DNA of 64,000 bases. Source: Sorangium aterium (GTDB lineage: Bacteria > Myxococcota_A > Polyangia > Polyangiales > Polyangiaceae). The stretch's first letter is position 1; every line of letters starts with the position of its first letter. Of the stretch, positions 1 through 64,000 are shown one piece after another. The notes beneath the pieces are model-generated. The model searched no databases. It was not told where the DNA came from and saw only the letters and a program-made list of their open reading frames with translations. The translations under genes and the position numbers were made by a program. The DNA is taken from positions 913,501-977,500 of the forward strand of contig NZ_JAQNDK010000006.1 in the NCBI RefSeq assembly GCF_028368935.1, in the 5' to 3' direction.

Positions 1-436
1 CCGTGTCCGGCCCGCCCGCGGCGCGCTCGTAGGCGAGCGGCATCGTCGTGAAGTGCGCTCCTTCCAGGAGCTCGCCCTCCTGGGTGAACAGGCGATCGCA
101 GAACACCTGAATGGGTTTATCGATCTCGCCCACCGCCATCCGCGCGATCAGCGACCGCGCGGGGCTGCCGCCGGGCGCGTGGGCGTGGCCGACGAGGACG
201 ACATCGGCGCCCTGCTTGAGCGGCGCGAGATCGCTCGCCTCGATCAGGCTGCGCGCGGGGTCGTCGTCCAGGTGCGCGTCGCGCTCGCGGATCGGCTCCT
301 GCGCGGGCGCGAGCGGCGACTCGCCCGGCGCGAGCGTGAAGGTCGCCTTGCAGACGACGGTGAGCACCCAGGTCAAGGAGCGCACCTGCCAGAGGAGCGA
401 GGCGACGGGGAGCGGCCCCTCGGAGACGACATCCAT
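1..436 (-). CDS. DUF2169 domain protein, N-terminal part (cut by window edge)
   Basis: The minus strand reads openly from an ATG at 436 to the left edge, about 145 residues. The start MDVVSEGPLPVASLLWQ, then VLTVVCKATFTLAPGE and GHAHAPGGSPARSL, follows the layout of DUF2169 proteins, which are often found beside type VI secretion effector genes; the function is not settled. The plus-strand frames over this stretch lack such similarity and are rejected. It lies 248 bp downstream of hypE on the same strand, and nothing suggests it belongs to the hydrogenase operon. The C-terminus is outside the window. Confidence 0.75.
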   Translation of the reverse strand, partial: MDVVSEGPLPVASLLWQVRSLTWVLTVVCKATFTLAPGESPLAPAQEPIRERDAHLDDDPARSLIEASDLAPLKQGADVVLVGHAHAPGGSPARSLIARMAVGEIDKPIQVFCDRLFTQEGELLEGAHFTTMPLAYERAAGGPDT

Positions 437-684
437 AGGTGGGCCGACGGTACCACCACTCCGGCGGCTCGACTACGAGGCGACCGCCGACATCGCCGCT
501 CGCCATGGCGGGGACACGCTCCTTCGGTGGACATAGAGCAAGATAGGTAAGAGGCGCGCACGACATGGGGTGATGAGGTCGTGACCAGCTCGACGGACAA
601 CGATCTCGACGCCCACGGTGCCGTGTCGCTCAGCCCTGCACGGCTCGCCCGACACGAATGCTTCGCGCGCTCCGATCCGCGGCC

Positions 685-1713
685 TCAGCAGATCCGCGGG
701 AGCTGCTCGCCGGAGAGCAGGTCGAGTGTGCGCCGGGTCCCGAGCCGGGTCCTCAGGACAACGCTCCCTTTCCCGTCCCCGACGATCCGGCCGATGCGCG
801 CGGCCCCCCGGCCGAGCGGGTGGTCGCGCAGGCTCGCCAGGGCGCGCTCCGTCTGGGCTTCCGGCAGGAACGCGACGAGCCGGCCCTCGCACGCCACGTA
901 AAGCGGGTCGAGCCCGAGGAGCTCGCACGCACCGAGTACCGCAGGTTCCACGGGGATCTGCGCTTCCTCCACCTCGACGTGGACGCCCGCGTCGAGCGCG
1001 ATCTCGTTCAATACGGCTGCGAGCCCGCCGCGGGTCGGATCCCGCAGGCAGTGGACGTCGAACCCCGCGTCGATGAGCGCCGCGGCGAGGCCTTGGACCG
1101 GCGCGCAGTCGCTCTCCACGGGCTCCTCGAACGCCAGCGCCTCACGCACGGACAGCACCGCGATCCCGTGCCGCCCCACATCGCCGGACACGAGCACGGC
1201 ATCGCCCGGTCGGACCCGGCGCGGCGCGATGACCACGCCCTCGGGCACCACGCCGATGCCGGCGGTGTTGATGAACAGCCCATCTCCCTTGCCCCGGTCG
1301 ACCACCTTGGTGTCGCCCGTCACGAGCTCGACCCCGCACGCGTCCGCAGCAGCGCGCATCGACAGCGCGATCTGCTGGAGCTCGCCGATGGGCAGCCCCT
1401 CCTCCACGATGAAGCCGGCGCTCAGGTAAGCGGGCCGGGCGCCCGTCATGGCGAGATCGTTCACCGTGCCGTAGACGGACAGCTTGCCGATGTCGCCGCC
1501 GGGGAAGAAGCGCGGATGCACGACGTAGGTGTCCGTGGTGAACGCCAGGGACGCGCCGCCGAGCCGCACCACGGCGCCGTCATGGCGTGTCGAGAGAGGA
1601 GCGCTGTCGAACGCGGGCAGGAAGACATGCTCGATGAGCTCACGCATGAGCCGCCCGCCGCCGCCGTGAGCGAGCTGGATCGTCCTTTCGCGCAGCGGCG
1701 CGGGGCAGGTCAT
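685..1713 (-). CDS. hypE: Hydrogenase maturation factor HypE
   Basis: HypE (342 aa) dehydrates the carbamoyl group placed on its C-terminal cysteine by HypF, giving the thiocyanate that becomes the CN ligand of the [NiFe] active site. The protein ends in PRIC, the essential C-terminal Cys motif. The N-terminal [11 protein letters not shown] and the PurM/AIR-synthase-like ATP-binding pattern ([28 protein letters not shown]) are all present. The ATG at 1713 overlaps the hypD stop as ATGA, so translation is probably coupled. It is the last gene of the hydrogenase operon; the next gene downstream is 248 bp away. Confidence 0.95.
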
Positions 1714-2819
1714 CTCGAACCGCACGGCGGGTCCGCCCTCCGGTAACGGTAGTAGGCCGCGCACGCGCCTTCCGAGGAGACCATCGTGGCGCCCAGCGGG
1801 GTCTCCGGCGTGCAGCGTGCGCCGAACGCGGGGCAGTCCGGCGGCTTGATCACCCCCTGGAGCACGAGGCCGCTCTTGCAGTCGGTCTTCGATCGGGGCT
1901 CCGGTTCGCCTGCCGGTGCCCACCGCCGCTCTGCATCGTGGTCCGCGTACGGCGCCCGGAGGCCGAGCCCGCTCCCGGCGATGGGACCGATGCCTCGCCA
2001 GGTCCGGGGCACGATCTCGAAGACCTCCCGGATCATGCGCTGCGCGGCCTCGTTGCCGGCCTCGCGCACCGAGCGGGCGTACTGGTTCTCCACGTCGGTG
2101 CGGCCCTCCTCGAGCTGCCGGACGCACATGAAAATGCCCTGGAGGATATCCATCGGCTCGAAGCCCGTGACCACGATGGGGACGCGGTGCTCGGCGGCGA
2201 GCGGACGGTAGGCGTCGATGCCCATCACCGTGCACACGTGGCCCGCGGCGAGGAACCCGTCGACGCGCCGATCCGGCGCCCGGAGGATCACCTCCATCGC
2301 AGGCGGCACGAGCACGTGCGACACGAGGAGCGAGAAGTTCCGGATGCCGCGGCGCCGCGCCTGGAACACCGCCATCGCGTTCGCGGGCGCCGTGGTCTCG
2401 AAGCCGACCGCGAAGAAGACGACCTCACGATCCGGCAGGCGCTCGGCGAGCGCGAGCGCGTCGAGCGGCGAGTAGACGACGCGCACGTCGCCGCCCCTCG
2501 ACTTCACCGCGAACAGGTCGTCGCTGGAGCCGGGGACGCGCAGCATGTCGCCGAAGGAGCAGAACGTGACCTCGCGCCGCGAGGCGATCTCGAGCGCACG
2601 ATCGATGAGCTCGACCGGCGTGACGCACACCGGGCAGCCCGGGCCGTGGAGGAGCGAGATCTCCGGGGGCAGGAGCTCGTCCAGGCCGAAGCGGACGATG
2701 GCGTGCGTCTGACCGCCGCAGACTTCCATGATCGACCAGGGGCGAGAGACCACCCGCCGGATCGCCTCCACGTACGGCCCGACGCGCTGCGCGTCGCGGT
2801 ACTCGTCGATGAACTTCAT
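1710..2819 (-). CDS. hypD: Hydrogenase maturation factor HypD
   Basis: HypD (369 aa) is the Fe-S scaffold protein that, with HypC, carries the Fe(CN)2CO unit. Conserved cysteine motifs are visible: EVCGGQTH near residue 39, [10 protein letters not shown] near 67-72, and a C-terminal Cys set ([19 protein letters not shown]) that holds the [4Fe-4S] cluster in the family. The start MKFIDEYRD at 2819 overlaps the hypC stop as ATGA, and its own stop overlaps the hypE start in the same way. Length is normal for the family. Confidence 0.95.
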
Positions 2820-3061
2820 CGCGGCTCCTCCCCCTCGCGCGCCGCGCCGAGCTCGTCGAGGTAGGAGAGCGTCCGTCGCGCCGACGCCTCGTCGATGCGG
2901 CTGATGGCGAAGCCCGCGTGCACGATCACGTAATCGCCGGCCTCCGCCTCCGGCACGTAGGCGAGGCAGATCTCCTTGACGATCCCGCCGAAAGCGACGC
3001 GGCCGAGCCGGAGATCGCCACCCGCGACGCCGAGGACCTTGCCGGGGATGCCGAGGCACAT
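2816..3061 (-). CDS. hypC: Hydrogenase assembly chaperone HypC
   Basis: Small chaperone of 81 aa beginning MCLGIPGKV; the Cys after the initiator Met is the residue that binds iron and partners HypD in this family. The OB-like core ([17 protein letters not shown]) is typical of HypC/HupF. It starts 2 bp after the hypF stop and overlaps hypD by 4 nt, so it lies in the middle of a tightly packed hypA-F-C-D-E run. Confidence 0.95.
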
Positions 3062-3063
3062 CG

Positions 3064-5427
3064 TCACCTCTCCATCGCGTGCGATTCCGCGTGCGATTCC
3101 ACGTCCGATTCCACGTCCGATTCCGCGTCCGCGCCGCGCCGCGCGGCCACGAGGACCTGGCCGAGCGACAGGCCGCCGTCGCCCGGCGGGTAGAGCCTCG
3201 GCGCGTAGACCTCCACGCCTCGCGCCGCGAGGCGCTCGCGGATCGACGCGGCGAGGAGCGCGTTCTGGAAGCACCCGCCCGCGAGCACGATGCGCCCGAG
3301 GCCGCTCGCGGCAGCGAGCGCCTCGGCGACGTCCGCGAGCGCCGCGTGAAAGCGGGCCGCGATGACGCCCGGCGGCACGCCGTCACGCCGATCGTCGAGC
3401 ACCGCGTCGATCAGCGGTCCGAAGTCGAGCACCGCCGGCACACCGGGCGCGCCGGCGCGCAGCGGCAGCGGATAGCCCGCCTGCGCGCCGGCCGCCTCGG
3501 CCAGGCACTCCAGCTCCATGGCGGCCTGCCCCTCGAAGCTCGCCGCCCCGCGCAGGCCCGCGAGCGCCGCTACCCCGTCGAACAGGCGCCCCACGCTCGT
3601 CGTGCGCGGCGAGCTCGTCCCGCGCGCGAGCATGGAGAGCAGCGGGCCGAGCTCGGCCTCGCGGAACCAGGAGCGCGCGTGGTCCCGGGCGCCCTCGCCG
3701 CGGAGCTCCCAGAGCAGGCCGAGCGCGGAGCGGCGCGGCTCCCTCATGGCGCGCTCGCCGCCCGGCAGCGGGAAGGAGCGGAGGTGCGCCGTGCGGCGGA
3801 ACGACGCCCCGTCCACGACCAGCGCCTCGCCGCCCCAGAGGGCGCCGTCGAGCCCGTAGCCGGCTCCGTCCCACGCGAGGCCGAGGACAGGTCCGTCGAG
3901 GCCGTGCTCGGCCACGCAGGCGGCGACGTGCGCGTGGTGGTGCTGCACCCGGACGAGCGGCGCGCGGAAGGCCGCCGCGAGCTGCTCGGCGATGCGGCTG
4001 GACGCGTAGTCGGGGTGGAGATCGCAGGCGACGCGCTCCGGCCGCACCCGGAACAGGCGCGCGAGGTCGAGGGCCGTGCGCTCTATGAGGGCGGCGCCCT
4101 CCGCGGTGTGCGCGTCGCCGAGGTGCTGGCTGACGACCACCTGGCCGTCGAAGAAGAGCGCCGTCGTGCTCTTCAGGTGGCCGCCGAGGGCGAGGATCGG
4201 CGGGGCGTCGACCCGCAGCGGGAGAGGCAGCGGGGTGAAGCCGCGCGCGCGGCGGAGGAGCTCGACGCCGGCCGGCCCGACGCGGGCCACGGAGTCGTCG
4301 AGGGGGCGCACGATCGGCCGGTCGTGCACGAGGAACAGGTCGGCGATGCCGCTCAGGCGCTCCAGCGCGTCCGATGTGTCGGTGCAGATAGGCTCGTCCG
4401 AGAGGTTGCCGCTCGTGCAGACCACGGGCCGACCGACGAGCTGGAGCACCAGCCGGTGGAGCGGCGTGTAGGGCAGCAGCGCACCCAGGCGCGGCGTCCC
4501 CGGCGCGACAGCGTCGGCGACGGCGACCCGCGCGGCGGCGGGCGAGAGGCGCCGCAGCAGCACGATCGGCGCCTCGGGACCGCGCAGCGCGTCCGCCTCC
4601 GCGGGAGACACGCGGCAGGCGCCGCGCACGGCGTCGAGCGAGCCGAACATCACCGCGAACGGCTTGGCGTCGCGGCGCTTCCGCCGGCGCAGGAGCGCGA
4701 CAGCGTCCGGCGATGTCGCGTCGACGAGCAGGTGGAAACCACTGAGCCCCTTCACGGCGACCACCTTCCCCGCCAGCACCGCGGCCGCGGCCTCGCGGAG
4801 CGCGCCATCAGGCGACCCGGAGCCCCGAATGCCGGGCTCCAGCGGGTCTCCGGCTGCGGCGACGAGCTGGACGCGCGGGCCGCATGCAGGGCAGGCGATG
4901 GGCTCCGCGTGGAAGCGCCGGTCCGAGGGGTCCGCGTACTCCGCGGCGCACGCGGGGCACATCGGGAAGCGATCCATCGTGGTCCTGGCCCGGTCGTACG
5001 GGATCCCCGAGAGGATCGTGTAGCGGGGGCCGCACTGCGCGCAGCTCGTGAAGGGGTAGCCGCGGCGGCGGCCGGTCTCGCTGTCCACCTCGCGGGCGCA
5101 CTCCTCGCAGACGGCGAGATCCGCGGGCACCGACGGGCGCGCCCCGCTCCCCGCCTCGCTGGCGAGGATCTGGAACGGGCCGGCATCTTCCTCGGCCCGC
5201 CGCTCGATCTCGATGCGCTCGACGCGCGCGGGCGCGCTGGGCTCGCGGGTCAGGCCGGCGATGAAGGCGTGCAGGCTGCGCTCCGGCCCCTGCACCTCGA
5301 TCTCGACCCCGCCGGGGCCGTTCCGCACCCAGCCGCCCAGGCCGAGCGCGGACGCGCGCCGGTACACGAACGGCCGGAAGCCGACCCCCTGGACGATGCC
5401 GTCCACGCGGAGCGCGAGGCGCGGCAC
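3064..5427 (-). CDS. hypF: Carbamoyltransferase HypF
   Basis: HypF (787 aa) makes carbamoyl-adenylate from carbamoyl phosphate and transfers the carbamoyl group to HypE, the first step to the CN ligands. Domains in order: acylphosphatase-like (residues 1-90, [15 protein letters not shown]), two zinc-finger-like Cys sets (about 105-190, CEEC...CAQC, CPAC...CPAC), YrdC-like (about 200-380), and a Kae1-like C-terminal domain with the HHHAH metal motif. It starts with GTG at 5427, 2 bp after the hypA stop. An odd feature is an acidic C-terminal tail built from a 12-nt tandem repeat (ESDV/ESHA units), which is not part of the usual HypF fold. Confidence 0.95.
3078..3125 (-). repeat. 12-nt tandem repeat, four units, in the hypF tail
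   Basis: Four adjoining 12-nt units (3078-3089, 3090-3101, 3102-3113, 3114-3125) differ at one or two positions. Read in the hypF frame they encode four-residue units [16 protein letters not shown] just before the stop. Because the unit is a multiple of three, copy-number change would keep the frame. Confidence 0.85.
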
Positions 5428-5429
5428 GG

Positions 5430-5771
5430 CTACTCCACCTCCAGGGCATCCAGGCCGAGCCCCAAACGCCCGAGGAGCGTCGCCTGGTCGCCGCCGCAGC
5501 GCGGGCAGAGCAGCACGTGATGGTCGGGCGCGTACGTGCCGCCGCAGGAGAGGCAGCGCGCCTCGACGCGGTGGAGCCGCAGATCGAGGCGCGCCCCCTC
5601 GGCCGGCGTGCCGCGCGCGTGCGCCGCGAAGTGGAGCGAGAGGCTCTCCGGCGAGAGCGCCTCGGCCTCGGCCACCCAGCCGCGCACCGAGACGACCCGC
5701 GTCGCCCCCTCGGCCGCGGCGCGGTCCAGCGCGGCGGAGAGCAGCTGTCGAGCGATGGACGACTCGTGCAC
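5430..5771 (-). CDS. hypA: Nickel metallochaperone HypA
   Basis: HypA (113 aa) delivers nickel to the hydrogenase large subunit. The N-terminal M-H-E carries the His2 nickel ligand, and two CxxC pairs (Cys73/76 and Cys89/92) form the structural zinc site. The start is GTG at 5771, giving MHESSIARQLL. It is 4 bp downstream of the endopeptidase gene and 2 bp upstream of hypF. Its usual GTPase partner hypB is not in this operon or anywhere in the window. Confidence 0.95.
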   Translation of the reverse strand: MHESSIARQLLSAALDRAAAEGATRVVSVRGWVAEAEALSPESLSLHFAAHARGTPAEGARLDLRLHRVEARCLSCGGTYAPDHHVLLCPRCGGDQATLLGRLGLGLDALEVE

Positions 5772-5775
5772 GGGC

Positions 5776-6258
5776 TCACCCTCCGAGGAACGAGAGGACG
5801 CGGGCGGCAGCCCGGGGGACCGCCGCGGCCACCTGGGGCGAGAGGCCGGGCTCGTCCGACGCGCGGGGCTCCGGGTCGCCTGACGGCGCCCTGCGCCCGC
5901 CGATGCTCACGCCGACGATGCGGATGTCGGGTGAGAGCCGGTCCGGCGCCGTGATGCGAGCAAGCTCGATGGCCTGCCCCACGCCGAGGCCGTGCGTCGA
6001 GACCGGGACAGGCGCACCGGCGGCGAGATCCGAGGGGGAGAGCTCGAGCACCTCTCCGGGCGGCGACGCGAGCACGGCGTCGACGACCACGACCGTCGAG
6101 GGCGTCTGAAGGAGCGAGACGAGCGCGGTCGTGTCCCTCGCCTCGACGACCTCCGCGTCGTCCGGCAGACCCTGGCGGCGCAGCGCCTCGAGCACGGCGA
6201 GGCCGGCAGCGTCGTCCCCGGCGGCGCGTTGCCCGAGGCCGATGATCCGCGTGGTCAT
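5776..6258 (-). CDS. Hydrogenase maturation endopeptidase (HyaD/HycI type)
   Basis: A 160-aa protease of the M52 family that trims the C-terminus of the large subunit once nickel is inserted. The N-terminal [21 protein letters not shown] is a variant of the family GNxLxxDDGxG signature, with the metal-binding acidic residue near position 16. The segment VVVVDAVL and the His in VSTHGLGV match the other metal-site regions. The ATG at 6258 overlaps the large-subunit stop (ATGA), fitting a dedicated protease for that subunit. Confidence 0.9.
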
Positions 6259-7559
6259 CGCGGCGCCTCCTCGACGCGCAGGGTGAGGAAGTGCGTCGCG
6301 CAGGAGATGCAGGGGTCGTGGTTGCGCACGGCCTGCTCGGCGCGCGCGGTCGCCTCGCGGAGCGGCAGCGACGCCAAGGACGGCGACATCGCGCAGAGGT
6401 CCTCCTCGATCGAGAGCTGGTTCTGCGACGTGGGCGGGACGATCTTGGCGTCCAGGATCGTCCCCTCGGCGTCGAGCGTGTAGCGGTGGTACAGGAAGCC
6501 GCGCGGCGCCTCGGAGCCGCCGTAGCCCGTGCCCGCGCGGAGCGCAGGAGGCGCGACGAACGGCGCCGGCGGGGGCGCGTACGCCTCGATGATCCGGATC
6601 GACTCCTCGAACGCTTGAAGGATCTCCACGAGGCGCACGAGCAGGCTCCGGAACGGGTTGCGGCACGGGACGGCGAGGCCGGCGGCGCGCGCTGCGTCCT
6701 GGACCTCGGGGAGCAGGCGATCGAAGCTCAGGTTGAAGCGCGCGAGCGGCCCGCACAGGTAGCTGCCGCTGCCGTGGATCCTCGATCTCAGCGCGGTCGA
6801 CCAGGAGACGTGCTCCTCGATGAAATGTGCGTCGTAGTCGCGCACCTCGATGCCGAGCCCGCCCGAGGAGACGAGGCGCCCCTCGGTGATCGCGTACACG
6901 TCGTCGCTGCGGAGCGCGACGAACTCGTAGGGCCGATCGAGCTCCGGGCACGGCAGCGTCGCCATCCAGGAGAGGCACGCGCGCGTGCGCTCACTCCCGG
7001 CGCGCAGCTCGGGGAGCAGGCCCTCGAGGTCCGCGCGGGACGGCGCGCTGTAGAAGCCGCCGACGCGGGTGTTGACCGGGTGGATCTCGCGGCCCCCGAG
7101 GAGCGCGACGATGGCGTTCCCCGCCTTCTTGATGGCGAGCCCCTTCGCGACCCAGTCGCGGTGATCGCGCGCCATGGCGACCGCGTCTGGGTAGCCGAGG
7201 AAGTCGGGCGCGTGCAGCAGGAAGACGTGCAGGGCGTGGCTCTCGATCCACTCGCCGCAGTAGAGGAGGCGCCTGAGCGCGCGGAGCTCCGGGCCGAGCT
7301 CGATGCCGAGCGCGTCCTCCATCGCGCGGCACGCGCTCGTGATGTACGCGACCGGGCAGATGCCGCAGATGCGGGACGTGATGTCGGGCGCCTCCGCGTA
7401 GCCCCGGCCGCGGAGGAACGCCTCGAAGAACCGCGGGGGCTCGAAGATCGAGAGGCGCGCCTCCTTCGCCCGCCCGTCCTCGATCACGAGCGTCAGCGAG
7501 CCCTCGCCCTCGACGCGGGCGAGGTAGTCGACCGCGATCGTGCGCGTCTCAGCGCTCAT
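6255..7559 (-). CDS. hydA: [NiFe] hydrogenase large (alpha) subunit, group 3b type
   Basis: The catalytic subunit (434 aa) that holds the Ni-Fe centre. Both ligand pairs are present: RICGIC (Cys65, Cys68) and DPCISC (Cys417, Cys420), the latter followed by a short extension that the endopeptidase should remove after His423. No signal peptide or membrane segment is seen, and the neighbouring diaphorase-like gamma and Fe-S beta subunits point to a cytosolic NAD(P)-linked bidirectional enzyme of the sulfhydrogenase type (group 3b). It overlaps the small-subunit gene by 11 nt and the protease gene by 4 nt. Confidence 0.93.
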
Positions 7560-8325
7560 GCCGCTCGCTCTCCGCGCGGAACGCCGGGGCGTTCGCGTTG
7601 AAGGTGCGGTGGAGCCGCACGAGGTCGCGCTCCGGCACGCCCGCCGCCCGGAACGCGCGCGAGAGCGACTCCATGTTCGGCGCCTCCATGGGCCCGAAGC
7701 AGCCGTAGCAGCCGCGCTGGTAGGTCGGGCAGAGCGCGCCGCAGCCCGCGTGCGTCACCGGGCCGAGGCAAGGCGTCCCGGTCACCATCACGCACACGTT
7801 GCCGCGGCTCTTGCACTCGACGCAGACGCTGTGGCTCGCGACATTGGGCCGGCGCTCGTGGAGAAAGGCGCTGATCACCTCCAGGAGCTGGCGCTTGTCC
7901 ACCGGGCAGCCGCGCAGCTCGAAGTCGACGGGGACGTGGTCGGCGATCGCCGTGGAGGTGGCGAGGGTCTCGATGTACGCGGGCGAGGCGTACACGACCG
8001 ACAGAAACTCACGTACATCCGCGAAGTTGCGCAGCGCCTGGATGCCCCCGGCCGTGGCGCAGGCGCCGATCGTGACGAGCGACTTCGACAGCCGCCGGAC
8101 CTCGCGGATCCGCTCCGCGTCGGCGGGCGTCGTGATCGACCCCTCGACCAGCGACAGGTCGAACGGCCCCTCGCGCTCGAGGCTCGTGGCCTCCTTGAAG
8201 TAGGCGATGTCGATCGCGGCGGCGAGCGACAGGAGCTCGTCCTCGAGGTCGAGGACGCTGAGCTGACAGCCGTCGCACGAGGCGAACTTCCACACGGCGA
8301 GCTTCGGCTTCACGCGGCGCGCCAT
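7549..8325 (-). CDS. hydD: [NiFe] hydrogenase small (delta) subunit
   Basis: A 258-aa electron-transfer subunit. The N-terminal SCDGCQLS and GACATAGG and GCPVDKRQ cysteines form the proximal cluster site, and a Cys-rich C-terminal half ([31 protein letters not shown]) provides further clusters. There is no twin-arginine signal, so it should be cytosolic. The ATG at 8325 is chosen; a GTG at 8334 overlapping the upstream stop as GTGA would add three residues and cannot be excluded. Confidence 0.93.
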
Positions 8326-8330
8326 GGCGC

Positions 8331-9257
8331 TCACAGCTCCCGGACCGCGAGCAGCGGTCCCACGCGGTCGTAACGGAGCACGGGGCCGTCCTTGCAGATG
8401 AAGCTCGGCCCGAGCTGGCAGCGGCCGCAGATCCCCACCGCGCACTTCATGTTCCGCTCCAGCGAGGCGTGGACGCGCTCGCCGGGGACGCCGCGGCGCT
8501 CGAGCTCGCGCGCCGTGAAGCGCATCATCACCTCCGGCCCGCAGACGAAGGCGACCGCGCGGCCCGGCTCGAAGTCGGCGAGGCGCAGGAGGGCCGGCAC
8601 GACGCCGACGTGCCCGCGCCACCCGGGCCCTGCGCGATCCACGGTCACGAGCACCTGCAGGTCGGCGCGACGGCTCCAGCGATCGAGCTCCCTGCTGTAG
8701 AGCAGGTCCTCGGGCCCGCGGGCGCCGTAGAGCAGCGCGACGCGGCCATAGGCGGCCCGGTGCCGGAGGATGTGGCAGAGCGCCGGCCGCAGCGGCGCCA
8801 TCCCGAGCCCTCCGGCGAGGAGCAGCACGTCCTCGCCGCGCGCCTCGTCGACGGGCCACGAGCTCCCGAACGGACCGCGCAGCCCGAGCGCCATGCCCGC
8901 GCGGAGGCGCCCGAGCGCGCGGGTGACCGGGCCGACCTCGCGGATCGTGTGCAGGAGCCGATCGGGCCGCGCGGGATCCCCGCTGATCGAGATCGCGACC
9001 TCGCCGACCCCGAAGGCGTAGAGCATGTTGAACTGGCCGGGCGCGAAGGCGAGGCCGCCCGGGCGGCCCGGCAGGTCGATCGTCGCCGTGAAGGTGGTCG
9101 CCGTCTCGCGGTGGACGCGCCGCACGCGCGCCGGCTCCGGCGCCCAGGGGTTTGGCGCTGGCTGGCGATCCGCAGCCCCAGGCGGCGAACCGGTGCCCCT
9201 GGGGATCGCTGGGTCCGGAGCGACGGGCAGCGGGATGTCCCGCGGCACGAAGGTCAT
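8331..9257 (-). CDS. hydG: Hydrogenase gamma subunit, FAD/NAD(P)-binding oxidoreductase
   Basis: A 308-aa ferredoxin-reductase-like subunit that passes electrons between NAD(P)H and the hydrogenase Fe-S chain. An FAD-binding barrel (about residues 45-150), a nucleotide-binding segment [16 protein letters not shown], and a C-terminal [2Fe-2S] motif ([13 protein letters not shown]...C) are visible, as in dihydroorotate dehydrogenase electron-transfer subunits and sulfhydrogenase gamma. The N-terminal 40 residues are Pro-rich and not conserved. The start overlaps the upstream stop as ATGA. Confidence 0.9.
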
Positions 9258-9721
9258 GGCTCGGCCCTGTAGACGTCGAGCCGCTGCAGCCGCACGCGCT
9301 CCAGCCGCGCGTAGAGCTGCCGGAGGAGGCGCAGGGACACGGCGTATCCGAGCGCGGGATCGGCGTCCGAGCACGCCCGCAGGTGCGCTGCGTCGAGCCC
9401 GATCGAGCGGACCGGCGTGACCGCCCGCGCGTCGAGCACCCATCGCCGCGGCGGGAAGAGCCAGTGCAGGCCCAGGATGTCCCCGCCCGCGAGGCTCTCG
9501 ACCTGCACAGGGGCGCGGCCGGGGCGGTGGATCTCGAGCGTCACGCGCCCCTGCGCGAGCAGGTAGAGCGTGTCCGCCTCGCCTCCCTCCCGGAGGAGGA
9601 ACGCCCCCTCCGGGAAGCTCCGCGCAAACGCGCCCTCGGCCAGGCACGCGAGGTGCGCGGCCGGGAGCCCGTCCAGGAACGGGTGGGCCCCGAGGATGGG
9701 GAGGACCTCCTCCGCCTTCAT
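9254..9721 (-). CDS. Cyclic-nucleotide-binding domain protein inside the hydrogenase operon
   Basis: A 155-aa single-domain protein of the CRP effector-domain fold: [21 protein letters not shown]-like beta-roll, then a Gly-rich turn ([16 protein letters not shown]) where the phosphate-binding cassette lies. There is no DNA-binding helix-turn-helix after it, so it is unlikely to be a classical CRP regulator. It sits between the Fe-S beta and gamma subunit genes, 6 bp after the former and overlapping the latter by 4 nt. It may gate the enzyme in response to a small ligand (inference). The typical cAMP-contacting Arg is not obvious. Confidence 0.85.
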
Positions 9722-9727
9722 CGGCGC

Positions 9728-10915
9728 CTACCCCTTCCCGGCGGCGACGGCGCCATCTCCGGCCCGGATGGCGGCCGCCTCTTCGGTGATGTCGATCCCG
9801 ACGGGGCACCACGTGATGCACCGGCCGCAGCCGACGCAGCCGGACGTGCCGAACTGATCGATCCACGTGGCCAGCTTGTGCGTGAGCCATTGCCGGTAGC
9901 GGGCCCGGAGCGAGGCGCGGACGCTGCCGCCATGCAGGTACGAGTGGTCGAGGGAGAAGCACGAGTCCCAGCGCCGGAAGCGCTCGGCCGTCTCGCCGGA
10001 GGGACCCAGGTCCCCGCCCTCGTCGACCGGGAGGTCTGTCGCGTCCTCGATCGTGCTGCAGAAGCACGTCGGGCACGCGAGCGTGCAGTTCGTGCATCCG
10101 AGGCAGCGCTCGGCCACGTCATCCCAGCGGGGGTGCTCGAGGTTTCGATAGAAGAGCTCCTTGATGCCGTCCGTATCGAGCTTCCTGCCCATCTGGGTCG
10201 CCGTGCGGCGTGAGACCTCGAAGGCTGCGCGGGCGTCGCCCTCGCCCGCGGTGGAAGCGCCAGCGCGAGCGAGCAAGGAAGCGCCGGCGTCGCTGCCCAC
10301 CTCGACGAAGAAACGGTGGCCATCGTCGAGCAGCTCGGTCAGCGCGAGGTCGAAGCCACGCTCTGCGCGCGGCCCCGTACGCATCGACACACAGAAGCAC
10401 GTCCCGCCGGCCTGTCCGCACTGCACCGCGATCACGAAGAGGCGCCTGCGGCGCGCCACATAGTCGGGATCCGGACGCGGGCCGTCGACGAAGACGCGGT
10501 CCTGCACGTCGATCGCGGCGAGATCACACGCCCGCGCGCCGAGGACGGCGAGGCGCGGAGGGGCCTCGGCCTCGTCGGTCCGCGAGATGGATCCGCCTCG
10601 CCGCCTGAGCTGCACCAGGCGAAGCCGGGGGACGAACAGGAGGTGCTTGAGCGACCGCGGCCCGACCGCGTAGCCGAACAGCGCCTCGTCCGCGCGCCTG
10701 GCGAGCCGGTAGCGGCCGGCCTCCTGCTGCTCGGTCCAGCCGGCTGGGAGCTCCTCCGCGCCCTGGATCTCGTCGTACACGATGGCCCCGTCGCGGAGCG
10801 TGGGACCGATGAGGCGGTATCCCTCCTCCCGCAGGCCCTGGAGGAGCGCCGCGATGTCCGGCCGGCCGAGCACCGCGCGATCGCCAGGGCGGAAGCAGAC
10901 CGGTTCACAGCTCAT
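9728..10915 (-). CDS. hydB: Hydrogenase beta subunit, 4Fe-4S protein
   Basis: A 395-aa Fe-S subunit, first gene of the operon. The C-terminal half has two ferredoxin-like clusters, [12 protein letters not shown] (with a following CFC) and [17 protein letters not shown]; the N-terminal half belongs to the sulfhydrogenase beta/sulfite reductase subunit A family ([16 protein letters not shown]). It should carry electrons between the small subunit and the gamma flavoprotein. The ATG at 10915 is preceded by a G-run about 6 nt upstream; a more distal start at 10957 would add 14 residues. Confidence 0.9.
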
Positions 10916-11255
10916 GTCGGCCCCCCAGGCCGTGGCGAGCGCGGCGGTGCCTCGCACCGGTAAGAGCGACCGCCGTCTCGCGCTTCAATCACATCCACCC
11001 CGCACCGCCAGTGCGAGCGATCCGCGACCGCCCAGCGCCCAGGCGCGACAGCGCCCGATGTGCACTGGATGGACGGTCCTCTGGCAGCTCGCGCATCCTC
11101 CGAGCCGTTTGAGCACGACGTGTGCCGGCGCGGATAAGGAGCCCGTGAGCCAGCCGGGGATGGCGGCGCTGGGTCCGGTTGTTGCTCCGATGCCGCGCGA
11201 ACCGCCGGCGCAGTAGCGCCGAGCGGAGGCATCCAGATCTCGGTGAGGAGACACG
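10916..11255. promoter_or_regulatory. Divergent promoter region between hydrogenase operon and PEP synthase
   Basis: 340 bp with no convincing coding frame; it must hold the start sites of both flanking transcripts. On the minus strand the bases at 11127-11112 (CGGCACACGTCGTGCT) keep the GG and GC doublets of a sigma-54 promoter at the right 10-base spacing, but with three mismatches to consensus, so this is only a weak candidate. A Shine-Dalgarno GAGGAG (11245-11250) lies 5 nt before the PEP synthase GTG. Confidence 0.4.
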
Positions 11256-13571
11256 GTGACCGCGCACGTCCTCTGGTTCGATTCGTTGTCTCGCGCGGAT
11301 GTCGCGTCCGCCGGTGGAAAAGGCAGCAACCTCGGGGAGCTCACGCGCGCCGGCCTGCCCGTGCCACCGGGCTTCGTCATCACAGCGGACGCGTACCTCG
11401 CGGCGATGGACGCCGCGGGCGTGCGAAAGCAGCTCGTCGCGCTCTTCACCGAGGCCGATACGGGCGACCCGGCCGGGCTGCGCGCGACCTGCGCCGCGCT
11501 GCGGCGCCTCGTCCGGGCCGCGCCGCTCCCGGCAGAGATCCAGGCGGAGATCGTCGATGCTTACCGGAGGCTGGGGCTCGACACCATCGTGGCCGTCCGG
11601 TCGTCCGCCACCTCGGAGGACTCGGCATCGACCTCGTTCGCCGGCATGCACGAGACGTACACCGACGTGACCGGCGAGCAAGCGCTGCTGGATCGCGTGC
11701 GCGACTGCTGGGCCTCCGCCTTCGGCGAGCGCGTGGTCAGCTACCGGAAATCGCAGCGCCTGACGGAGGAGCCCGCCCTGGCGGTCGTCGTGCAGCGCAT
11801 GGTGAGCTCCGAGCGCTCCGGCGTCGTCTTCACCGCGGATCCCGCCACGAAGGACACGTCACGCCTCGTCATCGAGGCGGCGTTCGGGCTCGGCGAGGTC
11901 GTGGTCGGCGGGCAGGTCGAGCCGGACACGTACACGGTCGCGAAGCGCGGGCCGCGGCTCCTGGAGGCGCGCGTCGGCCACAAGGCGTTCAAGCTGGTGC
12001 GTGCGCCGGACGGCGGAGAGCAGCGCGTGGATCTGCCGGAGGACGAGGGCGCGCGGCGCGTGCTCGATGACGACGAGGTGATCGAGCTCGCGCGCCTCGC
12101 GCTGCAGGTCGAAAAGCACTACGACGCCCCCCAGGACATCGAGTGGGCCGTCGAGGGCGGGGCGACGTACCTGGTGCAAACCCGCCCGATCACCACGCTG
12201 GGCGCGCCGCACCCCGCCCCCGGAGAGCTCCTTGTCTCGGGGCTCGGCGCGTCCCCGGGCACGGCCTCCGGGACGGTGCGCGTGCTCCGCTCGCCGGAGG
12301 AGGGGCAACGGCTGAAGGCCGGCGAGGTCCTCGTGGCGCCCATGACGTCGCCCGACTGGGTGCCCGCCATCCGCCGCGCGGCGGCCCTCGTCACGGACAG
12401 CGGCGGGATGACCTGCCACGCCGCGATCGTCAGCCGCGAGCTCCGCATCCCCTGTGTCGTGGGCACGCGCTCCGCCACGCGGACCCTGCGGGACGGCGAG
12501 ACCGTCACCGTCGACGGCGCGCACGGCAAGATCCTCGAAGGGCGCCGAGCCGCCGCGGAGGCGCCCGGGGCCGCTCCGGACGGGGCGCCCGCGGATGCGG
12601 CAGCCGGGCCCGCCGCGAAGGCCGAGCGCACGCCGACCGCCGCCGGCTCGCGCGTGGCTTCGCCGGCGGTGCTCGGCACGCGGCTCTACGTGAACCTGGC
12701 GATCGCCGAGCGCGCCGAGGAGGTGGCCGCGTTGCCCGTCGACGGCGTGGGGCTGCTCCGGGCCGAGTTCATGCTGCTCGACGCGCTCGGCGGCGTGCAC
12801 CCGAAGGCCCTGATCGCGTCCGGCGGCCGCGATGAGTTCCTGCAGAGGATGTCGGCCGCGCTCCTCCGCATCACCCGCGCCTTCCAGCCCCGTCCGGTCA
12901 TCTACCGGACCTACGATTTCCGTACGAACGAGTTCCGCGGGCTCAAGGGGGGTGAGCAATTCGAGCCCGCCGAGGACAACCCGATGATCGGATACCGCGG
13001 CTGCTACAGGTATGTCCGCGAGCCAGAGCTGTTCGCGCTCGAGCTCGACGTGCTCGCCCGCGTCCGCCAGGAGACGCCGAACCTGCATGTCATGATCCCG
13101 TTCGTCCGCACGCGCTGGGAGCTCGCCGCTTGCCTGGAGCTCATCGATCGGAGTCCGCTCGGCCGCCAGCGCGGGCTGCACCGGTGGGTCATGGCGGAAG
13201 TGCCCTCCGTCGCGTTCTGGATCCCGGAGTACGCGCGCATGGGCATCGACGGCGTCTCGATCGGCTCGAACGATCTGACCCAGCTCATGCTCGGGGTGGA
13301 CCGCGACTCCGCCGTGTGCGCCGAGCTGTTCGACGAGTCCGACGCGGCGGTGCTCGACGCCATCGGGCGGATCATCCAGGCGTGCAGGGCGGCGGGGATC
13401 ACCTCGTCGCTCTGCGGCCAGGCGCCGTCGAACCGCCCCGAGTTCGCCGAGCACCTCGTGCGGCTCGGCATCACCTCCATCTCGGTGAACCCGGACGCCG
13501 AGCCCGCGGCGCGCCAGGTCATCGCGGCGGCCGAGCGGCGGCTCTTGCTCGACGCTGCGCGGCGGCCGTGA
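11256..13571 (+). CDS. ppsA: Phosphoenolpyruvate synthase (pyruvate, water dikinase)
   Basis: A 771-aa enzyme converting pyruvate and ATP to PEP, AMP and phosphate. The N-terminal ATP-grasp domain starts [20 protein letters not shown] and contains [10 protein letters not shown]; the swivelling phosphohistidine domain has the catalytic His388 in [11 protein letters not shown]; the C-terminal PEP/pyruvate barrel contains [21 protein letters not shown] and the catalytic-Cys region SSLCGQAPS. An Ala/Pro-rich linker at about 435-470 is longer than usual. The start is GTG with GAGGAG 5 nt upstream. It ends 22 bp from a convergent gene. Confidence 0.93.
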
Positions 13572-13593
13572 GGGCGGCGACGAGCCCTGATCG

Positions 13594-14214
13594 CTACCCA
13601 CCCCCTCGACACCTCGCCTTCGCCGCGGCGCGCAGGGCCTCGCCCTGCGGCTCGGTCAGCTGCGGAAACGAATAGGTGAGCCAGCACAGCGCGGCGATCG
13701 CGGTGCCATACCTGCTCTGTACCTGGCGTGATGCGATCGCCGGCTCGTCGTACTCAAGGTCGACCTGTGCGGCGCCATAGCGGCGCAGCGCTATTCCCTC
13801 CAGCTCGCGACGGAGCGTGCTTGCGGCCGTGGCGGCATCGTCGTGCCCCTCGTACTCGGCGGCGAACCCGCCGAGACAGGCGCCCGTCGACCGATCGCGG
13901 ACGCGGACGCGGCCCAGCCCCGCCGTGACGGTCTCGCCGGCCCTCCCGTTCACGGAGGCCATGATCACCTCCATCACCGCGCCGTGGCGGAAGTGGGGCT
14001 TTGCGACCTCGATGGGGATCTCGTATGCCTCCGGCGGGATCACCGAGCTGCAGAGGACGATATTGAAGTTCTCGATCCCGCCCATCGACAGGGCGAGATC
14101 GAACGACCCTGTATGCCATGGATCGAGCCCACCACCGTAGTCGGTGTCTCCGTATCCAGAAGTGACGAAGTAGGCCAGCGGCACGCGGGTGAGGTAATCT
14201 GGTTCTTTTTGCAT
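13594..14214 (-). CDS. Pyruvoyl-dependent arginine decarboxylase
   Basis: A 206-aa proenzyme predicted to turn arginine into agmatine. The family core is clear: FVTSGYGDTDYG, then GGIENFNIVLCSSVIPPEA. Self-cleavage would fall between Ser56 and Ser57 in the CSSVIPP motif, making the pyruvoyl cofactor on the C-terminal (alpha) chain. The ATG at 14214 has GGAGG 9 nt upstream, better than two further upstream ATGs. The C-terminal extension is somewhat longer than in archaeal homologues. It could supply polyamines or serve acid/energy stress; no agmatine-using gene is adjacent. Confidence 0.85.
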   Translation of the reverse strand: MQKEPDYLTRVPLAYFVTSGYGDTDYGGGLDPWHTGSFDLALSMGGIENFNIVLCSSVIPPEAYEIPIEVAKPHFRHGAVMEVIMASVNGRAGETVTAGLGRVRVRDRSTGACLGGFAAEYEGHDDAATAASTLRRELEGIALRRYGAAQVDLEYDEPAIASRQVQSRYGTAIAALCWLTYSFPQLTEPQGEALRAAAKARCRGGG

Positions 14215-14469
14215 CGGGGCTCGCCTCCGGGACATCGGGGGGGCCGCGCCGCAGGTCTCGGCGTTTGGGCCCGAGATCCGTGATCCTCGCGCGCTCGCCC
14301 GGCCTCGCGCACCCGGCAGCATGAGATGCCAGCGCCGCCCCGGCGTCTCCGAGGCCGTGCGAGGACCACGGCGACGGACTCGCGTTGTCCTCGCTGTCCG
14401 GCGCGTCGATCGGAGCGCTGGCTGGAGCGTACGGGAGCGGTCAAGATGGCGCGGGTCCCGTCATCGCAG

Positions 14470-14566
14470 GAGGGTGAATTTTTCATGGTGACGGAGTACG
14501 GCGTCGCCGATCTCTGGGGTCGGAACATCCGGCGGCGCACGCTCGCGCTCACCGAACCTGAAGCGG
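14470..14566 (+). pseudogene. Remnant of acetyl-CoA hydrolase/transferase C-terminal domain
   Basis: In one plus-strand frame a short segment reads EFFMVTEYGVADLWGRNIRR, matching the conserved C-terminal signature of acetyl-CoA hydrolase/CoA-transferase family enzymes (VTEYGVADLxGxxIRxRA). The similarity fades within about 30 residues on both sides and no full gene can be assembled, so this is a scrap of a deleted gene. The whole 14215-14903 interval otherwise holds no believable gene. Confidence 0.55.
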
Positions 14567-14903
14567 CGCGGTCCGGACGGGCAGCGCCGGCGCCCTCAAG
14601 GAGCGGGCGGCCCTGGCCTCGCCTTCGAGGACCGGTGAGCGGTGCGCGTCACTGCGTCGAGTGCGGCTGCGAGCCGGCGGAGCCCCGCAGAAAAGGCCCG
14701 AGCGCGCGGCGACGCGCAGCGCAGAGGCCGCGCTCCGGCGCAACGCGAGCCCCGCACGGCCGTCCAGGACCTCCTCGGCGAGCCCCTGGTGCCGGGGGGA
14801 GCGGGCTCTCCTCGCCGGCACCGTCAGCCAAGAAACGGGGGCAACCGGACCTCGCGCGGCACCGGGAGGACTCCCGCTGCGCAGCGCGCTGCGAGCTCCA
14901 GGC

Positions 14904-17654
14904 CTACGAGCCCGTCGAAGGCGGCTCCGTCCTGACGCGCCGCAGGCCATCGATGAGCATCATCACCGACGCGCCTCCGGGCAGCACGAGGAGCCACGCA
15001 GGCCCCACGGACGTCATCGCGAACAGCCCGTTCAGCCCCGGCACGTAGATGAGAGCGATGGCCAGCGCGACCTCGATCGACAGCCCGGCGGCTACCCATG
15101 GGTTCGACCAGAACGCGAGGCGCTTCCGGAGAGGCCCGTCGCGCTGAGCGAACAGACACCCTATCTGACCCGAGACGATTCCGATGAAGGTCAGGGTGGC
15201 AGCCTCTCGCTCCAGCGCGCGAAGCGGATCGAGCGAGTCGAACGGCCTCCAGCCATGCGCCCAATAGAAGCTGAAATACGCCAGAACGCCGAGCAGCGCC
15301 TCCACGGTCCCATAAAGGAAGAAAGTCCGCAGCGCGAGCGCCCGGGTGAGGATCGGCTTGCGGGGCGGCTCCGGAGGGACGAGCAAGGTCGCGGGCGACG
15401 GCGGCTCCACGCCGAGCGCCAGCGCGGGGAGCACGTCGGTCCCCAGGTCGATCGCGAGCACCTGCACGATCGCGAGCGGGAGAGGGATCGGAAAGAAGAT
15501 GTAGAGAAGGAACGGGACGAGCTCCGCGACGTTGCTCGTGAACACATAGCTCACGAAGCGACGGATGTTCTGCTTGATGGCCCGGCCTTCCTCGATGGCC
15601 GCGACGATCGTGGCGAAGTTGTCGTCGGACAGGATGATGTCCGACGCCTGCTTGGCCACCTCCGTGCCGCGCAGGCCCATGGCCACGCCGACGTCGGCGG
15701 CGCGGAGCGCGGGGGCGTCGTTCACGCCGTCGCCGGTCGCCACGACCACCTCGCCGGACCGCCGGAGCACCTGCACGACCCGCAGCTTCTGCTCCGGCGT
15801 CGTGCGCGCGAGGCTCGCGCCGGCCTGGAGCAGATCGAGCAGCGTCCGATCGTCCATCGCGTCGATCTCGGGCCCCTCGACCATGCGAGCCGCCGCATCC
15901 AGTCCGATGGTGGCGGCCACGGAGCGCGCGGTCGCGGGGTGATCGCCTGTCAGGATCACGACCCGCACGCCCGCGCGCCTGCACGCGGCGATCGCCGCGG
16001 GGACCTCCGGCCGGGTCGGGTCGTGCAGGCAGGCGAGGCCCAGGCACGTGAGCGGGCCGCCGGCCTCCCTCACGGCGAGCAGGAGGACGCGCTCGCCGCG
16101 CTCGGCCGCGCTCACCACCGCCTCGTCGAGGCCCGCGGGCGCCGGCGCGCCGGTCAGCGCGACGACCGCCTCGGGCGCCCCCTTCACGAACTCCCGCGTG
16201 GCGCCGCCTTCCGCGCACGTCACCGCCATGTAGCGCCGGCGCGCGTCGAACGCGGTGTCGGCGCTCCGCGGCCACCGGGCGCGCGCCTCGGCCAGGTCCA
16301 CCCCGCCGGCCGCGGCCCAGCGCGCGAGGGCCACGTCCACGGGATCGCCCTCGTAATCGCCGCCCGCCGGCGCCGGGCGCGCGTTGTTGCACAGCGCGGC
16401 CGCGAGCCGCGCCGCCTGCTCCGCGTCCGGGGGCGCGCCGCGCGCGGGGATGAAGCAGCGCACCGAGAGCGCGTTCTGCGTGAGGGTCCCCGTCTTGTCC
16501 GTGCAGATCGTCGTCACCGAACCGACCACCTCGACCGCGGAGAGGCGCCGCACCGGGGCCCCGCGCGCCGCCATCCGCTGCGCGCCGATCGCGAGCGATA
16601 CGCTCAGCGTCGGGAGCAGCCCCTCGGGGACGAGCGCCACGATCACGCCGATCGCGAACGTGAGCGCGCCGAGCGGGCCGACGCGGTGGAACGCCTGCGC
16701 GAGCACCAGCGTGGCCGCGCCGGCGATCACCGCGATGGCCGCGGTGACGTGCGAGAGCTGGGCGACCTGGCGCTCGAGCAGCGAGCCCTCGCGCCCTCCC
16801 TGCTCGAGGAGCAGGGCGATCTTGCCTGCGGCGCTCTCCGCGCCTGTCGCGAACACGAGCGCCTCGCCCGCGCCGGTCACCACGGACGCGCCGCTCGGGA
16901 GCAGGCTCGGGAGCGTGAGCTCCTCCGCGCCTCGGCCCGGCGAGGCGATCGGCGCGGCGTCGCGATCGACCGGCGCCGTCTCGCCCGTGAGCATCGAGAG
17001 GTCGAGCGAGAGGCTGTCTGCGCCGAGCAAGATGCAGTCGGCCGGGACGATCTCACCTGCCGCGAGCCGGACCACGTCGCCCGGGACGAGCTCGCGCGCG
17101 GGCACTCGCCGCTCGACGCCCGCCCGGACGACGCGGGCGCGCACGGCCACGCGGCGCATCAGGCTGCTCACGACCTGCTCGGCGCGGTGCTCCTGGATGA
17201 ACGCGAACGCGCCGTTGAGCACGACGACGGCGACGATGGCGAACCCGAGCTCCGGGGCGCGCGCGGCGAAGGCCAGCCCGGCGCCGAACCAGAGGAGCAG
17301 CGCGAGCGTGTGCGTGAACTGCGCGACCAGCGTCCGGAGCGGACGTGACCTCCTGGGCGGCGCGGGCTCATTGTCGCCGCAAGCGAGCCGCCTCCTCGCC
17401 GCGTCGATGTCCGTCAATCCAGTCGGATTGGATAGCAATGCCCGGATTCGCTCCTCGACGGAGAGGGCGGCGAGCTCCGAGGGATGGATGCGCGGCTGAG
17501 CGCCGGTGGCGTTAGACGGCTTTGCCTGTCCGGCCGCGGCGACAGGAGAGGACGATCGACTCACTTCCGCGGACCTCGGCAACGGAGTAGCAAGTAGCAA
17601 GCCCCGAGTCCTCTGATCGATGGTGGGATAGCCACCTGCGCGCACGCTGGACAC
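14904..17654 (-). CDS. Cation-transporting P-type ATPase (P2 type)
   Basis: A membrane cation pump of up to 916 aa. It has the N-terminal cation-ATPase domain (from about residue 57), the TGETAP actuator loop (about 223), the M4 motif VPEGLLPTLSV typical of Ca/Na/K-type P2 pumps, the phosphorylation motif DKTGTLTQN (Asp about 386), the hinge GDGVNDAPALRAADVG (about 641), and six C-terminal membrane segments. The ion cannot be told from sequence alone. The first 50 residues are poorly conserved, so translation may start downstream of the ATG at 17654. Such pumps often accompany hypoxia/stress genes. Confidence 0.88.
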   Translation of the reverse strand: MSSVRAGGYPTIDQRTRGLLLATPLPRSAEVSRSSSPVAAAGQAKPSNATGAQPRIHPSELAALSVEERIRALLSNPTGLTDIDAARRRLACGDNEPAPPRRSRPLRTLVAQFTHTLALLLWFGAGLAFAARAPELGFAIVAVVVLNGAFAFIQEHRAEQVVSSLMRRVAVRARVVRAGVERRVPARELVPGDVVRLAAGEIVPADCILLGADSLSLDLSMLTGETAPVDRDAAPIASPGRGAEELTLPSLLPSGASVVTGAGEALVFATGAESAAGKIALLLEQGGREGSLLERQVAQLSHVTAAIAVIAGAATLVLAQAFHRVGPLGALTFAIGVIVALVPEGLLPTLSVSLAIGAQRMAARGAPVRRLSAVEVVGSVTTICTDKTGTLTQNALSVRCFIPARGAPPDAEQAARLAAALCNNARPAPAGGDYEGDPVDVALARWAAAGGVDLAEARARWPRSADTAFDARRRYMAVTCAEGGATREFVKGAPEAVVALTGAPAPAGLDEAVVSAAERGERVLLLAVREAGGPLTCLGLACLHDPTRPEVPAAIAACRRAGVRVVILTGDHPATARSVAATIGLDAAARMVEGPEIDAMDDRTLLDLLQAGASLARTTPEQKLRVVQVLRRSGEVVVATGDGVNDAPALRAADVGVAMGLRGTEVAKQASDIILSDDNFATIVAAIEEGRAIKQNIRRFVSYVFTSNVAELVPFLLYIFFPIPLPLAIVQVLAIDLGTDVLPALALGVEPPSPATLLVPPEPPRKPILTRALALRTFFLYGTVEALLGVLAYFSFYWAHGWRPFDSLDPLRALEREAATLTFIGIVSGQIGCLFAQRDGPLRKRLAFWSNPWVAAGLSIEVALAIALIYVPGLNGLFAMTSVGPAWLLVLPGGASVMMLIDGLRRVRTEPPSTGS

Positions 17655-17881
17655 GGGCTGACGAGAGCGGCCGGGGCGAGCTGCTCACAGCGCGGCACCG
17701 AGCCCTGTCGCCGGCGAGCATGGACACATCAACGTCCGGGGAGGTCGTCCCTGTGGGCCTGACCGCATGGACCTTTCAGGCGGAGTGGCGCTCGTGCAAC
17801 GATCGGCCGATCAACGCGAAGGCCATGGTAGCGACGGAAGAGATCGAGGCGTCGAGCGGCCGAGACGAGGAGGTTGCCTGC

Positions 17882-18970
17882 ATGGCCTCCCCCTGCGAAT
17901 GCGGGCGCGGCGGGCCCCGCCCGGCGCCGGGCGAGCTCGCGGCGCGCGCGGCGCTCCGTGTGGCGCGAGCGGCCGATCTCAGCGAGCTCGCCGGGCTCCT
18001 GCTCGACCAGGCCGCCGAAGAACCGCGCGACTTCCTCGACAAGGAGCCTGGACGCGCTGCGCGCCTCGGTGGCCCGAACCATGCAGCCGGTGGGGCCATG
18101 GCAGGGTGGATCATGCCCAACCTCGATCTCGTGCCCAAACAGGAGATCTCCAGCTTCCGCAAGCTGGCGATCGGCACCTGGCACACCGCGTACGATCCAT
18201 CGGTGTATGGCACGCTCACGCTGCGCATGGATCGCGCGCTCGACTACATCAAGGCGTTCCGTCACAGCACCGGCCGCCGGCTCACGGTGACTCACCTGGT
18301 GGCCAAGGCCTGCGCCGAGGCGCTGCGCCGCTGCCCCGACGCCAATGCGATCTTGCGCTGGAACAAGATCTACCTCCGGCGCAGCGTCACCGTCTCGGTG
18401 CTGGTCGTGCAGACGGTCGGCGGCGACGGCGAGGTGGATCTCACCGTGACGACGATCGAACGGGCCCACGAGAAGAACTTGGTGCAGATCGTCGACGAGC
18501 TGGACCGGACGATCGAGCGCGCGCGCCATCGGGGCGACAGGGCGGTGGAAGAGACGAAGCGCGCGATCCGGCACATCCCGTTTCTCTTCATGAACGCCTT
18601 TCTGCGCCTGCTCTCGTTCGTGATGTACACGCTCAACCTGGACCTGTCGAAGCTGGGGCTGCCCCGCGACCCGTTCGGCGCGGTCACGGTGACCAACATC
18701 GGCTCGCTCGGGCTGGAGAACGCCTATGTGCCGCTCGCGCCCTACACGCGCACGCCGATCCTCGTGGTCCTGGGCGCGGTGAGGGACGAGCCGGTGGTGG
18801 AGGACGGCAAGGTGGTGCCCGGCAAGGTGATGCGCGTGAGCGCCACGTTCGATCACCGCTTCATCGACGGCCTCCACGCGAGCGTGCTGGCGCGCACCGT
18901 GCGCGAGATGCTGGAGGACCCGTTCCGCTGCTTCGACCGGCTGGAGGCGGACGTGCCCACGTCTGGCTGA
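17882..18970 (+). CDS. Free-standing 2-oxoacid dehydrogenase E2-type acyltransferase domain protein
   Basis: Residues from about 78 onward (MPNLDLVPKQEISSFRKLA) to the end form the catalytic domain of E2 acyltransferases, ending with the active-site motif TFDHRFIDGLHA. There is no lipoyl domain or peripheral-subunit-binding domain, so it cannot act as a normal E2 core. The ATG at 17882 is chosen because a perfect GAGGAGGT (17867-17874) lies 7 nt upstream and the 72-residue N-terminal extension (starting MASPCECGRGG) has the local codon bias. Starts at 18098 or 18113 would give a bare catalytic domain. It is divergent from the P-type ATPase gene. Confidence 0.75.
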   Translation: MASPCECGRGGPRPAPGELAARAALRVARAADLSELAGLLLDQAAEEPRDFLDKEPGRAARLGGPNHAAGGAMAGWIMPNLDLVPKQEISSFRKLAIGTWHTAYDPSVYGTLTLRMDRALDYIKAFRHSTGRRLTVTHLVAKACAEALRRCPDANAILRWNKIYLRRSVTVSVLVVQTVGGDGEVDLTVTTIERAHEKNLVQIVDELDRTIERARHRGDRAVEETKRAIRHIPFLFMNAFLRLLSFVMYTLNLDLSKLGLPRDPFGAVTVTNIGSLGLENAYVPLAPYTRTPILVVLGAVRDEPVVEDGKVVPGKVMRVSATFDHRFIDGLHASVLARTVREMLEDPFRCFDRLEADVPTSG

Positions 18971-18990
18971 CGTACGTCGCACGACGAGCG

Positions 18991-19018
18991 CCTCGGGCGC
19001 ACGCCGCTTGTCCCGAGG
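18991..19018. terminator. Hairpin between convergent genes
   Basis: CCTCGGG (18991-18997) and CCCGAGG (19012-19018) form a perfect 7-bp stem with a 14-nt loop, centred in the 67-bp gap between the convergent acyltransferase and permease genes. There is no T-run, so it is a candidate bidirectional terminator only. Confidence 0.4.
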
Positions 19019-19037
19019 TAGCGCGGGGACTCAGGGA

Positions 19038-20531
19038 TCAGCGTGACGGGCTCGCCGCCATCGCGCTGTGCTTGCGGCTGTAGCCGAAGTAGATCGCGAA
19101 CCCGAGGAGGAGCCAGGCGGCGAGGCGCAGCCAGTTCTCGGTGGGCAGCGAGAACATGAGGAGGAGACAGATCACGATCCCGAGGATCGGGGTGAGCGGG
19201 TAGAGCGGCACCCGGAACGGGCGCGCCGCGTCCGGCGCCGTCCGGCGCATGATCAGGACCGCCGCGCAGACGAACAGGAACGCAAGGAGCGTCCCGATAT
19301 TGACGAGCTCCGCAAGGATCCGCAGCGGGAGGAGCGCCGAGAGGGTGGCGACCACGAACCCGGTGAGCAAGGTGGACTTCCACGGTGTCTTGAAGACCGG
19401 GTGCACCGATCCGAAGAAGCGTCTGGGCAGGAGCCCGTCACGGGCCATCGCGAGCAGCACGCGCGGCTGGCTGAGCATGAGCACGAGCAGCACGGAGGTG
19501 ATCCCGGCGACCGCCCCGAGGGAGATGATGAACTGCGCCCAAGGGAGGCCGACGCGCGCGAAGGCATCGGAGACCGGCGCATCGATGCTCAGCTCGGTGT
19601 AGGGCACCATGCCCGTCAGGATAGCCGCGACGGAAACGTAAAGGAGGGTGCAGATCACGAGCGAGGCGACGATGCCAGTGGGCAGATCGCGCTGCGGGTG
19701 CTTCGCCTCCTCGGCGTGGGTCGACACCGAATCGAACCCGATGTACGCGAAGAAGATGGTCGCGGCGCCGGCGAGCATCCCGAGCGGCTCTCCGCCTTTC
19801 CCGGTCTCGCCCAAGATCGTGTGACCGAAGAAGCTGAGCCCCGCGAGCCCGAACGGCGCGAACGGCCGCCAGTTGTCCGGGTCGACGTGGAACGCGCCCA
19901 CCACGATGACGAAGAGCACGACGGCGAGCTTGAGCGCGACCATGACGGCGTTGAGCGTCGCGCTCTCGCGGATGCCCTTGAGCAGGATCACCGTGACCGC
20001 GATCGTCACGAGGATGGCGGGGAGATCGAGGATCGCCCCCGTGGACACGAGCTCGCCGAGCGCCGGTTTGTAGTCGAACGGCGCGCTCCTGAGCTCTCTT
20101 GGCAGCTCTACCCCGAAGATCCCGATGAAGTCCTGGAAATAATGGGACCACCCGTGCGCCACGGTGGCGGCGCCGACCGCGTACTCGAGGACGAGATCCC
20201 ACCCGATGATCCACGCCGGCAGCTCGCCGAGCGTCGCGTACGAGTACGCGTAGGCCGAGCCCGCGACCGGCACCATCGCCGCGAACTCCGCGTAGCAGAG
20301 GGCCGCGAACACGCAGGCCATCCCCGCGACCACGAAGGAGAGCATCAGCGAAGGACCTGCCTTGTCGTGCGCGGCCTGGCCGGTGAGCACGAAGATGCCT
20401 GTCCCGATGATGGCCCCGATCCCCAGGCTCGTGAGCTGCAGCGGCCCGAGGACGCGCCGGAGGCGGTGCTCCCCGTGCAGCTCTTCTCTCATGACCGACA
20501 GCGGTTTGCGGACGAGCAGCCGGCTCCCCAT
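19038..20531 (-). CDS. APC-family amino acid permease
   Basis: A 497-aa secondary transporter with about 12-14 hydrophobic segments. The start of the core, TSLGIGAIIGTGIFVLTGQA, and the FAYIGFDSVSTHAEEAKHPQ segment are diagnostic of the cationic-amino-acid transporter branch of the APC superfamily. The ATG at 20531 gives MGSRLLVRKPLSVMREE, a typical N-terminus for this branch. Substrate is probably a (cationic) amino acid. An arginine decarboxylase lies 5 kb away, which would fit arginine supply (inference). Confidence 0.9.
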   Translation of the reverse strand: MGSRLLVRKPLSVMREELHGEHRLRRVLGPLQLTSLGIGAIIGTGIFVLTGQAAHDKAGPSLMLSFVVAGMACVFAALCYAEFAAMVPVAGSAYAYSYATLGELPAWIIGWDLVLEYAVGAATVAHGWSHYFQDFIGIFGVELPRELRSAPFDYKPALGELVSTGAILDLPAILVTIAVTVILLKGIRESATLNAVMVALKLAVVLFVIVVGAFHVDPDNWRPFAPFGLAGLSFFGHTILGETGKGGEPLGMLAGAATIFFAYIGFDSVSTHAEEAKHPQRDLPTGIVASLVICTLLYVSVAAILTGMVPYTELSIDAPVSDAFARVGLPWAQFIISLGAVAGITSVLLVLMLSQPRVLLAMARDGLLPRRFFGSVHPVFKTPWKSTLLTGFVVATLSALLPLRILAELVNIGTLLAFLFVCAAVLIMRRTAPDAARPFRVPLYPLTPILGIVICLLLMFSLPTENWLRLAAWLLLGFAIYFGYSRKHSAMAASPSR

Positions 20532-20936
20532 GGCCTTCGGTCTGCTGGCTCTGCGGCCCGGCCCCCGGCACGTCAAGCCCGAGGCCCGTCGAACCAGGAG
20601 CGCCCCCCAGCGCCGCCGGACGAGCCGAGCCTGCCGCGCCGAGCGCCCCCTGCGCCCGGAGACGGCCCCTCGACGCCCGCGGCTGGCTGTGGGCGTGAAG
20701 GCAGCCCCCCTCAGCGCGTGGATGAGCTACCGATGGAGCGCCGCTCTTCGGCGGACGCGGATGAAGGCGTCGCCGTCGCGTGGGCCTGCACCCGGTGACG
20801 ACCTCGCCAACGATTACGGCGGTGACTCAGCCGAGCGGACCAGGTCGTGCACGACGAGCCAGGATGGCAGCGCCGGGGGAGCACGGCGCGAGGCCGTCGC
20901 GCCGGTACACGCGCTGGACAACGTGGGGCCGTGGAC
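20532..20936. other. Intergenic region, divergent promoters
   Basis: 405 bp between the permease and the truncated cysteine synthase. No coding frame with family similarity or codon bias is seen and no clear promoter motif was recognised. Confidence 0.4.
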
Positions 20937-21285
20937 ATGAAGACGATACTCGACGCGATAGGCGATACTCCTCTGCTGGAGTTCGACGGCATTCACGTAA
21001 AGTGCGAGCATCTCAACCCCTCTGGCTCCATCAAAGACAGGCTCGCCAGGTACATCATCGAGAAGGCGGAGAAGGAAGGGCTCCTGACGAAGGGCGCCAC
21101 GATCGTGGTGGCATCGTCCGGAAACACGGGAGCTGCCGTCTCCATGGTCGGCGCCGTGAAAGGCTACAAGGTGACGATCTTCATCGCCGAGGGCCTCTCC
21201 AAGGAGCGCTACAAGATGATGAAGGCGTTCGGCGCCGACGTGCGGACCGTCCCGCGGGATCTGATGGATATCGCCTTCGAGCGGC
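20937..21285 (+). pseudogene. Truncated cysteine synthase-like PLP enzyme
   Basis: From the ATG at 20937 the frame reads a normal cysteine synthase/CBS-family N-terminus: ILDAIGDTPLLEF, then NPSGSIKDRLARYIIEKAEK with the PLP-binding Lys, and ASSGNTGAAVSMVGAVKGYK. Similarity stops near residue 115 (after FGADVRTVPRD); the frame then runs into the antisense of the 3' end of the metal ATPase. Family members are about 300 aa, so roughly 60% including the catalytic C-terminal half is missing. A deletion joining this gene to the convergent ATPase is the simplest explanation. Confidence 0.85.
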
Positions 21286-21291
21286 GCGGGT

Positions 21292-23766
21292 TCACCCCTG
21301 CCTACGGGGGCTGGGCGAGCGCCCTTGCCGGAGCGGATCCAGCACGCGGAGCGCGCGGGGTGCGGTCTCTGGCGCCGGAGCTGGCTGGAGGGGAGCCTTC
21401 TCGGAGCTCATTGCCGGCTGGCCGGGGGCTTCCGCGTGGTAACGCTCGCTCAGCGACGCATAGAGCTCCTCCTCTTGCGCGAAATGGAGCCGCAGCACCG
21501 CGTGGAGCCCATAGAGGATCCGCTGAAAGTCCTGCACATCCGCGGCCGTGGGCCCGCGCGGGTCGAGCTCTCCGAGCAGCTGCTCGTACAGCCGGATCAG
21601 GCGGAAGATCTCCCGGTGCGTCGCGCTCATGGGCGCCAGAGGATCCTCGCCGCCGAGCAGCCGGGAGATGACCGGATAGACCTCGGCGTCGTCGGCGCGC
21701 TCGTGCGGGAGGAGCCGCTCGCGGAGGAAGCGGTCGAGCGCATCGAGCTCTGCGCGCGCCGCCTCCCTCGCCAGGTGGTCGATGCGCTCGGCGACGACCC
21801 GCACCCGATCGAGCATCGGAATGAGCTGGTCGTGCTCCAGCTCCAGCCGGCGGCTCATGGCCTCCCCGAGGGCTGGCCTCCTCGCGCCGCGCCCGCCGCC
21901 CTGCGCCCGCAGCGCGCTCAGGATCGCGGCGACGTCGATCGCCTCCTGCAGGAGCGCGCCGGCGGCGGCCGGCAAGAAGCCGAACGCCGCCGCGCCCATC
22001 GCGAAGAGCGACAGCCCCATGCCGAGGATCGCGCTTTGCGCGGCGATCGCGCGGGCGCGGCGCGCAATGGTCACGGCCTCGGCGAAGCGATCGAGCCTGT
22101 CCACCACCAGCACCACGTCGGCCGCCTCGGCCGACGAAGTGGCCCCGCGCGCGCCCATCGCGACGCCGACGTCGGCGGCGGCGAGCGCCGGAGCGTCGTT
22201 GATGCCGTCGCCGATCATCACGGTGAGCCCCTCGGCGCGCGCCTCGCGCACGGCGGCGACCTTCTCCTCCGGCGAGCGCTGGGCGAGCACGCGATCCACG
22301 CCGAGCGTGGCGCCGACCGTCTCGGCGACGAGGGGGTGGTCGCCCGTCACCATCACGACACGGCGAATGCCGACCCGCCGCAATGCCCTCAAGGTCCGCG
22401 GCGCATCAGGGCGTATCGGGTCGTCGAGCGTCAGCGCGCCGATGACGCTGCTGTCCACGGCCACGAAGACGGTCATCGCACCGGCGCGGGACGCGCGACG
22501 CCGGAAGGCGCGGGCGTCCTCCGGAAGCGGCGCGCCCTGCGCTGCCCATTCGGCGCTCCCCACGCGGACGGCGCGCCCGTCCACCCGGCCCGTCATGCCG
22601 GCGCCGGCCGCCTCCCGAGCGCCCTCCGGGAAGGACAGCTCGAGGCGACGCTCGCGGGCAGCGTGCACAAGGGCCGCGGAGAGCGGGTGTGACGAGATCT
22701 GCTCGAGGGACGCCGCCAGGCGGAGCACCTCCGTGTCGTCCTCGATCGACCGGAAGCACGTCACTCCCGTCACGCGCGGCCCGCCGAACGTGAGCGTGCC
22801 TGTCTTGTCGAGGAGCAGGATCTCCGCCCGAGCGAGGGCCTCGAGCGCGGCGCCGCCCTTCACCACGATGCCGCGCCGGGCCGAGCGCGAGACGCCGCCG
22901 ACGATCGCGATGGGCACCGCGAGGAGCAGCGGGCAGGGCGTCGCGACGACGAGCACGGCGAGCCCGCGGCCGGCGTCGCCTGTGAGGCCCCACGCCGCGG
23001 CCGCCATGGCGAGCGAGAGCGCAGCGAACGCCAGGGCATGGCGGTCCGCGAGGCGGGCGAGCGGGGCCTTCGAGGCGGACGCCTGCTCTATGAGGCGGAC
23101 GATGCCGGCGTACGTGCTCTCGTCCGCGCTCGCGACGGCGCGGAGCTCGAAGGCCGCGCCGGCGTTCGTGGTCCCGCTGCCCACGCGGTCGCCGGGTGCC
23201 TTTCCCATCGGCCGCGGCTCGCCGGTCAGCGCCGATTCATCGAGGAGCGCCTCAGGACCCACGACGACGCCGTCGACTGGCACGATCTCGCCCGCCTTGA
23301 CCAGCAGAAGGTCGCCGCGGGTGACAGCGCCGATCGGGAGGGTCGTGACGTCGGCCCCCTCGCGGCGGTGCGCGACGCGGGGGGCGCGCGCGAGGAGGGC
23401 GGAGAGCTCGCGCCGGGCGCGCGCGGCGGCGTACCCTTCCAGGGCGCTGCCCGTCGCCATCATCGCGCCGATCAGCGCGCCCGCCAGGTACTCCCGGAGC
23501 AGGAGCGCGCCGCCGATGGCGAGGAGCGCGATGACGTCGACGCCGGCGCGCTTCTTCAGCACGTCGGCCAGGATGCGCGAACCCACGAGGGCGAGGGCGA
23601 TGAGCGCGCCGGCCGCCCAGAGCATGTCTCCCAGGCGCGCGTGTCCCTCGGCGTGCGCCGCGGCTCCGCCCACCAGGCCGGAGAGCGTCGACACGACGAG
23701 CGCGCGGCTCCTCGGAGACGGCCGCTCGAGTCGAGGTGCGTCGCGCTGTGACTGTGGACTGATCAC
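21292..23766 (-). CDS. P1B-type metal ATPase with C-terminal hemerythrin domain (P1B-5 class)
   Basis: A heavy-metal pump of about 824 aa. It has the actuator loop (ESALTGEPRP), the metal-site motif TPCP in M4 (near residue 276), DKTGTLT (Asp near 320), an SSHPLS nucleotide-binding motif, and GDGINDAPALAAADVG. Residues from about 637 form a hemerythrin-like domain with the His/Glu pattern of a di-iron site (LEHDQL, LPHERADDAEVYP, ATHREI, LHFAQEEELY). TPCP plus a hemerythrin tail defines the P1B-5 group, linked in other bacteria to nickel/iron transport. No N-terminal metal-binding domain is present. The start is uncertain; the GTG at 23766 includes the first membrane segment. Confidence 0.88.
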   Translation of the reverse strand: MISPQSQRDAPRLERPSPRSRALVVSTLSGLVGGAAAHAEGHARLGDMLWAAGALIALALVGSRILADVLKKRAGVDVIALLAIGGALLLREYLAGALIGAMMATGSALEGYAAARARRELSALLARAPRVAHRREGADVTTLPIGAVTRGDLLLVKAGEIVPVDGVVVGPEALLDESALTGEPRPMGKAPGDRVGSGTTNAGAAFELRAVASADESTYAGIVRLIEQASASKAPLARLADRHALAFAALSLAMAAAAWGLTGDAGRGLAVLVVATPCPLLLAVPIAIVGGVSRSARRGIVVKGGAALEALARAEILLLDKTGTLTFGGPRVTGVTCFRSIEDDTEVLRLAASLEQISSHPLSAALVHAARERRLELSFPEGAREAAGAGMTGRVDGRAVRVGSAEWAAQGAPLPEDARAFRRRASRAGAMTVFVAVDSSVIGALTLDDPIRPDAPRTLRALRRVGIRRVVMVTGDHPLVAETVGATLGVDRVLAQRSPEEKVAAVREARAEGLTVMIGDGINDAPALAAADVGVAMGARGATSSAEAADVVLVVDRLDRFAEAVTIARRARAIAAQSAILGMGLSLFAMGAAAFGFLPAAAGALLQEAIDVAAILSALRAQGGGRGARRPALGEAMSRRLELEHDQLIPMLDRVRVVAERIDHLAREAARAELDALDRFLRERLLPHERADDAEVYPVISRLLGGEDPLAPMSATHREIFRLIRLYEQLLGELDPRGPTAADVQDFQRILYGLHAVLRLHFAQEEELYASLSERYHAEAPGQPAMSSEKAPLQPAPAPETAPRALRVLDPLRQGRSPSPRRQG

Positions 23767-25038
23767 GTGATCCGCCGAGCATGCATCGTGCGACAGCCGC
23801 TCTGCATGCGACCTGCCGTCGTCGTGCGAGCGCTGGTGATGTGCGCGCTCGCCTTCTCGCTTCTCTGGAGCGACTCCGGGCGAGCTGCGCCGATCGAGCC
23901 GCGCGCCGATGTGGAGCTGTTCGCGCGCGAGGGGTGCCCTCGCTGCGACGAGGCCAAGCGCTTCGTGGCCGAGCTCGAGGGCCGTCGACCCGGCCTGCGC
24001 GCGATCGTCTCGGATGTCGTCGAGGACCGCACGGCGCTCGACCGGCTGAGGGCGATCGCCGAGGGGCAGTCGACCGCTGCCGTGAGCGTCCCCGCGTTCT
24101 ATGTGCGCGGGGTGCTCGTCGTTGGGTACGCGGGGCGCGACGCGACGGGCCGGCATATCGAGGCGTTGCTCGACAACGCGCCGCCGCCGCCCACCGCGGC
24201 CGGCGAGCCTGCTGCGTCATGCCCTCTCACGCCTCCCACGCCTTCCACGTCAGAGCAGCCACCGTGCCCGGTAGACGGCGCCGGGCCGAGCGCGGGGGTC
24301 GTCGACGTTCCCGTCTTCGGGCGGCTGGACGTCCGCGATCTTGGCCTGCCGGCGTTCACCGTCCTGCTGGGGCTCGTGGACGGCTTCAACCCGTGCGCCA
24401 CGTGGGTGCTCCTCTTTCTCCTCTCCTTCCTCGCCACGCTGCGGAGCCGGGCGAAGATGCTGCTGATTGCCGGCGTATTCGTGCTCGTGAGCGGTCTCGC
24501 TTATTTCGCCTTCATGGCTGCCTGGCTGAACTTCTTTCTCCTGGTCGGCGCCTCGCGCGCCGCGCAGATCGCGCTGGGAGCCATCGCCGTGCTTGCCGGT
24601 TCGGTCCACGTCAAAGACTTCTTCGCATGGAAGCGGGGCGTGTCGCTCAGCATCCCTGAGTCGGTGAAGCCAGGGATCTACGCGAGGATGCGGGCCGTCG
24701 TCAGGGCGGAGAGCCTGCCCGCGGCGCTCGCCGCCGCGTGCCTCCTCGCCGTCATGGTCAACGTCGTCGAGCTCCTCTGCACCGCGGGCCTGCCGGCGCT
24801 CTACACCCAGCTCCTCGTCGAGAAGCGCCTCCCCGCGTGGAAGCACTATGCCTATCTCGGGCTCTACAACGTGGCCTATATGGCGGACGACATGGTCATG
24901 GTCGGCGTCGCGGTGGTGACGTTGAGCCGCCGCAGGCTGCAGGAAAAGGAGGGACGATGGCTCAAGCTGCTGAGCGGAGCGATCATGGTGCTCCTCGGTC
25001 TCCTCCTGCTGTTCAAGCCCACCTGGCTGGCGACATGA
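23767..25038 (+). CDS. Membrane protein with N-terminal glutaredoxin-like domain
   Basis: About 423 aa. A leader/signal segment (RALVMCALAFSLLW) precedes an exported glutaredoxin-like domain with the redox motif GCPRC (Cys57, Cys60) and the cis-Pro region VSVPAFYV. After a Pro-rich linker come about six membrane segments beginning GLVDGFNPCATWVLLFLLSF, resembling CcdA/DsbD-type thiol-electron carriers. It probably moves reductant across the membrane (inference). The GTG at 23767 and the ATG at 23806 are both possible; the latter starts right at the signal peptide. It is divergent from the metal ATPase. Confidence 0.8.
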   Translation: MIRRACIVRQPLCMRPAVVVRALVMCALAFSLLWSDSGRAAPIEPRADVELFAREGCPRCDEAKRFVAELEGRRPGLRAIVSDVVEDRTALDRLRAIAEGQSTAAVSVPAFYVRGVLVVGYAGRDATGRHIEALLDNAPPPPTAAGEPAASCPLTPPTPSTSEQPPCPVDGAGPSAGVVDVPVFGRLDVRDLGLPAFTVLLGLVDGFNPCATWVLLFLLSFLATLRSRAKMLLIAGVFVLVSGLAYFAFMAAWLNFFLLVGASRAAQIALGAIAVLAGSVHVKDFFAWKRGVSLSIPESVKPGIYARMRAVVRAESLPAALAAACLLAVMVNVVELLCTAGLPALYTQLLVEKRLPAWKHYAYLGLYNVAYMADDMVMVGVAVVTLSRRRLQEKEGRWLKLLSGAIMVLLGLLLLFKPTWLAT

Positions 25039-25323
25039 TCGTCCCGGAGGGCGCAGCGGCCGTGAGACCCGCCACGCGGTAAGCCGGCGACCGTCTCGGG
25101 GCGCCTGCGTCCGGCACGCACCACCGCTCAAGCGAGGGCCCTGATACGTCAGGGATCGTTGGTCCGGCCAATGAGCGGACGCGCGCTCCGACAGGCGATC
25201 GACGACCCCCGGCGGCCGCTGCACGCGGCGTCCGGGCGCGACATCGCGTTCGGTCCGCTGCTACGCTCGCGGGCGGAGGTCGCCGAGCGCGGGCCGGCGA
25301 CGCGGGAGGAAGGGGAGTCCGTG

Positions 25324-25575
25324 ATGGCCAGGAAGGAACTCGTCGGGCAATTCATCGAGCAGGGGCGCGCCGAGGGGATGGCGCAGGCGATGGCGCAGGC
25401 GACGATCGAGCTCTATGAAGAGCGGTTCGGCCTCATGCCGCCGGCGCTGAGGTCCGCCGTGGAGGCCACGCACGACCTGAAGATGCTCCAGACATGGCTG
25501 CTCGTCGCCGGCGCCGGGACACGCGAGGTGCTCCACGACAGCGTCTCCGCCAGCTCCTCCGGGCGCTCGTCCTGA
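25324..25575 (+). CDS. Short protein like the C-terminus of Rpn/PD-(D/E)XK transposase-nuclease family
   Basis: An 83-aa frame starting MARKELVGQFIEQG after a good AGGAAGGGGAG ribosome-binding site. The Gln/Ala-rich helix (GRAEGMAQAMAQATIELYEE) followed by RFGLMPPALRSAVEA resembles the tail of Rpn-family recombination nuclease proteins; the catalytic nuclease domain is missing. It may be a stand-alone remnant or the decayed end of a larger gene. Confidence 0.5.
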   Translation: MARKELVGQFIEQGRAEGMAQAMAQATIELYEERFGLMPPALRSAVEATHDLKMLQTWLLVAGAGTREVLHDSVSASSSGRSS

Positions 25576-25738
25576 CCGGCGGCCGACGACCCCGGCGAAC
25601 GTGGATCCGGCGCGCCGACGGGCATCGCCGGCGCGAGCGGAGCGCCCCCGGCCTGCTGATCGCGCGCCGCCGTTCGACGCGCTCGCCCCGCCACGCCGCG
25701 AGGTGACGGCGTGGCCCTGCGCGGCTAAGCTCGCGCTC

Positions 25739-26284
25739 GTGCCGTTTTCCCGGAAGACCACCCCCCTGCGCCGCCTGCCCGCGCTCGCGCTCGCGCTCGC
25801 GCTCGCAGCGCTGACGGCGATCGCCGGCGCCGCCTGCGTGAGCAAGCCGACGATGCAGCTCGACCACGCCGAGATCACAGGGATCCGCATCGCCTTCCCG
25901 CCGAGCCTCGGCATCCTCATGACCATCGTCGTCAACGTCCACAACCCGAACTCGTACGACGTGGCGGTGCGCGCGGTCCGCGGCCAGGTTGTGCTCGCCG
26001 GCCGCTATCCGCTGCCGGTCGACTTCCGGGCCGACGGCGACGGCGTATGGCTCCCTTCCGACCGCACGACGCAGGTCCGCGTCCCCGTCAGCGTCCCCGT
26101 CGATCTCGGCCTCCAGCTGCTCCGGGAGACGCTCACGTCGCCCGTCATCCCGTACCGCTTCAGCGGCAGGGCGGACGTCACCGCGACGCGCACCTTCCGG
26201 CTCGAGGCCGACGATTACTCGGTCGACGATCACGGCGTCGTCGCCCGCAACCAGATCGAGACCGCCCTCGGCATCCTGCGATAA
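25739..26284 (+). CDS. LEA14-like (WHy-domain) lipoprotein
   Basis: A 181-aa protein starting at GTG (25739). The N-terminus is a signal peptide (LPALALALALAALTAIAG) ending in a lipobox-like GAAC, so it is probably a lipoprotein. The rest (VVNVHNPNSYDVAVRAVRGQ, then VPVSVPVDLGLQLL) is a water-stress/hypersensitive-response (LEA type 2) beta-sandwich. The function in bacteria is unclear; an envelope or desiccation role is possible. Confidence 0.8.
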   Translation: MPFSRKTTPLRRLPALALALALAALTAIAGAACVSKPTMQLDHAEITGIRIAFPPSLGILMTIVVNVHNPNSYDVAVRAVRGQVVLAGRYPLPVDFRADGDGVWLPSDRTTQVRVPVSVPVDLGLQLLRETLTSPVIPYRFSGRADVTATRTFRLEADDYSVDDHGVVARNQIETALGILR

Positions 26285-26331
26285 CACCCGCCGCGCCCGG
26301 AGCCTGCTGGCTGCACGCCAGCGGCCCACAC

Positions 26332-26377
26332 GGCGCCTCCGGGCGGACGGACGCAAGGCGCCCCCGGGCGGACGGAC
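26332..26377. repeat. Imperfect 21-nt direct repeat, two copies
   Basis: Two copies of a 21-nt G/C-rich sequence at 26332-26352 and 26357-26377 differ at one position and are 4 nt apart, in the non-coding stretch after the LEA-like gene. The meaning is unknown; they lie about 400 bp upstream of the sigma-54-type promoter at 26766. Confidence 0.7.
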
Positions 26378-26493
26378 ACACGCTCGGCCTCCGGCGAGGA
26401 CCATGCACCGAGGTGTCCACCACGCTGGCGCACTACGTGCCGATGTTGCGCAAGTCGCGCCGACCTGGCGCGGCCGCCCTCGACGTCGGCGCC

Positions 26494-26521
26494 CGCGCTG
26501 GCCGGCCGGCCGGCCAGCGCG
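26494..26521. repeat. Perfect 28-bp palindrome
   Basis: Every base from 26494 to 26521 pairs with its mirror, centred between 26507 and 26508 (core GGCCGGCCGGCC). It lies about 245 bp upstream of the sigma-54-type promoter at 26766-26781, a distance seen for bacterial enhancer sites, but a role as operator, hairpin or cruciform is not shown. Confidence 0.85.
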
Positions 26522-26583
26522 ACGCTCGATGCAATAACAGGTCATGACAGCAGCGCGCTCGCGCCGCGAGCGTCTCCCTCGTT

Positions 26584-26626
26584 CCTGGTGGCGGCTCCCG
26601 CCACCAGGTGGAGGCTCCGGCCTCCA
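26584..26626. repeat. Two adjoining hairpins
   Basis: CCTGGTGGCGG (26584-26594) and CCGCCACCAGG (26598-26608) form a perfect 11-bp stem with a 3-nt loop. TGGAGGC (26609-26615) and GCCTCCA (26620-26626) form a 7-bp stem with a 4-nt loop directly after. There is no T-run. They could be enhancer-type sites for the sigma-54 activator encoded just downstream, or a processed RNA structure. Confidence 0.8.
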
Positions 26627-26765
26627 GGCGGCGCGGCGAGCCTCGTCGCGCAGCCTCCGCGCAGGACAGCCTGCGCCTCACACGCGCTCTCCTCGGCGAT
26701 GCCTCGCGCCGCCGAGGAGCGTGGGGGGCATCCTGGCCAGGTCGTTCATGGACGGAGCGGCGCGT

Positions 26766-26781
26766 TGGCCACCGACTTGCT
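26766..26781 (+). promoter_or_regulatory. Candidate sigma-54 (-24/-12) promoter of the exporter operon
   Basis: TGGCCACCGACTTGCT has the invariant GG and GC at the required 10-base spacing and a perfect TTGCT -12 element; three bases differ from the TGGCACG -24 element. Transcription would start near 26792, leaving a leader of about 60 nt before the activator gene. Palindromes 140-270 bp upstream would fit activator sites. Confidence 0.55.
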
Positions 26782-26853
26782 TCGGCTCGCTCCTGAACTC
26801 GGTCGCACTTGCGACACGCGCGTCCCGCGCCTTCGGCGCGAGGGGGAGCCTTC

Positions 26854-27819
<966 letters not shown>

Positions 27820-27820
27820 C

Positions 27821-28972
27821 GTGGCCTCGCCGTTCTTCCGCACGATGCGGTCGCTCGAGATCGAGCGCGGGCCGAGGACCTGGATCCGCCTCGCCGTGAT
27901 CCTCGCGGTGCTCGGCGCGTGGGCGGGCTGGATGCACGCGGCGCGCGTCTCGGTCTACGCGACGACCGGGAAGGCGCGCCTGGAGGTCAGCCGGATGGCC
28001 CACCGCGTGGCCGCCGCCGAGCCCGGGCGCGTGTCGGCGTTGCAGGTCTCGCTCGGGCGCCACGTCGAGCAAGGGGAGGTGCTCGTCGAGCTGGACGCCT
28101 CCGTCGAGGAGAGGCGCCTGGAGGAGGAGCGGACGAGGGCGGCCGCGCTCGCGCCGAAGATCGAGGCGCTGCAGCGCCAGATGGCGGTCGAGGAGGAGGT
28201 GCGCGCGTGGCAGGTGAAGCTGTCCGACGCCTCGGTCGCGCGCGCCAGGATCGACCTGCGCCAGCGGGATCTCTCCGCAGCGCACGGCGAGGAGCTCCGC
28301 GCGATCTCCGAGCGCCTGCACGACGAGCGGCTCGCGTCGACGGCCGACCACCTCGAGGCGAAGAGCCGCGCCGCCGACGAGCGGCTCAAGGCGGAGGGGG
28401 CGCGCGCCGATCTCCGGCGGCTCTCGGTCGCGGGGCACCACGACGAGCGGCAGACGGCGGCCCGCCTCGCGGAGCTCGGGCGCGCGCTCGGGGATCTGGT
28501 GGCCGAGCAGCAGGAGGCCGAGGCGGCCGTGGCCACGGCGCTCGCGCAGATCGAGCGGCGCAAGGTCCGCGCGCCCATCGCGGGGAAGCTCGGGAACATC
28601 GCGGCGCTCCAGGTGGGGGACGTGCTCAAGCCGGGCGACCTCGTGGCGACGGTCGTCCCGGGCGACGACCTCCACGCGGTCGCGCTCTTCGCGCCGTCCG
28701 ACGCGGTGGGGCGCATCGTCCCCGGGCAGAGGGCGCGGATGCGCCTCGACGGGTTCGCGTGGACGCAGTTCGGCATGATCGAGGGGGAGGTCTCCCACGT
28801 GGCGAGCGAGCCGTACGACGGCGCGATCCGCGTCGAGCTGCTCGTGCGGCCGGAGAGCGCGGCGTCGATCCCTGTGCAGCACGGGATGCCGGGGACCACC
28901 GAGGTCGAGGTGGAGCGCGTCTCTCCGTGGGCGCTCCTCCTGCGCGCCGTGGCGCCGGGAGGCGCGCGATGA
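27821..28972 (+). CDS. HlyD-family membrane fusion protein of a peptide exporter
   Basis: A 383-aa periplasmic adaptor: one N-terminal membrane segment (about 22-40), a split biotinyl-lipoyl-like domain (EPGRVSALQVSLGRHVEQGE and RAPIAGKLGNIAALQVGD), a long central helical hairpin (about 90-250), and a C-terminal beta-barrel. GTG start at 27821, 1 bp after the activator gene; its stop overlaps the next ABC gene as ATGA. The tight packing shows it serves the two ABC transporters downstream. Confidence 0.9.
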   Translation: MASPFFRTMRSLEIERGPRTWIRLAVILAVLGAWAGWMHAARVSVYATTGKARLEVSRMAHRVAAAEPGRVSALQVSLGRHVEQGEVLVELDASVEERRLEEERTRAAALAPKIEALQRQMAVEEEVRAWQVKLSDASVARARIDLRQRDLSAAHGEELRAISERLHDERLASTADHLEAKSRAADERLKAEGARADLRRLSVAGHHDERQTAARLAELGRALGDLVAEQQEAEAAVATALAQIERRKVRAPIAGKLGNIAALQVGDVLKPGDLVATVVPGDDLHAVALFAPSDAVGRIVPGQRARMRLDGFAWTQFGMIEGEVSHVASEPYDGAIRVELLVRPESAASIPVQHGMPGTTEVEVERVSPWALLLRAVAPGGAR

Positions 28973-31743
28973 AGCGCGCGTTCCTCGTCCCCGAGGTGCT
29001 GCAGGCGTCGCTCATGGACTGCGGCCCCGCCGCGCTCAAGGCGGTGCTGCAGGGGTTCGGCGTCGACGTGCACTACGAGTGGCTCCGCGACCGCTGCCAG
29101 ACGGACGTGGACGGGACCTCCATCGACGCGCTCGCCGCGCTCGGGCAGGAGCTCGGGCTCGCCACCGCCGAGGTGGTGGTCCCCCACGACAGCTTCCTCC
29201 TGCCAGAGGCCGACTGCTTGCCCGCGATCGTGGTCAAGCGCGGCGCGGGCGGCGCGCTCCACTTCGTGGTCGTCTGGCGCCGGCTCGGGCCGTTCGTGCA
29301 GATCCTCGACCCCGGGAGCGGGCGCCGCTGGGTGCGCTCAGCGCGCTTCATGGAGGACATGCCGCACTTCCCGATCCCGATCTCGATCGAGCGGTGGCGG
29401 CGGTGGGCGTCGTCCGCGGACTCGCTCGGCCCGCTCCGCGCGAAGCTGCGCGCGCTGCGCGCGGACGGGGAGGCGCTGATCGCCCGGGCCGACGCGGACC
29501 CGGGGTGGCGGCCGTTCGCGGCGCTCGACGCCGCCGTGCGGATGGTGGCGCGCCTCGTCCGGGGCGGCGCGATCGCGCGCGGGGGCGAGGCCCAGCGCGT
29601 GCTCCACGGCGTCTTCGAGCGCGCGCTCGCCGGGGAGGCGGGCGCCATCCCGAAGGGGTTCTTCTGGGCCACGGAGGGCAAGGCGCCGGGGAAGCTCCTC
29701 GTGCACGGCGCCGTCATCGTCCACGTCGGCCCGCGTCGGCGCGGCGCGGGCGAGGCCAGCAGCGAGGCCGCGCGCGCGCCTGCGTCCCCTACAGCGGCGC
29801 CGCCGCCGAGCTACCGCGGGAGCGCAGCGCCCGAGGCCGCGCGCGGGGTTGCGCCGGACCGGACTGCGCCGCGCGCGACCGCGACCGCGGCGCTGCCGGC
29901 GCCGGTTCGCCGGGAGCTCGAGCTGCCGACGCCATCCCCCTCGCGCCTGTTCTTCTGGATGCTGCGCGCCGACGCGGGCGGGGCGCTCGCGCTCGTCGGG
30001 GTGGCGCTCGCGGCGAGCGCGGCCATCGCGGCGATCGACGTGGTCGTCCTCCGCGGGCTGTTCGACGCGGTGAGGAGCGTCACCGTCGCGTACCAGCGCG
30101 CGCTCGGGCTCCTGGCCCTCGTCGCGTTCGCCGCCGGGGGCCTGGCGCTCGAGATCTTCGTGGCCCACGCCGTGTCGCGCCTCGGGCGCGCCCTCGAGGT
30201 GCGCTTCCGCGCCGCGTTCCTGGAGAAGCTGCCGCGGCTCGAGGATCGCTACCTGCGCAGCCGGCCGACCTCGGACATGACCGCGCGCGGCCACGCGATG
30301 CACCTGATGCGCGAGGCCCCGGCGCTCTTCGCCCGCATCGCGCGCGCGGCGCTGTCGTTCGCGGCGACGCTCCTCGGCGTCGTCTGGCTCTACCCGGGCG
30401 GCGCGTGGTTGTCGCTGGTGGCCGCGGCGGTCGCGCTCGCCGCCCCGTACCTCGCGCGGCGGCCGCTCGTGGAGAGCCTCATGCGCCTGCGCACGCACGC
30501 GGCGTCGCTCGAGCGGTTCTACCTCGACGCCCTGCTCGGCGTCGTGCCCATCCGCGTCCACGGCGCGGAGCGTGCGGTGCGGCGCGAGCACGAGGCGCTG
30601 CTCGTCGAGTGGGCGCGGACCGGCCGGCTCGTGCACGCGCAGTCCACCGCCATGCAGGCCGCCCAGGGGATCGCGAGCACGGCCGTGGCGGTCGCGATCG
30701 TCGGCGGCTACGTCGCCTCCGGCGGCCCGGCCGCGGCGCTGCTCCTGCTCGTGTTCTGGTCGCTGCGCCTCCCCGCGGCGGCGCAGGAGCTCGTCGCGGC
30801 GCTGCTCGGCTGGAAGAACGTGCGCAACGCCTCCGTGCGCCTCTTCGCGCCGCTCGCGGCGCCGGAGATGGACCTGCCCCGCGCGCCCGCCGAAGACGTT
30901 GTCGACGCAGCGCGCGCCGCGCAGGGCGCCGCGTGCGCCGCGTCGATCGACCTCCGGGGCGTCAGCGTGAAGGCCGGCGGGCACACGCTCCTGTCCGACG
31001 TCTCGCTGAGCGTCCCGGCGGGGGCGCACGTCGCGATCGTGGGGGCGTCGGGCGCGGGGAAGTCGTCGCTGCTCTCGCTGCTCCTCGGGTGGCTGCGGGC
31101 GTCCGGGGGGGAGGTCCTCGTCGACGGGCGCCCCTTCGACGACGCGGCGGTCGAGCGCCTCCGCCGCGCGACCGCGTGGGTGGACCCAGCGATCCAGCTC
31201 TGGAACCGCACGCTCCTCGAGAACATCACCTTCGGCCACGCCGGCGACGCCCTCGCGCGCGTGCCCCTGTCCATGAGCCAGGCCGAGCTCACAGGCGTCC
31301 TGGAGAGCCTGCCCGACGGCTTGCAGGCGGCGATCGGCGAGGGGGGCGCGCGCCTGTCGGGCGGGCAGGGGCAGCGCGTCCGCCTCGCGCGGGCGCTCAT
31401 GAAGGGCGACGCGCGCCTCGTGCTCCTCGACGAGCCGTTCCGCGGCCTCGAGCGCGAGCGGCGCCGGGAGCTGCTCGCGCGCGCGCGGGAGCACTGGGGG
31501 CGCTCGACGCTCGTCCTCGTCAGCCACGACGTCATGGACACGCTCGGCTTCGATCGCGTGCTGGTCGTCGAGGGGGGCAGGGTCGTCGAGGACGGCGCGC
31601 CGCGCGAGCTCATGGACGACCCGCGGAGCCGCTACCGCGCGCTCGCCGAGGCGGACGCGCGGGCGCGCGACGAGGTCTGGTCGAAGGAGCGCTTCAGGAG
31701 CGCGACGATGGAGGGCGGCCGGCTCATCCAGGGGGCGGCGTGA
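28969..31743 (+). CDS. C39-peptidase-containing ABC exporter (bacteriocin/RiPP type)
   Basis: A 924-aa protease-transporter. The N-terminal C39 domain has a complete triad: Cys18 in MDCGPAALKAVL, His98 in GALHFVVVW and Asp114 in ILDPGSG. Such domains cut leader peptides after double-glycine-like sites during export. Then follow a long Ala/Pro-rich spacer (about 245-310), six membrane segments, and an ATPase with Walker A GASGAGKSS (about 692), signature LSGGQGQR (about 796) and Walker B LVLLDEP (about 817). It overlaps neighbours by 4 nt at both ends. No classical double-glycine precursor gene is adjacent. Confidence 0.93.
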   Translation: MKRAFLVPEVLQASLMDCGPAALKAVLQGFGVDVHYEWLRDRCQTDVDGTSIDALAALGQELGLATAEVVVPHDSFLLPEADCLPAIVVKRGAGGALHFVVVWRRLGPFVQILDPGSGRRWVRSARFMEDMPHFPIPISIERWRRWASSADSLGPLRAKLRALRADGEALIARADADPGWRPFAALDAAVRMVARLVRGGAIARGGEAQRVLHGVFERALAGEAGAIPKGFFWATEGKAPGKLLVHGAVIVHVGPRRRGAGEASSEAARAPASPTAAPPPSYRGSAAPEAARGVAPDRTAPRATATAALPAPVRRELELPTPSPSRLFFWMLRADAGGALALVGVALAASAAIAAIDVVVLRGLFDAVRSVTVAYQRALGLLALVAFAAGGLALEIFVAHAVSRLGRALEVRFRAAFLEKLPRLEDRYLRSRPTSDMTARGHAMHLMREAPALFARIARAALSFAATLLGVVWLYPGGAWLSLVAAAVALAAPYLARRPLVESLMRLRTHAASLERFYLDALLGVVPIRVHGAERAVRREHEALLVEWARTGRLVHAQSTAMQAAQGIASTAVAVAIVGGYVASGGPAAALLLLVFWSLRLPAAAQELVAALLGWKNVRNASVRLFAPLAAPEMDLPRAPAEDVVDAARAAQGAACAASIDLRGVSVKAGGHTLLSDVSLSVPAGAHVAIVGASGAGKSSLLSLLLGWLRASGGEVLVDGRPFDDAAVERLRRATAWVDPAIQLWNRTLLENITFGHAGDALARVPLSMSQAELTGVLESLPDGLQAAIGEGGARLSGGQGQRVRLARALMKGDARLVLLDEPFRGLERERRRELLARAREHWGRSTLVLVSHDVMDTLGFDRVLVVEGGRVVEDGAPRELMDDPRSRYRALAEADARARDEVWSKERFRSATMEGGRLIQGAA

Positions 31744-33854
31744 AGGCGGGCGAGGCCGGACAGGCGGCAACGTTGGGCGGGCTCGTCTGGCAGCCGTCCG
31801 CGCTCGCCCACGCGATGAGCGCGCTCACGGCCGCGTGCGGGCTCGCGACCGGCGCGGTCCCGTCGCCCGGCGCGCCGCCGGAGGGCGACCCCACCGCGTG
31901 GATCGAGGCGTACGCGGGCTGCATGGGCGTCGAGGCGGAGGCGGTCCAGTGCAGCTTCGCCGAGCTCGGGGGCGCGCTCGCGTCCCTCGGCCCCTCGATC
32001 GTCCGCGTCGAGCAGGGCTACCTCGCGGTGATGTCCGCGGGACGGCGGGGGCTCTCGGTGCTGACGCCGGCGCTCACGCCGGCGCGGATCCCGCTGGAGA
32101 CCGTGCGCCGGGCGCTCACCGCCCACCTCGAGGACCGCCCCGCGTCGCACGTCGACAAGTGGCTCGCCGCGGCGCAGGTCCCGCCGCGGCGCGCCGCGCG
32201 GGCGCGCGACGAGCTGCTCGCCCAGCTCGTCGCGGATCGCCCCATCGACGGCGTGTGGCTGCTCCGCCCCGATCCTGGGTCGAGCTTCCGGCGCCTGCTC
32301 TCGAGGCGCGGGGTGCTCCGCCGGGGCGCGATCTTCCTCGCGGCCGCCGCGTCGCAGATCGCGCTCGGCGTCTTCGCCTGGTGGCTGATCGGCGCGGGCG
32401 CGCTCGAGGGCGACGTGCAGCCGGGGTGGCTGTTCGCGTGGGTGCTCCTGTCGCTCTCGGCGCTCTTCGTGCAGCTGTTCGCCTCGTTCACGGGGGGCAT
32501 GCTCACGATCGACGTCGCCGCGCTCCTCAAGCAGCGCCTGCTGTGCGGCGCGCTCCGCCTGGATCCTGCCGCGATCCGGGCGCGCGGCTCGGGCGAGCTG
32601 CTGGCCATGGTCTCCGAGTCCGAGGCGGTCGAGACGGCCGGGCTCGGCGGCGCGCTCGGGGCGATCGTCGCGCTCGTGCAGCTCGCGAGCGCCGCGGCGG
32701 TCCTCGCCGCCGGCGCCGGCGGCGGCCTCCACGTCGCGCTGCTCCTCGGGTGGACGCTCGCCGTGGCGCTGCTCGGGCGCCGCTTCGCCCGGGAGCGGGC
32801 GGCGTGGACGGGCGAGCGGTTCGCGATCACGAGCGGCTTCGTCGAGCACGTCGTCGGGCACCGGACGCGCGTCGCCCAGCAGGCCTCGCACCTCCACCAC
32901 CTGGAGGAGGACGCGGCGCTGGAGCGCTACCACCGCGCCGCGCGGGGGATGGATGGCGTGGGTGATCTCCTCGCGTCGCTCCCGGCGCGCGGGTGGCTCG
33001 CGCTCGGGCTGCTCGGCCTGGTCCCCGCGGTCCTGGGCGGGGTGGGCGCGGGCCCGCTCGTCGTCGCGACCGGCGGCATCCTCCAGGCGCAGGCCGCGTT
33101 CGCGACGCTGGCGACGAGCCTCGGCGCGCTCCTCTCCGCCGCCGTCTCGTGGCGCTCGATCGCCCGTCTCTTCACGGCGGCCGAGGGCCGCGAGCCCGCC
33201 GGGATCCCGCAGGCCGTGCTCGGGCGCCCCGCGACGTCGGACGTCGTGATCGAGGCGCGGGGCGTCTCGTTCCGCTACGACGGGGAGCGCGGCGAGCCGG
33301 TCCTCCGCGGCTGCGAGCTGGTGCTCTCGAAGGGCGACCGGCTGCTGCTCGAGGGGCGCTCCGGCGGCGGCAAGTCGACGCTCGCGGCCGTGCTCAGCGG
33401 CCTTCACGCGCCGTCGTCGGGGCTCGTGCTGCTGCGCGGCCTCGACCGGCGGACGCTGGGCGGGGCCGCGTGGCGCAGCCGCGTCGCGAGCGCGCCGCAG
33501 TTCCACGACAACCACGTGCTCTCCGGGACGCTCGCGTTCAACCTGCTGATGGGCCGCGCGTGGCCCGCGTCGCCCGAGGACCGGCGGGAGGCGGAGGTCG
33601 TCTGCCGCAAGCTGGGCCTCGGGCCGCTGCTGGACAGGATGCCCTCGGGGCTCGATCAGGTCGTGGGCGAGACGGGGTGGCAGCTCTCGCACGGCGAGCG
33701 GAGCCGGCTGTTCCTGGCGCGCGCGCTGCTCCAGCGCTCGGACGCCGTGATCCTCGACGAGAGCTTTGGCGCGCTGGATCCGCTGACGGCCCGCGAGTGC
33801 GTGGGCGCCGTGCTGGAGCGGGCGCCGGCGCTGATCGTCATTGCGCACCCGTGA
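31740..33854 (+). CDS. Second ABC transporter (fused membrane-ATPase) of the exporter operon
   Basis: A 704-aa half-transporter starting at GTG (31740, GTGA overlap). An N-terminal region of about 190 residues has no recognised motif and no intact peptidase triad; six membrane segments follow, then an ATPase with Walker A RSGGGKSTL (about 540), a variant signature LSHGERSR (about 650) and Walker B VILDES (about 670). The pairing of a C39-type ABC protein, a second ABC protein and HlyD resembles NHLM-type peptide export modules. It probably forms a heterodimer or works in series with the upstream exporter. Confidence 0.88.
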   Translation: MKAGEAGQAATLGGLVWQPSALAHAMSALTAACGLATGAVPSPGAPPEGDPTAWIEAYAGCMGVEAEAVQCSFAELGGALASLGPSIVRVEQGYLAVMSAGRRGLSVLTPALTPARIPLETVRRALTAHLEDRPASHVDKWLAAAQVPPRRAARARDELLAQLVADRPIDGVWLLRPDPGSSFRRLLSRRGVLRRGAIFLAAAASQIALGVFAWWLIGAGALEGDVQPGWLFAWVLLSLSALFVQLFASFTGGMLTIDVAALLKQRLLCGALRLDPAAIRARGSGELLAMVSESEAVETAGLGGALGAIVALVQLASAAAVLAAGAGGGLHVALLLGWTLAVALLGRRFARERAAWTGERFAITSGFVEHVVGHRTRVAQQASHLHHLEEDAALERYHRAARGMDGVGDLLASLPARGWLALGLLGLVPAVLGGVGAGPLVVATGGILQAQAAFATLATSLGALLSAAVSWRSIARLFTAAEGREPAGIPQAVLGRPATSDVVIEARGVSFRYDGERGEPVLRGCELVLSKGDRLLLEGRSGGGKSTLAAVLSGLHAPSSGLVLLRGLDRRTLGGAAWRSRVASAPQFHDNHVLSGTLAFNLLMGRAWPASPEDRREAEVVCRKLGLGPLLDRMPSGLDQVVGETGWQLSHGERSRLFLARALLQRSDAVILDESFGALDPLTARECVGAVLERAPALIVIAHP

Positions 33855-33972
33855 GCGTGAGGGAGCGGAGTACGGCCCCGACATGGGGGTGTCGTCGCCA
33901 GCGTGAGTGCTGCCGCGTCGCCCGCGGTGATCGGCGCGGGCCGTTCGCGGATCTCCCCTCGGTGGTCCCGGT

Positions 33973-35310
33973 TCAGGTGGACCCCACCGCCGTCCTCCGA
34001 CGACGACGGATCAAGGTCGAAAGTGCAATTGCCAGAGCAACCAGGGAAGTCCCGACAGACTCCCCCGAATCGGCCCTGCCGACCGCGCACGATCCAGAAT
34101 CAGCGCCACCGGCCGGGCCACCACCCGTGACGGCTCCACCCGTTCCACTGCTCCCGCCGCTTCCGACTGCGGTGCCGCTTCCGCCTGCGGTGGCACTTCC
34201 GCCTGCGGTGCCGCTTCCGCCTGCGGTGCCGCTCGACCCCGTGCTCCCAGCGGTCCCGCCGCTCATGCCGCCCTGCCCCTGTCCACCACCCGCACCATCT
34301 CCACCGGTTCCGCCTGCGCCGCCGCTTCCGCCCGCCCCACCGCTGCACTGCTCTATCTCGGGATCGACCGGCCCGGTCTTGTCGAGACCCAGAAAGGGGA
34401 TGACGTACTCAGCGGGGAACAACGCGTCGGATGGGCCGTGATCGCCGCCAATCGAGGTGAACGCGTCGAGGACCACGTAGCCGCACTCATTCTCCCAGCG
34501 CTGCCGCGTCGCATCGTGGTTGCCGAGACGAACTCCCGTATCGGTCGACGTCGGGCTCGCGCCCACGCCCAGAACGTTGGTCCATTGCTTGATGGCCTCC
34601 GTGTGGTTCGGGTACCTGATGAGGGTGTCCGCGTCGCCGTGGAAAAGCTGCAGCCGCGGGCGATGTCCCGCATACCCCGGGGCCAGCGTACGGGCGATGT
34701 CGCCCCATTCTTGCGCTGTGTGGGTCACCGAGCCGCCCGCGCACGCTCCGCTGTATCCGCCGTTGTTGCCTGATTCGTTGGCTGCGCGGCACCCGGCCGG
34801 CATGCCCGCCAACGCGGCGCCTGCTTTGAAGACGTCCGGGTAGAGGGCAAGCAGGAGCTCGGTCATCATGCCGCCGGACGAATCTCCCGTCGCATAGACG
34901 CGATCCGCGTTGCCTCCGTACGTGTCGAGCGCGTACTTCACCATCTGCCTGATGGCGTGACTGTCGCCACCGGCTTCGCGCGTGCGCGTCTTGTCCGACA
35001 CGACGTCCCAGCATCTTCCGCTGCTGGGGACGACCATGATGAAGCCATGGTCGTCCGCCGCGTCGACGATGCCCCCGCCCCGCGCCTGACCAAACACTGT
35101 ACTGGCGGTCCCGCCGCAGTAGTGCACCAGCGTCAGAATCGGAGGATTCGGCGCCACGTGGTCCGGGACATAGACGTACATGCTCACGTCACGAGGCAGA
35201 CCGCTCACCGCCCAGTCGTTGACCTGACGCAACGTCGCCGCTCCCGCGGAGGGTACCGACCCCAGCATGGCTGCCAGCAAGGCGCCCCAGGCAGTCCAAT
35301 TTCGGCTCAT
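33973..35310 (-). CDS. Secreted CE1-type esterase (feruloyl/acetyl-xylan esterase or PHB depolymerase-like) with C-terminal anchor
   Basis: A 445-aa alpha/beta hydrolase: signal peptide 1-24, LVHYCGGTAS oxyanion region, nucleophile Ser144 in TGDSSGGMM, and a late Asp/His region (LFHGDAD, SIGGDHGPSD). After about residue 325 comes a Gly/Ser/Thr-rich linker, partly made of an 18-nt repeat, then a hydrophobic helix (VGTSLVALAIALSTLI) and RRRRR, resembling myxobacterial C-terminal sorting signals. It should act on plant cell-wall esters at the cell surface. It is divergent from two GH43 genes with which it shares mirrored promoter-operators. Confidence 0.88.
   Translation of the reverse strand: MSRNWTAWGALLAAMLGSVPSAGAATLRQVNDWAVSGLPRDVSMYVYVPDHVAPNPPILTLVHYCGGTASTVFGQARGGGIVDAADDHGFIMVVPSSGRCWDVVSDKTRTREAGGDSHAIRQMVKYALDTYGGNADRVYATGDSSGGMMTELLLALYPDVFKAGAALAGMPAGCRAANESGNNGGYSGACAGGSVTHTAQEWGDIARTLAPGYAGHRPRLQLFHGDADTLIRYPNHTEAIKQWTNVLGVGASPTSTDTGVRLGNHDATRQRWENECGYVVLDAFTSIGGDHGPSDALFPAEYVIPFLGLDKTGPVDPEIEQCSGGAGGSGGAGGTGGDGAGGGQGQGGMSGGTAGSTGSSGTAGGSGTAGGSATAGGSGTAVGSGGSSGTGGAVTGGGPAGGADSGSCAVGRADSGESVGTSLVALAIALSTLIRRRRRTAVGST
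34157..34228 (-). repeat. 18-nt tandem repeat, four units, in the esterase linker
   Basis: Four 18-nt units (34157-34174, 34175-34192, 34193-34210, 34211-34228) differ by one or two bases and encode the GGSGTA/GGSATA linker. The unit is a multiple of three, so expansion or loss would only alter linker length. Confidence 0.85.
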
Positions 35311-35570
35311 GATGGAGTTCTCTCCTGTGTGTAAACTGGCTCTGTCGAACCAAGCAAGGCTGCGACGACATGACGCCGGCGATGTCGATGGCGAATCGCC
35401 ACGCTCAGCTCAGGTGACAGAAGGTTCTTTACGCGATCCGCCTTCCTCTTGCTGAGGATGGCGAAGCAGACCCTCCGGACGGAGGCGGCGCCGAGATCGA
35501 TCGGATGACGAAGGTCTCCGCGTTCACGACGACCCATCCATGGCGAAGCAAAAGGATACCGATCGGGTCG

Positions 35571-35603
35571 ATTGTGAACGCTCACATTGGCAACGTCAAT
35601 TCC
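35571..35603 (-). promoter_or_regulatory. Promoter with embedded lac-type operator, firing toward the esterase
   Basis: On the minus strand TTGACG (35599-35594) and CACAAT (35576-35571) are 17 bp apart, a plausible -35/-10 pair. The spacer and -10 contain TGTGAACGCTCACA (plus 35573-35586), one base from the ideal symmetric lac operator core TGTGAGCGCTCACA. A LacI/GalR-family repressor bound here should block the polymerase. Transcription would start near 35564, about 250 nt before the esterase ATG. Confidence 0.6.
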
Positions 35604-35752
35604 AATCGACCGGCCCGCGGTGTCGTCCAGCCGGAGGGGGGCGGGCGGGGCGCCTCTGGAGCGCGGCGTCACGAGAAGCGGTCCTCGGACCTGCGTCGAG
35701 GCGGATGGGCTCCAGGGGAACGGCGGCCGTGAGCTCGTCGTCGGGCCATTTC

Positions 35753-35783
35753 GGTTGACGTCGCCGATGTGAGCGCTCACAGT
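35753..35783 (+). promoter_or_regulatory. Mirror-image promoter with lac-type operator, firing toward the GH43 genes
   Basis: TTGACG (35755-35760), 17-bp spacer, CACAGT (35778-35783), with TGTGAGCGCTCACA at 35768-35781, identical to the ideal lac operator core. The 29 bases from 35781 back to 35753 match 24 of 29 bases of the other site in inverted orientation. Start of transcription would be near 35790, about 180 nt before the first GH43 ATG. No LacI-family gene is in the window. Confidence 0.65.
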
Positions 35784-35968
35784 CGCTCGAGAACCACCCT
35801 TTCGCTTTGTCCAGAACAGGCCGTCGTGCGCGCAGGGCGCCCGTCCTCGGGATCGATCCCGGCACGGCTCCGCTCGGTCATCGCGGACAAAGGTGCCCCA
35901 CGCACATCGGACCGGGTGGGCGTCGGCGCCCATCGGCGCAGCAACTACGCGCGAAACCGAGGAGCGAG

Positions 35969-37525
35969 ATGGCACGTTTGGGAAGCAGATCGAGAGCACG
36001 ATTCCTGGTGGCGCTCTTATGGACTTCCGGGTGCAGCGACCCGGTGACGACGACCGGCGGAGACGCAGGGCACGATGCCGAGCCCCCCGCGTGCTCCGAG
36101 GGCACCTGGGATCACGATGGCGACAGCGCGACGAGCTGCGTCGCATGGACAGGCTGCTCCGCAGGCACCTTCGCGAGCGCCGAGGGCTCGCCTACGGCGG
36201 ACCGGCGGTGCACGGCGTGCCCGGAGGACACCTTCAGCGACACGATGAACGCGCCGAGCTGCAGGATGCACACGCCCTGCGCGCCTGGGACGAGGCAGAG
36301 CGCGCCTGGGACGAGCACCACGCCCGCGCAGTGTGACGGCTGCTCGCCGGGCACGTACTGCGCAGGCGGGACCGCCGCGCCTGTCGATTGCGCGGACGGC
36401 ACCTGGGACGACGACGCCGATCCCACGACGACATGCGTCGCGTGGACCGACTGCGTGCCAGGGGAGCTCGTCGGCACGGAGGGGAGCAGCACCACGGACC
36501 GCAGCTGCCTCAAGTGTACGAACGGCGAGCACACGGCCACGATGAATGCAACCAGCTGCTCCCCGGGTGCCTGGGTGATGAGCTACTTCGGGCCGAATCA
36601 GGACGTGGCGAGCGATTCGCTGCATCTCGCCTACAGCACCGACGGGCTTCACTGGTCGGCCCTCGCCAATGGACAACCGACGTACCAGCTCACCGGGATG
36701 GGCACGAATCACATCCGAGATCCGTTCCTGTTCCGCAAGAACGATGGAACGTATGTCTATATCGCCACGGACTGGACGCTCTCGGAAAACGACTCGAACT
36801 ACTGGAACCATCCGAGCTCCAAGATCTTCGTGGCCGACTCGACCGATCTCATCACCTTCACGAATCCCCGGTTGATCACGCTCACGAACCTCTCGGGCCC
36901 CAGCGCCACCCCGATGCACGCCTGGGCCCCGGAGGCTTACTACGATCCCGATCGCAAGCTCTATGCGATCATCTGGTCGGGGAACGACACCACGGGCGCG
37001 AACCGCATCTACGTCAGCTACACCGAGGACTTCGTCACCATCGTCAACCCGACGCCCGACGTGCTCTTCGACCCGGGCTACAGCGTCATCGACGCGACGA
37101 TCACGCAATGGAATGACCGCAACTACCTCTTCTTCAAGGACGAGACGGACAGCAGCGGGAGCGCGCTCACCGGATCGGGCAAGGACATCCAGATCGCGCG
37201 CTCCTCGACGCTCGCGCTCGATCCGGCGACGTTCACGCGATGGAGTCCGGACTACATCACGCGCGGGTCGACCCAGAGCAGGAGACGAGCGACCGAGGGA
37301 CCGTTCGTCATCAAGGATCCGCGGGAGAGTCGATGGTACCTCTTCGCCGACTACTACCTGAACGGCGGTGTGTTCGGGTGCTGGAGCACGACGGATCTCG
37401 ACACGGATCCGGGCTCTTGGACGGAGCTCCCGAGCGCGCAGTACCGCTTTCCGTCCGGCGTGCGCCACGCGAACGCGGTCCGGGTCACGCAGGCGGAGCT
37501 CGACGCGATCATCGCCCACTACTGA
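35969..37525 (+). CDS. GH43 glycosidase lipoprotein with Cys-rich N-terminal repeats
   Basis: A 518-aa secreted enzyme. The signal peptide ends in a lipobox (LWTSGC). About residues 30-195 form Cys-rich repeats (GTWDHDGDSATSCVAWTGC and copies) common in myxobacterial surface proteins. The rest is a five-bladed GH43 propeller with the likely triad Asp251 (HIRDPFLF), Asp375 (VIDATITQW) and Glu443 (ATEGPFVIK). It probably releases arabinose or xylose from hemicellulose. ATG 35969 has GGAG 4 nt upstream; the next GH43 gene follows after 41 bp, so they form an operon. Confidence 0.88.
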   Translation: MARLGSRSRARFLVALLWTSGCSDPVTTTGGDAGHDAEPPACSEGTWDHDGDSATSCVAWTGCSAGTFASAEGSPTADRRCTACPEDTFSDTMNAPSCRMHTPCAPGTRQSAPGTSTTPAQCDGCSPGTYCAGGTAAPVDCADGTWDDDADPTTTCVAWTDCVPGELVGTEGSSTTDRSCLKCTNGEHTATMNATSCSPGAWVMSYFGPNQDVASDSLHLAYSTDGLHWSALANGQPTYQLTGMGTNHIRDPFLFRKNDGTYVYIATDWTLSENDSNYWNHPSSKIFVADSTDLITFTNPRLITLTNLSGPSATPMHAWAPEAYYDPDRKLYAIIWSGNDTTGANRIYVSYTEDFVTIVNPTPDVLFDPGYSVIDATITQWNDRNYLFFKDETDSSGSALTGSGKDIQIARSSTLALDPATFTRWSPDYITRGSTQSRRRATEGPFVIKDPRESRWYLFADYYLNGGVFGCWSTTDLDTDPGSWTELPSAQYRFPSGVRHANAVRVTQAELDAIIAHY

Positions 37526-37566
37526 ACATCCTAGCGGACCCACTGATGGGTAGAGGTTCCCTCATC

Positions 37567-39876
37567 ATGCGCGCACCGAGTTCTTCCCATCCAGAGCGCA
37601 CTTCCCTCTCTGCGCCACGCGTTGCGCTCACGGCGGCAGCTGGCGCCTTCGCCGCGCTGCTCGTGGCGGTCGGGTGCTCGGATGGGCCCTCGACCGATGC
37701 GCCGGACGCGTCGACCAATTCATTGCGGATCATGCCGGCGGTCACGGCGCTCAGCACCTCGGAGTCCGGCGGGCGGGTGACCGTGAGCGTGGCGCTCGAC
37801 CGCGCGCCGAGCGGGCCTGTCATGGTGCCGGTCTCGAGCTCGGATGCGACCGAAGGCTCCGTCTCACCGGCGACCATCTCCTTCACGGTGGAGGATTGGA
37901 GCGTCCCTCGAGAGATCACGGTCACGGGCGTGGACGACGCGGACAGCGACGGGGATCAGATCTTCCGCGTCCGCTTCGGGCCTTCGGTCTCTGCAGACCC
38001 AGCCTGCGACGGCCTCGTCGCGGAGTCCGCTGACATCACGAACACGGACGACGACGGTCCAGGGACGGCAGCGATCGTCGTCAGCGACCCGTCGGGGACC
38101 CTCGCCGAGCGCGGCGCTCCCGTGACGTTCACCGTGCTCCTCGCGTCGCAGCCGAGCGCGCCCGTGACGATCGCCCTCAGCGTCAGCGACGCGACCGAGG
38201 CGACGCTGAGCCATGCGGACCTGACGTTCACGGAGGCGAACTGGAACACGGCGCAGACCGTTACCTTGAGCAGCGTCGATGACTGGCAGGCCGACGGAGC
38301 TCAGCCCGTACGTGTCGTCTTCGGCTCACCGGCCAGCGAGGACCCCGAGTATGCGGCCCTCGCCGCCCCCGCTGTTCTCGAGCTATCCAATCTCGACGAC
38401 GACGTCGGAGGGGGGTACCAGATTCGCACGACGCACAAGGAGGACGCGCCGCTCTACGTCGCGCACTCCTATTATCACGCGATGATCACCAACCTCGACG
38501 ATAGGGCAAACAACCAGCTTCCTGCCGACTTCCAGTGGAGAGTGGTGCCCGGCCTGGCGAACCCGGATGATCCGACGCTGGTGTCGTTCGAGCCTGTGGG
38601 TTTCGGCGGTCGCTACCTGCACGTCGACAGGATGAATTCGACCCGGTACCCGCTGCAGAGCGAGACGGCCAACCGGGCTAGCGGGCTCTGGCAGACTCCA
38701 CCCGAAGAGAGGAGTCACCTTCTGTGGATCGACGTGTTCACGGATACCACCACGTTCCGGAGCGACGCCACGTTCCGGATCGTGCCCGCGCTGAACGGGG
38801 ATCCGACGATGGTCTCGCTGCAGTGGTACTCAGATCCGACACGTTATCTCCGGCGCCTGAACTACCAGATCTATGCGCACGTGCTCGACGGCACGGCGGT
38901 CAAGAACTCGGAGGCGTCGTTCGCGCTCGAGCCGCTCGGCTATTTGATCTCGCAGCGCGCCGATCCCCACATCAAGCGGCACACGGACGGGTACTACTAC
39001 TTCACCGCGAGCGTGCCGACGTACGATCGCATCGAGATCGGGCGCGCGACCACGATACGAGGCCTGGCCAGCGCGACCCCGAAGGTCGTCTGGACGAAGC
39101 ACGCGACCGGCCCGATGGCGGCGCACATCTGGGCGCCCGAGCTACATTTCATCGACGGCAAGTGGTACATCTATTTCGCCGCCGGAAGCTCGACCAACAT
39201 CTGGGCCATTCGCATGTATGTGCTCGAGAACTCATCGGCCAACCCGATGGATGGCACGTGGATCGAGCGAGGGCAGATCGTGACGGACTCGGACACGTTC
39301 GCGCTCGACGCGACGACGTTCGAGCACGACGGCAAGCGCTATCTCGTGTGGGCGCAGGAGGACCCCAGCGTCGAGGGCGACAACAGCAGCTTGTTCATCG
39401 CGGCCATGATGAACCCGTGGACGCTGGCCAGGCCCAACGTGCGGATCGCCAGACCCGAGCACGCCTGGGAGACGGCGGGGTTCGCGGTCAACGAAGGTGC
39501 TGCCGTGCTCGAGCGGAATGGGCGGATCTTCATCAGCTACTCAGCGAGCGCGACGGACGATCGCTACTGCCTCGGCCTGCTCACGGCGAGCGCGACGGAC
39601 GACCTGCTGAGCGCCAGCTCATGGACGAAGAACGAGAATCCAGTGTTCGTCAGCGCAAACGGGCTGTATGGCCCGGGCCACAACTCGTTCACGACCTCGG
39701 CGGATGGATCGATCGACGTGCTCGTGTACCACGCGCGGAACTACGAGAAGATCACGGGGGACCCGCTCTACGACCCGAACCGTCACACGCGCGTCCAGCG
39801 GCTCGAGTGGAATGCAGACGGAACGCCGAACTTCGGCGTACCGCTCCTGAACGGCGCGAATACGATTGGCGACTGA
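37567..39876 (+). CDS. GH43 glycosidase with AbfB (CBM42) domain, lipoprotein
   Basis: A 769-aa enzyme. The signal peptide ends LLVAVGC. Two beta-sandwich repeats (about 45-285, with VTVSVALDRAPSGPV and VTFTVLLASQPSAPV) precede an arabinose-binding AbfB beta-trefoil (about 290-455, WRVVPGLANP...VSFEPVGFGGRYLHV). The C-terminal GH43 domain starts RADPHIKR (Asp466) and includes HIWAPELHFIDGKWYIYF. Domain make-up points to an arabinan/arabinoxylan-degrading enzyme. ATG 37567 is preferred (AGAGG 10 nt upstream, right before the signal peptide); 37546 is possible. Confidence 0.88.
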   Translation: MRAPSSSHPERTSLSAPRVALTAAAGAFAALLVAVGCSDGPSTDAPDASTNSLRIMPAVTALSTSESGGRVTVSVALDRAPSGPVMVPVSSSDATEGSVSPATISFTVEDWSVPREITVTGVDDADSDGDQIFRVRFGPSVSADPACDGLVAESADITNTDDDGPGTAAIVVSDPSGTLAERGAPVTFTVLLASQPSAPVTIALSVSDATEATLSHADLTFTEANWNTAQTVTLSSVDDWQADGAQPVRVVFGSPASEDPEYAALAAPAVLELSNLDDDVGGGYQIRTTHKEDAPLYVAHSYYHAMITNLDDRANNQLPADFQWRVVPGLANPDDPTLVSFEPVGFGGRYLHVDRMNSTRYPLQSETANRASGLWQTPPEERSHLLWIDVFTDTTTFRSDATFRIVPALNGDPTMVSLQWYSDPTRYLRRLNYQIYAHVLDGTAVKNSEASFALEPLGYLISQRADPHIKRHTDGYYYFTASVPTYDRIEIGRATTIRGLASATPKVVWTKHATGPMAAHIWAPELHFIDGKWYIYFAAGSSTNIWAIRMYVLENSSANPMDGTWIERGQIVTDSDTFALDATTFEHDGKRYLVWAQEDPSVEGDNSSLFIAAMMNPWTLARPNVRIARPEHAWETAGFAVNEGAAVLERNGRIFISYSASATDDRYCLGLLTASATDDLLSASSWTKNENPVFVSANGLYGPGHNSFTTSADGSIDVLVYHARNYEKITGDPLYDPNRHTRVQRLEWNADGTPNFGVPLLNGANTIGD

Positions 39877-40468
39877 CTGTTTCGCGGAGGAATCGAGCGC
39901 GAGCAGCGAGGTGGGGGGCTCGGCACGAGGCTCTCCCAAAATCCCGGAGAATCCGACGGATTGTGACGGTTCGTCCCCGCGGAACAGTGCCGCCAGACGC
40001 ACCGGTCGATGACGAGCGATCGCCGGAAGCAGCGGGCTCTGCGATGAATCGGCGGGAGAGGGGGACCCGCCTGGGAGTGATGAAAGGTCGGGCGGACGAC
40101 AACGGCAAATGAGGACCGCTTCCCGGACGCGCCGCCCCTTGTCATGGCCCTGGGGGGGACCGTCGTGTTACCATGCCCATGGAATGAGCGTGTGCCTGCA
40201 CCCCGTCGCGTCGCGTTCGTGGCCTTGCCGCGGCGCGCGTAGCGCGCTCATCCCCCTGCGATCCCGGCTCCTCTGCCGGAGGTCGCCCGCACGCTCGTAG
40301 GGGAGCGGCCTCCCGGCGTTTTTCGCTGGCCGCTCCCGGAAGGAAGCGGGCCTGGCATCGAGGGCGCCCGAGCGGGCGACCTGGGCGAGCACTCACGCCG
40401 TCCAGCTCGCCGGCGCGGACCTTCGGCCGAGCCCGGATCGCACCGACGACACAAGGAGATCTCAGCTC
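39877..40468. other. Intergenic region with an inverted repeat
   Basis: About 590 bp with no convincing gene on either strand. GGGAGCGGCC (40301-40310) and GGCCGCTCCC (40328-40337) are perfect 10-bp arms around a 17-nt loop, about 130 bp upstream of rnk. It may be a terminator on either strand or a leader structure. Confidence 0.45.
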
Positions 40469-40891
40469 ATGGCACCTCACTCGAACCCGATCGTCCTCAC
40501 CGAATTTGACCGCGATCGCCTCGCGCGCCTGCTCGAGGCGCTGCGCGCGCGGCCCGGGGGCGACTCCCCGAACCTGGAGGCGCTCGAGATCGAGATCGAG
40601 CGCGCCGACGTCGTGAAGCCAGCGGATATCCCGCCGAACGTGGTCACCATGAACTCCAGGGTCGAGCTCCTCGATCTCGACACAGAGGAGCGGCTCTGCG
40701 TGACCGTGGTGTTTCCCGGGATCGCCGACGTGAAGAGCGGCCGCATCTCGGTGCTCGCGCCGATGGGGCTCGCGCTGCTCGGCTGTCGAGAGGCCGACGA
40801 GGTGGAGTGGCCCACGCCGAGCCGCACCCGGCGGCTCCGGATCGAGCGCATCGTCTATCAGCCCGAGGCGTCGGGTCGCTTCGATCTGTGA
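40469..40891 (+). CDS. rnk: Rnk-type nucleoside diphosphate kinase regulator (GreA C-terminal fold)
   Basis: A 140-aa protein. Residues about 50-130 show the FKBP-like GreA/Rnk C-terminal domain: NVVTMNSRVELLDLDTEE, VTVVFPGIADVKSGRISVLAPMGLALLGCREADEVEW. The N-terminal helical part is short, as in Rnk rather than GreA, so it probably binds RNA polymerase or alters nucleotide pools rather than rescuing backtracked complexes. ATG 40469 has AAGGAGAT 9 nt upstream. It converges on the Cys-rich peptide gene, with a strong hairpin between them. Confidence 0.88.
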   Translation: MAPHSNPIVLTEFDRDRLARLLEALRARPGGDSPNLEALEIEIERADVVKPADIPPNVVTMNSRVELLDLDTEERLCVTVVFPGIADVKSGRISVLAPMGLALLGCREADEVEWPTPSRTRRLRIERIVYQPEASGRFDL

Positions 40892-40945
40892 GCCTTCGGC
40901 GCGAACGGCCGGCCTCGCCGGCGCGTCGTGCGCCTTGAACGCGAA

Positions 40946-40977
40946 AGGCCCGACGCTGCTCATCGCAGCGCGGGCCT
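40946..40977 (-). terminator. Strong terminator hairpin between rnk and the Cys-rich peptide gene
   Basis: AGGCCCG (40946-40952) plus CGCTGC (40954-40959) pair with GCAGCG (40965-40970) plus CGGGCCT (40971-40977): a 13-bp stem with one bulged base and a 5-nt loop. On the minus strand it is followed by TTTCG, so it best fits the end of the peptide transcript, about 70 bp after the peptide stop. It could also serve rnk. Confidence 0.65.
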
Positions 40978-41047
40978 CCGCGGTCGTGTCGTCAGGTTCG
41001 AGGAGCCGGTCGCCGCGGGCCGCGGTCCCCCGCGCCTCGAGGTCGGC

Positions 41048-41203
41048 TCAGCAGCCGCAACAGCCGGGCGGGCAGGTGCAAACCTGCGGGGCAAGGCCCG
41101 CCTGGAGCTCCGTGGGGACCTCCACCGTCAGGCGCGCAGGGCGCTCCTCGACGGTCTCCTGCTTCGACTCGACCTCGACCTCGACCTTGATCTGCTCGTT
41201 CAT
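41048..41203 (-). CDS. 51-residue Cys-rich peptide, candidate modified-peptide precursor
   Basis: ATG at 41203 with GGAG 8 nt upstream. The first 40 residues are acidic and Cys-free (starting MNEQIKVEVEVESKQ), like a leader; the last ten residues, CTCPPGCCGC, hold five cysteines (42, 44, 48, 49, 51). A double-glycine-like AG at 35-36, with Leu at -12 and -4, resembles a C39 protease site, though the Glu of the consensus is one place off. It has its own promoter (41285-41270) and terminator (40977-40946) and is divergent from genes for a thiol-dioxygenase-like enzyme and two WHQF proteins. I recognise no family. It may be a RiPP precursor or a small metal-binding peptide. Confidence 0.75.
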   Translation of the reverse strand: MNEQIKVEVEVESKQETVEERPARLTVEVPTELQAGLAPQVCTCPPGCCGC

Positions 41204-41269
41204 GGCGATTGCTCCGTAGTGGGTTGGTTATTTCCATCCGGGGACTCGACGTCCCGCGAGGAGGGCTAT

Positions 41270-41285
41270 TGCAGTCGCCGTGCCA
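41270..41285 (-). promoter_or_regulatory. Sigma-54 promoter of the Cys-rich peptide gene
   Basis: Read on the minus strand, TGGCACGGCGACTGCA matches the consensus TGGCACG-N4-TTGCW at all defined positions but one (C for the first T of the -12 element). Transcription would start near 41259, giving a 56-nt leader before the ATG at 41203 and a monocistronic RNA of about 310 nt ending at the 40946-40977 hairpin. Confidence 0.7.
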
Positions 41286-41417
41286 CGCCGTTTTGCCGCG
41301 ATATCGGCCGCTTTGGCGCGGTATCGCCCGCGCTTGAGCAACCCCTTTCCCAGTTGGGGAAATCGGTCTGGCATCGCCGTTCCCTTCCAACCAGCTCCGG
41401 TACACGCGGTGGGGTCC

Positions 41418-41546
41418 CCGAGCGGCGCTCGCCCGCACAGGAGACGGGCTCAGATCGGCGTTTTCGGCGCGCAGGCGCACTCCGGTGCGCCGAGCACCGA
41501 AAACGTCGAGATGGGCCCGTCTCCGAAGCGGGCGAGCGCCGCTCGG
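41418..41546. repeat. 129-nt imperfect inverted repeat upstream of the biosynthetic operon
   Basis: Perfect paired blocks: 41418-41436 with 41528-41546 (19 bp), 41440-41449 with 41515-41524 (10 bp), 41459-41467 with 41497-41505 (9 bp), and an inner hairpin 41474-41480 with 41485-41491 around TCCG. Blocks are separated by short mismatched stretches. The structure ends 27 bp before the first gene of the operon. It could be an RNA regulatory structure, an operator array or a decayed palindromic repeat element. On the plus strand, 41544-41559 (CGGCACGGAGCTCGCA) resembles a sigma-54 site but would start transcription only 4 nt before the ATG. Confidence 0.8.
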
Positions 41547-41573
41547 CACGGAGCTCGCAACGAGCCCGGGGTG

Positions 41574-42227
41574 ATGGACACGTCAATCATCCCCGAACTG
41601 CTCTCCTTCCGTGCGCCGTGGCTCGAAGAGAAGCTCGTCAAGGACCGGGTGGTCCCTTCCTGCGAGGAGGCGGCGCGGCTCCTCGACGAGGTAAAGAAAT
41701 ACCTCTTCCTCTGCGAGGCGAACCGGACCCGGCAAGTCCCCATGTTCTCCCGGAGGATCGACGAGGTCTGGCACCAGTTCGTCCTCTTCACCGAGGAGTA
41801 TGCGGCCTTCGGGCACCGCTTCTTCGGCGAGTTCGTCCACCACACCGCCAACACGGCTCCTCGCGGCCCCGGATCGCGCCCCGAGATGACCCGCGCCGAG
41901 TTTCGCGCCGACTACGAGGCGCTCTTCGGGCCCGTCTCCGCGGCGTGGAGCGACGAGCTCGCCGTGACGCCCGACACGCGGCTCATCCGCGTCACGTTCG
42001 GCCGGCCCATCTTCGTTCGGGTAGAGGAGGGGAAGGCAGATCTCGTGTGGTCGCTGGAGCCGCCGCGCGTGCTCCTGCGCATCGACGCGTGGGCGAAGGA
42101 CGCGCTGCAGTTCATCGTCGACTGCGATCACTTCTATGTCCGCGAGCTCCCCGGCCTCGAGGACGGCGAGCGCGTGGCGCTCTGCCGTCCGCTCGTGAAG
42201 GGCGACTTCCTCCGGGTCGCGCCATGA
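41574..42227 (+). CDS. WHQF-motif protein 1 of the Cys-peptide locus
   Basis: A 217-aa protein without signal peptide. Residues about 57-92 (PMFSRRIDEVWHQFVLFTEE then RFFGEFVHH) carry conserved His residues (67, 89, 90) like the motif of bacterial proteins annotated as glycine-rich-domain-containing; the biochemical role of these is unknown. Residues about 145-217 form a second domain (VRVEEGKADLV, VLLRIDAWAKDAL, FYVRELPGL, RVALCRPLV) that recurs in both following genes. Start chosen by alignment with the paralogue at 43241. Its stop overlaps the next start as ATGA. Confidence 0.85.
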   Translation: MDTSIIPELLSFRAPWLEEKLVKDRVVPSCEEAARLLDEVKKYLFLCEANRTRQVPMFSRRIDEVWHQFVLFTEEYAAFGHRFFGEFVHHTANTAPRGPGSRPEMTRAEFRADYEALFGPVSAAWSDELAVTPDTRLIRVTFGRPIFVRVEEGKADLVWSLEPPRVLLRIDAWAKDALQFIVDCDHFYVRELPGLEDGERVALCRPLVKGDFLRVAP

Positions 42228-43237
42228 GGCTCGCCGAGCTCACCGCCCTCTTCGGGCGGCTCGATTTCCCGGGCCCAGAAGACCGCGGCCATCCGGCGCG
42301 CGATGATGTGCGCGCGGTCGAGGGCGCGGTCCGCGACGGGCTCTCGGACGACGAGCTCCTGCTCGACCTCTTCGCGCTCGAGATCGAGCGTCGCGACGGC
42401 GCGCCGGATCTCGCGCCGTTCCACGTCATCCCCGAGCTCGGCGTGCGCCTCGCGTTCGCGTACTGGCGGCCCGGGCGCGCGGCCGGCGCCCACGAGCACT
42501 CGGACTGGACGGTCACGGCGGTCGTCCACAACACGCTCGACGTCGCGACCTTCGACTGGGACGCGACGGCCCGCGCGCGGCGGCTCGTGCCGAAGCGGCT
42601 GTTCTCCGCGGAGGCCGGGCGGGTCGGCCACATCTACGGGCCGTGCATCCACGATCCGCGGAACCCGACGGGGAGCTGGTCCATCTCGCTGCACCTGTTC
42701 GGCCCTCACGACGGCCCGGTCATCGAGGCGCAGGTGGGCCCCATCGACGGCCTGACCCCCGCGGCGCCCTGGGCGGCGCCGGACGACGCGCTCTCGGCGG
42801 CGCTCCTCGCGCACGAGCGGGAGTGCGTGCGCCGGGCGCAGATCGACGCCCTCGAGCGGCGGGGCCCGCAGGCCGCCCCGCTCCTCGCGCGCCTCCACGC
42901 CCGCGGCGACGCGGGGACCCGGCGGCGCGCCGCCCGGGCGCTCGGCCGGACCGAGGCCCTCGGCGCGCACGCCGTCCTCTCGCGCCGCTGGCCGGGCGTG
43001 GAGCTCGACGTGGCGCCCCGCGCGGGCCGCGCCGAGCTCGTCGCCCACTCCGGCGGGCGCGTCCAGGTCCTTCTCCGCGTCGACGCGTGGGCCGGGCCCG
43101 CCCTCCGCGCGGTGTCGGCCGCCCGGGAGCTCCGCCCCAGCGACCTCCCCGGCCTCGCGGAGGCGGAGCAGCTCGCGCTCGCCCGCGCCCTCGTCGACTG
43201 GGGGACCTTTCAGCCCTTCGAAGCCCAGGAGAACTGA
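42224..43237 (+). CDS. Cysteine-dioxygenase-like cupin protein of the Cys-peptide locus
   Basis: A 337-aa protein. Residues about 65-170 follow the thiol dioxygenase cupin: GAHEHSDW gives His90 and His92, LDVATFDWD matches the strand after it, CIHDPRN gives the third iron ligand His143, and SISLHLFGPHD matches the SLHLYSPP segment of cysteine dioxygenase. The Cys-Tyr crosslink residues of the animal enzyme are replaced (Val and Phe). A helical part (about 190-255) leads to the same C-terminal domain as its neighbours (LLRVDAWAGPAL, DLPGL). It might oxidise cysteine thiols of the nearby peptide to sulfinates, or free thiols (inference). Confidence 0.85.
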   Translation: MRLAELTALFGRLDFPGPEDRGHPARDDVRAVEGAVRDGLSDDELLLDLFALEIERRDGAPDLAPFHVIPELGVRLAFAYWRPGRAAGAHEHSDWTVTAVVHNTLDVATFDWDATARARRLVPKRLFSAEAGRVGHIYGPCIHDPRNPTGSWSISLHLFGPHDGPVIEAQVGPIDGLTPAAPWAAPDDALSAALLAHERECVRRAQIDALERRGPQAAPLLARLHARGDAGTRRRAARALGRTEALGAHAVLSRRWPGVELDVAPRAGRAELVAHSGGRVQVLLRVDAWAGPALRAVSAARELRPSDLPGLAEAEQLALARALVDWGTFQPFEAQEN

Positions 43238-43240
43238 GCC

Positions 43241-43942
43241 ATGCAATCCACGCAAACCACGCAGCCCATGCAGCCCACGCAATCCACGCAGACAGACGTC
43301 GTGACGCCGAGCGCGCACAGGCGGCCTGATCTCCTTGCCTACCGGGCGCCGTTCGTCATCAGCAAGCTGCTCATGAACAAGACCGTGACCACCGAGCGCG
43401 AGGCAGAGGCGCTGTTCCGGGAGCTCGTGCGCTATCTCTGGCTCGTCGACTCCGACCGCTCCCGGGCTTACCCGATGTTCTCGCTGCGCGTCGACGAGGC
43501 CTGGCACCAGTTTGCTCTCTTTACAATCGAATATGCCGACTTCTGCCGGCGCTTCTTCGGGCGCTTCCTGCACCACGCGCCGAGCAATGCGCCCGTCACG
43601 CACGCCTGCCGCGAGGCGACGTGGGACGAGTTCGCGGACGCGTACAGCGCCCTGTACGGCGAGCCGCCGCCCGAGCTGTGGAGCGACGCTTCGTCCGTCT
43701 GTGGCCCGCGCCGCGTGATCCGCGATCGCGAGGTGTCGGTCCGGCTGAGCGACGGCAAGGCGGAGCTCGTCGACGGCGACGCGGTGCTCGTGCGCGTCGA
43801 CGCATGGGGCGAGGCCGCGCTGCGCTTCATCGCCCGGCACGGCATCTTCTATGTGCGCGAGCTGCCCGGGCTCGACCTGGACGACCGGATCGCGCTCTGC
43901 CGGGCGCTCGTGGCGTCGCGGACGCTGCGCGTCGCTCCGTAG
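43241..43942 (+). CDS. WHQF-motif protein 2 of the Cys-peptide locus (paralogue of protein 1)
   Basis: A 233-aa paralogue of the 41574 gene product: PMFSLRVDEAWHQFALFTIE then RFFGRFLHHAP in the middle (about 78-113) and the shared C-terminal domain (VSVRLSDGKAELV, VLVRVDAWGEAAL, FYVRELPGL, RIALCRALV) at about 164-230. The first 20 residues are a low-complexity Gln/Thr tail from a short DNA repeat (MQSTQTTQPMQPTQSTQTD). AGGAG lies 9 nt before the ATG, and only 3 bp separate it from the dioxygenase-like gene. The pair probably arose by duplication around it. Confidence 0.85.
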   Translation: MQSTQTTQPMQPTQSTQTDVVTPSAHRRPDLLAYRAPFVISKLLMNKTVTTEREAEALFRELVRYLWLVDSDRSRAYPMFSLRVDEAWHQFALFTIEYADFCRRFFGRFLHHAPSNAPVTHACREATWDEFADAYSALYGEPPPELWSDASSVCGPRRVIRDREVSVRLSDGKAELVDGDAVLVRVDAWGEAALRFIARHGIFYVRELPGLDLDDRIALCRALVASRTLRVAP

Positions 43943-44031
43943 CCGGTGCGGCTGCGCTGCGAGGGGCGCTCGTCGTGGGCCCTTGCCGGGCTCACGCGCC
44001 GCGCCGTTCGGGGCGCGGCGCTGCGATGGCG

Positions 44032-44841
44032 CTAGCGTGAGCCGACGCCCAGGAGGGCGGTCATCGAGAACTGCTGAGGACCGTCGCCGAACCGCGCCTG
44101 CAGCCTGCCGAGGATCGCCTTGCTGAGCGCTTCCCAGCGCTCGTCGCCCAGCTTGTCCCGCAGGAGCACCAGCGGCGCGTTGCTCCGGCTCACGGAACGC
44201 CAGAACTCCTCGGTCGAGGGCGACTCGCGGGAGTGCTCCGCCTCGTGCACCGAGACGCCCCGGAACCCGGCGGCCTCCATCTCGGCGCGGAACTCGCCTG
44301 GGTCTCCGAGCGGCGCTTTGCCCTCGCCGAAGGGCAGCCCGGGAAGCTCGGCGCCGATCGCCGAGAAGAGCTCGCCCAGGATGGGCGTCCTGTCCATCGG
44401 CACCCAGCTCGCGACGACCGCGCGGCCGCCGGGGCGCAGCACCCGGAGGAGCTCGCGGAAGCCGCGGTCGCGGTCGGGGAAGAAGATCAGCCCGAACATC
44501 GAGAAAGCAGCGTCGAACGAGCCATCCTCGAAGGGCAGCGCCATGCCGTCGCCGACGCGGGCGTCCACCGCGAGCCCCGCGGCCGCGGCACGCTCGCGCA
44601 GCCGCTCGACCATCGCGGGGGCGAAATCGACCGCGGTCACGCGCGCCTCGCCGGCGGCGAGGAGGGACAGGGTGCCCGGCCCGGCGGCCACATCGAGCAC
44701 GCGGGCGCCCGGGCCGACGCCGGCGAGCCGGAGCGCGTCGGCGGCGTATTTCTCGAAGTGAGGGACGATGTCGGATGCGTAATCGTCGGCGACCAGGTTC
44801 CACGCGACGGGGGTGGCGAGGGGGCTCGGGGGCTGGGTCAT
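44032..44841 (-). CDS. SAM-dependent class I methyltransferase
   Basis: A 269-aa UbiE/Methyltransf_11-type enzyme. The SAM-binding motif I VLDVAAGPGTLSLLA, the acidic loop VTAVDFAPAMVERL, and motif GDGMALPFEDGSFDAAFSMFGL are clear. ATG 44841 gives MTQPPSPLATPVAWN. The substrate is unknown. It lies 79 bp downstream of a membrane glycosyltransferase-like gene on the same strand. Confidence 0.88.
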   Translation of the reverse strand: MTQPPSPLATPVAWNLVADDYASDIVPHFEKYAADALRLAGVGPGARVLDVAAGPGTLSLLAAGEARVTAVDFAPAMVERLRERAAAAGLAVDARVGDGMALPFEDGSFDAAFSMFGLIFFPDRDRGFRELLRVLRPGGRAVVASWVPMDRTPILGELFSAIGAELPGLPFGEGKAPLGDPGEFRAEMEAAGFRGVSVHEAEHSRESPSTEEFWRSVSRSNAPLVLLRDKLGDERWEALSKAILGRLQARFGDGPQQFSMTALLGVGSR

Positions 44842-44920
44842 CGGCAGAGGTGCTACCACGGGCGCGCCGAGCGGATCCAGCCGCAGGCGTCCCGGCGCGG
44901 CGTCCCCGTGGCCTGGGCGT

Positions 44921-46321
44921 TCATCGCGCTGTGCCCTCGTGCGCCCGCCGCCCCTCGAGCACCTGCCCCGCAAGGAGAGCGGCGTTGAGCAGCATCAGGT
45001 TCTCCGCCAGCTGCACGTGCCGCTGCTCTGGCAGGATGGATATCGACACCGCCGCCGTGAACAGCAGCGCGCTCCCCGCGAACGCGAGCTGATACCCGCG
45101 ACGATGCCGTCTCGACAGCTGGAGCGCGAGCGCCCCGAGCGCGGCTGCCGCGAGGATCGGCTTGAGCACGGCGAGCGGCCAGCGATAGGGGAGGGTGAAT
45201 GAGCGCGTCTCGTGCCAGGTCGACACGTCGATGCCGTAGATCTGCTTCACCGCCTGGTGCGCAGTGGACGCCGGGGTCAGCTTGACGTGCCGGTCCAGTG
45301 TGCCCACCGACAGGGTTGCCTCCTGGAGGTGGTCCAGCAGGACCCGTCCAGCGTCGGCAGGCCTGTCGAGCGCCGCGCTGAGCGCGACGCGGCTCGCCCA
45401 GCGATCGAGCGCCGGCGGCGGGAGGTGGAGCTCGCGGGCGGCGATGGCCAGGGGGGATTCATCGTCCCACATCACGAAATCGAAGCCGCGCAGGTTGCCG
45501 TCGCCGTGCTCCTGGAGGAACGCGACGGAGCGCTCGTCCGGGGCGGCGTGCTCGGGTCGGATGAGGGCAGCGAGCATGCAATAGCGGTTGATTCCGGCCC
45601 AGCTCTCCATCGCCCACGCGCCGCGATGACTCCGGTAATGGCTCATGTAAGCCACCACGATCAGGCTGGCCGCCACGACCAAGGCGCAGGGGGCGAGCAG
45701 GCGGCGCGCGCGCTCGCCGGCGCCGGAGGCCGGGCCGCGGAGGGCGGCGGCGAGGGTCATCGCGGCGAGCAGCCCACAGACCGCGAGACCCACCACCCTG
45801 ACCGAGGCGCTCGCGCCGGCCGCGAGGCCCGCCGCGCCGAGCAGCCACGGGGAGCCGCGGCGTGCTCCTTCGGCCGCGGCGTAGCCGGCGAGGGCGACGA
45901 GGAACAGGAACAGCGCCTCCGAGAGCACATGGGTCTCGAGCAGCAGGTTCGTGGGCCAGAACAGGCACAGCCCGAGCGCCGCGAGCGGCGCCCAGCCCGG
46001 GCGCGGCGCGAGCCGCCGGGCGATCCCGTAGAACAGCAGCGCCGTGATCAGGCCGAGGGCGAGCTGCGTCGCCTGGATGAGCCGGAGATCCGCGGAGATC
46101 GCCCGGAGCCCGCGCAGGAACCACGAGTAACCCTGCTGCCGGTCCAACGCCGGAGCCGCGCCCGGCAGGGAGCAGAAGAGATAGGTCCCGGTGTCGAACC
46201 AGACCCTCGGCTCCGGCTGCGCCGCGAACAGGGCGGCCCGCAAGGCGGCGCCCAGCGCGACCAGCGCCGCGGCGGCGCGCCGCTCCGGCGTGAACCAGCC
46301 TGTCCGGCGCACGGCGGTCAC
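44921..46321 (-). CDS. Polytopic membrane protein, GT-C glycosyltransferase-like
   Basis: A 466-aa protein with about 10-11 hydrophobic segments. The first extracytoplasmic loop has an acidic motif (RVWFDTGTYLFCSLP) as in the ArnT/PMT (GT39) family, and a large loop follows the membrane core at about 225-390. It probably transfers a sugar from a polyprenyl carrier, but the family match is loose. GTG start at 46321. Confidence 0.7.
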   Translation of the reverse strand: MTAVRRTGWFTPERRAAAALVALGAALRAALFAAQPEPRVWFDTGTYLFCSLPGAAPALDRQQGYSWFLRGLRAISADLRLIQATQLALGLITALLFYGIARRLAPRPGWAPLAALGLCLFWPTNLLLETHVLSEALFLFLVALAGYAAAEGARRGSPWLLGAAGLAAGASASVRVVGLAVCGLLAAMTLAAALRGPASGAGERARRLLAPCALVVAASLIVVAYMSHYRSHRGAWAMESWAGINRYCMLAALIRPEHAAPDERSVAFLQEHGDGNLRGFDFVMWDDESPLAIAARELHLPPPALDRWASRVALSAALDRPADAGRVLLDHLQEATLSVGTLDRHVKLTPASTAHQAVKQIYGIDVSTWHETRSFTLPYRWPLAVLKPILAAAALGALALQLSRRHRRGYQLAFAGSALLFTAAVSISILPEQRHVQLAENLMLLNAALLAGQVLEGRRAHEGTAR

Positions 46322-46494
46322 GGCGCGCGCGCCGTGTTCCGCGCCGGTCGCTTCGAGCGCGACGTGAGCAGCGGCTCAGGGGTCTCCCAACGCTTCAGGC
46401 GTCGGCGGGTGATGACGGGGCTCACGGAGGAGAGAAGGAGACAGAACAGCGCTCGGGCGTGTCAAGGAGCAACTGCGCGCCCTGTCTGCGGTCA

Positions 46495-46815
46495 TCACCG
46501 CGCGACCGCGCTCTCGCGTCGACTCGCCATGCGCGCCTGCGCCAGCGCCTTCGGCGCGCCTCTCGCGCCGGCGGGGCTCGCCGCCGCCTCCGACGAGCTC
46601 GGATCAGCATCCGAGTCCGCGCTCTGCTCCTCATCTGCCTTGTCGGCGCCGCCCTCGGTCGCGTCGTGGCGCGGCAGCACGGTCCTCGCGGTCGACACGA
46701 GCAGCACGCTGGTCAGCGCGACGACGCTCGCAGATCCAGCGACGAGCACCGCGATATGCATCATTGTGCGCTGGAGGAGGCTCCCTTCATTCAACTTCCG
46801 GAGGATCTTCAACAT
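46495..46815 (-). CDS. Small single-pass membrane protein, unknown function
   Basis: A 106-aa frame starting MLKILRKLNEGSLLQRTMMH with one membrane helix (about 20-42, IAVLVAGSASVVALTSVLLV), an acidic Ser/Glu/Asp-rich stretch (about 52-80) and an Ala/Arg-rich tail. GAGGCAGG lies shortly upstream of the ATG. No family recognised; it may not be expressed. Confidence 0.5.
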   Translation of the reverse strand: MLKILRKLNEGSLLQRTMMHIAVLVAGSASVVALTSVLLVSTARTVLPRHDATEGGADKADEEQSADSDADPSSSEAAASPAGARGAPKALAQARMASRRESAVAR

Positions 46816-47314
46816 CGTGCTACCTGCCTCGTTCGCGAGCGCCCGCTCGCTGCCAGCGTCCCTGTGACGACTCCTGCGAATGCGAGCGTCGTGCCAGCAG
46901 TGATCCGCTGGAACCAGCGCATGGATCGAGGGGCTTCTTGCGCCGCTCTGCCAAAGCTGACACTTCCGCTACCTGTACAATGGCTCATCCTGCCAAAATG
47001 ACAATCCGTTCTTTGAGCGTTTTGACACCGCGTGCGCCGCGTGCGGACCGGCCGCGCCCGTGACGCCCGTGACCGTGGAGAAGGGAAGACATGCGTCTCT
47101 GACGCGCCTGCCGAGCCTTCCACGCTTTCGGGTCGCATCCTGTCCTGTCGATCTGACCAGCCTGGACGAGGACTTCGTCGCTTCGTCCACCACACCCGCC
47201 ACACCACCCCACGTGCGGGCTCTTCCGGCGGGCGCGCCGTCGTCGCGCCGTCATCGCGCCGTCGTCGTCGATGGCTGCCCCCCTCCTGCGGGCGGCGGGG
47301 TAGAGATCGGGCCC
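46816..47314. promoter_or_regulatory. Intergenic region with an A/T-rich patch
   Basis: About 500 bp between divergent genes. The patch at roughly 46960-47025 is clearly richer in A/T than its surroundings and is the best place for promoters of both neighbours, but no element can be assigned firmly. The peptidase frame extends upstream to 47060 without a stop, so its start could lie further left. Confidence 0.35.
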
Positions 47315-48814
47315 ATGCTGCTCACCCGCGCCGAAGCCACCGGATTCCGGGAGACCTCCCTGCACGCCGACGTGATGCGGTTCGTCCGCGCGCTCGAAGG
47401 CCGCAACGACCCGCGCTTGCACGTGACCACCTTCGGGACCAGCCCGGGCGGGAGGGAGCTGCCGCTCCTCGTGCTGTCCAAGGACGGCGTGCGATCCCCG
47501 GACGAGGCCCGCCGCGCCGGGCGCCCCGTGGTGCTGATGCTCGACGGGATCCACCCCGGCGAGGTGGAGGGCAAGGAGGCCAGCCTCGCGCTCGTCCGCG
47601 ATCTGCTCGACGGCCGCCACCCGGACTGGCTCGATGCCCTCGTGCTCCTCGTCGTTCCTCTGTTCAACGCCGATGGCAACGACGCGCTCGACCCGCGGAA
47701 CCGCCGCCTCGACCTCAAGAAGCTCACCGGCCAGCCAGGTCCCGTCGTGGGCACCCGCACCCAGAGCCAGGGCATCAACCTGAACCGCGACTACCTCCGC
47801 CAGGCCGCGCCCGAGATGCGCCTGCTCCAGCGGCGCGTGTGCATCCCCTGGGCGCCCGATCTCACGATCGACAACCACGCGACCAACGGGTCTGTGCACC
47901 GGTTCCAGATGACGGTCGACGTGCCGCACACCATCGAGTCCGGCCGCCCCGAGCCGATCGCGATGGTGCGCGACCGCCTGGTCCCCGACGTGATCGCCGC
48001 GGTCCGGCGGCGCGGCTTCGAGAGCGGCTGGTACGGCAACTTCGTCGAGGACGAGCGGGTGCTCGACGCGGACGGCGAGGTCGACCCGGCCTCGCCCGTC
48101 GGCCTCGGCTGGATGACCTACCCGCACCACCCGCGGTTCGGCTCGAACTACCGCGGGCTCACGGGGCGGCTCGACCTGCTCCTCGAGTGCTACAGCTATC
48201 TCCCGTTCGAGGAGCGCGTCCAGACCGCCTCGGCGTGGCAGATCGAGGCCCTCTCCTGGGTCGCCACCCACGCCGACGCGGTCCGCGAGGTCGTGGCCGC
48301 GAGCGCCCGGCCGCCGGAGCGCGTCGCGGTCCGGTACCGCCTCGAGCCGACCGGGGCCCCGATCGACATCCTGACGCGCAGCCCGCGGGCGTTCGACGGC
48401 GAGCCTGTCACCCTGCGGATCCCGCACCACGCGCGGTTCGTCGGGACCACCGTGGTGGATCGGCCGCGGGCGTACCTCGTGCCGCCGGCGATCGCCGAGG
48501 CCCTGCGCCGGCACGGCCTCCGCGTCGAGCCGGCCGGGGGCATCTACGACGTCGAGGTCGCCCGGGTGGCGTCGCTCGGCGCCGAGGGCGGACGGGCGAT
48601 CCTGGAGGCGGCCCGGGTCGGCGAGGTGTCGGTGCGGTGGCGCGAGGAGGCCCGGCGGGCCCCCGAGGGCTGGTCCCGGGTCGACACCGAGCAGCCGCTC
48701 GGCGCCATCGCCGTGTACCTGTGCGAGCCGGAGAGCGACGACGGGGCGGTCGAGAACGGCCTGGTGGAGGCGCCCGCCATCGGGGACGAGCACCCGGCGT
48801 GGCGGGTACGGTGA
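47315..48814 (+). CDS. M14-family zinc carboxypeptidase-like protein
   Basis: A protein of about 499 aa. The zinc motif HPGEVEGKE (HxxE) with upstream GRELPLLVL, then NLNRDY and the third-ligand region DNHATNGS, and a late catalytic-Glu region LLLECYSY, follow the M14 layout. No clear signal peptide is seen from ATG 47315; an extended start at 47060 would add an unconserved 85-residue region. The C-terminal 150 residues are probably an accessory beta domain. Confidence 0.8.
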   Translation: MLLTRAEATGFRETSLHADVMRFVRALEGRNDPRLHVTTFGTSPGGRELPLLVLSKDGVRSPDEARRAGRPVVLMLDGIHPGEVEGKEASLALVRDLLDGRHPDWLDALVLLVVPLFNADGNDALDPRNRRLDLKKLTGQPGPVVGTRTQSQGINLNRDYLRQAAPEMRLLQRRVCIPWAPDLTIDNHATNGSVHRFQMTVDVPHTIESGRPEPIAMVRDRLVPDVIAAVRRRGFESGWYGNFVEDERVLDADGEVDPASPVGLGWMTYPHHPRFGSNYRGLTGRLDLLLECYSYLPFEERVQTASAWQIEALSWVATHADAVREVVAASARPPERVAVRYRLEPTGAPIDILTRSPRAFDGEPVTLRIPHHARFVGTTVVDRPRAYLVPPAIAEALRRHGLRVEPAGGIYDVEVARVASLGAEGGRAILEAARVGEVSVRWREEARRAPEGWSRVDTEQPLGAIAVYLCEPESDDGAVENGLVEAPAIGDEHPAWRVR

Positions 48815-48833
48815 GCCCGGATGGGTCGGGAGG

Positions 48834-49697
48834 TCAGGGCTTCTTGGCCGCCATCGCGAACGCGATCCCGTGCGAGAGGTCGCGGCGCGTGACGATGCTG
48901 CTGAGCTCCACCTCCAGGGCGATCAACGCCTGAGCGACCTCGGGCCGGATGCCCGTCAACACCACCTCGACGCCGAGCAGCCGCACCGCCTGCGCGATCC
49001 GCGCGAGCGCGCTCGCTGCACGCGTATCGAAGGCGGAGACGCCCGTGAGGTCGACGATGCATATCTGCGCTCCCTTGTCGGAGATCTTGTTGAGGAGCGC
49101 CTCTGTCAGCTGCTGCGAGCGGCGCTCGTCGATCGTGCCGATGAGCGGCAGGACAAGCACCTCATCGCAGATCGGGATGATCGGCGTCGACAGCTCGCGG
49201 AGGGCGGCAGACTGCGCACGCAGCCGATCCTGGAGCTCCTTCTGCTTGGTGATGACCTCGGTGAACATCATGATGCCGCCGATCCCCCCGCGCTCGTCAT
49301 GCCACGGGAAGACCTGCCAGCGCACCCACTCGATGCGCCCGTCGGGCCGCTGGAACGAGTCCTCCTCGTGGCGCTCGCTCGCCCCTGCGAGGCAGCGCTG
49401 ATGGATGTCCTTCCATCGCTGCGGGATCTCGGGGAAGACCTCGTAGTGCGAGAGGCCGGTGATCTCGCGCGGCGCGAGGCCATAGTCTTCGAGCCAGCGC
49501 TTGCTCGTCAGCAGGTAACGCATGTCGCGGTCGAACAGCGCGACCGCCGCCGGCATGTAACTCGTCAGGAGCCGCACGTAGTCTGCGAGCCGTTCCACCC
49601 CCGCGTCGCGACGGCCCCTGTCCTTCTCGAGCTCGCTCACGCGCCGGCGCAGCCGCTCGATTTCCGCGACGAGCTCGTCGTGATCCCGTCCCTTCAT
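48834..49697 (-). CDS. PAS-STAS regulator (RsbR-like)
   Basis: A 287-aa cytoplasmic protein: N-terminal coiled coil (about 5-30), PAS domain (about 35-155; VALFDRDMRYLLTSKRW, DGRIEWVRWQVFPWHD), and STAS domain (about 165-280; PICDEVLVLPLIGTID, IVDLTGVSAFDTRAASAL with the Ser/Thr positions phosphorylated in RsbR/RsbS). It probably senses a ligand or redox state and passes it through a stressosome-like phosphorelay, though no RsbT/RsbS gene is nearby. ATG 49697 has a G-rich SD 9 nt upstream. Its stop faces the M14 gene stop 19 bp away. Confidence 0.88.
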   Translation of the reverse strand: MKGRDHDELVAEIERLRRRVSELEKDRGRRDAGVERLADYVRLLTSYMPAAVALFDRDMRYLLTSKRWLEDYGLAPREITGLSHYEVFPEIPQRWKDIHQRCLAGASERHEEDSFQRPDGRIEWVRWQVFPWHDERGGIGGIMMFTEVITKQKELQDRLRAQSAALRELSTPIIPICDEVLVLPLIGTIDERRSQQLTEALLNKISDKGAQICIVDLTGVSAFDTRAASALARIAQAVRLLGVEVVLTGIRPEVAQALIALEVELSSIVTRRDLSHGIAFAMAAKKP

Positions 49698-49903
49698 GTC
49701 GCACGCTCCCCCCTCTGTTGCCCAGGGCGCGCTCGCGCTCTCGCGCGTCGTCGCGAGTCTATAGCGACCCCGGCCCACGCCCGCAGCCCGTCGCGCGGCT
49801 CTTGCCGCCGCCCCGCTTCGCGGCTCAAGCTGCGCGCACGGCGCGCCCCTCGACACGGGCGGCCCCTGCAGCCCCGACCGGCCTCCCGACCCAACGAGAG
49901 CCC

Positions 49904-50356
49904 ATGAAAGACCAGATTCCCGGGTTTCTGTTCATCGACCACATCGCCATGGCGGTGCCCGCCGGGCAGCTCGACGCGCAGGTGAAGGCGTACGAGATGC
50001 TCGGCTTCCGCGAAGTGCACCGGGAGGAGGTGCGGGGCACGGATCAGGTCCGCGAGGTGATGCTCCGCATCGGCGACAGCGACAACCACGTCCAGCTCCT
50101 CGAGCCGCTCTCCGCCGAGTCTCCCGTCCAGAAGCTCATCGACAAGAACGGCGGTCGCGGGGGCTTCGCCCACGTCGCCTACCGGGTCAGCGACGTCCAG
50201 GCCGCCTTCGACGAGCTCAAGGCGCGCGGCTTCCGCATCATCGACGCTGCGCCGCGGCCGGGCTCCCGGGGCACGACGATCTTCTTCGTGCACCCCCGAT
50301 CGCGCGAGGACGCGCCGTTCGGTCACCTCATCGAGGTCGTGCAGTCCCATGGATGA
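49904..50356 (+). CDS. mce: Methylmalonyl-CoA epimerase (VOC family)
   Basis: A 150-aa vicinal-oxygen-chelate enzyme interconverting R- and S-methylmalonyl-CoA. Metal ligands are visible: His13 in IDHIAMAV, the His in DNHVQLLEP, a later His in GFAHVAYRV, and the C-terminal Glu in GHLIEVV. It overlaps the mutase start by 8 nt, and mutase and MeaB follow, so the assignment is firm. Confidence 0.92.
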
Positions 50357-52997
50357 CAGGCTCTTCGCCGAGTTCGCGCCGGTCGCGCTCGCGACGTGGA
50401 AGCAGGCGCTCCACCGGGATCTCAAGGGCAAGACCGCGGACGACCTCTCCTGGGCGAGCGCCGAGGGGCTCCTCGTGCCGCCGATCTTCGCGCCGGACAG
50501 CCCCTCGCTCCCGCCGGCCACGGGTGGCCCGCTCGTGGCGTCGCTGGTCGCCGAGCTCGGGAGCGGCGCGCCGGAGCTGCGCTTCACGATGGGATGCAGC
50601 TATTTCCTGGAGATCGCCCGCCTCTGCGCGGCGCGCCTCCTGGCCGAGCTCCTGCGGCCGGGCGCCACGATCACCGCCGTCATCCCGTCGGCCGCGGTCC
50701 CTGGCGACGAGGAGCACAAGAACCTCCTCCGCGGCATCGTCGGGATGATGGCGGCCATCGCGGGCGGCGCGGACGACATCGTGGTCACGCCGCCCGAGCG
50801 CCTGCTCGGCAACGCCCGGGTCATCCTCCGCGAGGAGGCCCGCTTCGACGCCGGCGACAGCCCTGCGGCCGGCTCCTGGTACGTCGAGCAGCTCGCGCGG
50901 AGCCTCGCGCGCGCGGCGATGCGGCAGCTCGGCGACACGAGGGAGATCCCGGAGCCGGGCGCGGCCCCGTCAGACGTCGCGTCGCTCGATCACCTCGGCT
51001 TCTCCGCCGGCGCGCCGCCGTTCCTGCGCGGGCCGTATACCAGCATGTACGTGGTCCGCCCGTGGACCGTCCGCCAGTACGCCGGCTACTCGACGGCCGA
51101 GGAGTCGAACGCGTTCTACCGCCGCAACCTGGCCGCAGGGCAGACCGGGCTGTCGGTGGCCTTCGACCTCGCGACCCACCGCGGCTACGACTCGGATCAC
51201 CCGCGCGTGGTCGGCGATGTGGGGAAGGCCGGTGTGGCCATCGACACCGTCGAGGACATGAAGATCCTCTTCGACCAGATCCCGCTCGATACGATGAGCG
51301 TGTCGATGACCATGAACGGCGCCGTGCTCCCCATCATGGCCTTCTACATCGTCGCCGCCGAGGAGCAGGGCGTGCGCCCCGAGCTGCTCTCCGGGACCAT
51401 CCAGAACGACATCCTCAAGGAGTTCATGGTCCGGAACACGTATATCTACCCTCCGGCGCCGTCGATGAGGATCGTCGCCGATATCTTCCGTTACACCGCC
51501 GAAAAGACACCCAGGTTCAACTCGATCAGCATCAGCGGCTATCACATGCAGGAGGCCGGCGCGACCGCCGAGCTGGAGCTCGCGTACACGCTGGCCGACG
51601 GCCTCGAGTACCTGCGCACCGGGATCGCGTCGGGCATGGATATCGACGATTTCGCCGGGCGGTTCTCGTTCTTCTTCGGCATCGGCATGGACCATTTCAC
51701 CGAGATCGCCAAGCTGCGGGCCGCGCGGCTCCTGTGGGCGAAGATCGTGAAGGGGTTCCACCCGAAGAACCCGAAGACCATGGCGCTGCGGACCCACTGC
51801 CAGACGTCGGGCTGGAGCCTCACCGAGCAGGACCCGTTCAACAACGTCACGCGGACGGCCATCGAGGCGCTCGCGGCCGTGCTCGGCGGCACGCAGTCGC
51901 TTCACACGAACGCGCTGGACGAGGCGCTGGCGCTCCCCTCGGACTTCTCGGCGAAGATCGCGCGCGACACCCAGCTCCTCTTGCAGCGGGAGACCGATAT
52001 CTGCCGGGTCATCGACCCGTGGGGCGGCTCCTACCACGTCGAGCGCCTGACAGACCGGCTCGCGCGGAGAGCGTGGCAGTTCATCCAGGAGGTGGAGTCC
52101 CTGGGCGGCATGGTCAAGGCCATCGAGAACGGCCTTCCCAAGCTGCGCATCGAGGAGGCGGCGGCCCGCAAGCAGGCCCGGATCGACGCGGGCCGCGACA
52201 TCATCGTCGGGGTCAACGCGTACAGGCTGGAGAGAGAGGCGCCACTCTCGCTCCGCGAGGTGGACAACACCGCGGTTCGCGAGAAACAGCTCGCGCGGCT
52301 GCGCGAGGTGAAGGCCGCCCGCGCGGAGGCCGTCGTGGGCGAGTCGCTCGCCGCGCTCACCCGCGCTGCCGAGACGGGCGAGGGGAACCTGCTTTCGCTC
52401 GCCGTCGACGCCGCGCGCCGCCGCGCGACGCTCGGCGAGATCTCCGACGCGCTCGAGCGCGTCTTCGGCCGCTACGAGGCCCCGGTGCGCACGGTGAGCG
52501 GCGTGTACGGCGCGGAGATCCGCGATGCGGCCGCCGGCCACGAGGTGGAGGCGCTCGTCCAGCAGTTCGCGGCCCTCGAGGGCCGGCGCCCGCGCATCCT
52601 CGTCGCCAAGATGGGTCAAGACGGGCACGACCGGGGGATGAAGGTCATCGCCACCGCTTTTGCGGATCTCGGGTTCGACGTCGATATCGGTCCGCTCTTC
52701 CAGACCCCGGACGAGGTGGCCCGCCACGCCGTCGAGAACGACGTGCACGTGGTCGGGGTCTCCTCGCTCGCCGGCGGCCACAAGACCCTGGTGCCGCAGC
52801 TCATCGACGCGCTCGGGCAGGCGGGCCGCGGGGACATCCTCGTTGTGGCGGGCGGCGTGATCCCGCCGCAGGACTACCGGTATCTGGAGGAGCGCGGCGT
52901 CGCGGGGATCTTCGGGCCCGGGACGGTCATCCCCGAGGCCGCGGCGCGGATCGTCCGGACGCTCCTTGAGAGCCTCTCGTCGCAGGAGGCGCGCTAG
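50349..52997 (+). CDS. Methylmalonyl-CoA mutase, MutA remnant fused to MutB
   Basis: An 882-aa cobalamin enzyme converting methylmalonyl-CoA to succinyl-CoA. From about residue 215 it is a normal catalytic chain: [37 protein letters not shown], and a B12 domain with DGHDRG (Asp near 758), [10 protein letters not shown] and GGVIPPQDY. Residues 1-205 are unusual: a MutA-like start ([11 protein letters not shown]) joined directly to a second copy of the barrel's last segment ([44 protein letters not shown]). The middle of the small-subunit barrel is missing. The piece may play the small subunit's structural role in one chain. Confidence 0.92.
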
Positions 52998-52998
52998 G

Positions 52999-53988
52999 TT
53001 GAAGGCGAGCCCGAGGCAGCTCGTCGACGGTCTCCTCGCGGGCGACCGGGCGGCGCTCGCGCGCGCGATCACGCTGGCCGAGAGCTCGCTCCCCCGCCAC
53101 CAGGAGCTCGCCGAGGAGGTCCTGGAGCGCTGCCTGCCTCACGCCGGCGGCGCCACGCGCCTCGGCATCACCGGCGTGCCCGGGGTCGGCAAGAGCACGT
53201 TCGTCGATGCCCTCGGCGTTCACCTCGTGCGCGATCGGGAGGAGACGGTGGCCGTGCTCGCTGTCGACCCGAGCAGCCCTGTCCACGGCGGGAGCATCCT
53301 CGGCGACAAGACGCGGATGCCGCGGCTGGCGAGCGACCCGCGGGCCTACATCCGCCCCTCGCCGTCGGGCGGCTCGCTCGGCGGCGTGGCGCGGGCCACG
53401 CGCCAGGCCATCGTGCTCTGCGAGGCGGCGGGATACAGCAACATCCTTGTCGAGACGGTCGGTGTCGGGCAATCCGAGGTCGCCGTCGCCGACATGACGG
53501 ATTGCTTCCTGCTCCTCATGTTGCCTGGGGCCGGCGACGAGCTTCAAGGCGTGAAGCGGGGCATCATGGAGCTTGTCGATCTCGTGATCATCAACAAGGC
53601 CGACGGCGGGAACGTCGACAGGGCCGCGCGAGCGCGCCGCGACTATGAGAGCGCCTTGCACCTGTTCCCTCCGGCGCCTCACGGCTGGGCGCCCGTCGTC
53701 GGCGTCTGCTCGGCCCAGGAGGGCCGAGGCGTCAGCGAGGCGTGGGAGAACGTGCTGCGCCATCGCGCGCACATGCAGGCCGGCGGCTGGCTCCTGCGCC
53801 GCCGCGCCGCGCAGGCGCGCCGCTGGCTGTTCGAGGTCATCGAGGGGCGCCTGCGGGAGGCGTTCCTGCGCAGCGCTGGCGTGCGCGAGCGCCTGTCCGG
53901 CGTGGAAGCGCTCGTCGAGGCGGGATCGCTCAGCCCGCTGCGCGCCGCGCGGCAGCTGCTGGAGACCTGGGGCCAGCGCGGCCTATAA
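52999..53988 (+). CDS. meaB: MeaB/ArgK-type G protein chaperone of methylmalonyl-CoA mutase
   Basis: A 329-aa P-loop GTPase that guards and reloads the mutase cobalamin. Walker A GVPGVGKST (59-67), AVDPSSP, the switch-like ETVGVGQSEVAVADM, and NKADGG are present. I choose the TTG at 52999 because AGGAGG lies 9 nt upstream and it begins 1 bp after the mutase stop; an earlier start at 52966 would overlap the mutase. The DTW gene follows after 12 bp. Confidence 0.92.
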   Translation: MKASPRQLVDGLLAGDRAALARAITLAESSLPRHQELAEEVLERCLPHAGGATRLGITGVPGVGKSTFVDALGVHLVRDREETVAVLAVDPSSPVHGGSILGDKTRMPRLASDPRAYIRPSPSGGSLGGVARATRQAIVLCEAAGYSNILVETVGVGQSEVAVADMTDCFLLLMLPGAGDELQGVKRGIMELVDLVIINKADGGNVDRAARARRDYESALHLFPPAPHGWAPVVGVCSAQEGRGVSEAWENVLRHRAHMQAGGWLLRRRAAQARRWLFEVIEGRLREAFLRSAGVRERLSGVEALVEAGSLSPLRAARQLLETWGQRGL

Positions 53989-54000
53989 GGGGGCCCTCCC

Positions 54001-55149
54001 ATGCGCGACGTCTGCTGGCGCTGCCGGCGCCCCCGTCCGGTCTGCTATTGCGCGCTCCTGCCCTCGTTGCCGACGAGGACCCGGGTCGTGCTCCTCCAGC
54101 ACCCGCGCGAGCGGAAGGTCGGCATCGGCACGGCGCTCATGACCCACCTGGCGCTGCCCAACTCCGAGCTGCACGAGGGGGTGGTCTTCGAGGAGGACGC
54201 CCGGATCGCCGCGCTCGCGAGCGATCCGACCACGGCCGTGCTCTATCCCGGGGGCGACGCGCCCGCGGCGGGCGGGGCGCCGGTGCGCTCGCTCATCGTG
54301 GTCGACGGCACGTGGTGGCAGGCGAGGAAGATGCTCGCGTTGAACCCGCGCCTGGCCGCGGTGCGGCGCATCGGCGTGACGCCCCGCGCGCCGGGCAACT
54401 ACCGCATCCGCAAGGAGCCGCGGCCCGAGTGCCTCGCCACGGTCGAGGCGGTGGCCAGCGCGCTCGGCGCGCTCGAGGGCGAGCCCGCGCGCTTCGACGA
54501 GATGCTGCGGGCCTTCACGTTCATGGTCGACCGGCAGATCGAGCACCAGGCGAGGAGCAAGGCCCCGCGGCGGCGGCGCGCGCAGGCGGCCTCGCCGCTC
54601 GCGCCGCTGCGCCCCTACCTCGCCGAGCCGGAGAGGCTGGTGCTCGTCGACGGCGGGGCCAGCTCCGGGGGGCCGGCGGGCGCGGGCGCGGGCGAGCCGA
54701 CATCCGAGCTCGTCCACCTCGTGGCCTGCCGCGCGTCGGGCGAGCGCTTCGAGGCGTTCCTGCGCCCGCGGCGGCCGCTGGGCCCGAGCGTCGCGCACCA
54801 GCTCGAGGTGCCCGAGGCGCGCCTCCTCGACGGCGAGGACGCGGGCGCTGCCCTGACGCGCTTCCGCGCCTTCGTCGGCGACGGCGTGCTGGGCACCTGG
54901 GGCTCTTTCACGGTGGACGTGCTCGCGCAGGAGGGCGTCCGGCGCCCGCCTTTCCTCGACCTGCGCGACCTCTGCGCGCGGCACCTCGGGCGGCGCCCCG
55001 GCGGCATCGCCAACGGGGCGCGGGCGCTCCGGGCCGGGGAGCCGGCGCCGTGGGGCGCCGGTCGGTGCGGGCGCGCGGTGGGGTGGCTCGAGGTCGTCCT
55101 CGCGCGCCTGCTCGACCTCGCGGGGGAGGACTCGGCACCAGACAGCTAG
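54001..55149 (+). CDS. DTW-domain tRNA aminocarboxypropyltransferase with exonuclease-like C-terminal part
   Basis: A 382-aa protein. Residues 1-185 are a DTW domain: N-terminal Cys set (CWRCRRPRPVCYC), HPRERKVGIGTA, and the signature VVDGTWWQARKML with YRIRKEPRPE; such enzymes add the acp group to uridine in tRNA. Residues about 205-350 look like a DnaQ/DEDD-type fold (RLVLVDGGA, FLRPRRPLGPSVAHQLEV, FLDLRDLCARHLG), but the first acidic pair is DGG rather than DxE, so it is probably not an active nuclease. It is 12 bp after meaB. Confidence 0.82.
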   Translation: MRDVCWRCRRPRPVCYCALLPSLPTRTRVVLLQHPRERKVGIGTALMTHLALPNSELHEGVVFEEDARIAALASDPTTAVLYPGGDAPAAGGAPVRSLIVVDGTWWQARKMLALNPRLAAVRRIGVTPRAPGNYRIRKEPRPECLATVEAVASALGALEGEPARFDEMLRAFTFMVDRQIEHQARSKAPRRRRAQAASPLAPLRPYLAEPERLVLVDGGASSGGPAGAGAGEPTSELVHLVACRASGERFEAFLRPRRPLGPSVAHQLEVPEARLLDGEDAGAALTRFRAFVGDGVLGTWGSFTVDVLAQEGVRRPPFLDLRDLCARHLGRRPGGIANGARALRAGEPAPWGAGRCGRAVGWLEVVLARLLDLAGEDSAPDS

Positions 55150-55283
55150 AGAGACAAACGGGTCGAAACCGCCTGCAAACGCGGATCGCGCCGGCTTGAC
55201 CGTGGCCAAGGTGACCTGTACCGTCTGGCCACCTTCGTTGCGAGATTCCCTCGAGACGGCGAGCGAAGAGGAGCGAAATCCTT

Positions 55284-57671
55284 ATGGACGGGCGGGCGTC
55301 GAACGACAGATCCAGGATGAAACAATACTTCCAATTCGGCGACGGGCCGTTCCTCAAAGGGGCCGGGACGAGGTCGCCGGAGGCGTGGTTCTTGGGCCCG
55401 AAGGCCGAGAACGCTGACGAGTTCGAGAGGCTCATCGTGGAGGCCGTCCGGGATCACTCGTTCTGGCGACGGAACTTCCACCCTCAGGATCCCACGCACA
55501 TCACCGAGCAGTCCAAGCGGCACCCGTCCTACCTCCACGCGATGGATTCGCTGAAGGACAGCTTTCGGTCGCTCATGTCGTTCCTCAAGAAATCGGTGCC
55601 CTTCTTCAGCGATCGGTACCAGGGGCACATGAACTGGGACACCTCGATCCCCAGCGTGCTCGGCTACTTCGCCGCGATGCTCTACAACCCCAACAACGTC
55701 GCGTTCGAAGGGTCCACGGCGACCACGATCCTGGAGATGCTCGTGGGCGACGATCTCTGCCGGATGCTCGGCTATTCGCTGCCGGACGAGGGCGCCGGCG
55801 AGAAGGCCATTCGACCCTGGGGACACATCACTTGCGGCGGCACGGTCGCGAACATCGAGGCGATCTGGTCTTCAAGGAACTTGAAATTCTACCCGTTGTC
55901 GCTCCGGGACGCGCTGAGATCCGAGCCGAGCCTCTCGGCGGCGCGTGAGCTCGTCGTGACCACGTGCGACGGCAGGCGCGCGCAGCTCGGCGCCCTCGAC
56001 GCCTGGTCGCTCCTGAACCTCAAGGTGGACGAGATTCTCGCGCTGCCCGCGCGCCTCACGCAGGAGTACGGCATCTCGAGCGACACGATCACGGCGGCGA
56101 TGGCGGGCCACTCCCTCCAGCACCTGGGGATCCAGGAGCTCTACCGGCGATGTGGGGCAGACCTGCCGTGCTCGCCTGTGTTTCTCGTCCCCGCCACGAA
56201 GCACTACTCGTTCCCCAAGGCAGCGGCCGTGCTGGGCATCGGCTCGGCGAACGTGCTCGATATCCCCGTGGACTGCGACGCGCGGATGAGCCTCTCCGCG
56301 CTGGAGGCGACGCTGAAGCGTTGCCTCGACGAGCGGCGGCCGGTCTACACGGTGGTGAGCGTCGTCGGGAGCACGGAGGAGAGCGCGGTCGATCCGCTGA
56401 AGGCGATCCTCGACCTGCGCCATCGATTCCAGAAGGAGGGGCTCTCGTTCACGGTCCACGCAGACGCCGCATGGGGCGGCTATTTCGCCTCGATCCTCCG
56501 CCCTGACGAGGGGCCGCGCGCGAAGGACGCGCCCTCGGGGCCTGCGGCCGAGATCGGGATGAGCAGGTACGTGACGGCGCAGCTCTCGGCGCTCGGCCGG
56601 GCGGATTCGATCACGGTGGATCCGCACAAGTCGGGCTATGTCCCGTACCCGGCCGGGGCGCTCTGCTACCGGAACTCGGCGATGCGCGACATGGTGACGT
56701 TCAAGGCCCCCTACATCGTCCACGGGGACGCGGAGCCGACCGTGGGCATCTATGGGCTCGAAGGGTCGAAGCCAGGAGCCGCGGTGGCGGCGGTCTACCT
56801 GAGCCACAAGGTCATCCGGCCGACCCGGAGCGGGTACGGGCAGCTCCACCGGAAGGCCCTCTTCAACTGCAAGAGGTTCTACGCGCGGCTCCTCTGCTTG
56901 GCTCGCCGGGAAGATCGGTTCATCATCGTCCCGGTCCCGCGGCTTCCAGCCGAGATCGGGGGCGGCGACGTGGAGAGCGAGCTGCAGTTCATCCGCGAGC
57001 GCATCGACCGACCGAGCCTCGAGGAGCTCCTGGCCGACCCCGAGGCGATGGCGGTGCTGCCGGAGCTCGGTCCCGATCAGAACATCCTCACCTACGCCGT
57101 CAACTTCAAGCACCCAGACGGTTCGATCAACACCAGCCTCGAAATGATGAACCGATTGAACAAGGCGATCTATGATCTCTTGAGCATCGCCCCCGGGGAC
57201 GACATCTATCACTACCGGATGATCGTGAGCACGACGGACTTCAGCGAGGAGCACTACGGCAACGTCTTCATCGAGGACTACAAGCGGCGCCTCGGGGTCT
57301 CGGCGTCGGTGGGCTCGACGGTGACGGTGCTGAGGTCCACGATGATGGCGCCCTGGCTCCTGGAGTCGCCTGAGGGGAGCATCCTGGATGTGCTGGAGCT
57401 CGAGCTTCGCGATGCGATCTTCAAAGCGATGATGCGGGACTCGATGCTCCAGGCCTTCGAGGAGATCGACACGAATCGGGACGGCGCCCTGGACGTGGCC
57501 GAGATCATGGCGAAGTTTCGCGAGAAGGGCTTCCACGACAGCGAAGTTGACGAGTTTTTGCAGGTCTGCGACCTCGACAGGAACGGCAGTGTGTCGGTGA
57601 GCGAGTTCCTCGGGGCGTTCTCGCACTTCCTGGTGAAGACGAAGCTCTCGGGGAGAGAGGCGAGGGGGTAA
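55284..57671 (+). CDS. PLP-dependent (group II) decarboxylase with C-terminal EF-hands
   Basis: A 795-aa glutamate/tyrosine decarboxylase-like enzyme. HMNWDTSIPSVLGYFAAML, CGGTVANIEAIW, VHADAAWGGY and the PLP Lys449 in VDPHKSGYVPYPAG are all present. After a long C-terminal extension come two EF-hand loops, DTNRDGALDVAE (729-740) and DLDRNGSVSVSE (763-774), each with full calcium-binding side chains. Calcium control of an amino acid decarboxylase is inferred. ATG 55284 has AGAGGAG 11 nt upstream; 55317 is an alternative. The substrate cannot be assigned. Confidence 0.88.
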   Translation: MDGRASNDRSRMKQYFQFGDGPFLKGAGTRSPEAWFLGPKAENADEFERLIVEAVRDHSFWRRNFHPQDPTHITEQSKRHPSYLHAMDSLKDSFRSLMSFLKKSVPFFSDRYQGHMNWDTSIPSVLGYFAAMLYNPNNVAFEGSTATTILEMLVGDDLCRMLGYSLPDEGAGEKAIRPWGHITCGGTVANIEAIWSSRNLKFYPLSLRDALRSEPSLSAARELVVTTCDGRRAQLGALDAWSLLNLKVDEILALPARLTQEYGISSDTITAAMAGHSLQHLGIQELYRRCGADLPCSPVFLVPATKHYSFPKAAAVLGIGSANVLDIPVDCDARMSLSALEATLKRCLDERRPVYTVVSVVGSTEESAVDPLKAILDLRHRFQKEGLSFTVHADAAWGGYFASILRPDEGPRAKDAPSGPAAEIGMSRYVTAQLSALGRADSITVDPHKSGYVPYPAGALCYRNSAMRDMVTFKAPYIVHGDAEPTVGIYGLEGSKPGAAVAAVYLSHKVIRPTRSGYGQLHRKALFNCKRFYARLLCLARREDRFIIVPVPRLPAEIGGGDVESELQFIRERIDRPSLEELLADPEAMAVLPELGPDQNILTYAVNFKHPDGSINTSLEMMNRLNKAIYDLLSIAPGDDIYHYRMIVSTTDFSEEHYGNVFIEDYKRRLGVSASVGSTVTVLRSTMMAPWLLESPEGSILDVLELELRDAIFKAMMRDSMLQAFEEIDTNRDGALDVAEIMAKFREKGFHDSEVDEFLQVCDLDRNGSVSVSEFLGAFSHFLVKTKLSGREARG

Positions 57672-58074
57672 AGCAGGCGGAGGCGGACCCTCGCCGCCTG
57701 GCTTGAGGCCGAGCCGGGATCTCGCGGCGCCGCCGTGCCGCTGGGCCAGCGTCGAGCCAAGCGCCCTGAACGCCGTTGCGGCCCGGGGCGCCGCGTGAGA
57801 TGCTCCGGCCGTGGCATTCATCCGGCTGCGCTGAGCCCGGCATCCTCGTCCTCCCCGTAGCCCCGGCGCGGCCGGGTCGGCGTGGCGAGCGCGCGGGTGC
57901 CCGTCCGTGCCCTGTCTTCCCCCATGACGCGGAAGACCGGGGCGCGGAGCCTCACGCCCGGCAGCCCGGAAGGAGCATGCCACGCACGCCTGGCCGGTCG
58001 TGAGCTCGCGCCGCGAGTCTTCCCCATCCACGCGCGCCGCCCTGGAAAGGTGGCGCGCGAAGAGGCTCGCTCTC
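57672..58074. other. Intergenic region
   Basis: About 400 bp with no believable gene, promoter motif or strong hairpin recognised. It must hold the promoter of the phosphotransferase gene unless that is read through from upstream. Confidence 0.4.
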
Positions 58075-59037
58075 ATGACCGAACGTACAAGCACCCCGTC
58101 CACGTCTCCTTCGTCCTTTGCTCCCATCGACTCCGTCGCTGCGCTCCTCGATGCGGCGCGCCGCGAGGGGCTCCGTCTCGTCACGTCCCACGCCGACTTC
58201 GACCGGAGCGGGCTCGACTTCCTCGTCGTGCACGCCCACGACGAGGACGGCGTTCCGTGGGTCGTGCGCACGCCGCGCCGCCTCGCGGTGGTCGCGTCTG
58301 CCTGCGTGGAGGCCCGCGTGCTGGCCCTCGTGCGCAGGCACCTGCCGGTGGCCGTGCCGGACTGGCGCGTGCACACCGACCACGTGATCGCCTATCCGCG
58401 CCTCGGCGACGTGCCCGCCGTCTCCTTCGATCCGGAGGCGGGCCCGCGCTGGAGCCGCGTCGATCCAGCGGCGCCGTCCGAGGTGTTCGTCGCGTCGGTG
58501 GCCGAGGCGCTCGCGGCGCTCCAGCGCGTGGACGCGGCAGAGGTCCGTTCGGCGGGCGTCCCCGTGAAGTCCATCGACGACGCGCGCCAGCTCCACGCGC
58601 GGGCCATGGACGAGACGCGCGCCGCGCTGGCGCCGCCGGAGGCGCTGTGGGCCCGGTGGCAGCGCTGGCTCGAGGACGACGCGATCTGGCCGCGCCACCT
58701 CGCCCTCGTGCACGGCGATCTCCACCCCGGCCACATGCTCCTCGACGAGGGCGGCCGTCTCACGGGGATCCTGGACTGGACCGAGGCCCACCTCGGCGAT
58801 CCCTCGGTCGACTTCGCGCTCTTCGTCGGCGCCTTCGGCATGGCCGCGCTCGACGCGTGCATCGCGCGCTTCGAGGCGGCCGGCGGCGAGACGTGGCCGG
58901 GACTCGCGGCCCACGCCGGCGAGCGCTGGGCGGCGTTCCCCGCGATCGCGGCGAAGTGGGGAGTCGAGTCCGGCGATGAGGGCGTGATCGCCCACGCGCG
59001 CAACCTGCTCGCAGGGATCGCGGCCGAGAGCGGGTGA
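58075..59037 (+). CDS. Macrolide 2'-phosphotransferase-like (Mph/APH fold) kinase
   Basis: A 320-aa aminoglycoside-kinase-fold enzyme. LDFLVVHAHDEDGVPWVVRTPRR matches the Mph N-lobe, and HGDLHPGHML with ILDWTEAHLGDPSVDFA gives the catalytic Asp and metal-binding Asp. Mph enzymes phosphorylate the 2'-OH of macrolide desosamine; here it may be self-protection, resistance or another small-molecule kinase. ATG 58075 has AGAGG 9 nt upstream. Confidence 0.83.
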   Translation: MTERTSTPSTSPSSFAPIDSVAALLDAARREGLRLVTSHADFDRSGLDFLVVHAHDEDGVPWVVRTPRRLAVVASACVEARVLALVRRHLPVAVPDWRVHTDHVIAYPRLGDVPAVSFDPEAGPRWSRVDPAAPSEVFVASVAEALAALQRVDAAEVRSAGVPVKSIDDARQLHARAMDETRAALAPPEALWARWQRWLEDDAIWPRHLALVHGDLHPGHMLLDEGGRLTGILDWTEAHLGDPSVDFALFVGAFGMAALDACIARFEAAGGETWPGLAAHAGERWAAFPAIAAKWGVESGDEGVIAHARNLLAGIAAESG

Positions 59038-59137
59038 ACCCCGGCGCGCGCGACGCGCCCCATCAGCCACTGAAATAATGCGCTGCGTTGTGAGCCCGCG
59101 CATGTTCAGCCGCTCCGGCCCTGGGTAGCCTCTCCGC

Positions 59138-59413
59138 ATGAGCGGAGGACACGGCGCGGATGCCGGTGCGGCGGATCGCGCGCTCGTGCTCATGCTGCTG
59201 GGCACGGTGCTCCTCGTATCGCCGGCGCGGCTGCTCTGGGCCCGCGGCCTGCTCGCGGTCGCCGCCGTCTTCGCGGTGTGGGCCGCGCTGATCGCGCTCG
59301 CCGTGCTCGCGACGCGCGCCGATCGCGCTGACCGCGATCGCGGCGAGCCCCCCCGCGACGAGCGCGAGCGCGGCGGCTCCGCGCCCGGTGACCGTGATCG
59401 AGGGCCGCCGTGA
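59138..59413 (+). CDS. Small membrane protein upstream of the sensor kinase
   Basis: A 91-aa protein with two predicted membrane helices (about 15-33 and 38-59) and a charged Arg/Asp/Glu-rich tail. Its TGA overlaps the GTG of the following symporter-kinase gene (GTGA), so the two are translationally coupled; small membrane proteins often precede symporter-type proteins. No family is recognised firmly. Confidence 0.7.
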   Translation: MSGGHGADAGAADRALVLMLLGTVLLVSPARLLWARGLLAVAAVFAVWAALIALAVLATRADRADRDRGEPPRDERERGGSAPGDRDRGPP

Positions 59414-62400
59414 TCGACGTCGGCGTCCTCCTGTTCGCCACGGTGGCCTGGCTCGCCGTGCTCGCCGCGATCGCGCTCGCCGCGCAGCGCGAGCGGATCC
59501 CCCGCGCGCTCGCGCGTCACCCGCTCGTCCTCGCCCTCTCGCTCGGCGTCTACGCCTCGTCGTGGACCTACTACGGCGGCGTCGGCTTCGCGCAGCGCCA
59601 CGGCCTCGTCTTCCTCGCGGTCTACCTCGGCCCGACGCTCGCGTGCGTCGCCACCCCGCTCCTCTGGTCGCGCGTCCTGCGCATCACGCGCGAGCAGCGC
59701 CTCTCCTCGCTCGCCGACCTCTTCGCCTTCCGCTTCCAGAGCCCCGCGGCGGGGGCGGTCGTCGCCGCCTTCTCTCTCGTCGCCAGCGTGCCCTACATCG
59801 CGCAGCAGTTCCGCGCGACCGAGCAGTCGGTCCGCGTGCTCTCCGGGCCCGGGCACGAGGAGGCCGTGGGCGCCGTCTTCTGGGCGCTGCTCACGCTCTT
59901 CACGGCGTTCTTCGGCGCCCGCCCGGCCGCCGAGCAGGGGCGGGAGGACGGCCTCGCGGCGGCGGTCGCGTTCGAGTCGGCGGCGAAGCTCGCCGTGCTC
60001 GCGGCGGTGGGCCTCGTCGCCGTGCTCGGGGTGTTCGGCGGGGCGGGCGGGCTCGCGGGCTGGCTCGGCGAGCACGCCGCCGAGGTCGAGGCGCTCGGCC
60101 GCCCCGTGCGCGAGGACAGCGGCTGGACGTCGATGCTCGTCATCAGCTTCGCCGCCGCCTTCCTGCTGCCGAGGCAGTGGCACATGGCGTTCGCCAGCGG
60201 CGCCGGCGACCGCGCGCTCGCCAAGGCGGCCTGGGCCTTCCCGCTCTTCCTGCTCGCCCTCAACCTGCCCGTCCTGCCCGTCCTCTGGGCCGGGACCCGC
60301 CTCGCGCCGGCCGAGCCCGCCGACAGCTACGTGCTGCTCGTGCCGCAGCTGCTCGGCCAGGGCTGGCTCGCCCTCGCCGCGTTCATCGGCGGCATCTCCG
60401 CGGCGAGCGCCATGGTCATGGTCACGGCCGTCGCCCTCGCGAGCGCCAGCGCCACGCACCTGCTCCTGCCGCTCGCCCGGAGGACGCTGCGCCGCAACGT
60501 CTACGCGCGCGTGCTGTGGCTCCGCCGCGGGCTCCTGATCGTCATCCTCGCCGGCGGGTGGCTCTTCCACCGCGCGCAGCCGCACCGAGGGCTGCTCGTC
60601 GAGAGCGGCATCGTGTCGTTCGTCGCCTTCGCGCAGTTCCTGCCGGGGCTCTTCGCCGCGCTCTTCTGGGAGCGCGCGACGCGCGCCGGGTTCCTCGCCG
60701 GGCTCGTGGCCGGCATCGGCACCTGGACCGCCACCTGCCTCGCGCCCTTCCTGCCCGAGCTGTCCGGGCTCGACCCGGGGTGGCTCGATCTCCTGCGCGA
60801 GGGCGCGGGCCGGGCCGACCCCGCCGTGTACGTGACGGTCACGGACACCTGGTCGCTGCCCACGTTCGTGTCGCTCGCCGTCAACGGCGCCACGCTCGGG
60901 CTCGTCTCGCTCCTGCGCCCCCCGGCCGAGGAGGAGCGCGAGGCGGCGCGCCTGTGCACGCGCCGCGAGATCGGCCCGTCGGTCGAGCGCGCGACCGTGG
61001 CCTCGAGCGTTGGCGCGCTGGAGGAGCGGCTCGCGCGGCTGCTCGGCCGCGAGGCGGCCGCCCTCGAGGTCACGCGCGCACGGATCGAGCTCGACATCCC
61101 GCGCGACGAGACGCGGTCCACCGAGCTCCACGCGCTCCAGGAGCGTCTGCACCGCAACCTGTCGCCGCTCGTCGGCCCGGTGCTCGCGAGGACCGTCGCG
61201 GAGGCGGACGCGCAGGCCGCCCCCGCGGCGTTCGGCAGTCGAGCGGCGAGCGGCGCGCTCACCGAGGAGCTCCGGTGGCTGGAGCGGCGCCTCGCGCGCG
61301 GGGAGGCCACGACGACGTTCGTCGGCGCCGCGAAGGAGCTCGACCTCCTGCGGCGCTGGCTCCGCTCGGTGCTCGCGCAGCTCCCCCTCGGCGTCTGCGC
61401 CGTCGGCTCCGACGGCGCGATCAGCCTCGTGAACCGCCGCCTGGAGGCGCTCGTCGGCGCCGAGGAGCGCGACCTCGTCGGGGCGCCGCTCGACCGGCTG
61501 CCGGCCCCGTTCGCGGAGCTGTTCGCGCGCGCCGCCCGCGCCGCCTCCGCGGGCGAGGGCGGCGCGGACGAGATCGAGGCGCACGTGGCCGGCCGCGCGC
61601 GCTCGCTGCGCGTCCACCGCGCCGCGCTCGACCCGCTCGACGCGCGCGCCGCCTCGGGGGGCGTGGTCCTCCTCGTGGAGGACCGCACCGAGCAGCGCGC
61701 GCTCGAGGCGCAGCTCGCCCACCGCGACCGCCTCGCCCAGCTCGGCCGCCTCGCCGCCGGCGTGGCCCACGAGGTCGGCAACCCGCTCACCGGCATCGCC
61801 TGCCTCGCGCAGAACCTCCGCGCCGAGTCCGACAGCGACGAGATCCGCGCGCGGGCGGGCCTCATCCTCGGCGAGGCGGCGCGCATCGAGGCCATCCTGC
61901 GCTCCCTGCTCGACCACAGCCGCACTGGCGCCGTGCCGAAGCCCGGCGAGGGCGCGCGCGCGCGGGTCGGGCGCGTGGCGCTCTCCGAGGTGGTCGCCGA
62001 GGCCGTGCGGCTCATCCGGCTCGACCGCGCGGCGCCCCACGTCCGGGTGGACCAGGCCTGTCCCGACTCGCTCGTCGTCATCGGCGACCGGCGCGAGCTC
62101 GTCCAGGTCTTCGTCAACCTGCTCGCGAACGCCCGCGACGCGTCCGAGGCCGGCGCGCTCATCGCCGTCCGAGGGTGGATCGAGGCCGGCCAGATCGTTG
62201 TCGAGGTCGAGGACCACGGCAGCGGCATCCCCGAGGAGCTCCTCGCCGCGGTGCTGGAGCCGTTCGTGACGACGAAGCGCGACCCGAGCGGCACGGGGCT
62301 CGGCCTGCCGCTCTCGCGCTCGATCGTCGAGGATCACGGCGGGACCCTCGCGCTGCGGAGCGCGGTGGGGCGGGGGACGACGGTCGTCGTCCGGCTGCCG

Positions 62401-62418
62401 CTCGCGGGCGCGGGGTGA
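59410..62418 (+). CDS. Sensor histidine kinase with N-terminal sodium:solute symporter domain (CbrA-like)
   Basis: A 1002-aa protein: about 13 membrane segments of the SSS/SLC5 fold (residues 1-510; SLGVYASSWTYYGGVGFAQ near the start), a helical linker (about 530-650), a PAS-like domain (about 655-745), a HisKA dimerisation helix with His787 in GVAHEVGNPLTG, and an HATPase domain (NLLANARDA, DHGSGIPEEL, GTGLGLPLSRSIVEDHGG). Such fusions couple solute transport or binding to signalling. No response regulator is beside it. GTG start at 59410. Confidence 0.9.
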   Translation: MIDVGVLLFATVAWLAVLAAIALAAQRERIPRALARHPLVLALSLGVYASSWTYYGGVGFAQRHGLVFLAVYLGPTLACVATPLLWSRVLRITREQRLSSLADLFAFRFQSPAAGAVVAAFSLVASVPYIAQQFRATEQSVRVLSGPGHEEAVGAVFWALLTLFTAFFGARPAAEQGREDGLAAAVAFESAAKLAVLAAVGLVAVLGVFGGAGGLAGWLGEHAAEVEALGRPVREDSGWTSMLVISFAAAFLLPRQWHMAFASGAGDRALAKAAWAFPLFLLALNLPVLPVLWAGTRLAPAEPADSYVLLVPQLLGQGWLALAAFIGGISAASAMVMVTAVALASASATHLLLPLARRTLRRNVYARVLWLRRGLLIVILAGGWLFHRAQPHRGLLVESGIVSFVAFAQFLPGLFAALFWERATRAGFLAGLVAGIGTWTATCLAPFLPELSGLDPGWLDLLREGAGRADPAVYVTVTDTWSLPTFVSLAVNGATLGLVSLLRPPAEEEREAARLCTRREIGPSVERATVASSVGALEERLARLLGREAAALEVTRARIELDIPRDETRSTELHALQERLHRNLSPLVGPVLARTVAEADAQAAPAAFGSRAASGALTEELRWLERRLARGEATTTFVGAAKELDLLRRWLRSVLAQLPLGVCAVGSDGAISLVNRRLEALVGAEERDLVGAPLDRLPAPFAELFARAARAASAGEGGADEIEAHVAGRARSLRVHRAALDPLDARAASGGVVLLVEDRTEQRALEAQLAHRDRLAQLGRLAAGVAHEVGNPLTGIACLAQNLRAESDSDEIRARAGLILGEAARIEAILRSLLDHSRTGAVPKPGEGARARVGRVALSEVVAEAVRLIRLDRAAPHVRVDQACPDSLVVIGDRRELVQVFVNLLANARDASEAGALIAVRGWIEAGQIVVEVEDHGSGIPEELLAAVLEPFVTTKRDPSGTGLGLPLSRSIVEDHGGTLALRSAVGRGTTVVVRLPLAGAG

Positions 62419-62737
62419 AGCGGTCGGCGCGGGACGTCGGGTGTTACCGATCGTAACGAGACGTGGCCGAACGAGCCCGCCAACGTGCTTGCCCCGTGGA
62501 CGAACAGGTATTCTCAAGGCTGCTTGCGTGGTATTCAGATCAAAGAGAGCAGCATTCCGCGAGCCGGGGGTGACAGGGGCATCGCCCCACGCGCTGCCCG
62601 GCCCCTCCTCCTCCTTCGTGTGCGAGGGAGGACGGGTCATGAACAACACTCTGGCTGCCTCTTTCCGCTCGGCGCGCCTGTAAGCCCGTCTCCGGCCCTC
62701 TCGACAAGCGCTGGAACTCCTCCGAGGAACCGTTCTC
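62419..62737. other. Intergenic region before the symporter gene
   Basis: About 320 bp, less G/C-rich at 62440-62560 than its surroundings, so probably promoter-bearing. No firm element is assigned. A GAGGA ribosome-binding site precedes the ATG at 62738. Confidence 0.35.
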
Positions 62738-64000
62738 ATGGCACAGACGTCTCCCCAAACCTTCGCCGTGACCCCCACGAGCAATGCCCCCGCGGCCGGG
62801 CGTGAGGTTGTCAGCAGCTCCACGCTCTGGAAGGTCATCTTCGCGTCCGCTGGCGGCACGATGATCGAGTGGTACGACTTCTATATCTTCGGGAGTCTCG
62901 CCGCGATCATCTCGACCCACTTCTTCCCGAAGGACAACCCGACCGCGAGCTTCCTCTTGACGCTCGGCACGTTCGCAACGGGCTTCGTCGTCCGCCCGTT
63001 CGGCGCGCTCGTGTTCGGGCGCATCGGCGATATCGTCGGTCGGAAGTACGCGTTCCTCGTGACGCTGCTGCTCATGGGCGGCGCGACGGCGCTCATCGGC
63101 TTCTTGCCGACGTACGACAAGATCGGGCTCCTCGCCCCGATCGCGCTCGTCCTGATACGCCTCGTTCAGGGCCTCGCGCTCGGCGGCGAGTACGGCGGCG
63201 CGGCGGTGTACGTCGCCGAGCACGCGCCCGACGAGAAGCGCGGCTTCTACACCTCGTTCATCCAGATCACGGCGACGCTCGGTCTGTTCATCTCGCTGGC
63301 GGTGATCCTCAGCACCCGCCTCCTCGTGGGCGAGGAGGCCTTCAAGGAATGGGGCTGGCGCATCCCGTTCCTCCTGTCGGTCCTCCTCGTCGGCGTGTCC
63401 TTCTACGTGCGTTCCCGCCTCAAGGAGTCGCCGATCTTCAGCAAGCTCAAGGCCGAGGGGAAGACGTCGACCGCTCCCATCAAGGACAGCCTCGGCAACA
63501 AGCGCAACTGGAAGGTCATCCTGGTCGCCCTCTTCGGCGCCACGGCCGGCCAGGGTGTGGTCTGGTACACGGGGCAGTTCTATGCCCTCTACTTCCTGCA
63601 GAACACGCTGAAGGTCCCGTTCATCACGGCCACCATCGTGATCGCCTCCGCGCTTGCCCTCGGCATGCCGTTCTTCGTGTTCTTCGGCGCGCTCTCGGAC
63701 CGCATCGGCCGCAAGAAGATCATGCTCGCGGGCAACCTGTGCGGCGCGATCGGCTTCTTCCCCGTGTTCTGGGCGATGAAGCAGAACGCGGACAACCCGG
63801 TCGTGCTCACCGCGCTCGTGTTCGTGCTCGTGCTGTTCGTCACGATGGTCTACGGCCCGATCGCGGCCTACCTTGTCGAGGCCTTCCCCGCGAAGGTGCG
63901 TTACACGTCGCTCTCGATCCCGTACCACGTCGGCAACGGCGTGTTCGGCGGGCTCTTGCCGCTCATCGCCTCGTCGGTGACGGTCGCGACGGGCAACATC
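62738..64000 (+). CDS. MHS-family metabolite:H+ symporter (MFS), cut by window edge
   Basis: An open frame of 421 codons runs to the right edge. It starts MAQTSPQTFAVTPTSN; the MFS core begins GGTMIEWYDFYIFGSL, followed by FVVRPFGALVFGRIGD(I)VGRK and RLVQGLALGGEYGGAAVYVAEH, diagnostic of the ProP/KgtP/ShiA-type metabolite:H+ symporters. A second loop motif GALSDRIGRKKIM is present. Substrate (organic acid or osmolyte) is not determined. It follows the symporter-type kinase gene, which might control it (inference). Confidence 0.9.
   Translation, partial: MAQTSPQTFAVTPTSNAPAAGREVVSSSTLWKVIFASAGGTMIEWYDFYIFGSLAAIISTHFFPKDNPTASFLLTLGTFATGFVVRPFGALVFGRIGDIVGRKYAFLVTLLLMGGATALIGFLPTYDKIGLLAPIALVLIRLVQGLALGGEYGGAAVYVAEHAPDEKRGFYTSFIQITATLGLFISLAVILSTRLLVGEEAFKEWGWRIPFLLSVLLVGVSFYVRSRLKESPIFSKLKAEGKTSTAPIKDSLGNKRNWKVILVALFGATAGQGVVWYTGQFYALYFLQNTLKVPFITATIVIASALALGMPFFVFFGALSDRIGRKKIMLAGNLCGAIGFFPVFWAMKQNADNPVVLTALVFVLVLFVTMVYGPIAAYLVEAFPAKVRYTSLSIPYHVGNGVFGGLLPLIASSVTVATGNI

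What the first reader, a model, noticed from the sequence alone, without database searches (positions are those of the whole stretch)
41048..43942. Undescribed Cys-rich peptide system: five-Cys peptide opposite a thiol-dioxygenase-like enzyme and two WHQF proteins
A 51-codon gene encodes a Cys-free acidic leader and a CTCPPGCCGC end. Facing it is a compact operon of two paralogous WHQF/HH-motif proteins around a cupin with all three cysteine-dioxygenase iron ligands (His90, His92, His143). Cysteine dioxygenases and plant cysteine oxidases convert thiols to sulfinates. A Cys-rich peptide beside such an enzyme suggests peptidyl-Cys oxidation, a modification not established for RiPPs as far as I know. 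Alternatives are a metal-storage peptide or a thiol-metabolism locus with an unrelated small gene.
Basis: partly seen in the sequence, partly recalled or inferred. Interest (0 to 1): 0.92.

Follow-up and report, generated by a model that had tools for sequence, protein, structure and literature searches.

The report
New cysteine-rich modified-peptide gene system
A myxobacterium carries a small cysteine-rich peptide gene next to three proteins that probably recognise the peptide's leader and oxidise its cysteines before export; matching gene sets occur in other myxobacteria and in actinobacteria, so this looks like an undescribed family of modified peptides and not a chance neighbour.

Summary
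In detail: a 51-codon five-Cys peptide gene (41048-41203, -) is divergent from WHQF-A, a cupin and WHQF-B (41574-43942, +). Conserved leader plus variable Cys core is the anatomy of a RiPP precursor. The cupin's predicted fold matches only thiol dioxygenases in its top 50 structural hits, keeps His90/His92/His143 and lacks the Arg and Cys-Tyr features of free-cysteine enzymes. WHQF proteins, cupin and, in one locus, a 2OG-Fe oxygenase share a C-terminal winged-helix domain like ribosomal-oxygenase tails and RiPP recognition elements. A C39-peptidase export operon, 7 kb away here, abuts the system in three relatives. Best reading: a new RiPP family, with WHQF as the constant maturation partner and the cupin an accessory peptidyl-Cys dioxygenase. 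RiPP anatomy is well supported; the chemistry (sulfinate) is inferred and untested.

The parts
41048..41203 (-). Precursor peptide: leader MNEQ..RLTVEVPTELQAG, core LAPQVCTCPPGCCGC (five Cys)
   Evidence: homologues; RBS GGAG; Leu at -12, Leu at -4 and AG at -2/-1 fit C39 cleavage after AG
41574..42227 (+). WHQF-A: helical domain with E39, D63-E64-x-W66-H67, H89-H90, plus C-terminal winged-helix/RRE-like domain (res 130-217)
   Evidence: the frame is open upstream to 41280, start chosen by homology
42224..43237 (+). Cupin: thiol-dioxygenase-fold domain (res 1-183; His90, His92, His143), helical linker (189-239), same C-terminal winged-helix/RRE-like domain (252-331)
43241..43942 (+). WHQF-B, paralogue of WHQF-A (48% identical)
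26854..27819 (+). Sigma-54-dependent activator, first gene of the export operon
   Evidence: homologue next to the system in L074
27821..28972 (+). HlyD-type membrane fusion protein
   Evidence: homologues in L072, L074
28969..31743 (+). ABC exporter with N-terminal C39 (bacteriocin-processing) peptidase
   Evidence: PF03412 E 1e-17, PF00005; homologues adjacent in L005, L072, L074
31740..33854 (+). Second ABC exporter subunit
   Evidence: PF00005; homologues adjacent in L005, L072, L074
33855..40937 (.). About 7 kb present here but replaced by 165 bp in Sorangium So0157-2 (esterase-like gene, TNFR-like repeat protein, GH43, Rnk/GreA): separates exporter and peptide gene, not thought part of the system

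Best explanation
A ribosomally made, post-translationally modified peptide (RiPP) system. The 51-aa precursor is recognised through its leader motif (RLTVEVP) by the winged-helix/RRE-like C-terminal domain that WHQF-A, WHQF-B and the cupin all carry. The cupin, a peptidyl version of the thiol dioxygenases, uses iron held by three His and O2 to oxygenate one or more core Cys thiols (sulfinate the most likely product). The WHQF helical domain is the constant maturation partner; its E39/E64-x-x-H67/H90 set suggests a second metal site acting on, or protecting, the other Cys. The modified peptide is cleaved after AG by the C39 peptidase of the linked ABC exporter and secreted. Shown: gene set, conserved leader with variable Cys core, co-occurrence, folds by prediction, ligand conservation, linked exporter. 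Inferred: leader binding, metal content, chemistry, export. Step by step: RiPP-type precursor and enzymes 0.9; leader binding by the shared domain 0.75; cupin acts on peptidyl Cys sulfur 0.6; product is a Cys sulfinate 0.4; C39 processing in the myxobacterial members 0.75.
For: Precursor-like ORFs at 15 of 18 loci; 15 motif+Cys ORFs inside operon regions (69 kb) and none in 224 kb of flank. A profile of the short precursor run over 106 Polyangiaceae genomes gives strong hits (E<1e-7) in 7 genomes, all WHQF-positive, none in WHQF-negative ones (Fisher p 1e-8); one of them (G1067) is a blind hit 436 nt from the WHQF gene (the other six are in the profile). Leader conserved, core hypervariable, also among the four precursors of one locus (L072). 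C-terminal domain shared by WHQF and cupin (hhalign 98.3%, E 1.5e-14) and by a 2OG-Fe(II) oxygenase in L072; structural match to MINA53 Z 11.2 and to RREs of PbtF, ThcOx, TbiB1 and McbBCD at Z 5.3-5.9; published work reports RRE-like domains on JmjC proteins whose bacterial relatives lie in RiPP-like contexts (PMC12710340). Cupin: all top 50 VIA rows are thiol dioxygenases, Z 10.4-14.3; 7 of 8 PDB profile hits likewise; His triad 10/10; no Arg60 or Cys93 equivalent and no conserved Tyr at 159, as expected if the substrate has no free carboxylate (ADO: PMC8503633). Exporter with C39 peptidase adjacent in L005, L072, L074.
Against: No expression, mass or solved-structure data. The cupin is missing genome-wide from eight WHQF-positive genomes, so S-oxygenation by the cupin is not the common reaction. 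The C-terminal domain fits ribosomal-oxygenase winged helices better than RREs, and its middle helix is a single turn. Three loci (L055, L076, L077) show no precursor; L077 is a more distant WHQ type. ADO and PCO, the known protein-acting thiol dioxygenases, act on N-terminal Cys and have Asp in place of the Ser-His pair kept here. The leader end lacks the usual E-8/L-7 of double-glycine leaders, and L056 has AV at the site. Actinobacterial loci show no linked exporter of this kind within the stretches read.
Confidence: 0.6

Rival explanations
1. A RiPP system in which the cupin does something other than sulfinylation on the peptide (a sulfur cross-link, sulfoxide/sulfenate, or carbon oxidation), with WHQF doing the main chemistry.
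For: Cupin absent from six loci that have a precursor, so WHQF alone can serve; three different protein types (WHQF, cupin, 2OG-Fe oxygenase) carry the same domain; Ser155-His157 kept but Tyr lost, so the active site is not that of any characterised thiol dioxygenase.
Against: The closest folds are without exception enzymes that dioxygenate thiols.
Confidence: 0.25
2. A metal-handling system: the Cys-rich peptide is a secreted or stored metal ligand, WHQF proteins load or sense metal, and Cys oxidation tunes or releases it.
For: CxC and CC clusters suit soft metals; the WHQ His/Glu set looks like a metal site; exporter linked.
Against: Cores vary widely in length and Cys number (two in L075 to nine in L072), which fits poorly with one metal site; no metal-responsive gene seen next to it.
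Confidence: 0.12
3. A thiol-metabolism locus with an unrelated small ORF.
For: The fold class includes free-cysteine and mercaptopropionate dioxygenases.
Against: Cys-bearing ORFs with the same leader motif sit beside the homologues in two phyla, including a blind hit; the substrate-carboxylate Arg is not conserved.
Confidence: 0.03

Closest known systems
Thiol dioxygenases (CDO, 3MDO, ADO/PCO)
   Same: Cupin fold, three-His iron site, Ser155-His157 pair as in 3MDO (PMC10966181 abstract)
   Different: Fused to a helical linker and a winged-helix/RRE-like domain; no Arg60, Cys93 or Tyr157 equivalents; encoded beside WHQF proteins and usually a Cys-rich precursor
RiPP pathways with JmjC/cupin oxygenases (biphenomycin-type PbsQ/BpmG; JmjC-RRE proteins of PMC12710340)
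   Same: Iron oxygenase in a RiPP cluster; RRE-like domain fused to an oxygenase
   Different: There a cupin/JmjC-like enzyme hydroxylates Orn, with MNIO and B12-rSAM partners; here a thiol-dioxygenase fold and WHQF proteins, no MNIO or rSAM noticed in the loci read
NHLM/C39-exported bacteriocins
   Same: HlyD protein, C39-peptidase ABC exporter plus second ABC subunit; double-glycine-like leader end
   Different: Scores far below the NHLM equivalog cut-offs (178 of 853 bits); leaders match no Pfam or NCBIfam leader family
Ribosomal oxygenases MINA53/NO66/YcfD
   Same: C-terminal winged-helix domain (Z 6.8-11.2)
   Different: Catalytic domain is JmjC and 2OG-dependent, substrate a ribosomal protein

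Membership tests
RiPP system | Genetically encoded precursor with conserved leader and variable core beside maturation genes | tested here: met
RiPP system | Post-translational modification of the core | not testable with these tools
   Needs mass spectrometry
Thiol dioxygenase superfamily | CDO-type cupin fold | tested here: met
   All top 50 VIA rows, Z 10.4-14.3 over res 1-183; model pLDDT 89.9
Thiol dioxygenase superfamily | Three-His iron site | tested here: met
   H90, H92, H143 in 10/10, H90/H92 and H143 aligned with the 3MDO/CDO ligands; iron itself not tested
Cysteine dioxygenase (free cysteine) | Substrate-carboxylate Arg60 and Cys93-Tyr157 pair | tested here: not met
   V/I at 97 and F/I/S/V/T/L at 159; the Arg position is read from a low-identity alignment
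ADO/PCO (N-terminal Cys of proteins) | Asp in place of the SHY His, hydrophobic residues for Ser and Tyr | tested here: not met
   Ser155 (Thr in one) and His157 kept; definition from PMC8503633
RRE | Order of elements beta-beta-beta then alpha-alpha-alpha | tested here: inconclusive
   AF2: three to four strands, helix, one-turn helix, helix; RRE rows Z 5.3-5.9, ribosomal-oxygenase rows 6.8-11.2
RRE | Binds the precursor leader | not testable with these tools
   No complex prediction available; needs a binding assay
C39 double-glycine leader | L-12, I/L-4, G/A-2 G-1 before the core, with a C39-peptidase exporter | tested here: met
   9 of 10 short myxobacterial precursors have GG or AG at the site; PF03412; E-8/L-7 absent; cleavage untested
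NHLM bacteriocin export | TIGR03796/03797/03794 above cut-off | tested here: not met
   178/853, 93/709, 50/156 bits
GRDP-like (PF07173) | Profile match of the WHQ domain | tested here: inconclusive
   No Pfam match; own-genome PF07173 search rang nowhere, controls included

The most novel reading that the evidence does not exclude
A new RiPP class, spread over two phyla, in which an RRE-fused three-His thiol dioxygenase oxygenates internal peptidyl cysteines, and the WHQF domain is a new metalloenzyme fold acting on Cys-rich cores, with the same recognition domain carried by at least three oxidative or maturation protein types.
Probability: 0.4. Interest if true: 0.92.

Novelty: new variant of a known kind. 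Interest (0 to 1): 0.8.

Why it matters
Enzymatic oxygenation of internal cysteines in a ribosomal peptide by a thiol dioxygenase was not found in the literature searched. The precursors are small enough for immediate co-expression tests, the WHQ domain has no Pfam family, and the shared C-terminal domain gives a handle for mining related oxidative RiPP pathways that current profile libraries miss.

Tried and rejected
Pfam, NCBIfam and PADLOC scans of the three proteins and the precursors gave nothing beyond a weak HEAT_2 hit. Chance ORF: rejected. PF07173 link of the WHQ domain: could not be tested. 'Cupin always present': rejected by genome-wide search. The long-leader precursor domain as a free-standing family: 1 of 106 Polyangiaceae genomes, only with WHQF. 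Plasmid search for other cupins or long leaders: only two Streptomyces plasmids. Literature searches for a thiol dioxygenase in a RiPP pathway found none, but most subscription journals are not held.

Full report
Observation. The peptide is divergent from the operon, with a GGAG ribosome site. It is the only ORF tail in the window with at least four Cys in its last 12 residues; Markov sequences give 0.1 per window.

Is the peptide part of the system? I collected WHQF homologues from genome contigs and whole genomes. They are rare: 11 of 108 Polyangiaceae genomes, 4 of 395 Actinomycetes genomes. Beside them lie ORFs with a shared motif [RV]L-x-[VIM] followed by a short Cys-rich end: So0157-2 RLTVEVPTELQAGVGPAVCTCPPGCCC; a Myxococcales MAG RLTVEVPTQITAGLPKNCVHCFCSKTYCCS; Mycobacterium GRLRILLRSSAEGYSYCGGTCGACCCYEKEVSE; Streptomyces GRLRIMARDSTMAADCRSLCFVDPPCHSTCRVCQSRGCM; Pseudonocardia GRLVIQRRGPQPLANSCSLICTSNCELCGSFCNCATFCFTVPQ; four in G1057. 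With a fixed rule, 15 such ORFs fall in the operon regions (69 kb) and none in 224 kb of flank. Two more, with fewer Cys, came from reading (L054) and from a profile search (G1067). Counting distinct loci with readable flanks, 15 of 18 have a precursor; L055, L076 and L077 do not. The L009 and L029 Streptomyces loci carry nearly the same precursor and are counted once in the 18.

Independent co-occurrence. The short-precursor profile gives strong hits in 7 of 106 Polyangiaceae genomes, all WHQF-positive (p 1e-8). Six of the seven supplied profile or near-identical sequences, so only G1067 is a blind success; it lies 436 nt from its WHQF gene, divergent, as in the window.

Two leader types. Myxobacterial precursors are mostly short (50-80 aa). 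Others, in mycobacteria, Streptomyces, Pseudonocardia and one Polyangiaceae MAG, have about 175 aa with a conserved N-terminal domain (GYVG..LYPSL..LS..I..DILH.E..PES..PFG...WVR.DA) before the same GRLxI motif and Cys core. No library names it.

The proteins. WHQF: helical domain plus C-terminal domain, model pLDDT 90.7. In an alignment of 25 WHQ proteins, D63, W66, H67, H90 and W125 are invariant, E39 is kept in 24 and E64 in 23; I infer a metal site. The C-terminal domain matches the winged helix of MINA53/NO66/YcfD (Z 6.8-11.2) and then RREs (Z 5.3-5.9). The cupin carries the same domain, as does a 2OG-Fe(II) oxygenase in L072. Bregman et al. report RRE-like domains on JmjC proteins with bacterial relatives in RiPP-like contexts (PMC12710340). 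The cupin domain has a thiol-dioxygenase fold: all 50 top rows, Z 10.4-14.3. The His triad is invariant; Ser155-His157 are kept; Tyr, Cys93 and Arg60 equivalents are not. ADO likewise lacks the carboxylate Arg, which its authors link to substrates without a free carboxylate (PMC8503633).

What is constant and what is accessory. A genome-wide cupin search shows only WHQF C-terminal-domain hits, or nothing, in G381, G382, G383, G647, G734, G1034, G1060 and G1067; six of these have precursors. So WHQF is the core and the cupin an add-on, found in the window, L005, L009/L029, L010, L011, L012, L053, L056, L072 and L073. The two mycobacterial loci L006 and L008 have a methyltransferase-like gene after WHQF.

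Export. The window has a sigma-54 activator, HlyD protein, C39-peptidase ABC exporter and second ABC subunit at 26.9-33.9 kb. In So0157-2 the stretch matching 30226-33854 is followed after 165 bp by the stretch matching 40938-41290 that holds the peptide gene, so about 7 kb separates them only in the window lineage (or was lost in the other). The same exporter genes lie beside the system in L072 and L074. In the short leaders, Leu falls at -12, Ile/Leu at -4 and GG/AG at -2/-1 in 9 of 10, as in C39 leaders (the consensus is from my own knowledge), though E-8/L-7 are absent.

Mechanism and confidence. I take it as a RiPP system (0.9), with leader recognition by the shared domain (0.75), sulfur oxygenation of peptidyl Cys by the cupin (0.6) to a sulfinate (0.4), and C39 cleavage and export in the myxobacterial members (0.75). 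What the mature product does (antibiotic, signal, metal ligand) is open; the exporter and hypervariable core lean to an exported antagonistic or signalling peptide.

Novelty. A RiPP in the broad sense, so a known kind; but leader, WHQ domain and RRE-fused thiol dioxygenase match no profile or paper found here. The paper library lacks most subscription journals, so absence there is weak evidence.

Noticed in passing
NC_018997.1 (pHUSEC41-3), L032 4339-7540; L028: A 7.9-kb mobilizable E. coli plasmid family carries a WHQ-domain protein with a Cys/Gly tail (SVCGCSGKGCGAGCSCNSR), an ABC transporter and a JmjC_2 ribosomal-oxygenase-like protein; 30 of 5426 complete E. coli genomes hold most of the cassette. 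It looks like a parallel system with the Cys-rich part fused to the WHQ domain.
   Followed up: partly
window 41418-41546: A 53-nt inverted repeat (85% complementary, 23-nt loop) lies between the peptide and WHQF-A; it is absent from So0157-2 and has no second copy in the loci held.
   Followed up: partly
L072 9294-10276 (+): 2OG-Fe(II) oxygenase fused to the same C-terminal domain, in a locus with four precursor peptides and an S9/DLH-type hydrolase (7316-8260) shared with L073.
   Followed up: partly
L014 5662-6438: Gammaproteobacterial WHQ protein with a Cys/Gly-rich tail, another fused form.
   Followed up: no
window 33855-40937: About 7 kb between exporter and peptide gene (GH43 arabinofuranosidase-type protein, TNFR-like Cys repeats, PHB-esterase-like gene, Rnk) absent from the same site in So0157-2.
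   Followed up: partly
L053 4868-5417: The long-leader frame and the GRLRM-Cys core lie in two overlapping frames; either two genes or a frameshift.
   Followed up: no
L005 5535-5727: The So0157-2 cupin has an insertion of about 60 residues between the thiol-dioxygenase and helical parts.
   Followed up: no
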